Shown piece by piece: positions 1 through 31,170 of a DNA stretch of 31,170 nt; position 1 is the first letter of the stretch; every line of letters starts with the position of its first letter. This stretch comes from a virus. The notes beneath the pieces are model-generated. The model did no database searches, had not been told where the DNA came from, and saw only the letters and a program-made list of their open reading frames with translations. The stretch covers positions 1 through 31,170 of IMG/VR virus record IMGVR_UViG_3300043570_002173; one strand, given 5' to 3'. The position numbers and the translations under genes were made by a program.

Positions 1-2
1 AA

Positions 3-548
3 CCATCATTTAACTATTCACTTCGTGAGGATGCAATTGGGGAGATGTTTGTTAATTTGAGGTTGGATATAAAGGAAATAGAACAAGGTTGGTTAAAGAA
101 TGCAATCGTATCATCTGTTAATGATGTGGCCAATCGTTGGGAGGTTGACGCAATCTTTAATAAACGTGAAGAATTTGAAGCCGCTATCATAACAGAATGT
201 AATAAGAGGGTTTCTAAATGGTTTACTGTCTCCCAATTAAGGACAAACATTATACCTCCAATGTCGTTACAAAAAGCAATTGAAGGGAAAACACAGGCGG
301 TACAAGAGGCACAAGCAGCACAACAAAGAACGTTAGTTGCACAGGCAGAAGCATTAGAGAAAATAGCGATTGCAAAAGGTGATAGTGCTAAAGTAATTAT
401 TGATGCACAGGCACTTGCATTGGCAATGAAATTGAAACAGAGGGAAATCACACCTTTGTATATTGAATACTTGAAAGCACAAGCATGGGATGGTAAGTTA
501 CCAACTACTGTTACCAGTGGTTCAGGAACATTCCTAAACATTAAGTAA
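3..548 (+). CDS. SPFH/prohibitin-like protein, 3' part only
   Basis: The frame is open from the first bases of the window, so the gene begins upstream; the ATG at 45 is probably internal. The visible part has an alpha/beta segment followed by an Ala/Gln/Glu-rich helix (about residues 95-150 of the visible part), then a short C-terminal segment rich in Thr, Ser and Gly. This is the layout of the C-terminal half of prohibitin/stomatin (SPFH) proteins, which form membrane-associated rings. The N-terminal membrane anchor would lie outside the window. Prohibitin-like genes occur in some large phages; the role is unknown, with membrane remodelling or protection as guesses. A hairpin terminator follows directly, so it is the last gene of its unit. 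The family call rests on the coiled-coil pattern and overall feel, not on a unique motif. Confidence 0.6.
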   Translation, partial: PSFNYSLREDAIGEMFVNLRLDIKEIEQGWLKNAIVSSVNDVANRWEVDAIFNKREEFEAAIITECNKRVSKWFTVSQLRTNIIPPMSLQKAIEGKTQAVQEAQAAQQRTLVAQAEALEKIAIAKGDSAKVIIDAQALALAMKLKQREITPLYIEYLKAQAWDGKLPTTVTSGSGTFLNIK

Positions 549-556
549 TAAATAAT

Positions 557-587
557 GGGGGTGAGTCGTTAACATCACTCCCTTTTT
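557..587 (+). terminator. Rho-independent terminator after the SPFH-like gene
   Basis: GGGGGTGA (557-564) pairs with TCACTCCC (575-582) as 8 pairs including one G-U, with a 10-base loop, followed by five T. It separates the upstream gene from the tRNA-like array, whose first element starts only 6 bases further on. Confidence 0.8.
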
Positions 588-592
588 AATAT

Positions 593-752
593 AGTCAGGT
601 GGCGGAATTGGTAGACGCTAAGTTATATACAATCTTATTAGAGTTCCTTACTACCTAAATTGGTGCTGCATGCTAGGCGGTTTAGGTACTAAAAGGGAAA
701 CAAGGCATGATAAAACATGGAACTCATACAGGTTCGATTCCTGTCCTGACTA
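593..752 (+). ncRNA. tRNA-like RNA A, class II type with giant variable region
   Basis: The ends form a perfect tRNA frame: acceptor AGTCAGG (593-599) with CCTGACT (745-751), discriminator A752, T stem ACAGG/CCTGT with loop TTCGATT, and a Leu-like D arm containing GGTAGAC. Between D and T arms are 109 bases, against roughly 35 in a normal class II tRNA. A 22-base segment (619-640) with only a weak 4-pair stem replaces the anticodon arm. Then come a 7-pair helix GAGTTCC/GGAACTC (641-647 with 719-725) and a nested 7-pair helix ACCTAAA/TTTAGGT (653-659 with 681-687). The outer helix stops two bases (AT) before the T stem, where a class II variable arm ends. CCA is not encoded. I cannot assign an anticodon. 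It may be an intron-containing tRNA or a tRNA mimic. Confidence 0.7.
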
Positions 753-766
753 CAAATATTATAAAT

Positions 767-880
767 ATGTATTACATTGATGAAAAAGGTAGATTAATCT
801 ACGAATCGTGTGGAATGAAATCAGAAGTGATTGGATTTGATTATGACGGTCAATTCAATATTATACTTCTTTGGGAATAA
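767..880 (+). CDS. Small protein after tRNA-like RNA A (37 aa)
   Basis: ATG at 767 opens a 37-codon frame ending in TAA; the product starts MYYIDEKGRLIYES. It has no membrane segment and is rich in Gly, Ile and acidic residues. It has no Shine-Dalgarno sequence but an A/T-rich leader. Its start lies 15 bases after the discriminator base of tRNA-like RNA A, and RNA B begins 6 bases after its stop, so it sits exactly between two tRNA-like units. I do not recognise it. Expression might depend on tRNA-type 3' processing upstream, which would create its mRNA 5' end. Confidence 0.5.
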   Translation: MYYIDEKGRLIYESCGMKSEVIGFDYDGQFNIILLWE

Positions 881-885
881 AATTT

Positions 886-1009
886 AGTCAGGTGGCGGAA
901 TGGTAGACGCATGAATAAAGGTTAATAGTAAAGATAACGTGAGTAACCTCGAAAGACCCGTTAAGACTGCTCATAAGTTATCATACAGGTTCGAATCCTG
1001 TCCTGACTA
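886..1009 (+). ncRNA. tRNA-like RNA B, with long variable arm and possible kissing pairing
   Basis: Acceptor AGTCAGG (886-892)/CCTGACT (1002-1008), discriminator A1009, T arm ACAGG-TTCGAAT-CCTGT (985-1001) and a class II D arm (GGCGGAATGGTAGACGC) are all intact. A 22-base segment (911-932), the same length as in RNA A, follows the D arm but forms no standard anticodon stem. It is followed by a helix GATAACGTGAG (933-943) with CTCAT-AA-GTTATC (970-982), about 11 pairs, in the variable-arm position and ending AT before the T stem. GGTTA (920-924) in the anticodon-region segment can pair with TAACC (944-948) in the variable-arm loop, giving a pseudoknot. No CCA is encoded and no anticodon is assigned. 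Confidence 0.7.
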
Positions 1010-1024
1010 CAAAAAATAAAAATT

Positions 1025-1096
1025 ATGAATGAATTAGAACAATGGTGTAATGAAAATGGTTACTATATAGGGGAATATTGGTTTCCGAATCGTTAA
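1025..1096 (+). CDS. Micro-ORF after tRNA-like RNA B (23 aa)
   Basis: ATG at 1025 gives 23 codons ending TAA (MNELEQWCNENGYYIGEYWF, then PNR). It starts 16 bases after the discriminator of RNA B and ends 7 bases before RNA C. The leader is A-rich. By itself the frame is too short to be convincing; support comes from its exact placement, matching the ORFs after RNAs A, C and D. Function unknown. Confidence 0.4.
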   Translation: MNELEQWCNENGYYIGEYWFPNR

Positions 1097-1103
1097 ATAA
1101 AAT

Positions 1104-1220
1104 AGTCAGGTAGCTCAGTGGTTAAGAGCAGGTGGTGCGGGAAATGTATTGATACCCAATCTATCGGACACAACTAATACAAGTAAAGTGTAAACACAGG
1201 TTCGAATCCTGTTCTGACTA
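1104..1220 (+). ncRNA. tRNA-like RNA C, class I D arm with enlarged middle
   Basis: Acceptor AGTCAGG (1104-1110)/TCTGACT (1213-1219), discriminator A1220, T arm ACAGG-TTCGAAT-CCTGT and a class I D arm (TAGCTCAGTGGTTAAGAGC) are intact. The space between D and T arms is 65 bases, against about 22 in a class I tRNA. Inside it, TTGATA-CCCAATC-TATCGG forms a 5-6 pair stem with a 7-base loop, looking like an anticodon arm displaced by some 18 bases, but with C rather than the universal T at loop position 2. The acceptor and T arm are nearly those of RNAs A, B and F although the D arm class differs, suggesting shared ends on different bodies. Confidence 0.65.
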
Positions 1221-1234
1221 CAAAACAAATAGTT

Positions 1235-1504
1235 ATGAAAAAGGTATTTTATACAACAGTATTAACGGTTTTATTCCTTTCTTGTAAAGGTAAAACTTAT
1301 AAGTACAAAATTGAAGGTCAAGTTCCTGTCATGATCGAAAGACAAGTTGATTGGAATGAAGTAAATGTAACACAAGAACTTCGACCAGCAGTTGCATATA
1401 CTGATACGATATACGGTATGAACAAGGATTCTGTCTGGTATTATAATTCAGACGGAACTAAATTAACCATATTTAAACCGTATGTTATAAGTTTATTGAA
1501 ATAA
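1235..1504 (+). CDS. Small lipoprotein
   Basis: The 89-residue product begins with a short basic start (MKK), a hydrophobic stretch and the lipobox-like sequence LFLSC, with Cys at residue 17, typical of a signal-peptidase II lipoprotein. The mature part is about 70 residues, polar and with several Tyr, and has no recognised domain. The start lies 15 bases downstream of tRNA-like RNA C, the same spacing as after RNAs A, B and D. A phage lipoprotein in this position could act in superinfection exclusion at the cell surface, but that is a guess from class behaviour only. Confidence 0.7.
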   Translation: MKKVFYTTVLTVLFLSCKGKTYKYKIEGQVPVMIERQVDWNEVNVTQELRPAVAYTDTIYGMNKDSVWYYNSDGTKLTIFKPYVISLLK

Positions 1505-1509
1505 TATAT

Positions 1510-1581
1510 ATCGGGGTAGATCAGTGGTATATCTAGATCCTCATAATATCTAAGTCGTAGGTTAGAGTTCTACTCTGACTA
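1510..1581 (+). tRNA. Degenerate tRNA-Met-like (CAU) element D
   Basis: The body resembles bacterial initiator-type tRNA-Met: GGGGTAGATCAGTGGTAT in the D region, an anticodon arm TAGAT/ATCTA around CTCATAA (anticodon CAT), then GTCGTAGG leading into the T arm. Two features are abnormal. The T loop is TTAGAGT instead of TTCGANT. The 5' acceptor strand ATCGGGG pairs poorly with the 3' strand TCTGACT, the best pairing needing a bulge. The 3' end CTGACTAC is the same as in RNAs A, B, C and F, as if the common 3' end had been copied onto a Met tRNA. It may be a decayed tRNA or a processing signal for the gene that starts 16 bases later. Confidence 0.55.
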
Positions 1582-1596
1582 CAAAAAATAAAATAA

Positions 1597-1857
1597 ATGG
1601 AAAATAATTTAGAATATTGGTTTTGTAAAATAGGTCCTATTGACAGAAGTAAAGTACCTTTTGGTGGTGATTATCCATTGAGAAGTGTTGTTGAGGATCA
1701 GTTTATTAATATGTTTGGTGAACAAGCAAAAACCTGTGGTAGTGGTTGGGGGTTAAAAGAAGAAATGAAAACACGATTAGATATTATTTCTCTTTTACCA
1801 ATAACAGATCCAGAAACATTACAGAAGATTGATGATATATTATCAAAAAGGAAATAA
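1597..1857 (+). CDS. Hypothetical protein (86 aa)
   Basis: I do not recognise this protein. It is soluble, has two Cys and a Gly-rich centre (SGWG), and ends in a predicted helix with a basic tail (SKRK). It starts 16 bases after element D, following the pattern of the ORFs after RNAs A-C. The region after it contains a promoter for the tRNA cluster, so it is probably the last gene of the tRNA-like/small-ORF transcription unit. Confidence 0.6.
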   Translation: MENNLEYWFCKIGPIDRSKVPFGGDYPLRSVVEDQFINMFGEQAKTCGSGWGLKEEMKTRLDIISLLPITDPETLQKIDDILSKRK

Positions 1858-1876
1858 AAAAAATGTTTAAAAAATA

Positions 1877-1908
1877 ATTGACATTTTAGTCTTTTATATT
1901 TAACTTTG
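1877..1908 (+). promoter_or_regulatory. Bacteroidetes-type promoter upstream of the tRNA cluster
   Basis: ATTG (1877-1880), 20 bases, then TAACTTTG (1901-1908), a full match to the Bacteroidetes -33 TTG / -7 TAnnTTTG pattern. It points at tRNA-Leu (2043) and the RNAs beyond; the 130 bases between have no gene, so the primary transcript would carry a leader before the first tRNA. Confidence 0.75.
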
Positions 1909-2042
1909 AAAAAGAAGATTAGTTCATTGACATATTGGTTATAAAGAATATTGTGTTGTTCTTGTGAGAAAGGAATTAAACGTAATAAATAATGTAAATG
2001 TAGAATTAACATTACAACACAGAGGACTTCTCATCCTCATAA

Positions 2043-2126
2043 GCTCGGATGGTGGAATCGGTAGACACGCCAGACTTAAAATCTTGTGGGCAATTGCCCG
2101 TTCGGGTTCAAGTCCCGATTCGAGTA
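2043..2126 (+). tRNA. tRNA-Leu (UAA)
   Basis: Complete class II cloverleaf: acceptor GCTCGGA/TTCGAGT with two G-U pairs, D arm with GGTAGAC, anticodon arm around CTTAAAA with anticodon TAA, a GC-rich variable arm GGGCAATTGCCC, and T arm TCGGG-TTCAAGT-CCCGA. CCA is not encoded. It shows what an unmodified class II tRNA of this genome looks like and so serves as the reference for the enlarged tRNA-like RNAs. Confidence 0.95.
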
Positions 2127-2141
2127 CAAAAGATGATACAA

Positions 2142-2264
2142 AGCGTAGAATGGTAAGCGTGGAGAGACGTGACGCAAAGGTACACACTAAGGAAAGGTAT
2201 TCGATCTTAATTGTATTGATGTAACAACCCGACTCTCTAATGGTGTGTGAAGCTCATATACGCT
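2142..2264 (+). ncRNA. Structured spacer RNA S1
   Basis: Between tRNA-Leu and tRNA-Arg, a 123-base segment is closed by AGCGT (2142-2146)/ACGCT (2260-2264). Inside, ACACAC (2182-2187) pairs with GTGTGT (2243-2248) and GAGAG (2162-2166) can pair with CTCTC (2233-2237), a crossing arrangement. There is no believable protein frame and no T-arm consensus. It may be a free small RNA released by tRNA processing on both sides, or part of the precursor. Confidence 0.35.
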
Positions 2265-2345
2265 AATGACAATAGTATAGAAATTATAGGAAGTGTTTAT
2301 GGTTATAGCCAGATTCCTGATAAAGCCATTTATCATCTTTTATTT

Positions 2346-2419
2346 GCACCCGTAGCTCAGCTGGATAGAGCAATTCACTTCTAATGAATAGGTCCCAGGT
2401 TCGAATCCTGGCGGGTGTA
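2346..2419 (+). tRNA. tRNA-Arg (UCU)
   Basis: Class I cloverleaf with acceptor GCACCCG/CGGGTGT, D arm TAGCTCAGCTGGATAGAGC, anticodon arm ATTCA-CTTCTAA-TGAAT giving anticodon TCT, and T arm CCAGG-TTCGAAT-CCTGG. CCA is not encoded. Anticodon TCT reads AGA, a codon used heavily in this AT-rich genome. Confidence 0.95.
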
Positions 2420-2467
2420 CAACAGAACGGAGTAGATTCCTTATAGAATCGAAAGGAGATGTAGTAT

Positions 2468-2624
2468 GGTTGGGTGGCGGAATGGTAGACGCTTATTGAC
2501 ACGCACGGCAGCCGAAACGTAAAATCGATCAATGGTTAGGCAATGCAAATGATGAAGAACACTACCTCACGGTGCGTAGGTAAATTTCAAAGTGTTTATG
2601 TAGGTTCGAATCCTACCCCAACCA
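2468..2624 (+). ncRNA. tRNA-like RNA E, class II type with enlarged anticodon and variable regions
   Basis: Acceptor GGTTGGG (2468-2474)/CCCAACC (2617-2623), T arm GTAGG-TTCGAAT-CCTAC and the class II D arm are intact. After the D arm, ATTGA (2495-2499)/TCAAT (2529-2533) makes a 5-pair stem in the anticodon-stem position, but its loop is 29 bases. A helix AACACT (2558-2563)/AGTGTT (2591-2596), or alternatively TACCT/AGGTA just inside it, lies in the variable-arm position and ends two or three bases before the T stem. ACGCAC (2501-2506) of the large anticodon loop is complementary to GTGCGT (2572-2577) of the variable-arm loop, a possible 6-pair kissing contact. Its acceptor differs from that of RNAs A, B, C and F, so it is not a simple duplicate. 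Confidence 0.7.
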
Positions 2625-2665
2625 CGTAACGGTTATGAGATTCCGAAAATTAAAAATCTCAAATT

Positions 2666-2737
2666 GGTTTATTAGTGTAGTGGCTAACATACATCCCTGT
2701 CACGGATGTGCCGAGAGTTCGATTCTCTCATAGACCG
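2666..2737 (+). tRNA. tRNA-Asp (GUC)
   Basis: Acceptor GGTTTAT/ATAGACC, anticodon arm CATCC-CTGTCAC-GGATG with anticodon GTC, T arm GAGAG-TTCGATT-CTCTC, discriminator G737 of this kilobase (2737), as expected for Asp. The D arm (TAGTGTAGTGGCTAACAT) is short but plausible. CCA is not encoded. Confidence 0.93.
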
Positions 2738-2956
2738 CAGGGAGTGTTCTCAGTAGAGTTCAGTTTGAGAGAAGATGTATCACGCACTTAAAAAAGGGGA
2801 TACAAAGTGTCAAACCGTTTATTCAGTTTAAGGGCGATAAAAACTGACGTTTTGTAGAGATAGTTTAATGTGAAAAACTTACACTCGTGATGTTAGAGGG
2901 TCTGATCACTCCTTTCACGTAAAAGTGACAATCGAACCCAAAGGTTGTCACAATTT
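2738..2956 (+). ncRNA. Structured spacer region S5 between tRNA-Asp and tRNA-Glu
   Basis: This 219-base stretch has no coding frame but a chain of local helices: TCTCA/TGAGA, GTATC/GATAC interleaved with CACTT/AAGTG (a possible pseudoknot near 2779-2814), CAGTTT/AAACTG, GTGAT/ATCAC, TCAC-GTAAAA-GTGA, and a 7-pair hairpin GTGACAA (2925-2931)/TTGTCAC (2945-2951) six bases before tRNA-Glu. No terminal helix closes the whole, so it may be more than one RNA. It is probably transcribed as part of the tRNA precursor. Confidence 0.3.
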
Positions 2957-3031
2957 GCTCCCATCGTCTAACGGTTAGGACATCAGGTTTTCATCCTGAA
3001 AATCGGAGTTCGATTCTCCGTGGGAGTACCA
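2957..3031 (+). tRNA. tRNA-Glu (UUC), CCA encoded
   Basis: Acceptor GCTCCCA/TGGGAGT, anticodon arm TCAGG-TTTTCAT-CCTGA with anticodon TTC, T arm GGAGT-TCGATTC pattern with CTCCG side, discriminator A3028 followed by encoded CCA (3029-3031). It is the only RNA of the cluster with a genomic CCA end; the others would need it added after 3' processing. Confidence 0.93.
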
Positions 3032-3035
3032 AAGT

Positions 3036-3113
3036 GGGTAAGAGCGTAATGAGGCACGGTGCCGAGTCCCGTAAAAAGGTTGTTCATTGTGGGTTCGAAT
3101 CCCACCTTACCTA
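3036..3113 (+). ncRNA. tRNA-like RNA G lacking D and anticodon arms
   Basis: Acceptor GGGTAAG (3036-3042)/CTTACCT (3106-3112) and a canonical T arm GTGGG-TTCGAAT-CCCAC (3089-3105) are present. The total length (78) is tRNA-like, but the 46 middle bases do not fold as D and anticodon arms. Instead AATGA/TCATT encloses a segment with the motif GTGCCGAGTCCCGTAAAA (3059-3076), which recurs almost exactly in S3 at 3648-3666. It begins 4 bases after the CCA of tRNA-Glu. It could be a tRNA mini-helix carrier for a small RNA motif, or a tRNA remnant. Confidence 0.5.
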
Positions 3114-3120
3114 TTTGATT

Positions 3121-3212
3121 ACACATAAACTTAGGTACCCATACAGCGATGAGTATCGGGCTAAGTTATATACAATTCCTCGGAGCTGGGAGTAGAATGC
3201 CTAAGAGTGTGT
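3121..3212 (+). ncRNA. Structured spacer RNA S4
   Basis: A composite end helix closes this 92-base element: ACACA (3121-3125)/TGTGT (3208-3212) plus CTTAGG (3130-3135)/CCTAAG (3200-3205). Inside are the tetraloop hairpin CGAT-GAGT-ATCG and a 17-base sequence (3160-3176) identical to 617-633 in tRNA-like RNA A, where it fills the end of the D arm and the anticodon region. The helix is followed by a run of T (TTTTTAT), so it could also act as a terminator-like or processing structure upstream of RNA F. Confidence 0.45.
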
Positions 3213-3218
3213 TTTTAT

Positions 3219-3317
3219 AGTCAGGTGGCGGAATGGTAGACGCAAAGACCACGTAAATCCATGGGTTGTGGAGGTACTGAAAAAATTACCATACAGGTTC
3301 AAATCCTGTCCTGACTA
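3219..3317 (+). ncRNA. tRNA-like RNA F, near-tRNA size, class II type
   Basis: Acceptor AGTCAGG (3219-3225)/CCTGACT (3310-3316), class II D arm, and T arm ACAGG-TTCAAAT-CCTGT match RNAs A and B. A normal-looking variable arm GGTA (3273-3276)/TACC (3287-3290) ends AT before the T stem. The 29-base anticodon region has CCAC/GTGG around a 15-base loop containing GTAAAT, or a shorter bulged stem placing GTA or TAA in the loop. At 99 bases it is only about 10-14 bases too long, making it the least disturbed of the set and the best clue to their ancestry (class II, Leu/Tyr/Ser-like). The amino acid is not assigned. Confidence 0.6.
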
Positions 3318-3319
3318 CA

Positions 3320-3474
3320 AGCGGTTACCTGACTCCGATAGGACGGTAAAGCTCATTGGGATGTCGGAAGTCCACGAATGAGGGCGTAAGCAACAAAAAA
3401 CTTACAATGGCGGAGTGCCAAATACACTAGAAACGAGTCCTTGGGTGATCAATGGATAGTCTGAAATCTCCGCT
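3320..3474 (+). ncRNA. Structured spacer RNA S2
   Basis: AGCGG (3320-3324)/CCGCT (3470-3474) closes a 155-base element lying between RNA F and the next tRNA. It contains CTCATT (3352-3357)/AATGAG (3377-3382) enclosing GGAT-GTCGGAA-GTCC. S3 has the same nested hairpin with different paired bases. No protein frame is credible. With S3 it makes the strongest case here for a real, conserved small RNA fold. Confidence 0.5.
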
Positions 3475-3478
3475 AATT

Positions 3479-3552
3479 GGTCCTTTAGCTCATTCGGTTA
3501 GAGCAACTGACTCATAATCAGTAGGTGGTTGGTTCGATTCCAACAAGGACCA
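3479..3552 (+). tRNA. tRNA with CAU anticodon (elongator Met or Ile2)
   Basis: Clean cloverleaf: acceptor GGTCCTT/AAGGACC, D arm TAGCTCATTCGGTTAGAGC, anticodon arm ACTGA-CTCATAA-TCAGT (anticodon CAT), T arm GTTGG-TTCGATT-CCAAC. CCA is not encoded. The sequence fits both elongator Met and the Ile2 type in which C34 is changed to lysidine to read AUA; AUA is common in this genome's genes, so Ile2 would make sense, but the sequence alone does not decide. Confidence 0.93.
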
Positions 3553-3570
3553 CATAAACAATTAAAATAC

Positions 3571-3717
3571 TGATAGTGGTTTTCCCCACTCAACGGATGT
3601 CGACAATCCAGAGTGGATCAGGAATTCATCACCCCCTGAAAAGGACAGTGCCGAGGCCTCGTAAAACTACGATTAAGCACTTAAGATTGGAGCGAGACGG
3701 GTACTTCATCACTATCA
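3571..3717 (+). ncRNA. Structured spacer RNA S3
   Basis: An 8-pair end helix TGATAGTG (3571-3578)/CACTATCA (3710-3717) closes a 147-base element after the last tRNA. Inside are CCACTC (3586-3591)/GAGTGG (3611-3616) around GGAT-GTCGACA-ATCC, then TCAGG/CCTGA, then the motif GTGCCGAGGCCTCGTAAAA (3648-3666) shared with RNA G, and CGTA/TACG. A six-frame translation gives only spurious frames here. Function unknown; the discrete end helix suggests a stable small RNA. Confidence 0.5.
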
Positions 3718-3750
3718 CCTTATTTATAACCAATATAAATAACCAAAAAA

Positions 3751-3782
3751 TTTGGCAGATTGAAGTATTATATATATCTTTG
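3751..3782 (+). promoter_or_regulatory. Bacteroidetes-type promoter for the cca operon
   Basis: TTTG (3751-3754), 20 bases, TATCTTTG (3775-3782). The downstream ATG at 3797 leaves only a short A-rich leader. It would drive the small ORF and the CCA-adding enzyme. Confidence 0.75.
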
Positions 3783-3796
3783 ATAAAATAAAACAA

Positions 3797-4033
3797 ATGA
3801 CTATGGGTGTAAAAGTTTCTAAAATGGTTATGGTAAAGTACCAAATCCTAAAAAACGGAGTTAAGAGAGGTGAACTATCTATCGAAGATATCGATAAAGT
3901 TACTAGAGAACTTTTAGATTATCTAGCTGAAATGACTGATCGTGGAATAACTGAAATTGGTGATGAAACAGTTGATCAATACAAAGAAAGAGTTTGGAAT
4001 CTCATTGAGAGAGTTGGATTATTACCTGAATAG
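3797..4033 (+). CDS. Hypothetical protein ahead of cca (78 aa)
   Basis: A small, acidic, mainly helical protein with no recognised domain. It starts 14 bases after the promoter's -7 element and ends 2 bases before the CCA-adding enzyme start, so the two are almost certainly co-transcribed and perhaps translationally linked. MTMGVKVSKM at the start offers several Met codons; ATG 3797 is the first and is preceded by an A-rich stretch. It might partner the enzyme, but only the location suggests so. Confidence 0.65.
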   Translation: MTMGVKVSKMVMVKYQILKNGVKRGELSIEDIDKVTRELLDYLAEMTDRGITEIGDETVDQYKERVWNLIERVGLLPE

Positions 4034-4035
4034 TT

Positions 4036-4773
4036 ATGCCTCAGATATATAAAGTTGGTGGTTGTGTAAGAGATAGTATCTTAGGTGTTGAATCTAAAGA
4101 TATTGACTTCACATTTGTACTCGACAACATAGATAGAACAGTAGATGAAGGTTTCGAAATAATGAAACAATGGATGGAACATAAAGAGTTTACTATATTC
4201 CTTTCTACTCCAGAGATGTTCACTATCAGAGCTAAATTTCCTAAAGGTGATGTTAACGAAGGATTAGTTGCGGACTTTGTTCTCGCAAGAAAAGAGGTCG
4301 GTTACAAAGAAGGGACTAGACAACCTATTTTAGAATTAGGGACATTAGAAGATGATCTAATTAGAAGAGATTTCACATTGAATTCGATGGCGGAAGATGA
4401 AAATGGGAATCTAATTGATTTATTTGGTGGACTCAAGGATCTTGAAGATGGAATTTTGAGAACTCCATTAAACCCAGAAATAACAATGATGGATGATCCG
4501 TTGAGAATATTGAGAGCTTTAAGATTCTCAGTAACAAAAGGATTTACGATTAGTTTAAAAATATGGGACGCGATGGCTCAACCTGAAATCTTAGAGAAAT
4601 TAAAAACAACTGTTTCAGTTGAAAGAATGAGAGAAGAAATCTTTAAGATGATGAAACATAATACCCCACTATCTTTAAGATTACTTCATACCGTTGAAGA
4701 ATCTTACATACCTGGATTTTTGGATTTAGTATTCTCAAAAGGAATGTGGTTGAAACCTACTAACGAATTATAA
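4036..4773 (+). CDS. cca: CCA-adding enzyme / tRNA nucleotidyltransferase (short form)
   Basis: Class II nucleotidyltransferase motifs appear in order: KVGGCVRD near residue 6 (nucleotide-binding Gly loop), KDIDFTF near residue 23 with the two catalytic Asp, RRDFTLNSMA near residue 114, the template-type motif DDPLRILRALRF near residue 154, and SVERMREEI near residue 195. The family adds CCA, or poly(A), to RNA 3' ends. The 245-residue length is well short of the usual 400 or so, so the body and tail domains that grip the tRNA are reduced. It follows a tRNA cluster in which only one RNA encodes its own CCA, so a job in maturing or repairing the phage tRNAs is the natural reading. A poly(A) polymerase role cannot be ruled out. 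Confidence 0.88.
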   Translation: MPQIYKVGGCVRDSILGVESKDIDFTFVLDNIDRTVDEGFEIMKQWMEHKEFTIFLSTPEMFTIRAKFPKGDVNEGLVADFVLARKEVGYKEGTRQPILELGTLEDDLIRRDFTLNSMAEDENGNLIDLFGGLKDLEDGILRTPLNPEITMMDDPLRILRALRFSVTKGFTISLKIWDAMAQPEILEKLKTTVSVERMREEIFKMMKHNTPLSLRLLHTVEESYIPGFLDLVFSKGMWLKPTNEL

Positions 4774-4776
4774 ACT

Positions 4777-4808
4777 ATTGATTTTAATAAAAATTATCAT
4801 TAAATTTA
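4777..4808 (+). promoter_or_regulatory. Bacteroidetes-type promoter for the HTH-phosphoesterase gene
   Basis: ATTG (4777-4780), 20 bases, TAAATTTA (4801-4808), upstream of ATG 4821. The last base of the -7 element is A rather than G, as in several other promoters of this window. Confidence 0.6.
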
Positions 4809-4820
4809 AAAAAAAACATT

Positions 4821-6422
4821 ATGAAATTTAAAGATGTAACAGAAAAAGACATAGAACATGCTTATTCCATCTACACTGACAAAAACTTAAAGTGGGATGA
4901 GAGAATGTCAATTCTAATTGAGTATTTCGATAGATCGGAAAGGACTATAAGAAAATGGTGTTCGGAGAAATTTAATTTCAAAGAGAAAGTAGATAAAGAG
5001 TCGGAACAATTTGAGGCTGCCAAATTAAAAAAGTATGATAAAGATAAAAAGATATTTTTAATTACTTGGGCACAAAATAATACACCTGTCCATAACGGAT
5101 TACTCACCAATATGGAGGCATACGCAAATCATTTGGGTGCTGATATACATGTTATTGCGGGTAGATATAAAAATCCGACATCTGTATGGACTAGTAATCA
5201 AGAAAATAACGAATTTTGGGATAGTAAGATAGTTAAGTACTTAGATGCTAATAGACATGATATACATAAATATGTTTCTATTCTATCAGATGTTAAAATA
5301 CAACCAACCGCAGTCGATCCTATGACAGGATTACAAGGTTTGAGTGGAATTAATTCTTGTATTTTTGGTTCACCAAAGGTACATATGGAGACAATACCTG
5401 TTTTAGTTAAACAAAAACCTAAGATGATGTTAACGACAGGATCGATAACTAAAAAGAATTACACTGATTCTAAATCAGGTAAGAAAGGTGAATTCCATCA
5501 TACTTTTGGTTTTGTTATTGTGGAAATTAAAGATGAAGATACATTTTTTGTCAGACAAGTAACTGCCGATGATAAGAGTGGTAATTTTTCAGACTTATAT
5601 AATAGAGTAGAAAAAGGTGTTGTCAATAAAAATTCATCCGTATCTGCGATAATTTTAGGTGACCTACACTACGGACATCACGATGAAGATGTATTAGAAT
5701 CTACATTTGATTTAATGGTAGATTTAGTCCCTAAACATGTTATTCTACATGATGTATTTGATGGAGACTCTATAAGTCACCACCAGATGAAAGATCCATT
5801 TGTACAATATGGTAAAGAAATGAATGGAACTAATGATTTAGGTAAAGAAATATTCACTATGATGGATCAACTAGATAGATTTAGTGATTTTGAAAATGTG
5901 GTTATAGTTAGGTCAAATCATGATGACTTTGTAGATAGATGGTTAAAAAATGAGGATTGGAAAAAACAACCTACATTTAAAAACGCACCATTGTATATGG
6001 ATTTAAGTTCCAGACTTTTAAAACAATACGGTGAAAATCCTAGTGACGTTAAAGGTGTAATACCTGACATCATCAATGAGAGATACCCTAAATTTATTAC
6101 ATTAGGTAGAAATGATTCTTACAAAGTGAAGAATTGGGAACTAGGTCAACATGGTGACGTTGGATCTAATGGTAGTAGAGGTTCTTTACAACAATTTCGT
6201 AAATTGAATACTAAAATTGTTGTTGGACATTATCACTCACCAGGACGTAAAGATGGGGCATTGGCAGTAGGTACGAGTACAAAACTAAGAGTTGGGTATA
6301 ATAATGGTCCTAGTGGTTGGTTACAGACACATGTTATCATCCATAATGATGGTAGGGCACAACATATCATCTTTAGTAGAGATAAAAATAATAAAATAGA
6401 TTTTACTACCTTACCACTTTAA
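4821..6422 (+). CDS. Calcineurin-like phosphoesterase with N-terminal HTH-like domain
   Basis: Residues 1-60 look like a helix-turn-helix (SERTIRKWC). A middle domain (about 75-265) is unassigned. The C-terminal half (about 275-520) is a metallophosphoesterase: GDLHYGHHD (about 281), DGDSISHH (about 314), RSNHDD (about 365), GQHGD (about 442) and GHYHS (about 469) provide the usual Asp, Asn and His metal ligands. The family hydrolyses phosphodiesters, including nucleic acid ends and cyclic phosphates; substrate cannot be told from sequence. The HTH suggests DNA or RNA contact. It has its own promoter and lies between the CCA enzyme and the RNA ligase, so an RNA end-healing role is possible, as is a nuclease or host-takeover role. 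Confidence 0.75.
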   Translation: MKFKDVTEKDIEHAYSIYTDKNLKWDERMSILIEYFDRSERTIRKWCSEKFNFKEKVDKESEQFEAAKLKKYDKDKKIFLITWAQNNTPVHNGLLTNMEAYANHLGADIHVIAGRYKNPTSVWTSNQENNEFWDSKIVKYLDANRHDIHKYVSILSDVKIQPTAVDPMTGLQGLSGINSCIFGSPKVHMETIPVLVKQKPKMMLTTGSITKKNYTDSKSGKKGEFHHTFGFVIVEIKDEDTFFVRQVTADDKSGNFSDLYNRVEKGVVNKNSSVSAIILGDLHYGHHDEDVLESTFDLMVDLVPKHVILHDVFDGDSISHHQMKDPFVQYGKEMNGTNDLGKEIFTMMDQLDRFSDFENVVIVRSNHDDFVDRWLKNEDWKKQPTFKNAPLYMDLSSRLLKQYGENPSDVKGVIPDIINERYPKFITLGRNDSYKVKNWELGQHGDVGSNGSRGSLQQFRKLNTKIVVGHYHSPGRKDGALAVGTSTKLRVGYNNGPSGWLQTHVIIHNDGRAQHIIFSRDKNNKIDFTTLPL

Positions 6423-6431
6423 CACAAATAA

Positions 6432-6695
6432 ATGTATATTAAAATGAAAAGTTTACAAGTATTAACTATTATTTTAGTAACTTCACTAATATATGGTATA
6501 ATTTTATATCTAATAATCGAAGATAGTAAAAAATGTGATCAACACGTTGTTTTCACTGATGGAACGGAAATGGATTGCACTGAAGTAAGTAGTAGTGATA
6601 GTGGTATTAGTACTATCAAATCATGTGATAAATCATGGATAAAAGTTCCTACACAAAGAATAAAAGTAATCACAGAACTAAATGATAGAGATTAG
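6432..6695 (+). CDS. Small membrane-anchored protein
   Basis: An N-terminal hydrophobic helix (about residues 8-28, from VLTIILV to YLII) is followed by a polar domain with three Cys (near residues 35, 49 and 64) and a Thr/Ser-rich stretch. This suits a single-pass protein with a periplasmic domain, possibly disulfide-bonded. Met at residue 5 (6444) is an alternative start. The start lies 10 bases after the upstream stop. Function unknown. Confidence 0.6.
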   Translation: MYIKMKSLQVLTIILVTSLIYGIILYLIIEDSKKCDQHVVFTDGTEMDCTEVSSSDSGISTIKSCDKSWIKVPTQRIKVITELNDRD

Positions 6696-6710
6696 GAAGA
6701 TAAAAAATAT

Positions 6711-6718
6711 TATATTTG
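6711..6718 (+). promoter_or_regulatory. -7 element of a putative promoter before the RNA ligase
   Basis: TATATTTG matches the -7 consensus exactly and lies 4 bases before the ligase ATG, but no TTG is present at the 20-base distance seen elsewhere. If used, the transcript would be leaderless or nearly so. Confidence 0.4.
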
Positions 6719-6722
6719 TATT

Positions 6723-7778
6723 ATGAATGAAATTTTAAATGAATATTTTGAAAAGGGTTTATTACATAAACAAGTTCACCCTACTTTGGATATAACTATT
6801 TGGAACTATAGTGAAAAAGTACAATATGAATCTTTATGGGATAAGATAACTCTGATGTGTAGGGGTTTGGTAACAAATTCTAATGGGGATATTGTTGGTA
6901 GACCATTTAAAAAATTCTTTAATATGGAAGAAGGTAAACATACTACCACATCTGAATTTGACGTTTATGATAAAATGGATGGTTCATTAGGAATTCTATT
7001 TCATTATGGTGATCAATGGGTATTGGCAACTAGAGGTTCATTCACTTCCGAACAATCTATAAAGGGTTTTGATTTATTACAAAAATATGATTACGATAAG
7101 TTACATAAAGATTATACTTATTTATTTGAAATCATATACGATGATAATAGAATAGTAGTGCAGTATGATTTTGAGGATGTAGTCTTATTAGGTATGATAA
7201 ATACTAAAACCGAAAATGAGGTTGACTTATATAGTGAAGGTGTAGATCTAAGATTAAAAAATTTAATTCGTAATATAGGTTTTAGAGTAGTTAAAAAATA
7301 TGATGGTATATCTGATTTCACTACCTTAAAAAATATAATAAAAGATGATGAAGAGGGTTATGTAGTTAAATTTTCTAATGGTGACAGAATGAAGATAAAG
7401 GGTGAAGAATATCTCAGATTACATAAAATAATGACAAATATATCAACTACAACTGTATGGGAAATTTTATCTAGTGGTGGTAAAATAGAAGATTTTCTTA
7501 AAGATGTTCCTGATGAATTTTATGGTAAGATTAAAACTTACGCCAGTAGTTTGGGGTATCATTGGTACCAATACTATAACCAACTAGGTAAAACTTATGA
7601 TTATTTTAGATTTGGTAAATACGGTGATATAGAAGTAGAACCAACTAAGAAAGAATTTGCGGAACATATTAAGAACCACCATCCAATTGCAAAGGCAATT
7701 ATGTTTGCGATGTGGGATGGTAAAGATTATGATAAAATTATATGGAGTGCTTTAAAACCAAAATTTAGGAAACTATGA
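6723..7778 (+). CDS. rnlA: RNA ligase, T4 Rnl1 family
   Basis: The ATP-dependent ligase motifs are clear: motif I DKMDGSLG with the adenylated Lys at 84, preceded by the Rnl1-type lead-in RGLV...RPFKKFFN (47-67); motif III/IIIa around FEIIYDDNRIV (about 139-149); motif IV EGYVVKF (about 218-224); motif V MKIKGEEYLRLH (about 229-240). At 351 residues it is close to T4 Rnl1 (374). The family joins 5'-phosphate and 3'-hydroxyl RNA ends; in T4 it repairs tRNA cut in the anticodon loop by a host nuclease, after Pnk has healed the ends. Here a Pnk-like kinase (9698), phosphoesterases and a CCA enzyme lie nearby, and unusual tRNA-like RNAs lie upstream, so repair or splicing of tRNAs is the likely role. 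Confidence 0.9.
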   Translation: MNEILNEYFEKGLLHKQVHPTLDITIWNYSEKVQYESLWDKITLMCRGLVTNSNGDIVGRPFKKFFNMEEGKHTTTSEFDVYDKMDGSLGILFHYGDQWVLATRGSFTSEQSIKGFDLLQKYDYDKLHKDYTYLFEIIYDDNRIVVQYDFEDVVLLGMINTKTENEVDLYSEGVDLRLKNLIRNIGFRVVKKYDGISDFTTLKNIIKDDEEGYVVKFSNGDRMKIKGEEYLRLHKIMTNISTTTVWEILSSGGKIEDFLKDVPDEFYGKIKTYASSLGYHWYQYYNQLGKTYDYFRFGKYGDIEVEPTKKEFAEHIKNHHPIAKAIMFAMWDGKDYDKIIWSALKPKFRKL

Positions 7779-8101
7779 AAAGAAATATAAGTGAAAATCC
7801 AGAAAGATGGGTAGTATTAAAACTACCAAACAATTACTATAAAGTTTTTGGAACTTGGGCTGGTGGATATTTAACTAGTGATAGATGGAAGTTGAACTCT
7901 GGAATAGAAAAGGTTGAACAAGATGATGATTACTATTATTTTATTGGATTTAGTGGTAGTTGTTATAAGTGTAATAAAAAAGGATATGGGGTTGCAACAT
8001 CTTATGGGTTAGGAATTTTGGATAAAATAATTGAACAAGGGGAGGTTGAATTAATGGAAGATATTGGAGATTGGTTAAATTTAGTAATAAAAAATACATA
8101 A
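7775..8101 (+). CDS. Hypothetical protein (108 aa) translationally coupled to RNA ligase
   Basis: It overlaps the RNA ligase stop by ATGA. The product is rich in Tyr, Trp and Gly, with the two-Cys motif CYKCNKKGYG near residue 63 that could bind a metal or just be structural. No family recognised. The tight coupling to the ligase suggests related expression. Confidence 0.65.
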   Translation: MKRNISENPERWVVLKLPNNYYKVFGTWAGGYLTSDRWKLNSGIEKVEQDDDYYYFIGFSGSCYKCNKKGYGVATSYGLGILDKIIEQGEVELMEDIGDWLNLVIKNT

Positions 8102-8112
8102 ATTTACAAATA

Positions 8113-8715
8113 ATGATAGATAACATAGAATTAATAAAAACACTATTACATTTCACTGATAAAGGTGATTTTTATATGTTATATGTTTTTAAACGTAAAA
8201 AGGATCAACCTGAAGGGGAAAGAGATAATCATCAGTCAGTAAGAACAATTAAAACTTACTGTATAGAATCTATTGATCATCTTGAAAAGAGGTATGAAGA
8301 GATTAAACAACTTTGTGAAATGTTTAAGGCGAGGGCTTATATTCATGTTCAGAAACAAAATCATAAAGATGTTTCCCTTAATATGTTGGCAATACTAGCG
8401 GAACGTATTAGAGATGGTGTAGATAAACAGAAAGGTTTGTTCGATTCTGTTGTTGGTCAAATTAAAACTCAAGAAAAAAGGTGGATAGTCGATATTGACA
8501 CTAAGGATATTCAAGAATTAAGAAATGTTCAGGTAACTATTAATAGATGTAAACCTGAAGGTCCTAAAACTAAATACGTTATTCCGACCAAAAATGGGTA
8601 TCATCTAATTACTGATAAGTTTGATGTTAAAACATTTAAAGAGGAATACCCTAACTTAGACATCCAAAAGAAAAACCCAACCCTATTATTTTTACCAAAT
8701 AGTTTGGAATATTAA
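8113..8715 (+). CDS. Conserved phage protein with DxD and GYH motifs; possible primase-like fold
   Basis: I chose the ATG at 8113 because the longer frame from 8071 overlaps the previous gene and begins with a non-typical stretch; the leader before 8113 is A-rich. The product (about 200 residues) has VDIDTKD near residue 125 and PTKNGYHLI near residue 158. A D-x-D followed by G-x-H resembles the active-site order of archaeo-eukaryotic primase folds, but the third motif is not clear and I would not call it a primase. It could equally be an RNA-binding or end-processing protein of the neighbouring ligase cluster. Confidence 0.55.
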   Translation: MIDNIELIKTLLHFTDKGDFYMLYVFKRKKDQPEGERDNHQSVRTIKTYCIESIDHLEKRYEEIKQLCEMFKARAYIHVQKQNHKDVSLNMLAILAERIRDGVDKQKGLFDSVVGQIKTQEKRWIVDIDTKDIQELRNVQVTINRCKPEGPKTKYVIPTKNGYHLITDKFDVKTFKEEYPNLDIQKKNPTLLFLPNSLEY

Positions 8716-8734
8716 AAAATTATAAATATATTTG
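8703..8734 (+). promoter_or_regulatory. Bacteroidetes-type promoter for the phosphoesterase gene
   Basis: TTTG (8703-8706), 20 bases, TATATTTG (8727-8734). The ATG follows 4 bases later (8739), implying a leaderless or near-leaderless mRNA. The -33 element sits inside the end of the upstream gene. Confidence 0.75.
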
Positions 8735-8738
8735 TGAA

Positions 8739-9395
8739 ATGAAATTAGTATTAGAAAAAGGGCAACGGTTATTTTTTACGAGTGATACACATTATAATCA
8801 CGCAAATATTTGTTCTGCAACAACTGGTTGGGTTGGTGCAGAAAAGCTAACACGTAAGTTTAATTCACTCAATCATATGAATGACACATTAGTGAATAAT
8901 ATTAATGAGGTTGTTGGTGAAGATGATGTATTGATTCATTTGGGTGATTGGAGTTTTGGTGGATTTGAGAAAATAGAGGAATTTCGTAATAGAATAATCT
9001 GTAAGAATGTTCATTTAACTTATGGGAATCACGATCACCACATTCGCAAAAACAAAGAAGATATACAAGATATTTTTTCCTCAACACACGACTATTTGTT
9101 TTTAGATGTTCGTAGACCATCTATTTTGGGTAAGGGGTTGATGGACAAATACTCTTTTGTCTGTATGCACTATCCAATTGCATCTTGGGATAGTATGAAT
9201 GATGGTACAATACATTTACATGGTCACGTACACCTACCAACTAATTTAAGATTGGGTGACGGTAAATCATTGGATGTGGGTGTAGATGGTAATAATCTAT
9301 GTCCCTTATCTTTGGATGAAATTTTAACCATTGTTAAAAATCAACCAATTAAAAAATTATGTTTACCAAAAGATCATCACGAAAAAAGAATATAA
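8739..9395 (+). CDS. Calcineurin-like metallophosphoesterase (single domain)
   Basis: All ligand motifs are in order over 218 residues: FTSDTHYNH (about 13-21), HLGDWSFGG (about 67), YGNHDHH (about 95), CMHYPIASW (about 142) and HGHVHLP (about 161). This is the compact phage/bacterial subgroup in which the first motif reads SDTHxxH. Members act on phosphodiesters or phosphomonoesters. Set between the RNA ligase and the kinase, it could open 2',3'-cyclic phosphates or strip 3' phosphates, the phosphatase step that the kinase at 9698 lacks. That pairing is inference. Confidence 0.8.
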   Translation: MKLVLEKGQRLFFTSDTHYNHANICSATTGWVGAEKLTRKFNSLNHMNDTLVNNINEVVGEDDVLIHLGDWSFGGFEKIEEFRNRIICKNVHLTYGNHDHHIRKNKEDIQDIFSSTHDYLFLDVRRPSILGKGLMDKYSFVCMHYPIASWDSMNDGTIHLHGHVHLPTNLRLGDGKSLDVGVDGNNLCPLSLDEILTIVKNQPIKKLCLPKDHHEKRI

Positions 9396-9409
9396 ATAAA
9401 TAATAAATT

Positions 9410-9592
9410 ATGAGTGAAAAAAGTTCATCAAGTGGAATAGGATTAGGTATGATTCTCTTCCTTATTTTTATGGTTTTAAAACTAACTAATCACATTGATT
9501 GGAGTTGGTGGTGGGTAACTGCACCATTGTGGATACCAGTATTACTTTTAATCGTTATTTTGGTAGTAACTTATTTGATATATAAAAGATGA
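9410..9592 (+). CDS. Small membrane protein (60 aa)
   Basis: Two hydrophobic segments (about residues 11-25 and 39-57) flank a Trp-rich turn (DWSWWW). The layout is that of a small inner-membrane protein. Its stop overlaps the start of another membrane micro-protein by ATGA. Nothing identifies the function; holin-related or antiholin roles are possible for such pairs. Confidence 0.6.
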   Translation: MSEKSSSSGIGLGMILFLIFMVLKLTNHIDWSWWWVTAPLWIPVLLLIVILVVTYLIYKR

Positions 9593-9672
9593 AAAACCCA
9601 AATTTAGTAACAATAATCGTAGTTGTCATATGGTTTACTTTTATCGCTATTATAGCAATAGCCGTATCCTAA
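9589..9672 (+). CDS. Membrane micro-protein (27 aa)
   Basis: ATG at 9589 overlaps the previous stop (ATGA) and the frame runs 27 codons to TAA at 9670. The product is MKNPN followed by one continuous hydrophobic helix rich in Ile and Val. The overlap and the clear single-span profile support a real gene despite the length. Confidence 0.5.
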   Translation: MKNPNLVTIIVVVIWFTFIAIIAIAVS

Positions 9673-9697
9673 TAAAAACTACCTAAATCAGAATAAA

Positions 9698-10120
9698 ATG
9701 GATGATAAAATTTTATATATTGTAAGAGGAGTACCTGGTTCAGGTAAATCTACATTCGCCAAAAGATTAGTGGAACACGATTTTTTAGTTTGTGAGGCGG
9801 ACAAATATTTTGTCGATAAAGAGACTGGAGAATATAATTTTGATTTTAGTAAAATCAAAGACGCACATAAATTCTGTCAGGATACAGTTGAAACATATAT
9901 GAAGGATTCACTGATTAACGATAACTTCTACAGAGAGATTGCAGTTTCTAATACATTCACACAAGAATGGGAAATGGAACGTTATTATGAGTTGGCAAAA
10001 CAGTATGATTATAAAGTGTTCTCAATTATTGTAGAGAATAGACACGAAGGTATAAATGAACATGGTGTTCCTGAAGACAAAATTCAAATAATGAAAGATA
10101 GGTTCGAAATAAAATTATAA
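9698..10120 (+). CDS. P-loop kinase, N4BP2/polynucleotide kinase-like
   Basis: GVPGSGKST at about residues 11-19 is a Walker A loop, followed by CEADKYF (about 32) and YNFDFSKIKDAHKFC (about 45), SNTFTQEWEM (about 88) and HGVPEDKIQIMKDRFE (about 123). This exact order is that of the N4BP2-like group of AAA_33 kinases, related to the 5'-kinase domain of T4 Pnk. The 140 residues include only the kinase, with no 3'-phosphatase. A 5'-OH RNA kinase would supply the 5'-phosphate needed by the Rnl1-type ligase upstream. Substrate is inferred from context and family. Confidence 0.75.
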   Translation: MDDKILYIVRGVPGSGKSTFAKRLVEHDFLVCEADKYFVDKETGEYNFDFSKIKDAHKFCQDTVETYMKDSLINDNFYREIAVSNTFTQEWEMERYYELAKQYDYKVFSIIVENRHEGINEHGVPEDKIQIMKDRFEIKL

Positions 10121-10168
10121 AATACTTTACTATTTATTTTTTTATCATTATAATTTAAAAAAAATAAA

Positions 10169-10594
10169 ATGATGACAGTAGAAAATGGTAAGGGTGTAGT
10201 AGTCCACTACACAGGAAGATTTGAGGACGGTACAGTATTCGACACTTCTTTAGCGGAAGGTAGAGAACCTTTAAATATAGTTTTAGGACAGGGTACATTA
10301 ATCAATGGATTTGAAAAAGGTTTAGTTGGTTTAAATAAGGGAGATAAAAAAACTATCGAGATTGATCCTGAAGAAGGTTATGGTGAGTATCTTGATGGGT
10401 TAGTAACAATTATCCCTAATGACAGAGCACCTGAAGGAGTTAATGTAGGTGATTTCTTACAATCTACTGGAGATAAGGGTACAATAAACGTAGTTGTTAC
10501 CGAAATTAATGAGGAAGGTGTTAAAATTGATGCCAACCATCCTATGGCAGGTAAAAAATTAATTTTTGACGTAGAGGTATTAGAAGTAAAATAA
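10169..10594 (+). CDS. slyD: FKBP-type peptidyl-prolyl isomerase, SlyD-like
   Basis: The N-terminal FKBP half reads GKGVVVHYTGRFEDGTVFD and FEKGLVGLNKGDKK; the centre (about 65-120) is the insert-in-flap chaperone domain; the end reads DANHPMAGKKLIFDVEVLEV, a SlyD signature. Residue 141 is the last, so the His-rich metal tail of E. coli SlyD is absent. The enzyme speeds prolyl isomerisation and holds unfolded proteins in the cytoplasm. It is probably a folding helper for phage proteins. A terminator follows 14 bases after its stop. Confidence 0.92.
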   Translation: MMTVENGKGVVVHYTGRFEDGTVFDTSLAEGREPLNIVLGQGTLINGFEKGLVGLNKGDKKTIEIDPEEGYGEYLDGLVTIIPNDRAPEGVNVGDFLQSTGDKGTINVVVTEINEEGVKIDANHPMAGKKLIFDVEVLEVK

Positions 10595-10607
10595 ATATTA
10601 TTTCAGA

Positions 10608-10629
10608 GGGGGATTTTTAATCCCCTTTT
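10608..10629 (+). terminator. Rho-independent terminator after slyD-like gene
   Basis: GGGGAT (10609-10614) pairs with ATCCCC (10620-10625) around TTTTA, then TTTT. Confidence 0.8.
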
Positions 10630-10667
10630 ATATTTATAATATAATAATAATTAAATAAAATTTATAG

Positions 10668-10958
10668 ATGGAATTAGAAACTATATTACAGTCAGAAAAA
10701 CCTGTTTTGATTGATTTTTGGGCAGAATGGTGCGGACCTTGTAGGATGATGAATCCTATTATAGAAAGTTTTAAAAAAAATAATAGTGATATTGAAGTAG
10801 TAAAAATTAACATAGATGAGGATAGGAGTGTCGCCGCTCAATTTCAGATAAGGACTATACCTACCATAGTCTTAGTTAAAGAGGGTAAACAGATTTGGAG
10901 GAATAGTGGTGTTCTCAGTGAATCTGTCTTAAATAGTAAAATAAAAGAAATTTTATAA
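10668..10958 (+). CDS. trxA: Thioredoxin
   Basis: WAEWCGPCRMM (about 19-29) carries the redox CGPC pair, IDEDRSVAAQFQIRTIPT provides the cis-Pro (near 65), and the 96-residue size is that of a single thioredoxin domain. No signal peptide is seen, so it works in the cytoplasm, for example as electron donor for ribonucleotide reductase or to keep phage proteins reduced. A terminator closes the gene. A short A/T-rich stretch lies before it with no clear promoter. Confidence 0.93.
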   Translation: MELETILQSEKPVLIDFWAEWCGPCRMMNPIIESFKKNNSDIEVVKINIDEDRSVAAQFQIRTIPTIVLVKEGKQIWRNSGVLSESVLNSKIKEIL

Positions 10959-10964
10959 TATCAA

Positions 10965-10988
10965 AACCCAACATTAGTTGGGTTTTTT
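10965..10988 (+). terminator. Rho-independent terminator after thioredoxin
   Basis: AACCCAAC (10965-10972) pairs with GTTGGGTT (10977-10984) around ATTA, then a T run. Confidence 0.85.
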
Positions 10989-11034
10989 GTTTTTAAAGAT
11001 ATTTATTATAATAACAATTTAAACGTTTTATTTT

Positions 11035-11346
11035 ATGAGTAATAAAATTAAATTAATTATGAAAATATTTAAAGACATGCTTACAGAAAAAGGTATGTAC
11101 TCTCAAAGTAGAGTATATCTGTTGTGGGCAATCATCGCATATTATATTACACTAGGTGTGTTAATGTTTAAGGGTGTTAGTAAAGAAAATACATTGGATT
11201 TAAATAAGTTCCAAATCATTATAGATGCCTTAGAATATGCAATGGTTTTATTTGCGGGATATACTTTTGGTGGTAAATTTTTAAATGTAATCGAAACAAT
11301 TGGTTCATTAAGACATAAAAATAAAGAGGAGGAAAAAACTAATTGA
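11035..11346 (+). CDS. Two-span membrane protein, possible holin
   Basis: After a basic amphipathic start, hydrophobic helices at about residues 27-46 (VYLLWAIIAYYITLG) and 64-83 (LEYAMVLFAGYTFGG) are followed by a charged tail rich in Lys and Glu. Size (103), two spans and charged C-terminus fit class II/III phage holins, but no lysin lies beside it. Its stop overlaps the ATG of the first capsid-leader gene (TGATG), so it may instead belong to that group; the segment MKIFKDMLTE near the start is faintly leader-like. Confidence 0.5.
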   Translation: MSNKIKLIMKIFKDMLTEKGMYSQSRVYLLWAIIAYYITLGVLMFKGVSKENTLDLNKFQIIIDALEYAMVLFAGYTFGGKFLNVIETIGSLRHKNKEEEKTN

Positions 11347-11966
11347 TGAAAATAGTTATTACAGAAAGTCAATATAGGAGATTAATAACTGAGGATAATA
11401 AATCTTTTCTTGATGGTATGGTAGATTTCCCTAACATAAAAAATGTTATTGATCCTTTTATCGCAAAAATATATGTAACATTAAAAAATGACGAATCACT
11501 TATACCTAATTTGAGTTATTTAAGTACTAATATCTCTAATGGTCCTTTTAAAAAAATTGTGAGGGAGATTATGACATTAACTGATTTTACTGAGGGAGAA
11601 TGTGTAGTATTAACACATAACTATAGTAGTGTATATTGGGACGATATTGTTATGGCTTCTGAAACGGGAGATTGGAAATCTTTGATTGGCAAACCTTTAG
11701 AATTTTATGGTAAATTTAACTACCCTGCAACTGTTTACCACACAGGTACCGTAGGTGGTAGATCTACAGGTGACGCTTATGGTTATGCTAGAAATATAAA
11801 AGAATTTATTGGTAAAATTGGTGATGGTAATGTTGAAATTGAAGATAGAATGGGAAGAATTGATTCCGATGAAACTAATATTGACTGGGAGATTGACTGG
11901 GAGTTTACTAATGAATCATTTGGTGATGAAGAAATAGATTACAATGATATAGAGATAAAGATATGA
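11346..11966 (+). CDS. Putative internal head protein with capsid-targeting leader (206 aa)
   Basis: Starts MKIVITESQYRRLITED; (I/L)-x-E sites after residues 7 and 16 fit T4-type prohead protease cleavage. I chose ATG 11346, which overlaps the holin-like stop, over TTG 11343. The body is acidic, without known domain, and shares the order HNY...PLEF-x-G and a Lys-Ile/Arg-Asp segment with the protein at 12345, so they are distant paralogues. It heads a run of five genes with overlapping or touching ends. I infer packaging into the capsid and possible injection; activity is unknown. Confidence 0.6.
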   Translation: MKIVITESQYRRLITEDNKSFLDGMVDFPNIKNVIDPFIAKIYVTLKNDESLIPNLSYLSTNISNGPFKKIVREIMTLTDFTEGECVVLTHNYSSVYWDDIVMASETGDWKSLIGKPLEFYGKFNYPATVYHTGTVGGRSTGDAYGYARNIKEFIGKIGDGNVEIEDRMGRIDSDETNIDWEIDWEFTNESFGDEEIDYNDIEIKI

Positions 11967-12343
11967 GAATTAGATTAACAGAAAGTCAATTTAATAATTT
12001 ACTTATGGAAACTATTATAGTTTCCAATGCTAAGGTTAGTGCGGTACCTATTAATTGGGGTGATCCAAAATACGGTAAATACTCTGGACAACTTAAAGTC
12101 GTATATAAAGATATGGTTTATTTTTATAAATTAAAGGTTGACACTTTATTTTATGATGGTGGAGTTTTGATTAAAAATTTATGGGAGACTGAAGATGGTT
12201 ATGGGGTAAAAGATAGTACAGGTAAAACTTTTAATATTGATACGTCTCAAATGAATGATATAATTTCATTTATCAAAAAACAATTAAATACATTCACAAT
12301 TAAATCATCTAGTGTAGATTTAACTTTAACAAAAACCGTTTAA
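11963..12343 (+). CDS. Putative internal head protein with capsid-targeting leader (126 aa)
   Basis: Begins MRIRLTESQFNNLLMET; candidate cleavage after E7 (LTE) and E16 (LME). The remaining 110 residues are a beta-rich, unrecognised domain with several Tyr and Gly. ATGA overlap with the gene before and one base between its stop and the next ATG show tight coupling. Apart from the leader it does not resemble its neighbours, as expected if the leader is a portable address tag. Confidence 0.6.
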   Translation: MRIRLTESQFNNLLMETIIVSNAKVSAVPINWGDPKYGKYSGQLKVVYKDMVYFYKLKVDTLFYDGGVLIKNLWETEDGYGVKDSTGKTFNIDTSQMNDIISFIKKQLNTFTIKSSSVDLTLTKTV

Positions 12344-12344
12344 G

Positions 12345-12926
12345 ATGAAAATTAAATTAACTGAAGAACAATATAAAAAATTATTTAAAGAGGATACTGA
12401 ATCATCGTCTGTTGGAGATTTAATTACCCCAAAAGTTATTAGAATTATGAGGGCGTTAAAAAATATTTATACTAATACTGATAAAACTATTGAAGATTTA
12501 ATGTTTAATTGGGATTTGAGTGATGTTGATGCAACTACAATAGTACATAACTATGAAAAAACATTTAGAGATTTACCTAATGAGGAATATGAAACATTTT
12601 TAAATACCCCATTGGAATTTCAAGGTACTTACGTAATAAAGGCTAACTTACCAACTGTAATTACTGCTAGATCATTTTTAGATTATGAAATTACTGTTAG
12701 GGCTGGATCACGTCAAGAGGCGTTAAAAAATGTCATTTCTAAAATTAGAGATCGAAATTTTAATGATATAGAGTTAGTGGACACATACCCCAATCAGTTT
12801 CCTGATTTGGATTGGGATTTGGATGATGCAGAACTTGTGAGGGATATGGCTAGAGATACTTTAAATGATTTTTCAATTGATTGGACGCCAGATCAATATA
12901 AATCCTATATAAAATTAATAGAATGA
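12345..12926 (+). CDS. Putative internal head protein with capsid-targeting leader (193 aa)
   Basis: Begins MKIKLTEEQYKKLFKED, with LTE at 5-7 and FKE at 14-16. The body resembles the protein at 11346: VHNYEKTF, then TPLEFQGTY, then a segment rich in Arg/Asp (ISKIRDRNFNDIEL), so duplication followed by divergence is likely. Acidic C-terminal third. No enzyme motif. The stop overlaps the next ATG by four bases. Confidence 0.6.
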   Translation: MKIKLTEEQYKKLFKEDTESSSVGDLITPKVIRIMRALKNIYTNTDKTIEDLMFNWDLSDVDATTIVHNYEKTFRDLPNEEYETFLNTPLEFQGTYVIKANLPTVITARSFLDYEITVRAGSRQEALKNVISKIRDRNFNDIELVDTYPNQFPDLDWDLDDAELVRDMARDTLNDFSIDWTPDQYKSYIKLIE

Positions 12927-13273
12927 AAGTTTTAATAACTGAAAACCAACTTAAAACTGTTTATCAAAAAATAGTTGATATCTCATTAAATAATTTAAGG
13001 GATAAGTGTGAACACGCTACAGAAGATGAGGATTGGGATTATGCTGATGAGGATGTTGATTGTGAAATATTGGATATAGTAGAAAATGTCGAAGTTGCAA
13101 CTTCTTTTGATAATGAAATTGGTTTAATAATTTATATTGATTCTATTTTTGATAGTGCAGATGTAGGTAGTTTTTTCTATGATATAAAAGGGGAAATAAT
13201 GGATATGACTGGAAATAAAAACATAAAAGTTAAATTGCTAAATGTTATTAACAATAAAGAAAGAAATTGGTGA
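12923..13273 (+). CDS. Putative internal head protein with capsid-targeting leader (116 aa)
   Basis: Starts MKVLITENQLKTVYQK; ITE at 5-7 is the likely processing site and no second site follows, unlike its neighbours. The body is strongly acidic (a stretch with many Asp and Glu near residues 30-50). High negative charge is common among T4-like internal and core proteins. No family recognised. Overlaps the next start by one base (TGATG). Confidence 0.55.
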   Translation: MKVLITENQLKTVYQKIVDISLNNLRDKCEHATEDEDWDYADEDVDCEILDIVENVEVATSFDNEIGLIIYIDSIFDSADVGSFFYDIKGEIMDMTGNKNIKVKLLNVINNKERNW

Positions 13274-13689
13274 TGAAAATAATAATTACAGAAAGTCAAT
13301 ATAAAAAAATACTAATTAGGGAATTTGGTGAAACAATCAAAGATCCTAAAAGTTGGTATAAGAAAATACTTAAATGGGTTAATGGTGAACCTAAAAGACT
13401 TAGGTTTGATAGTAATGCATACGAAACAGTAGTGTATGATGATAATGATATCTATTTAGGGTACTATGATAAAGAAGGTGGGTACGGACTTGTCGTAACT
13501 GAATATGGTATCGGTATTGATGATTATACTGATGAAGAAATATTAGACGAGGAGGATGAAGGTGCACCTGCTGGTGGATCTTCTACTGTTTGGCCTCTTA
13601 AAGATGTAAATAGGGGAGTTGCGAATCCAATAGATAGCTCACCGTGGTCGGTTGAGCCTGCTAGAGGACCCGCAAATCAATTAACTTAA
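13273..13689 (+). CDS. Putative internal head protein with capsid-targeting leader (138 aa)
   Basis: The real start is ATG 13273 (MKIIITESQYKKILIREF), not the upstream TTG. Sites ITE (5-7) and IRE (15-17) fit the protease rule. A compact domain follows (about 25-90, with GYYDKEGGYGL), then an acidic run and a Pro/Ser/Gly-rich tail that looks unstructured. It ends the operon, with a convergent small gene starting its stop codon at the next base. Confidence 0.55.
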   Translation: MKIIITESQYKKILIREFGETIKDPKSWYKKILKWVNGEPKRLRFDSNAYETVVYDDNDIYLGYYDKEGGYGLVVTEYGIGIDDYTDEEILDEEDEGAPAGGSSTVWPLKDVNRGVANPIDSSPWSVEPARGPANQLT

Positions 13690-13815
13690 TTAGTTACCAC
13701 TATTATTTGACTGATTACTACTTTGAGTAGTACTTTGATTACTACTTTGAGTAGTACTTTGATTACTACTTTGAGTAGTAACCACTGGTTTTTTCTTTTT
13801 ACAACCGCAACCCAT
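13690..13815 (-). CDS. Small Cys-rich repeat protein MGCGCKKKK
   Basis: The likely start is ATG at 13815, giving MGCGCKKKKPVV and then three copies of the octamer TTQSSNQS, 41 residues in all. A longer frame upstream starts with an unlikely Asn/Tyr-rich stretch. MGCGC followed by Lys resembles the small surface-exposed or lipidated peptides seen in Bacteroidetes phages, but no proper signal peptide is present. The repeat is made of a 24-base DNA repeat, so copy number could vary by slippage. It is convergent to the operon before it. Confidence 0.5.
   Translation of the reverse strand: MGCGCKKKKPVVTTQSSNQSTTQSSNQSTTQSSNQSNNSGN
13713..13780. repeat. 24-base tandem repeat, 2.8 copies
   Basis: GATTACTACTTTGAGTAGTACTTT-type units at 13713-13736, 13737-13760 and a partial third to 13780. 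They encode the TTQSSNQS octamers on the minus strand. Each unit contains the inverted repeat TACTACTTTGAGTAGTA. Confidence 0.9.
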
Positions 13816-13893
13816 TTGATTAAGTTTTTTTAAAATGTTATTATTATAAATATCAGTATTAATATTATTTTGTAAATAATAAATCAATAAAAA

Positions 13894-13925
13894 TTTGGTT
13901 ATTCGGAATCTATTCCATATATTTG
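13894..13925 (+). promoter_or_regulatory. Bacteroidetes-type promoter for the peptidase gene
   Basis: TTTG (13894-13897), 20 bases, TATATTTG (13918-13925), with ATG 15 bases further at 13940. This is one of the three sites with perfect TTTG and TATATTTG boxes. Confidence 0.8.
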
Positions 13926-13939
13926 TCTAAAAATAAGAT

Positions 13940-14914
13940 ATGAATTTAGATTTTTTAAAAGAAGTTTTGTCCCTACCATCAATATCTGGTGATGAAAGTA
14001 TGGTTAGAGACTACATAATAGAGTTTGCAAAAACTAACGGTATAGAGTATTACACCGATAAAAAAGGTAATCTCTATCTTACTAAGGGTATGGTAACCTA
14101 TCCGCAAGAACATTTCCCTTGTGTCGTTTCACATATGGATACAGTTCATAGATCACATATTACCTTAATTGAAAATAAAGAACGTCTAATCATTAAAGAA
14201 AATGACGATAATCTAATTGCCTTTCATCCCACTACAGAAATACAAACAGGTATTGGTGGGGATGATAAGTGTGGTGTCTTTGTTTGTTTAGAACTCTTCA
14301 ATAAATTCGATAACTTAAAAGGGGCTTTCTTTGTTGAAGAAGAGATAGGTATGAAAGGTTCTAAAGAATCTGATGATGCCTTCTTTGATAATGTGGGGTA
14401 CGCAATTCAGTTTGATGCACCATCTAGTAATTGGATAAGTGAAGTTTGTTGGGGAGTTAATCTTTTCGATTTAGATTTTAAGGATAAAATTAAGGCGACT
14501 TTAAACGAATCTGGTTATACTAAATTTAGTAATGATCCATTTACTGACGTTAATCAATTGGCAACTAAATACGACTTCAACTGTCTTAATTTGGGTTGTG
14601 GTTATTACAAACAACATACTAATCAAGAATATGTGGTTATCAGTGAAGTATCAGATTCTCTCATTGCAGGTGAAAAATTAATTTCTCATTTGGGTAACAT
14701 AAAATATATCCATAAGAAAAAAACAATTACTGAAACATATAGTAATAGTTATTCACCATTTATAGGTGATGATGACGATGATGATGATGATGATGATTTC
14801 ATCAATACCATATCAGATGAAATTGTAGATATGGTAGTTGATTTAATTACAATTGGTGCGAGTAGAAGAGAAATAACCAAAGAGGTGAAAAATTATTTAG
14901 AAGATATAATGTAA
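13940..14914 (+). CDS. M20/M42-like zinc peptidase with poly-Asp tail
   Basis: Metal-site motifs of the di-zinc M20/M28/M42 clan are visible: SHMDTV (His65, Asp67), GIGGDDKCG (Asp108/109), EEE at 133-135, FDAPS (Asp159) and QHTNQEYV (His226). The central dimerisation domain of most M20 enzymes is reduced. Members cut amino acids or small peptides. After residue 260 comes a Thr/Ser segment, ten consecutive Asp (coded by GAT/GAC repeats at 14768-14797), and a helical tail, an extension not usual for the family. It has its own strong promoter. In a phage it might recycle peptides or modify a host peptide; that part is unknown. Confidence 0.8.
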   Translation: MNLDFLKEVLSLPSISGDESMVRDYIIEFAKTNGIEYYTDKKGNLYLTKGMVTYPQEHFPCVVSHMDTVHRSHITLIENKERLIIKENDDNLIAFHPTTEIQTGIGGDDKCGVFVCLELFNKFDNLKGAFFVEEEIGMKGSKESDDAFFDNVGYAIQFDAPSSNWISEVCWGVNLFDLDFKDKIKATLNESGYTKFSNDPFTDVNQLATKYDFNCLNLGCGYYKQHTNQEYVVISEVSDSLIAGEKLISHLGNIKYIHKKKTITETYSNSYSPFIGDDDDDDDDDDFINTISDEIVDMVVDLITIGASRREITKEVKNYLEDIM

Positions 14915-14915
14915 T

Positions 14916-15107
14916 ATGTTTGATTTTGATAAAATAGACAGGGGTAAAATTAGATTTTATTCTTTAATAGGTGTCATATGTTTTTGCCTATTTTTAACTA
15001 TAATAATAATTTACCCAATAATATTGTATATTATTTTATTTTTAGGTATAACAATACCTTCCTTTTTTTTGTATAAGAACTATAAAAACAATAAAGATGA
15101 TGAATAA
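14916..15107 (+). CDS. Small two-span membrane protein (63 aa)
   Basis: Two hydrophobic segments (about residues 15-33 and 35-53) lie between a charged start (MFDFDKIDRGK) and a basic/acidic tail (KNYKNNKDDE). It starts one base after the peptidase stop and its end overlaps the next gene. Function unknown. Confidence 0.6.
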   Translation: MFDFDKIDRGKIRFYSLIGVICFCLFLTIIIIYPIILYIILFLGITIPSFFLYKNYKNNKDDE

Positions 15108-17052
15108 TGTTTTAGAGAAAAAATCTTTAGTTAGTGAGATACTAATTGAATTGAGTAAGTATGACAATATCCCTAGTAGTGGATTTTTGGCTGGTGGTGC
15201 AGTGGCGAATACTATCTTAAATATGGTTTGGGGTGGTAATTACCCTATAAACGATTTAGATATATTTATTGAGGATAAGGGATATGATAGTCCATCGTCA
15301 AATGCACCAGTTAGAACTAACTCATTGAACATTGAAGGTGATGGGTATATGGTTACTAAAATGGCGTATGATACTAACACCACATACCAAATAGTTAAAG
15401 TAGATAGAGATGGGTATCTGAATAACATTTATATTAGGAAGAATTCTTCACTGTCTTCACCCAAAACAGATTATGAATACATTTTAAATGGGTTCGATTT
15501 TAATTGTTGTCAAGTTGGTATTGATTTAACAACTAACATTCTTATATATACTGAGGACTTTAAAAGTTTTTTAGAAAATAAACAATTAGAGGTTACTGCG
15601 ATATACACACCTGCACATACTGCAATAAGATTGTTTAAAAAGATGGACGAACTAAATTGTTTTTGTAATGTAGATTCGTGTATGGAGTTATTAAGTCAAC
15701 CCTTAATAGTAGAGAATATTGTTAGAATGTCTAGACGTTCATTTGGAGTATATTTTGGTTCTAAGTATAAAGATATGTATATGAAATACTATTCTAAATT
15801 GAAGGAGTATTTCTCATTAATTAAGTACTTTGATCATAAGAAATCTACTTGGGCTTATAGATCCAATCCTAATGATGTAGTAATTCCTGAAAGTGTTAAG
15901 TGGTTAAACCCCAAATATACTATACCAACAGAGGTATTAGGTAATTGGGCGAAATATAATGATATTATATGGTCATTAACACCTAAAAAATATAATAAAA
16001 AGAATGAACTAATATTTGGTATTTTAGAACAATTATCATTTAACCCGTTAACATTTATGGGGGCATATAATTTAACTAAAAATGATATTAACAAAAAACA
16101 AAAGTTTAAGGCAGAATTGATATTAAAAAATAGTCATTTCTCTAAGATGCTTTGTCTAACAAATAACCAATACCATAATTGTGATTTTGATTTATCACAT
16201 ATACAATATATTGATAAAATGGTAGATTCTGAAAGATGGTTACTATATATCATTTTTAAATTTAAAATGAATGCTCAAGAATCCTATAATTTTGTAAAGA
16301 GTATTAATAAATTATTTAATTCAGATGGAGAATGGGTATCACCATTACTACAAAAATCATTATTAAGTAGGAATATTTTGATTAAACCTACATATGAAAA
16401 TATGAAACAAGAATTAGATAAAGAAAAAGAAAAATATTCAGCCAATATAATTGAACCAATTGTTTTTGATGACTTAAACCTACCATATGATATAAAAATT
16501 AAGGAGTTAACTTCTGAGTTGAATATGAGATGGGCAGGTAATAAACTTAAGAACTGTATTAATAATGATGCTCAGAATTATAAATTGAAGATTGCAAGTG
16601 GTAAGACTAAAATATTTGTGATTATCACACCTAATAATATGTCAGCGTTGGAAATAGAATTAGAGGATAATCAGTTAATGTTTAGAATGATTCAGATATT
16701 ATCGTATTGTAATAAAGAAACTACTGAATACCATAAGACTATTGGTAATCTATTGGTTAATAAAATAAATAAAAAGAGGTTTACTGATGGGTACGATAAA
16801 AAAATAAAATCTTTTGGGGATATAGAACTATTAAATAGGGGATTTTTAATATCATTAAAAGATGAAAGTAGTGAAAATAATACGACCTCAATTTTCCAGA
16901 TAAATGCAGTACATAACCCTTACATCCGATTAGAAGAAGTACCTGAAGTAGAACAAGATATGATAGGAGAATACTGGGGTGTAGATGATTTACCAACAGA
17001 AGAGGTAGTTGAAAATAGAACTCCCATTATAAATATCAATAGACCATTTTAA
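15097..17052 (+). CDS. Nucleotidyltransferase-like and PcfJ-like fusion protein (651 aa)
   Basis: The N-terminal part has FLAGGAVANTI (about 30-40) and NDLDIFIED (about 52-60), the Gly-Gly loop and D-x-D of the polymerase-beta/nucleotidyltransferase fold, similar to the phage-encoded family also seen in the CCA enzyme. A long helical middle follows. Around 455-560, ELNMRWAGNKLKNCINN then KLKIASGKTKIFVIITP resembles the PcfJ-like domain of phages and conjugative plasmids, where an (R/N)-C-(V/I) step precedes a Gly-Lys beta hairpin. The combination is unusual. The nucleotide and its acceptor are unknown; a tRNA or protein could be modified. ATG 15097 and 15100 are both possible. Confidence 0.6.
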   Translation: MMNNVLEKKSLVSEILIELSKYDNIPSSGFLAGGAVANTILNMVWGGNYPINDLDIFIEDKGYDSPSSNAPVRTNSLNIEGDGYMVTKMAYDTNTTYQIVKVDRDGYLNNIYIRKNSSLSSPKTDYEYILNGFDFNCCQVGIDLTTNILIYTEDFKSFLENKQLEVTAIYTPAHTAIRLFKKMDELNCFCNVDSCMELLSQPLIVENIVRMSRRSFGVYFGSKYKDMYMKYYSKLKEYFSLIKYFDHKKSTWAYRSNPNDVVIPESVKWLNPKYTIPTEVLGNWAKYNDIIWSLTPKKYNKKNELIFGILEQLSFNPLTFMGAYNLTKNDINKKQKFKAELILKNSHFSKMLCLTNNQYHNCDFDLSHIQYIDKMVDSERWLLYIIFKFKMNAQESYNFVKSINKLFNSDGEWVSPLLQKSLLSRNILIKPTYENMKQELDKEKEKYSANIIEPIVFDDLNLPYDIKIKELTSELNMRWAGNKLKNCINNDAQNYKLKIASGKTKIFVIITPNNMSALEIELEDNQLMFRMIQILSYCNKETTEYHKTIGNLLVNKINKKRFTDGYDKKIKSFGDIELLNRGFLISLKDESSENNTTSIFQINAVHNPYIRLEEVPEVEQDMIGEYWGVDDLPTEEVVENRTPIININRPF

Positions 17053-17080
17053 CCCTTTAAGATATTTATATCTAAATGGG
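17053..17080. terminator. Imperfect hairpin between convergent units
   Basis: CCCTTTAAGATAT pairs with ATATCTAAATGGG with two mismatches and a two-base tip. No T run follows on the plus strand, so termination is uncertain; it may slow or protect the mRNA end of the 651-residue gene. Confidence 0.35.
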
Positions 17081-17086
17081 TGAGAA

Positions 17087-17275
17087 ATGAAAAATGAAGT
17101 TCAAAACGATAAAGCATTATTCTATTTAGGGAAAATAATGACAGAGGAATTAGAAGATAATTTTGATGTTATCTATGATAGTTATAAAATTAAGGCACAA
17201 AAAAAGGGGTTAGGTGGTGATATAAAGTTTGTTGAATCTTTAGATATGATATATATTTATGTAAAAATAATTTAA
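17087..17275 (+). CDS. Hypothetical protein (62 aa)
   Basis: A small charged protein, helical in the first 40 residues, with a hydrophobic end (DMIYIYVKII). Its stop codon overlaps that of the convergent ferritin gene. Nothing identifies it; the frame is kept because codon use and the preceding A-rich start region look like its neighbours. Confidence 0.5.
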   Translation: MKNEVQNDKALFYLGKIMTEELEDNFDVIYDSYKIKAQKKGLGGDIKFVESLDMIYIYVKII

Positions 17276-17766
17276 GAAATATTTTTATCAAATAAATATA
17301 ATGCAGACCCACTTGTGGTGTTACTACCTATAATCTTTAATTCATCAATTAAGGACTTAAATTTAGATTCTTCTTCTCTTTGTTCTTCTATAAACCATTG
17401 GATGAAGTTTTCAGTTGTGAAATCCCCTAATTCTCTACAAGTTATGATAATTTTATGAAATGAATTAGTTATTTCTCTTTCGTTAAAAAGACTATCTTCA
17501 AATATCTTTAAGATGTTATCGAAATCTAAATCACTATCATCTAAAAACGTATTTGACGGAATAATTGGTTTTTCATCTCGTTCTAAAATGTAATCACATA
17601 TCTTTAACATATGTTCTCTTTCTTCATTAGACTGTTCTCTAAAAAATTTAGATATACCTTTAAAACCTTTTGACTCACATAAAACCGATAGGTTTAAATA
17701 ATAATGAGATGCTCTATTTTCGAACCATATTTGTTCGTTCAATAAATTTAAAACTCCTTTTTCCAT
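17272..17766 (-). CDS. ftnA: Ferritin (iron storage)
   Basis: All 164 residues follow bacterial ferritin: LLNEQIWFENRASHYYLNLS at the start, NEEREHM at 47-53, ENFIQWFIEEQREEE at 119-133, and the end SALYLFDKNIS. Ferroxidase ligands Glu16, Glu49, His52, Glu96, Gln129 and Glu132 are all present, so an active ferroxidase shell of 24 subunits is expected. It oxidises Fe(II) and stores it, limiting Fenton damage. It is directly downstream of bS21, with the bS21 stop touching its ATG, in a two-gene minus-strand operon. A full-length ferritin in a phage is unusual. Confidence 0.93.
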   Translation of the reverse strand: MEKGVLNLLNEQIWFENRASHYYLNLSVLCESKGFKGISKFFREQSNEEREHMLKICDYILERDEKPIIPSNTFLDDSDLDFDNILKIFEDSLFNEREITNSFHKIIITCRELGDFTTENFIQWFIEEQREEESKFKSLIDELKIIGSNTTSGSALYLFDKNIS

Positions 17767-17955
17767 TTAATCGTTATTTCTTTTTTTATTTTGAATGTAC
17801 TGTGCCTTTTGTACTTGTTGTCTTTCTATAATAGACTTTTTTACGTACTCTTTTCTGTTTGTACATTCCTTCGCAATATTTGTTTTTATGAACTTTCCTT
17901 TAAGTTCTTTTAAGGCTCTTTCTATATTACCACCTTTGACATTAACAATTAACAT
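17767..17955 (-). CDS. rpsU: Ribosomal protein bS21
   Basis: The 62 residues match Bacteroidetes-type bS21 along the length: MLIVNVKGGNIERALKELKG, the basic helix NRKEYVKKSIIERQ and the tail KAQYIQNKK. bS21 sits near the 3' end of 16S rRNA on the 30S platform; in Flavobacteria it helps hide the anti-Shine-Dalgarno sequence, part of why most mRNAs lack that signal. A phage copy could replace the host protein and shift which messages are translated. It leads the operon with ferritin. The 74-base gap to the divergent gene at 18030 is very AT-rich and must hold both promoters, but I see no clean consensus there. Confidence 0.95.
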   Translation of the reverse strand: MLIVNVKGGNIERALKELKGKFIKTNIAKECTNRKEYVKKSIIERQQVQKAQYIQNKKRNND

Positions 17956-18029
17956 AATAAAATATTTAATATTGTTTATTTTACTTATAAAAGTAATATT
18001 TATTAATATAAATGTAAATATTAAAAAAA

Positions 18030-19118
18030 ATGAAATTAAGTAAACTTATAACTGAAAATACCATTTTACCAATACATAAAAGAGTTCTTAGGGCAATGAC
18101 ACTTTCTTTAGGTGAGACTGATGATGTTTCTGATATATGGGGATTTTTAACAAAAACTTTGAATATTGAGGATATGACACTAAAATTAGAATTGTTACAT
18201 TTATTTGTAAACAATTTTAATGAAGATGGTAATTATGAAGGGGTTACAGATTCAGATTTAGATGATATTGATGACATTTCTAACTACTATGATGAACATG
18301 CAGCTTTGTCGGAGTGGGCAAATTTACCTCCTATTATGATAGAAGACACCGATGAAGAACACTATGGGTTAAAAGTTTTCCGTAATATAGAAGATGATGA
18401 AAAATTTGCAGTTGGGACAGATAGTGACGTTGCATCGGCAATGGAGAAGTATTTTGATGGATGGGTAGACAATCAAGGTGGGTATGATAATATCGATATA
18501 TCACTAATTGAAGACTATATCGAACTTAATGATTATAGTCTTAGTCATTTCGCATCTGAAGAAGCAAATTATAGGGTAGATGATATGGATGATGATGATA
18601 TAATTTCTGAAGCAGGATACGATAAAGATGAATTTGAGGAACAAATAAGTAATATCGAATATAGAATTGAGGAGATTGAATCAGAAATATCTGATTTAGA
18701 CGATGAGATGAGTGATCTAGAAGAAGATAATGAAGAGGGTGAAAACGATTCAGCTATTGACGATGTAACTATTAAAATGAGAGAATTAAGTTCTGAAATG
18801 GATACTTTAGGGGATCAATTAGAAGATAAGAAATCTGAACTAGATAGTTTAGTTGATACTGCTAGAGAGGAGTTGATTGAAAAATATGATGAAGAGATAA
18901 GAGAAAGGGTAATAGATGGTGGTTTATCTTATTTTACTGACGAATTTGGGTTGTCTAAAGAAGATGCAATACGATACTACTACGATTTTGATGAGTCAGG
19001 ATTAGAGTCTTATTTGGCTGAAAATGAAGATAGAGGTGTCACATTAGCATCTTATGATGGTAATGAAAGTTATGAAAAATACAATGGGGAATATTATTAT
19101 ATATATAGAATAGATTAA
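18030..19118 (+). CDS. Acidic coiled-coil protein with capsid-targeting leader (362 aa)
   Basis: MKLSKLITEN at the start has ITE at 7-9, the second form of the leader. An N-terminal helical domain (about 13-60) resembles those at 23001 and 25098. A middle domain reads GLKVFRNIEDDEKFAVGT, and residues about 195-285 form an acidic coiled coil with many Glu and Asp. The tail (about 290-362) is Tyr-rich. The whole is homologous in layout to the 376-residue protein at 23001. I infer an internal head protein; strong acidity would suit packing against or alongside DNA. It opens the second leader-bearing operon. Confidence 0.6.
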   Translation: MKLSKLITENTILPIHKRVLRAMTLSLGETDDVSDIWGFLTKTLNIEDMTLKLELLHLFVNNFNEDGNYEGVTDSDLDDIDDISNYYDEHAALSEWANLPPIMIEDTDEEHYGLKVFRNIEDDEKFAVGTDSDVASAMEKYFDGWVDNQGGYDNIDISLIEDYIELNDYSLSHFASEEANYRVDDMDDDDIISEAGYDKDEFEEQISNIEYRIEEIESEISDLDDEMSDLEEDNEEGENDSAIDDVTIKMRELSSEMDTLGDQLEDKKSELDSLVDTAREELIEKYDEEIRERVIDGGLSYFTDEFGLSKEDAIRYYYDFDESGLESYLAENEDRGVTLASYDGNESYEKYNGEYYYIYRID

Positions 19119-19120
19119 TT

Positions 19121-20695
19121 ATGAGTATGATAGATAGAGAAAAATTAAAAAAACTATTTAATGAAATGAGGTTTGATAATAAGTCAACTGGATTATTTTC
19201 AGAAGAAGAACCTAAAGTAGTTAATGAGTTTGGTGAAAAAATGAAATCTTTTTTAAATAACAAAAAAGATGATATGATTAACTCATGGAAAAATTTTGTT
19301 AAGATAGCAAAAAGAGAAAAAAGTGAAACTGTTAAAGCGGTAAAGATTTTAGGTGACTTATTATCCAAAAAAGAGGTATCTGAAAAGGATATTGAGTTTT
19401 TAAAGGCACAATCTAAAGATATTGCAAAGATAGTGGCAGTTATGAGTATGGGTGCAGTGTCTATGGCGATTCCTATTGCACTTGAGAAGATATTAAACAA
19501 ATATGGTATAAGTATTATGCCGTCTAGTAATGAGAAAGAAGATGAGGAAGATACAGAAAGATTAGATGAAAGAAAAAAGAAAAAATCTAATAAACTTTGT
19601 GCTAGAGGTGTAAGTTCTGCCAAATCTAAATACGATGTTTACCCTTCTGCTTACGCTAATGGACACGCAGTTCAAGTTTGTAAAGGTACAATTGCGGGGT
19701 TAGATGGTAAAAAAAGATGTAGTGGGAGTTATTGCTCTGGTAAAACTAATGAGTCTTGGTCACCTGAAATGTCACAAGATTTAGATTCATTTCACAATAT
19801 AGAAATACATGAAGATTTGGCGGTTTGGTTTGGAACAAAGAAAAAAAATAAAGGGACTAAACAACCACAAGGACCTTGGGTTAATATATGTAGAAAAAAA
19901 GAAGGTGGTGGACATCCTGAATGTGGAAGAGGTGATTCCGACAAAGGTGGGTATCCAGTTTGTAGAGCAAAGAGTGTGGCGGCGAACATGAGTCAAGAGT
20001 CTAAAGATTCTGCATGTAGACGTAAGAGAGAAAGAGAAAAAACAGATGGTAAGTCAGGTAAAGGTCAAACACCTAGTCCTATTAAAGTTAAAGGGTATAA
20101 ATCTAAAAAGAATGAGTCTTTAAACTACGATAGAATGTTAATAACGGAAAGTAAATCTATTATAAGTGAAGGTTTAAAATATCACATTGATAATCAAATA
20201 CCTCTGACAGAAACAGTATATAGGTATGGTAGCGAATCCTTCTTCAACCTTATCAATGAGGTTAGGGTAGTATATCAAAAAGGTGGAGTCGATCTTTCTC
20301 ATAATGATTTAGAAATTATTAAAACAGATATAGGTAAACAAGGAATATATGAAGGTAAATTAGTGTGGTTAGATATACCAAATGAGGAATATAATTTAAA
20401 TGAGGCAGAATATAAAGGAAAAAAAGTAGAACTTAGTAAACCTAAAAGAGGTGGTTCTAAGAAATTTTATGTTTATGTTATGTGTAACGATAAAGTTAAG
20501 AAAGTTTCTTTTGGGGCTAAGTCAGGTGGAGGTAATCTTGCAGTTAAACTTAGAGACCCTAAGGCTAGAAAGGCATTTTCAGACAGACATAATTGTACTC
20601 AAAAAAATGATAAATGTAGTGCGGGTTATTGGAGTTGTAGATTACCAAGATACGCAAAACAATTAGGATTGTCAGGTGGAGGAACTTGGTGGTAA
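19121..20695 (+). CDS. Multi-domain virion protein with internal leader-like sites (524 aa)
   Basis: Start MSMIDREKLKKLFNEM has FNE at 13-15. A helical part with a hydrophobic span (about 105-125, AVMSMGAVSMAIPIALEKI) follows. Then come two Cys/Gly-rich modules: KLCARGVSSAKSKYDVYPSA with later Cys, and VNICRKKEGGGHPECGRG with VCRAKS and SACRRKRERE, similar to small basic modules seen in marine phage structural proteins. At about 335-350, DRMLITESKSIISEG has two (L/I)-x-E sites, and NLINEV lies further on. The last 85 residues (KKFYVYVMCNDKVKKVSFG, KARKAFSDRHNC, YWSCRLPRYAKQLGL) form a conserved phage module. It looks like a precursor cut into several head proteins. Confidence 0.65.
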   Translation: MSMIDREKLKKLFNEMRFDNKSTGLFSEEEPKVVNEFGEKMKSFLNNKKDDMINSWKNFVKIAKREKSETVKAVKILGDLLSKKEVSEKDIEFLKAQSKDIAKIVAVMSMGAVSMAIPIALEKILNKYGISIMPSSNEKEDEEDTERLDERKKKKSNKLCARGVSSAKSKYDVYPSAYANGHAVQVCKGTIAGLDGKKRCSGSYCSGKTNESWSPEMSQDLDSFHNIEIHEDLAVWFGTKKKNKGTKQPQGPWVNICRKKEGGGHPECGRGDSDKGGYPVCRAKSVAANMSQESKDSACRRKREREKTDGKSGKGQTPSPIKVKGYKSKKNESLNYDRMLITESKSIISEGLKYHIDNQIPLTETVYRYGSESFFNLINEVRVVYQKGGVDLSHNDLEIIKTDIGKQGIYEGKLVWLDIPNEEYNLNEAEYKGKKVELSKPKRGGSKKFYVYVMCNDKVKKVSFGAKSGGGNLAVKLRDPKARKAFSDRHNCTQKNDKCSAGYWSCRLPRYAKQLGLSGGGTWW

Positions 20696-20707
20696 AAAAA
20701 AAGAATT

Positions 20708-21472
20708 ATGAAAATTATTATTAGTGAGAGACAATTTAGAAGATTAATAAAAAATAAATCTTTAATATCTGAAAATTTTTTAGATAAGGCAAAACTTATA
20801 CTATCTAGGGTAAGTAAAAATAAAACAGTCGGTAGTGAGAAACAGGCGACGCAAACGGCAGATGTAGACAATTTACCTAATTTAGAAAAATCTTTGGCAA
20901 AATTTGCTGAGGATATGAAATCAGCTAATTTAGGTAATTATAGAACACAACTACAAACTATAATAGAACCTTTGGGTTCATTATTTGGTAGATTAGAAGA
21001 TTTAAATGCGGAAGATTGTAGGAAAGGTAGAAAACCTGGTACTTTAGCAGCAGAAAGAATGGAACCAGTAAAAAATCAAATATATGACTTATTCCAAAGA
21101 GTTTATACTGATATGAAAAATGAGTTAATTACTAACAATTTATTGACTAAAGAAGAATCAAATAATTTTACTATAGATGATGCGATTGAGATGATGTATA
21201 GAAGGTACAACCAACAAAAAGGGTTCTTAAAAAATATTGCAAAAACAATTTTAAAAGCTTTAGGTGGTGGGTTTATTAGTGCTCAGATGTTAACAATAAT
21301 ATCTGATGGTATACGAAAAAAATTCGGTGAAAAAACAGGTGGTTTGGCTAACTCCATAATGACTGACTTTATTGGTGGGTTAATGACTGTAATGTCAGAT
21401 GATAGTTTAGGTGACTGCGTACCACAAACCGCTTCTAGTTCTCAAGAGGCATCAATAAAACAAGGTTTATAA
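20708..21472 (+). CDS. Putative internal head protein with capsid-targeting leader (254 aa)
   Basis: Starts MKIIISERQFRRLIKNKSLI then SEN: ISE at 5-7 and ISE at 20-22. The body is helical, with a Gly-rich hydrophobic part (about 175-240, LKALGGGFISAQMLTIIS and GLANSIMTDFIGGLMTVM) that could enter a membrane. A membrane-active domain in a packaged protein could help genome entry, but this is inference. The gene begins 12 bases after the 524-residue gene. Confidence 0.6.
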   Translation: MKIIISERQFRRLIKNKSLISENFLDKAKLILSRVSKNKTVGSEKQATQTADVDNLPNLEKSLAKFAEDMKSANLGNYRTQLQTIIEPLGSLFGRLEDLNAEDCRKGRKPGTLAAERMEPVKNQIYDLFQRVYTDMKNELITNNLLTKEESNNFTIDDAIEMMYRRYNQQKGFLKNIAKTILKALGGGFISAQMLTIISDGIRKKFGEKTGGLANSIMTDFIGGLMTVMSDDSLGDCVPQTASSSQEASIKQGL

Positions 21473-21482
21473 AAAATAAAAT

Positions 21483-21869
21483 ATGAAAAAAGTAACATTG
21501 ACAGAAAAGGATCTTTATAGAATAGTAAGAGAAACTTTAAATGAAGAATCTAAAGGTGAAAACTATATGTTTTTCAGTAACCTAACTCAAATGAGAAGAC
21601 AATTAGATATTATGATTAAAGAATTTGATCCGAATAAAGTAAATGACATTTTAAACAATGGTCATGATTGGGCAGATGATCATGTAACTGAAGCAAAGGT
21701 TAATATTGATCAAGTATTTGATTTCTTTATGAATAAATTAGAAGGTGAAAAAAAGTCTTCAGATATGTTAGAAGAAAAGTGGTCACAAAAATATAAAAAG
21801 TCTATTGACTGTAATAACCCAAAAGGGTTTTCACAAAGGGCACATTGTCAAGGTCGTAAAAAGAGATAA
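21483..21869 (+). CDS. Putative head protein with leader and C-terminal Cys/His module (128 aa)
   Basis: Starts MKKVTLTEKDLYRIVRETLN then EES: LTE at 6-8, VRE at 15-17 and LNE at 19-21. The body is helical and acidic. The final 23 residues, KSIDCNNPKGFSQRAHCQGR then KKR, form a compact basic module with two Cys and one His that recurs in phage virion proteins. It parallels the module at the end of the 524-residue protein (basic, Cys-containing), so these may be sorting or interaction tags at the other end of the chain. Confidence 0.6.
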   Translation: MKKVTLTEKDLYRIVRETLNEESKGENYMFFSNLTQMRRQLDIMIKEFDPNKVNDILNNGHDWADDHVTEAKVNIDQVFDFFMNKLEGEKKSSDMLEEKWSQKYKKSIDCNNPKGFSQRAHCQGRKKR

Positions 21870-21870
21870 T

Positions 21871-22131
21871 ATGGATTTTCCTTTTGATGAAAATATTGTA
21901 GATGGTTATCACGTTAGAAAATTTTCTGAAAGTGTGGGTAGTAGTGAATTAGTGTGGCACAGAGACAAGGAAGATAGAATTGTAGAGAGTGTGGGAGATA
22001 CCGATTGGATGATCCAGATTGATAACGAACTACCTAAACCATTAACTGAAAGAACATTAATACCTAAAGGTGTATATCATAGAGTAATTAAAGGGAGTGG
22101 GGATTTAACAGTAAAAGTAAAAAAACTATAA
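21871..22131 (+). CDS. Small cupin-like protein (86 aa)
   Basis: Start ATG 21871, one base after the previous stop; the longer frame from 21805 overlaps the gene before and is less likely. WHRDKEDRIVE then TDWMIQIDNELP and LIPKGVYHRVIKG-SGDLTVKV give the two-beta-sheet spacing of a small RmlC-like cupin, with His at both ends of the fold able to bind metal. Similar short proteins occur in T4-like marine phages. No leader sequence, unlike its neighbours. Activity unknown. Confidence 0.6.
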   Translation: MDFPFDENIVDGYHVRKFSESVGSSELVWHRDKEDRIVESVGDTDWMIQIDNELPKPLTERTLIPKGVYHRVIKGSGDLTVKVKKL

Positions 22132-23004
22132 ATGAAGTTTATTAATATAATTAAAGAAAGTTCATACCAATCTAAATTAGATAATATTTTTTATCGAAAA
22201 TGTTTAAACATGTTATCTAATTCGGAACCAGATTTAAAAGATTTTTTTTGGCAAAAAGTATATTGTGACGATTGTTTTTCAGACACATCAATCATTTACA
22301 GTAACCAATATAAAAGATTAGTAAATTTTTTTAAACATGAGTTATCTTTAGAAAATAAAGACACCAAAAACCTTGTATTTTTATATCTTATCAATATAGA
22401 CGTTAACAACTTTTTAACTGATAGAATTTCAACAGGGGAAGGGTTCCGATTAACATTCATTTCTTGTACTAGTCCAAATATAGAAGAGGATTATCGTGAA
22501 GAGTCATACCAATGTGGAGAGTGTGATGGTGATGGAGATGTATCATGTGGTGAGTGTGATGGTGAAGGTAATTTAGAATGTGGTTATTGTGGTGGTTCTG
22601 GATCTGAAATAGAAACAGATGGGGAAGGTGAAGAACAAGAAATAGAATGTAGTGAATGTAGAGGTGCAGGAAATGAAACTTGTGGTGAGTGCGATGGTAG
22701 TGGTAAAGTATCTTGTGATTATTGTGATGGTGCTGGCGAACAACACACTAGAGATCATTATTACCAGATGGAAGAGATTAGTTATATGGTTATTGCTACG
22801 GATGTATTAGAATGGGTAAATAGTGACGTTGATGATTTTTTTGAAAGGAATAGTAAAAACATTTATATGACTCTTGATAAGGAGTATGTGGAAACTATTC
22901 AAGTAGATTACGAAGAGGAGTTTAATAATAAAGTAAATGAAATTATTGACGTATTCAACGGTAATGAAATAACTTTAGATGATATAGAAAAATATATAGG
23001 TTGA
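22132..23004 (+). CDS. Leader-bearing protein with DnaJ-type zinc-finger repeats (290 aa)
   Basis: MKFINIIKES has IKE at 7-9, the leader rule. A helical domain (about 15-110) is followed at about 126-205 by six repeats of C-x-x-C-x-G-x-G type (CGECDGDG, CGECDGEG, CGYCGGSG, CSECRGAG, CGECDGSG, CDYCDGAG). This matches the zinc-binding cysteine-rich region of DnaJ and related proteins. No J domain is present. The tail is acidic. In DnaJ the region helps hold unfolded clients and has thiol activity; here a packaged zinc protein with chaperone-like features is suggested. Overlaps the next gene by four bases. Confidence 0.7.
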   Translation: MKFINIIKESSYQSKLDNIFYRKCLNMLSNSEPDLKDFFWQKVYCDDCFSDTSIIYSNQYKRLVNFFKHELSLENKDTKNLVFLYLINIDVNNFLTDRISTGEGFRLTFISCTSPNIEEDYREESYQCGECDGDGDVSCGECDGEGNLECGYCGGSGSEIETDGEGEEQEIECSECRGAGNETCGECDGSGKVSCDYCDGAGEQHTRDHYYQMEEISYMVIATDVLEWVNSDVDDFFERNSKNIYMTLDKEYVETIQVDYEEEFNNKVNEIIDVFNGNEITLDDIEKYIG

Positions 23005-24131
23005 AATTAATAAAATTAATATCGGAAAATGTTGATCACGTTAATAAGATCGAATTAAAATTACTTAATTATTTACACAGTAATCTTGAGTCTAGAAATC
23101 CTGAAAGTATATATAAAGTTTTGGTTAATGATTTACATATAGATGATAGAGATTTAATAGGTAGAGTTATTAAGTTATATAAAAATAATATCATAGAGGA
23201 TGATGAAACATATGATGAATTGATAGAATGGGAATTAACTTCTGAAGATAGATATAGTAGACAAGTTAGAGCGATATCAAAATTATGGGGAGTTGTACCA
23301 GAATTTTTTATTTTTAGAGGTGATGTTTACGATTTAAAAATTTATAAATTTATTGAGAATGGTGGGATATATGAAGTTGGTACATATGATGACCTAGTTC
23401 GTAGTATTAGAGAAAAAATGTATGATAACGAATTTAGTGGGTATAGGAAACCACTGATAGAAAAATATATTGTTTTAGATGAAGAATCTTTAAACTATAA
23501 CATCAATGAGAAGATTCAGGAAGAGATAGGGTATAAATCGATTGATAATTTATTAGAATATATAGATGATGGTAAAACATTAGAAGAAATCGAAAACAAT
23601 AGAGAAATGATATTAGATTTAGAAGGTGAATTAAAATTAGAAGAAAAAAAAATGAATTCACTACTTAAAAAAATAGAATCTTTAGAATCCGAAAGGGCGG
23701 TTATTAAACAAGAGATAGAAGGTGATGATGATGAAGATTATAATAGATTTGAAAAGTATTTAAATAAAATAGAAATTAAATTAAGTGAACTAAATCTAGA
23801 TTATCATAACATATCACAATACATTTCTGATTTAGAATCTGATATTGATGATCTTAGAGATAGTGAAATTTCTGATGAGGACATAAAAAATATGTATCTT
23901 CATTATAGATTTGATGAATTAGAGGATGAGTATAAAGAAAACCCAATTGATTATGTTAATGAATCGGAAATGACAATAAGTGAAGCAATAGATGACGGAC
24001 TCATACAATTTGATGAGATGGGTATGATAAAAGAGATGATTAGCAAAGCGTTAAATACTGAGCACTTAATGACAGTCGATATAGACAACCAAAGTTATTT
24101 TGTAGTAGATAATTTCCACCATATATTATAA
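23001..24131 (+). CDS. Coiled-coil protein with capsid-targeting leader, paralogue of 18030 (376 aa)
   Basis: It begins at a TTG (23001) within the previous stop (TTGA overlap), giving MKLIKLISEN with ISE at 7-9; no nearby ATG would keep the leader, which is the reason for the TTG choice. The N-terminal domain (IELKLLNYLHSNL, IYKVLVNDLHIDD) matches those at 18030 and 25098, followed by KIYKFIENGGIYEVGT equivalent to KVFRNIEDDEKFAVGT of 18030, then a long coiled coil (about 195-290). It ends the second leader operon. Function unknown; the duplication suggests diversification of packaged proteins. Confidence 0.6.
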   Translation: MKLIKLISENVDHVNKIELKLLNYLHSNLESRNPESIYKVLVNDLHIDDRDLIGRVIKLYKNNIIEDDETYDELIEWELTSEDRYSRQVRAISKLWGVVPEFFIFRGDVYDLKIYKFIENGGIYEVGTYDDLVRSIREKMYDNEFSGYRKPLIEKYIVLDEESLNYNINEKIQEEIGYKSIDNLLEYIDDGKTLEEIENNREMILDLEGELKLEEKKMNSLLKKIESLESERAVIKQEIEGDDDEDYNRFEKYLNKIEIKLSELNLDYHNISQYISDLESDIDDLRDSEISDEDIKNMYLHYRFDELEDEYKENPIDYVNESEMTISEAIDDGLIQFDEMGMIKEMISKALNTEHLMTVDIDNQSYFVVDNFHHIL

Positions 24132-24137
24132 AAGTAT

Positions 24138-24169
24138 ATTGACATTTAAATAAAAAATCCATATACTTA
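24138..24169 (+). promoter_or_regulatory. Bacteroidetes-type promoter before the DUF3310 gene
   Basis: ATTG (24138-24141), 20 bases, TATACTTA (24162-24169), ATG at 24182. The -7 box TATACTTA recurs at 29485. Confidence 0.6.
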
Positions 24170-24181
24170 AAACTAAAAAAT

Positions 24182-24406
24182 ATGGATAAATCTATTAACC
24201 CGAACGAAAGAGTTGTACACCCATCCCACTACAATAAAGGAATAGAAATGTGGGACTATTCGCATTCACATAATTTAGATTTTTTTGAAGGTAATGTTGT
24301 TAAATATGTTACTAGATGGAGACACAAGAATGGTATTGAGGATCTTAAAAAGGCGAAACAATACTTAGATAAATTAATCGAATTAGAGAGTAGAAACAAT
24401 CAATGA
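24182..24406 (+). CDS. DUF3310 protein
   Basis: NERVVHPSHYNKGIEMWDY, then FEGNVVKYVTRWRHKNGIED and LKKAKQYLDKLIEL, is the full DUF3310 (SaV-like) domain, small and helical, common in phages and often annotated near nucleotide metabolism genes. Its biochemical role is not established. It has its own promoter and overlaps the YspA-like gene by ATGA, so the two probably form an operon. Confidence 0.88.
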   Translation: MDKSINPNERVVHPSHYNKGIEMWDYSHSHNLDFFEGNVVKYVTRWRHKNGIEDLKKAKQYLDKLIELESRNNQ

Positions 24407-24750
24407 AAGTCATAGTTGCAGGTAGTAGGACATTTAATGACTACGAACTACTAAAACAAAAACTAGATTACTTTTTAAAAAATCAGAAAGAAATTTCTAT
24501 CATATCTGGAAAAGCTAAAGGTGCAGATTCATTAGGTGAAGATTATGCCCACCAGAACCATCATAAATTAGAAGAATATCCCGCAATGTGGGATTTATAC
24601 GGTAAAAGGGCGGGATATATGAGAAATGAAGAGATGGCTAAAGTGGCTGATGGTGCAATTATTTTTTGGGATGGGAAGAGTAAGGGGACAAAACATATGA
24701 TAGATTTATGTAAAAAATTTAAACTAAAATTACGTATTGTTATATTTTAA
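24403..24750 (+). CDS. YspA/DUF2493-like SLOG protein
   Basis: MKVIVAGSRTFNDYELL and SIISGKAKGADSLGEDYA are the two Gly-rich signatures of the SLOG superfamily (DprA, YspA, LOG relatives), which bind nucleotides or nucleotide derivatives. IFWDGKSKGTKHMIDL follows, as in DUF2493 proteins. At 115 residues it is a single domain. YspA-like proteins have been suggested to sense or process small nucleotide-derived molecules such as ADP-ribose relatives, so a counter-defence role is possible but not shown here. Coupled to the DUF3310 gene. Confidence 0.85.
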   Translation: MKVIVAGSRTFNDYELLKQKLDYFLKNQKEISIISGKAKGADSLGEDYAHQNHHKLEEYPAMWDLYGKRAGYMRNEEMAKVADGAIIFWDGKSKGTKHMIDLCKKFKLKLRIVIF

Positions 24751-24773
24751 TATATTTATTTTCAAAATATATT

Positions 24774-25094
24774 ATGAATTACACAATACAAGAGGTTTAT
24801 GATATTATCTGTGATTTGGATAATATTCTTACATTAGTTTTTAAAGTAGAGGGAGATGGTGATGACTACTATAGGGAGTTAGTTGACAGTGATTACTATA
24901 ACTGGTGTTATGAACACTATGTAACTGATGGCCAAGACTTTTTAGAATATGTGGACGATGAGGAATTTATACCTGACTATTTCGGGTATGATAAATGGAA
25001 TATATATTACAGTAATGTAGATATGGTAACAGAATATATCTATATGAGTTATACAGATTTAAAATATTTACCTTCACCTAAAAAGGATAAATAA
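24774..25094 (+). CDS. Acidic hypothetical protein (106 aa)
   Basis: Very rich in Asp, Glu and Tyr, with almost no basic residue before the last ten. Such composition resembles DNA-mimic inhibitors (as some anti-restriction and anti-CRISPR proteins do), but there is no recognised motif, so this is only a compositional remark. A short AT-rich gap separates it from the YspA-like gene, and it converges with the HAD_SAK gene 3 bases away. Confidence 0.55.
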   Translation: MNYTIQEVYDIICDLDNILTLVFKVEGDGDDYYRELVDSDYYNWCYEHYVTDGQDFLEYVDDEEFIPDYFGYDKWNIYYSNVDMVTEYIYMSYTDLKYLPSPKKDK

Positions 25095-25097
25095 TTT

Positions 25098-26912
25098 TTA
25101 CTTCTTTAAAACTAAATTAACTTTTATAGTTACACCATTTTCTTCACCCCATTTCTCAAACTCAATTGAGTGAGGTTCTCTATCCTCCCACATCTCAATG
25201 GACTCAACTGTCGGGTATTTACTTAATAATGTTCTAATAGTATTTAATTTACTACCTAAAGTATCACCGTTACCTTTATAATGGTACTCGTCAAAGTAAA
25301 TACCGTTTGAGGACAATAAACCTTCCACTTGATCGTGTTGTTGTGGTAACCTACCTGTTAACATAATGACTAATGTATTAGGATCCCCCATTTCTTTCTT
25401 ATACGCTTTAACAGTTGGGGTTATAGTCCTAATGTTAAATACTTTAGTATCTAAAGATTCAGGTTTACTCCACCACCCAATATGAGGATATTTCATACCT
25501 GTAGTTTCTTCCCAAAATAACTTACCATTCTCTGGATGAGGTGTCTCCATAAGTGTACCATCAAAATCGAATATCGATATTTTATTTATTATATCTTTAT
25601 TCTCTTTCAGTAACTTAATCTTATTGTATTTAACACTTTCATTTAAATCTAATACACTACCTTGTGACCAATCACTTAAATCTTCTATCGGAACTAAATG
25701 TGATTTACCTTCATATGTAAATTTAATCTTATCTTCCCCAAAATCTACATCGTTCATATAAAAATGTATTTTATCATCCTTACTTTTATACCAATCACCC
25801 TTATTTGTTGAGTTTATTAAAACAAAACCTAAATCTTTAATAAATTTATAAAAACCCTCTCTTTTTTCTATTAATTCATTAATATCTATTCCACCATCTT
25901 CTATAATTGAATCTATGGATCGTCTTAATGTTCTGTTAAATTCAGTTATTACCTCATCAACCCCATCATTATCTACCCAAGAATCGTAATAACCATTTTC
26001 TAGATCAATGTCTGGTTGTATTTCAGCGTCTTTTAATTCAGATAAATTTACTAAACCATTTTCATTAATTATTTCGATTAAATCATCATATGGTATTTCG
26101 ATACAATTATTACTTGTACTACAACTGGATTTGTTAACGTCATATTTTATTTCATTCGAGTAAGTTTCTCTTGTTGATTTATTTCTAGTATTTGTAACCA
26201 CATATCCTAGTTCAGTTACATAATCACTAACTATCGATTCATATACATCTGATGGTAAAATACTTTCTAAAAAATTAGATATAGTTTTTTCCGATATCTC
26301 TCCATTATCTTTACCTGGCCAAGTATTTTTACCTACGATTAACGCTAATTCTTCAAAAAGTTCTATAGTTTCATCATTACTATAAGCGTAATCAAACTCT
26401 GAATCATCCATTTCATCAGAATCACTACCATAATCACTATACGCTTTATCATAGATATAGAAACTTTGTTCATGTAATCCTGAAAAATGTTCTTTCCAAT
26501 CATCATAATCTAATTCTAATGTGATATGATCACTATCCCATACAATACAAGGTAAAGTACTTCTCCACCCACCACAACGAATATTAATCCAATCACCATA
26601 AATTCTCTCTAATTTCTCAAGTTCATCTTCATATAACATATCTATATAGGATTCTCTATCAGAATTTCTATTAAATGAACTCATTTTTCTTATAAAAGAT
26701 ACTAAACTATTATCATCATCGTAGTCTACCTCACTATAATCTACATCTCCTTTGGTAAAGTACCAAACACTATATAAGTGTGCCGCCTCTTTAGAATCTA
26801 AACCTAAATCATCTCTTAACACTTTAAGTGCTGACGTTTTATCAAACACATCGTCTAAATGTTCATCTAAATATTTAAGAAATCTTATTTCTGCTCTGTT
26901 TAATTTTCTCAT
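25098..26912 (-). CDS. HAD_SAK-type phosphatase fused to leader-family N-terminal domain (604 aa)
   Basis: ATG 26912 (MRKLNRAEIRFLKYL) is preferred to the upstream TTG. Residues 1-50 match the N-terminal domain of the proteins at 18030 and 23001. The middle is acidic. Residues about 440-604 form a HAD phosphatase: IFDFDGTLMETPHP (catalytic D-x-D), the GWWSKPESLD insert, MLTGR (motif II), a Lys (GSKLNTI) and EMWEDR (motif IV). The insert and order are those of the HAD_SAK family, linked to Swiss-army-knife RNA repair proteins. Just before it, KIKLLKEN near residue 430 looks like an internal leader with LKE. The phosphatase could be freed by the prohead protease and could supply 3'-phosphatase activity beside the ligase and kinase. 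Confidence 0.7.
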   Translation of the reverse strand: MRKLNRAEIRFLKYLDEHLDDVFDKTSALKVLRDDLGLDSKEAAHLYSVWYFTKGDVDYSEVDYDDDNSLVSFIRKMSSFNRNSDRESYIDMLYEDELEKLERIYGDWINIRCGGWRSTLPCIVWDSDHITLELDYDDWKEHFSGLHEQSFYIYDKAYSDYGSDSDEMDDSEFDYAYSNDETIELFEELALIVGKNTWPGKDNGEISEKTISNFLESILPSDVYESIVSDYVTELGYVVTNTRNKSTRETYSNEIKYDVNKSSCSTSNNCIEIPYDDLIEIINENGLVNLSELKDAEIQPDIDLENGYYDSWVDNDGVDEVITEFNRTLRRSIDSIIEDGGIDINELIEKREGFYKFIKDLGFVLINSTNKGDWYKSKDDKIHFYMNDVDFGEDKIKFTYEGKSHLVPIEDLSDWSQGSVLDLNESVKYNKIKLLKENKDIINKISIFDFDGTLMETPHPENGKLFWEETTGMKYPHIGWWSKPESLDTKVFNIRTITPTVKAYKKEMGDPNTLVIMLTGRLPQQHDQVEGLLSSNGIYFDEYHYKGNGDTLGSKLNTIRTLLSKYPTVESIEMWEDREPHSIEFEKWGEENGVTIKVNLVLKK

Positions 26913-26957
26913 ATAAATAATAATATACAATAAATATTAAAAAAAAAGATTAAAATG

Positions 26958-26989
26958 TTTGGTAGTTTGAAAAAAAAGACTTAAATTTA
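26958..26989 (+). promoter_or_regulatory. Bacteroidetes-type promoter before 27012
   Basis: TTTG (26958-26961), 20 bases, TAAATTTA (26982-26989), ATG at 27012. The upstream region is shared with the start of the divergent HAD_SAK gene. Confidence 0.6.
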
Positions 26990-27011
26990 CAATAACTAAA
27001 AAATAATAACT

Positions 27012-27398
27012 ATGAAAGTATTAGAGAAAGTAACTAAAATCAAAGAACTGAAAAGTGAACTTAATTCCCTTAAAAAGGAAATGGGTACAGATATGTTCGA
27101 TTATGTAATGTCAGAATTTCGAAAAAGAGGGTTTGTAGAGAGTCCTAAAGGTGAAGATTGTAAAAGAGGTTTGTATTCACCTGAAACTGGTATTCATGTT
27201 AGTATTGGTAACATTAGTATAAATTCTGTTACTATAGGTGTGATTGATATGGTAGATGACGGAATGAATTGGGGGACTGCGTATAAATATATGGGTGGAC
27301 CTGTTAGTTTTGTCTATATTAAAGAGTCGTTTGATAAGTTTTATCAAAAAACTTACACTAATCGTGTAAATAAATTAAAAGAAATTTTGGCAGTTTAA
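27012..27398 (+). CDS. Hypothetical protein (128 aa)
   Basis: A basic helical start (KVTKIKELKSELNSLKKEM) precedes a beta-rich part (THIS-like: GIHVSIGNISINSVTIGVID) and a helical end. No family recognised. It has its own promoter, and another promoter lies before the next gene, so it is expressed as a single gene or with read-through into the DUF932 gene. Confidence 0.6.
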   Translation: MKVLEKVTKIKELKSELNSLKKEMGTDMFDYVMSEFRKRGFVESPKGEDCKRGLYSPETGIHVSIGNISINSVTIGVIDMVDDGMNWGTAYKYMGGPVSFVYIKESFDKFYQKTYTNRVNKLKEILAV

Positions 27399-27417
27399 TA
27401 AATTATACTTAACTTTA
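27386..27417 (+). promoter_or_regulatory. Bacteroidetes-type promoter for the DUF932 gene
   Basis: TTTG (27386-27389), 20 bases, TAACTTTA (27410-27417), ATG at 27440. The -33 box lies in the end of the upstream coding sequence. Confidence 0.65.
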
Positions 27418-27439
27418 TAACAAATAAAAAATAAAAACT

Positions 27440-28234
27440 ATGGAATATTTAAATTTAAATCAAATTGGTTCAGTTTGTCCATCGGCTCTTACACAAGCCC
27501 CATCAAACCATTTGTCGAATGTTTATCGATTCATCCCAACTACGGAAGTGATCGAAATTTTAAGTGAACAAGGTTGGTTACCTACAAAGGCGATGCAATC
27601 ATCAACTAGAAAGGGGTACGAAGCTAAAAGCCCATTTAAAAAACATATGTTACGTTTTCGTAATGAAAACAACATTAATTTATCTAGAGAGATTGGTGAT
27701 ACCCATCCAGAAATTTTATTAACCAATTCACACGATGGTTCATCTTCATTTAAGTTTCATGTGGGACTATTCAGATTAGTTTGTTCTAATGGTTTGGTTA
27801 TCGCAGATAAAACTTTTGATGAGTTCAGAGTGATGCATAAAGGGTTTCAAAAAGAGGATATTCTTAAAGTTATTAATATGACAACAGAGAAAATTCCATT
27901 GGTTGTTGGTAGAGTTCAGGATATGATGTCCAAAGATTTATCAATGGCTCAACAATATGATTTCGCCAAAATGGTTGCAGATGAAAGATGGGGTTCTGAT
28001 AAATTAATTGATTTGAATCAGATGTTACACATCAGAAGAGATGAAGATTCTGGTAACGATTTGTGGAGTGTATTCAATAGAGTACAGGAAAATATGTTAC
28101 AGGGCGGTACATTGATTGTTACACCAAGAGACAACGGTAAAGTTAGAAGATCTAGAAGTCGCTCAATTAGATCAATCGAACAAAATTTAGATGTAAACAA
28201 AATGTTGTGGAGTCTTTCTGAGAGTTTGTTGTAA
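27440..28234 (+). CDS. DUF932 phage/plasmid protein
   Basis: The pattern YRFIPTTEVIEILSEQGW, then HMLRFRNE, HPEILLTNSHDGSSSFKFHV and GLFRLVCSNGLV is the DUF932 family, widespread in phages and plasmids. The last 50 residues are basic (RRSRSRSIRSIEQ), suggesting nucleic-acid contact. The function of the family is not settled; it is often strongly expressed early. It has its own promoter and a strong terminator, so it is a monocistronic, probably highly expressed gene. Confidence 0.85.
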   Translation: MEYLNLNQIGSVCPSALTQAPSNHLSNVYRFIPTTEVIEILSEQGWLPTKAMQSSTRKGYEAKSPFKKHMLRFRNENNINLSREIGDTHPEILLTNSHDGSSSFKFHVGLFRLVCSNGLVIADKTFDEFRVMHKGFQKEDILKVINMTTEKIPLVVGRVQDMMSKDLSMAQQYDFAKMVADERWGSDKLIDLNQMLHIRRDEDSGNDLWSVFNRVQENMLQGGTLIVTPRDNGKVRRSRSRSIRSIEQNLDVNKMLWSLSESLL

Positions 28235-28252
28235 ATCAATAGGTTCGGTATG

Positions 28253-28280
28253 AATGGGGGTTTAGTCCCCCATTTTTTTT
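28253..28280 (+). terminator. Rho-independent terminator after the DUF932 gene
   Basis: AATGGGGG (28253-28260) pairs with CCCCCATT (28267-28274) around TTTAGT, followed by a run of T. Confidence 0.9.
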
Positions 28281-28306
28281 GCCTATATATAATACTTTTT
28301 ACTTAG

Positions 28307-28939
28307 ATGTCATATTTATTAAATAAACAATTTATGATGGTTGAAGTTACTATTGCATTTATAACTGGGGTGATAAGTCCTATTACTCTTTTATTAATTA
28401 AAAACTGGTTAGATAAAAGAAAAGATAAAAAAGATCCAATTACAGAAACACTTTTATTAGGTGAGCAAGTTACACATAAAATAGATGAAATAAGAGAAGG
28501 TGTTAAAGCAGATAGGGTATGGGTAACCCAATTCCACAATGGAGGACATTTTTACCCAACTGGTAAATCTATTGCCAAATTCTCTATTATATATGAAAGT
28601 GTATCATTAAATGTTAATTCAATACAACACAGTTTACAGAATGTACCTGTAAATATATTTTCTAGGGCATTAAATAGATTAGTAAGTAATGAAACAATAG
28701 AGATTCCGAATTTTAAAGATGTAACAGTTGCCACTTTTGGTTTAAAAGATATTGCAGATGCTAACGGATGTAAATCTGGTTATTTATTCGCAATAAAAAC
28801 TATTGACGATAGGTTTATTGGTGTGTTAGGAATTGATTACACTAAAAAAATTACTACGTTAGACAATGATGTCATCAATAACATTATGATACAAGTATCT
28901 TCTCTTGGTGGTGTTTTGATGAATCATCTGAAGGGGTAA
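28307..28939 (+). CDS. Membrane-anchored GAF-like protein (210 aa)
   Basis: One hydrophobic helix (about residues 13-30, TIAFITGVISPITLLLI) is followed by a basic stop-transfer region (KNWLDKRKDKK) and a helix leading to a domain (about 60-205) with DRVWVTQFHNGGHFYPTGKS and IDDRFIGVLGIDYT. That order resembles a GAF domain, the small-molecule or dimerisation module of signalling proteins, anchored with its domain in the cytoplasm. No catalytic partner domain is attached. Its last 56 bases overlap the convergent gene. Ligand and role are unknown. Confidence 0.6.
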   Translation: MSYLLNKQFMMVEVTIAFITGVISPITLLLIKNWLDKRKDKKDPITETLLLGEQVTHKIDEIREGVKADRVWVTQFHNGGHFYPTGKSIAKFSIIYESVSLNVNSIQHSLQNVPVNIFSRALNRLVSNETIEIPNFKDVTVATFGLKDIADANGCKSGYLFAIKTIDDRFIGVLGIDYTKKITTLDNDVINNIMIQVSSLGGVLMNHLKG

Positions 28940-29411
28940 ACCATAAAGGAATTTCTCTACCAGTCCATTTAGCAAAATCTTTCTTATATATAATATAGTA
29001 TTTTCTGTAAGATTCTACTACCTCACCATTTATTTTACATTCGTCATTCATTGCCAATGGAAAAGGTGTGATATCACCAATCTCTTTAATATTAGGGATA
29101 TTTAACATACACCACTCGATCACATCCTGTGATTTATGTCTCTTACCATATCTATATGTATATTCTTTACATAGTTCGATACCTAAATCACATAACCATA
29201 CATAATTCTCAACACAACCCCTTACCCAAATAGAACATGGGTGATTCCTATGAGATAACTTATATGGTACTTCTATGTCACTTACACTGTTTGTCATATG
29301 GTGTACACCGCAGAGTAACTGTGCAGTCTCTAAAATCATTTTAACAACATGTTTATCACAATGCATTTGTGCACATTTTTTTGTGTCGTAATCTAAAACA
29401 AAAATATTCAT
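28884..29411 (-). CDS. Conserved phage protein with HCDKHVVKM motif (175 aa)
   Basis: I start at the internal Met (29411, MNIFVLDYDTKKCAQ) because this matches the conserved beginning seen in T4-like marine phages. The motif HCDKHVVKMILETAQLL, then YKLSHRNHPCSIWVR, YVWLCDLGIELCKEY and YRYGKRHKS define a conserved but, to my knowledge, functionally unassigned family rich in His and Cys. Several His/Cys/Asp could bind metal. The final residues overlap the end of the GAF-like gene on the other strand. Confidence 0.75.
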   Translation of the reverse strand: MNIFVLDYDTKKCAQMHCDKHVVKMILETAQLLCGVHHMTNSVSDIEVPYKLSHRNHPCSIWVRGCVENYVWLCDLGIELCKEYTYRYGKRHKSQDVIEWCMLNIPNIKEIGDITPFPLAMNDECKINGEVVESYRKYYIIYKKDFAKWTGREIPLWFTPSDDSSKHHQEKILVS

Positions 29412-29460
29412 AAATTTTTTATTCGAAGTTAATAAAAAAAACAATATAAAAAAAATATAT

Positions 29461-29492
29461 GTTGATTTTATTAAATAAATTTTTTATACTTA
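29461..29492 (+). promoter_or_regulatory. Bacteroidetes-type promoter at the start of the small-gene string
   Basis: GTTG (29461-29464), 20 bases, TATACTTA (29485-29492). The ATG at 29496 follows at once, implying a leaderless message. Confidence 0.6.
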
Positions 29493-29495
29493 CTT

Positions 29496-29915
29496 ATGGA
29501 AAATGAATATCTAATTAATGCCTTAAAAAAACATTTAGGTAAAGAACATACTTTAGATGAGGAATACTTAACTACTTTACGTAAAAAAATAAATGATATT
29601 AAGGATCAAAGAGTCAATATTGATCACATTTTTGATCAATTAAAAGTTAGCATTATAAAGAGTAGTTCCCACTTATTAATAGAAAAAGTACATAGAGGGG
29701 ATAAAGAAGGTCCATTAATTATATTAAATAATACTAGAGATAGAACTGTATTTTATGATTTTGTGGAGTTAATGAATAATCTACTAGTGTCATATGAAAG
29801 TTATTATCAGAATTATGAAATGAATAGTTCGGAACTTTTAGAGTGTAAAGAAAGGTTGGGACTGAATGATCATAAATTACATAAATTAATTAATGAAATA
29901 AATTTGGATAATTAG
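29496..29915 (+). CDS. Hypothetical helical protein (139 aa)
   Basis: Predicted mostly alpha-helical, charged, with no Cys-based motif. No family recognised. Its promoter sits 3 bases before the ATG. The next gene has its own promoter within the end of this one, so expression may differ between them. Confidence 0.6.
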   Translation: MENEYLINALKKHLGKEHTLDEEYLTTLRKKINDIKDQRVNIDHIFDQLKVSIIKSSSHLLIEKVHRGDKEGPLIILNNTRDRTVFYDFVELMNNLLVSYESYYQNYEMNSSELLECKERLGLNDHKLHKLINEINLDN

Positions 29916-29934
29916 AAAATTATTTTTATATTTG
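29903..29934 (+). promoter_or_regulatory. Bacteroidetes-type promoter before 29951
   Basis: TTTG (29903-29906), 20 bases, TATATTTG (29927-29934), a perfect pair of boxes; ATG at 29951. Confidence 0.8.
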
Positions 29935-29950
29935 TCTAAAACCTTTTGAT

Positions 29951-30223
29951 ATGGATGTTCTTAATCTTAAAAATATGGATAAATTTTTGGATAATAATTT
30001 TATCCCTTTGTTTGACAATAATGGGTTACCTTCAAAAATAAAAATGTCTTTGACAGAAGAAACATTTGATATTACTACACAGTTTGGTAGAAATATATTA
30101 ATCAGGTTAATAAATCGTGATCTTTCTAATTTAGGGATACACCAATCTTACTGTATAACAATTTCAAACTTATATGTGACAAAATTATATGAGGAGTATA
30201 AAAAATTAGTTTTGGCATTATGA
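29951..30223 (+). CDS. Hypothetical protein (90 aa)
   Basis: Small soluble protein with alternating hydrophobic positions; no recognised motif. First gene of a chain of five that overlap or nearly overlap (ATGA with the next), followed by a membrane peptide and an IMP dehydrogenase-like gene, all apparently under the promoter just upstream. Confidence 0.6.
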   Translation: MDVLNLKNMDKFLDNNFIPLFDNNGLPSKIKMSLTEETFDITTQFGRNILIRLINRDLSNLGIHQSYCITISNLYVTKLYEEYKKLVLAL

Positions 30224-30522
30224 AAGATTTTTATGTTAGTAATGGGGACGATCAAAAAATTTTTCTTCAAGATAATAAATGGTTAATATGTTCATTAATT
30301 GTAGAGGGTGTTAAAAAATCAATAGAGGAGAATTTAGAGTCTTTAATTATTTTTAGAGTAATTAACCCTTTAGAGAATACTATGTTAACAACAGAACTAA
30401 AAAAGAGTGACTGGACGAATAGTTTAAATAAATGTCTATCTTATTACGAATCTATAGAAGAATATGAAATGTGTGATAAGATAATAACATTATTAAAAAT
30501 AATTGAAGATGGAACTTCTTAA
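30220..30522 (+). CDS. Hypothetical protein (100 aa)
   Basis: Overlaps the previous stop by ATGA and the next start by 14 bases. The C-terminal half reads SLNKCLSYYESIEEYEMCDK and IITLLKIIED, a pattern of paired helices also seen in the next gene (short helices with Cys), so a distant relationship between the two is possible. Function unknown. Confidence 0.6.
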   Translation: MKDFYVSNGDDQKIFLQDNKWLICSLIVEGVKKSIEENLESLIIFRVINPLENTMLTTELKKSDWTNSLNKCLSYYESIEEYEMCDKIITLLKIIEDGTS

Positions 30523-30685
30523 ACAAATAGAGGCAAAACAGAAATGTGTTTCGGTGATACAGAGTTGTGTGAAAGAGTGCCATTTTGAATCCGCCAAAAA
30601 TTATGTGAATCTTTATTATATAAAATTTGAGGATTTTTTAGGTTACAATGAATTAATAAGAATGATAAACAAAAAGTATGAGTAA
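30509..30685 (+). CDS. Hypothetical small helical protein (58 aa)
   Basis: ATG 30509 is chosen over the TTG at 30503. Product starts MELLKQIEAKQKCVSVI and is helical with two Cys. The overlap of 14 bases with the gene before and 8 with the gene after indicates translational coupling. Confidence 0.55.
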   Translation: MELLKQIEAKQKCVSVIQSCVKECHFESAKNYVNLYYIKFEDFLGYNELIRMINKKYE

Positions 30686-30881
30686 AGAAAAAACAATTAG
30701 AGTGTGTACGGGTATCGGAATGAATATGTTCTTTCCTGATTATGTAGAAATCAAAATTCCAGCAAGTAATGGAGTTTTTGAAGAAATGAGAATGATATTT
30801 CCAGCAAACGTTGAAGGAAGTGAAGAATTCAATGGTACAAATAAAAAAGTAAAACGTAAAAAAACTAAAACAGATGAGTAA
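30678..30881 (+). CDS. Hypothetical basic-tailed protein (67 aa)
   Basis: A small beta-type domain (IRVCTGIGMNMFFPDYVEIKI) ends in a Lys-rich tail (KKVKRKKTKTDE). No family recognised. Both ends overlap neighbours, the 3' end by 8 bases. Confidence 0.55.
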   Translation: MSKEKTIRVCTGIGMNMFFPDYVEIKIPASNGVFEEMRMIFPANVEGSEEFNGTNKKVKRKKTKTDE

Positions 30882-31029
30882 AATATTATTTTGGGGGTTA
30901 AAAATAATTTCTGTTATATTTTTAATTATACCTATAATATTATGTTTACCTGGTGTAATATTTCATGTCTTATCGGAAGAGTGGGGCGAATATATATCAG
31001 AAAATAACAATGAAAAAATGATTGAATAA
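30874..31029 (+). CDS. Small membrane protein (51 aa)
   Basis: ATG 30874 lies inside the end of the previous gene; the 51-codon frame ends TAA at 31027. MSKILFWGLKIISVIFLIIP opens a single hydrophobic span (about residues 4-31) followed by an acidic tail. One base separates it from the ATG of the next gene. Function unknown. Confidence 0.5.
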   Translation: MSKILFWGLKIISVIFLIIPIILCLPGVIFHVLSEEWGEYISENNNEKMIE

Positions 31030-31030
31030 A

Positions 31031-31170
31031 ATGAAAAGTCAGGATAAATTAAAAGTGGAAAAATCTTTAACATATGACGATGTATTATTAGTTCCTAAGT
31101 ACTCAGACATTAGTAGTAGATCACATATTAGATTAGAAACTAAAGTTAGTAGAAGATATGGTTTATTAAC
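31031..31170 (+). CDS. guaB: IMP dehydrogenase / GMP reductase-like protein, 5' part only
   Basis: The visible 46 residues include EKSLTYDDVLLVPKYSDISS followed by L-x-T-x-V-S-R, the well-known N-terminus of the IMPDH/GMP reductase family (T-(F/Y)-DDVLL-x-P). The catalytic Cys loop lies beyond the window, so IMPDH and GMP reductase cannot be separated. IMPDH makes XMP for guanine nucleotides; a phage copy would raise dGTP supply or feed a modified-purine route. It ends the chain of small co-oriented genes. Confidence 0.85.
   Translation, partial: MKSQDKLKVEKSLTYDDVLLVPKYSDISSRSHIRLETKVSRRYGLL

What the first reader, a model, noticed from the sequence alone, without database searches (positions are those of the whole stretch)
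593..3317. Array of tRNA-like RNAs with intact ends and enlarged, rebuilt middles
Six elements (593-752, 886-1009, 1104-1220, 2468-2624, 3036-3113, 3219-3317) have perfect or near-perfect 7-pair acceptors and 5-pair T stems with TTCGANT-type loops, and five have canonical D arms. Their D-to-T intervals of 49-109 bases do not form a normal anticodon arm. Ordinary tRNAs lie among them, so this is not general decay. Four share the acceptor AGTCAGG although D-arm class differs. The inserts are too short for group I or II introns and show no bulge-helix-bulge that I can identify. Either these are tRNAs with a new kind of small intron or variable-arm insertion, or tRNA mimics whose ends recruit RNase P, RNase Z and CCA enzymes to a different RNA cargo.
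Basis: partly seen in the sequence, partly recalled or inferred. Interest (0 to 1): 0.9.

Follow-up and report, generated by a model that had tools for sequence, protein, structure and literature searches.

The report
tRNA-shaped carriers for swappable phage RNAs
Phages of (probably) Bacteroidota bacteria carry RNA genes whose two ends look exactly like a transfer RNA but whose middle has been replaced by one of more than 200 unrelated, often structured RNA cargos that are swapped between phages at the same genomic spot, which suggests a natural 'carrier plus payload' system for phage RNAs that has no described counterpart that I could find.

Summary
All six elements are present; a decayed seventh lies at 1515-1575. 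They belong to a phage-specific RNA family: tRNA nucleotides 1-25 and 48-72 are kept (acceptor AGUCAGG/CCUGACU, mostly a leucine-type D arm, T arm), while the anticodon region is replaced by a cargo. 329 unique elements carry 243 sequence-unrelated cargos. Anticodon-arm calls are no more frequent than with shuffled cargos, so introns or decoding tRNAs are not supported. The tRNA core is under selection (Levitt pair 15:48 covaries; acceptors change compensatorily). Cargos are real RNAs: E2's recurs in about 45 phage loci; E4's is a covarying RNA that also exists free-standing, including in a Porphyromonas gingivalis prophage with its own terminator. At one site, 60 of 80 homologous loci are empty and 20 hold promoter plus element(s), with at least ten different cargos between constant ends.

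Best explanation: tRNA-like ends give RNase P/RNase Z/CCA maturation and stability to exchangeable trans-acting RNAs; cassettes are swapped by recombination in the constant ends. Cargo function, perhaps counter-defence, is inferred. Not shown: expression, processing, targets.

The parts
593..752 (+). E1: AGTCAGG tRNA-like element, leucine-type D arm, ~109-nt cargo folding into a long arm
   Evidence: homolog with 89% identical cargo and GGTCAGG acceptor in L172
886..1009 (+). E2: AGTCAGG tRNA-like element; cargo ATGAATAAAGGTTAATAGTAA-[GATAAC...GTTATC hairpin], predicted pseudoknot AGGUUA/UAACCU
   Evidence: Rfam tRNA 39.8 bits; cargo in ~45 phage loci and in scaffolds with other, compensated acceptors
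1104..1220 (+). E3: AGTCAGG tRNA-like element with class-I type D arm (G15:C48)
   Evidence: Rfam 43.7 bits; Levitt pair; seen only in records of the same phage
1515..1583 (+). E3b: decayed tRNA-like element ending ...TCTGACTAC
   Evidence: Rfam 22.3 bits, below cut-off
2468..2624 (+). E4: tRNA-like element (acceptor GGTTGGG/CCCAACC) carrying a conserved RNA (TGACACGCACGGCA...GTGCGTAGGTAA) that elsewhere is free-standing
3036..3113 (+). E5: tRNA-like element without canonical D arm; family GAGCGTAATG-GGCACGGTGCC-GAGTCC...GGTTGYTCATTG + T arm
   Evidence: 7 unique members with five different acceptors
3219..3317 (+). E6: AGTCAGG tRNA-like element, 49-nt cargo
   Evidence: Rfam 40.0 bits; same phage only
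2043..2127 (+). ordinary tRNA-Leu(UAA)
2346..2420 (+). ordinary tRNA-Arg(UCU)
2666..2738 (+). ordinary tRNA-Asp(GUC)
2957..3031 (+). ordinary tRNA-Glu(UUC)
3479..3553 (+). ordinary tRNA-Met(CAU)
4036..4773 (+). tRNA nucleotidyltransferase (CCA-adding type, poly(A) polymerase head domain), first long gene after the array
   Evidence: PHROG 24229 E=2.3e-60; PF01743 9.3e-21
6723..7778 (+). T4 Rnl1-type RNA ligase (RNA-repair context)
   Evidence: PF09511 1.4e-17

Best explanation
The elements are not decoding tRNAs. They are phage-encoded RNAs built from a constant tRNA-like scaffold (tRNA nucleotides 1-25 and 48-72: acceptor stem, usually leucine-type D arm, T arm, discriminator A) plus an exchangeable cargo RNA in place of the anticodon arm and variable loop. 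They are transcribed either within tRNA/ncRNA arrays and operons or, as a moron-like unit, from a Bacteroidota-type promoter placed so that transcription would start at or near nucleotide 1. The ends are then matured like a tRNA (RNase P, RNase Z or exonucleases, CCA addition), which gives defined, protected ends and holds a folded cargo outside the elbow. Cargo cassettes are replaced between phages by homologous recombination in the ~25-bp and ~30-bp constant ends. The cargos act in trans; fast turnover at a fixed site points to conflict with hosts or rival phages (counter-defence or superinfection exclusion). Shown: scaffold, cargo diversity, cargo structure, site-specific replacement. Inferred: transcription start, processing, recombination route, trans action and the conflict role.
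For: Scaffold: 329 unique elements, 243 unrelated cargo clusters; information content falls from >1 bit to about 0 at positions 26 and -26; given the 5' end the T stem is nearly always ACAGG/CCTGT, and given the 3' end 163 of 219 have TGGCGnAA D arms. tRNA core selected: Levitt pair A15:U48 230/255, G15:C48 8/9, C15:G48 3/3; acceptor and T-stem compensatory changes within the E2 family. Not decoding or spliced: anticodon calls equal shuffles. tRNA-type maturation: A-rich, U-1 leader as in 537 ordinary tRNAs of the same loci. Cargo is RNA: E2 family hairpin with covariation; TACGTAG family stems GGTACA/TGTACT, GTAACA/TGTTAT, AACACA/TGTGTT, GCGCAC/GTGCGC; E4 RNA, 34 sequences with heavy covariation, in 7 scaffolds with four acceptor types and not in a detected scaffold in 28 others. 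Swapping: flanks 83-93% identical flush to both ends with five unrelated cargos; 60 empty / 20 filled of 80 homologous loci, at least ten cargos. Phage-only: absent from 395 of 396 sampled Bacteroidota genomes and only 10 hits, all in MAG contigs, in 84,980 genomes.
Against: No expression or processing data. Cargo inserts are only mildly more stable than shuffles on average (mean z -0.73), and most cargo clusters are singletons in this sample, so some may be inert or decayed. No antisense signal to the phage's own locus and no known RNA family in the cargos, so there is no direct clue to a target. A few genuine tRNAs use the same ends (tRNA-Lys UUU in L145/L165/L186). Recombination in the ends is inferred from alignments, not observed.
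Confidence: 0.75

Rival explanations
1. tRNAs interrupted by a new class of small introns; after splicing they decode.
For: ARAGORN with introns finds an anticodon arm in 111 of 120 non-redundant elements.
Against: Shuffled cargos give 106-113 of 120; isotypes are scattered over all amino acids; cargos lack shared splice sites and are completely different at the same site in near-identical phages; the E4 cargo exists free-standing.
Confidence: 0.03
2. tRNA pseudogenes or hybrid leftovers of decaying tRNA arrays, ends kept similar by gene conversion only.
For: Constant ends are unusually homogeneous; most cargos are singletons; a decayed copy exists in the window (1515-1575).
Against: Levitt-pair and acceptor covariation, covarying and widely conserved cargos, dedicated promoter in filled alleles.
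Confidence: 0.05
3. Processing punctuation: the tRNA-like folds mainly serve to cut polycistronic phage transcripts (RNase P/RNase Z) and create mRNA ends; the cargo is filler.
For: In the window E1-E3 lie between short ORFs, each followed within about 15 nt by an ATG.
Against: Does not explain conserved, covarying cargos or repeated cargo replacement; filled alleles at locus 1 carry their own promoter and sit at sites that work without any element in 60 of 80 phages.
Confidence: 0.07
4. Aminoacylated carriers: the leucine-type D arm, A15:U48 and A73 make the scaffold a LeuRS substrate (LeuRS does not need the anticodon), so the RNAs work as Leu-RNA or as sinks for LeuRS, EF-Tu or CCA enzyme. 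Not exclusive with the best explanation.
For: 163 of 219 elements have the TGGCGnAA D arm; A73 in most elements; identity rules from general knowledge.
Against: A quarter have other D arms, including E3 and E5; the cargo would be irrelevant to this role.
Confidence: 0.1
5. DNA-level mobile or recombination cassettes (att- or homing-like) for which the RNA is incidental.
For: Precise replacement between constant ends at a fixed site.
Against: Constraints are RNA-type (base-pair covariation, Levitt pair, RNase P leader, promoter at +1); the 70-190 nt elements are too small to hold an integrase or nuclease gene, though neighbours were not systematically surveyed.
Confidence: 0.04

Closest known systems
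Phage T4 stable RNAs C and D (species 1/2) in the T4 tRNA cluster (from memory; a literature search found no text)
   Same: Stable non-tRNA RNAs encoded among phage tRNAs and co-processed with them; function unknown
   Different: Single RNAs of one phage group; no known constant tRNA-like scaffold with exchangeable cargo; not compared by sequence here
Bacillus cereus pseudo-tRNA 'tRNAOther' (PMC3399842)
   Same: A tRNA-like RNA that does not work in translation and affects physiology
   Different: One chromosomal locus next to an island (abstract read only); no cargo family, no swapping
YrlA bacterial Y RNAs (from memory)
   Same: RNA chimeras with a tRNA-like module, also in some phages
   Different: There the tRNA-like part is a domain of a Ro-binding RNA; here acceptor and T arm form the outer ends and the middle is replaced. 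No Y RNA family match at gathering score
tmRNA
   Same: tRNA-like ends around a large non-tRNA interior
   Different: tmRNA has a single conserved interior with tag ORF and pseudoknots and no D stem; ARAGORN finds no tmRNA here
Phage tRNAs as counter-defence (tRNA-Tyr vs Septu/retron-Eco7, PMC13096335; PARIS cited there)
   Same: Phage tRNA-type RNAs used against tRNA-cutting defences; copy-number and recombination driven change at tRNA loci
   Different: Those are real tRNAs; these have no anticodon arm
Engineered 'tRNA scaffold' vectors (PMC3753655)
   Same: Foreign RNA inserted into a tRNA in place of the anticodon arm for stability (insertion site from memory)
   Different: Artificial; here the arrangement occurs naturally and in hundreds of phage contigs

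Membership tests
Canonical tRNA | 7-bp acceptor, 5-bp T stem with TTCRAN loop | tested here: met
Canonical tRNA | tertiary core (U8, A14, Levitt pair 15:48) | tested here: met
   E5-type elements lack a canonical D arm
Canonical tRNA | 5-bp anticodon stem with 7-nt loop | tested here: not met
   anticodon-arm calls equal shuffled cargos (25 vs 17-24 of 120 without introns)
Intron-containing tRNA (group I/II, BHB or new intron) | exons form an anticodon arm; intron recognisable by conserved sequence or structure | tested here: not met
   no Rfam intron hit in the array or in 13 loci
tmRNA | tag ORF, pseudoknots, reduced D arm | tested here: not met
   no tmRNA by ARAGORN or Rfam; full D stem present in most elements
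YrlA / Y RNA | Ro/Rsr-binding stem outside, tRNA-like module inside | tested here: not met
   no Rfam match at gathering score; topology inverted
T4 RNA C/D | sequence homology to T4 RNA C or D | not tested
   no T4 sequence compared directly; blastn of the array against phage records matched mainly ordinary tRNA regions among the listed hits
Phage moron | extra unit with own promoter between genes of the core phage genome, absent from relatives | tested here: met
   locus 1: 60 empty / 20 filled, TAnnTTTG promoter in filled alleles; terminator not tested there; only some loci show the promoter
tRNA-type substrate of RNase P / CCA enzyme | cleavage and CCA addition | not testable with these tools
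   leader profile matches ordinary tRNAs; CCA not encoded

The most novel reading that the evidence does not exclude
Phages use a standardised tRNA-like carrier to mature, stabilise and shuffle an open-ended repertoire of trans-acting RNAs (an exchangeable RNA arsenal against hosts or rival phages), a kind of RNA-cassette system not described before.
Probability: 0.5. Interest if true: 0.96.

Novelty: categorically new. Interest (0 to 1): 0.92.

Why it matters
Current annotation either calls these loci tRNAs with odd anticodons or introns (ARAGORN, Rfam) or overlooks them. If the reading holds, there is a large class of phage non-coding RNAs with a natural tRNA scaffold, a built-in exchange mechanism, and hundreds of cargos whose targets could reveal new RNA-level conflicts between phages and bacteria. 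It also gives a natural precedent for tRNA-scaffold RNA engineering. The E4 RNA in a Porphyromonas gingivalis prophage and the near-isogenic filled/empty phages at locus 1 make it directly testable.

Tried and rejected
Intron hypothesis: tested with ARAGORN against shuffled cargos, rejected. Known RNA families in the cargos: Rfam at gathering score on 13 loci and at E<=5 on the array found only tRNA plus implausible matches. Antisense to own phage: 187 cargos, no excess over shuffles. Host counterpart of the E2 cargo: 396 Bacteroidota genomes gave four short hits at E<=0.01, the number expected by chance; E4 RNA none. General promoter flush with +1: holds at only a few loci, most elements lack it. 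E2 mini-ORF AUG-AAU-AAA-GGU-UAA (MNKG): start codon lost in L184 and L384, so probably not coding. Literature searches for a described system found none; the library lacks preprints and most subscription papers. Named phages: the two constant ends joined had no INPHARED match, nor the E2 cargo.
Full report
WHAT WAS CLAIMED AND WHETHER IT IS THERE. Five ordinary tRNAs lie among them. Rfam's tRNA model scores three elements above its cut-off in spite of their size. A seventh, decayed element lies at 1515-1575 (22.3 bits, below cut-off). The window is a 31-kb viral contig. Directly after the array come a tRNA nucleotidyltransferase gene and, further on, a T4 Rnl1-type RNA ligase and a P-loop kinase.

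A LARGE FAMILY. An exact 25-mer of the 5' end (AGTCAGGTGGCGGAATnGTAGACGC) hits at least 120 stretches of viral DNA (scan stopped at its limit), and these close with a T arm and a complementary acceptor. From all loci, 329 unique elements of about 60-260 nt were collected; their interiors fall into 243 clusters at blastn E<1e-3. Column by column, information is mostly above 1 bit up to tRNA position 18 and again from 48 to 72, and about zero between 26 and 47; the ends are partly fixed by the search, but the D arm is not when the 3' pattern is used, and the T stem is not when the 5' pattern is used. The constant part is phage-specific: 10 hits in about 85,000 species genomes, all in MAG contigs, and one of 396 Bacteroidota genomes, the seed itself. 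In each of 25 large contigs with matches, all lie on one strand, up to nine exact 3' ends per contig.

NOT DECODING tRNAs. With 120 cargo-non-redundant elements, ARAGORN as tRNAs without introns, against 17-24 when only the cargo is shuffled; with introns 111 against 106-113. Anticodon arms and introns are therefore chance. A few genuine tRNAs use the same ends, for example tRNA-Lys(UUU) in L145, L165 and L186, a possible source of the scaffold (inference).

THE tRNA CORE IS UNDER SELECTION. Position 15 and the base before the T stem covary as a Levitt pair: A:U 230 of 255, G:C 8 of 9, C:G 3 of 3, U:A 5 of 9. E3 with its class-I D arm has G15:C48, the leucine-type ones A15:U48. The 5' leader is A-rich with U at -1 (81%), as in 537 ordinary tRNAs of the same loci (68%), consistent with RNase P. 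CCA is not encoded, as in neighbouring tRNAs.

THE CARGO IS REAL RNA. E2's cargo occurs in about 45 phage loci with different flanks. It also sits in scaffolds with other acceptors that keep pairing: AGTGAGG/CCTCACT, AGTAGAG/CTCTATT and, with a shifted alignment, L338. Its hairpin GRUAAC/GUUAYC and a predicted pseudoknot AGGUUA/UAACCU (GGGUUA/UAACCC in L382) are unbroken in all 29 sequences apart from the outermost pseudoknot pair. A second cargo family shows full stem replacement: GGTACA/TGTACT, GTAACA/TGTTAT, AACACA/TGTGTT, GCGCAC/GTGCGC, GGGTG/CACCC. E5 has seven unique members with five acceptors. E1 has a homolog in L172 (89%). E3 and E6 were seen only in records of the same phage. Over all cargos the folding z-score is modest (mean -0.73).

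E4: A FREE RNA CAUGHT IN THE SCAFFOLD. The E4 cargo core (TGACACGCACGGCA...TTAGGCAATGCGAA...TACCTCAC-GTGCGTAGGTAA...) was found in 35 unique viral places; 7 lie inside tRNA-like scaffolds with acceptors GGTTGGG, AGCCATG, AGTCAGG or GATTGAG, 28 are not in a detected scaffold (one of these, L418, is a scaffolded copy cut by its contig end). Alignment of 34 shows a helix in which nearly every pair has changed on both sides. Free forms in several phages are closed by their own stem (for example AAGACCGTCA...TGGCGGTCTT, L407), which the tRNA ends replace in the scaffolded forms. A homolog lies in a Porphyromonas gingivalis prophage between the major capsid and adaptor genes, closed by AAAGACTGTC...GACAGTCTTTTT, a terminator-like stem with a T run; there the long-range pair CGCAC/GTGCG reads CGAGC/GCTCG, a compensatory change.

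SAME SITE, DIFFERENT CARGO. In nine phages with 83-93% identical flanks, the identity runs flush to both ends of the element, the ends are constant, and five unrelated cargos lie between them. A second site shows the same (L014/L040, L022/L031/L217, L042). A protein search for the gene downstream of site 1 gave 80 homologous loci: 60 had no AGTCAGG element in the 460 bp upstream, with a tight junction in the sequences printed (...GCAGATAGACACATTCC...), and 20 held one or two elements, carrying at least ten different cargos in all (with 29 and 32). Filled alleles also carry TAGTATATTTGCAT, a match to the Bacteroidota -7 element TAnnTTTG (consensus from general knowledge), 12 nt before nucleotide 1. 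The same cargo recurs elsewhere: L303/L312 share theirs with L097/L103, and the L330 cargo resembles that of L165. In L312 the first cargo differs from L195/L302 while the spacer and the second element are the same, which is what recombination inside the constant ends would give (inference).

HOW IT PROBABLY WORKS. Shown by sequence: constant tRNA-like scaffold, exchangeable and structured cargos, replacement at fixed sites, promoter at some sites. Inferred: transcription from nucleotide 1 or from arrays; RNase P/RNase Z/CCA maturation; protection from exonucleases; trans action of the cargo. The conflict role is the least certain step (I would give it about 0.35-0.4): it rests on rapid cargo turnover at an optional site and on the tRNA-centred defences known (Septu, retron-Eco7, PARIS; PMC13096335). 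No antisense signal to the phage itself was found.

NOVELTY. Nothing in Rfam 15 covers the cargos, and ten literature searches found no such system; preprints and most subscription papers were not searchable. Resemblances to T4 RNA C/D, YrlA, tmRNA, B. cereus tRNAOther and engineered tRNA scaffolds are functional analogies; tested defining features of tmRNA, YrlA and tRNA are not met.

LIMITS. All evidence is comparative. Viral contigs are fragments, host assignment is indirect (promoter type, MAG contigs, one prophage), and clusters were made by similarity, so distant cargo relatives may be split.

Noticed in passing
window 3114-3218: Conserved structured ncRNA (R3; GGGCTAAGTTATATACAATTCCTCGG-GCTGGGAGTAG), found in at least nine other phage arrays, 8 of 16 pairs with compensatory changes. 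It shares CTAAGTTATATACAAT with the start of the E1 cargo (from 618).
   Followed up: partly
window 2128-2345 (R1), 2740-2956 (R2), 3318-3478 (R4), 3554-3720 (R5): All other spacers of the array are also conserved, structured ncRNAs found in other phage arrays, with compensatory changes; none matches Rfam credibly. The array is a mixed tRNA/tRNA-like/ncRNA array.
   Followed up: partly
window 11343-13689, 18030-19118, 20708-21869, 22132-24131: About ten proteins of unrelated bodies start with a similar leader (MKI-ITESQ-RRLI, MKLSKLITEN and the like), reminiscent of capsid-targeting leaders of T4-type phages (from memory).
   Followed up: no
window 6723-7778 and 9698-10120: T4 Rnl1-type RNA ligase and a small AAA_33 P-loop kinase near the tRNA array: possible tRNA repair set.
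   Followed up: partly
L366:227 and L377:1912 (coordinates on the strand of the element): E2-type elements with an extra hairpin-like insert in the D loop: a second insertion point in the scaffold; D-loop inserts also seen in L071, L030 and L414.
   Followed up: no
L096:3009-3130, L115, L059, L091: Some cargos contain a second T-arm-like hairpin (for example TGGAGTTCGAATCTC), or TGTAAGTCC T-loop-like motifs; TAAGTCC and TAAATCC are enriched over shuffled cargos.
   Followed up: partly
L443:3411-3570 (Porphyromonas phage005b, PP754928.1 about 33003-33162): Homolog of the E4 RNA between capsid and adaptor genes of a P. gingivalis prophage; a 40-codon hypothetical protein is annotated over it and may not be a real gene.
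   Followed up: partly
window 1235-1504: Small lipoprotein-like ORF (MKKVFYTTVLTVLFLSCKGK) directly after E3; short ORFs follow E1 and E2 as well.
   Followed up: no
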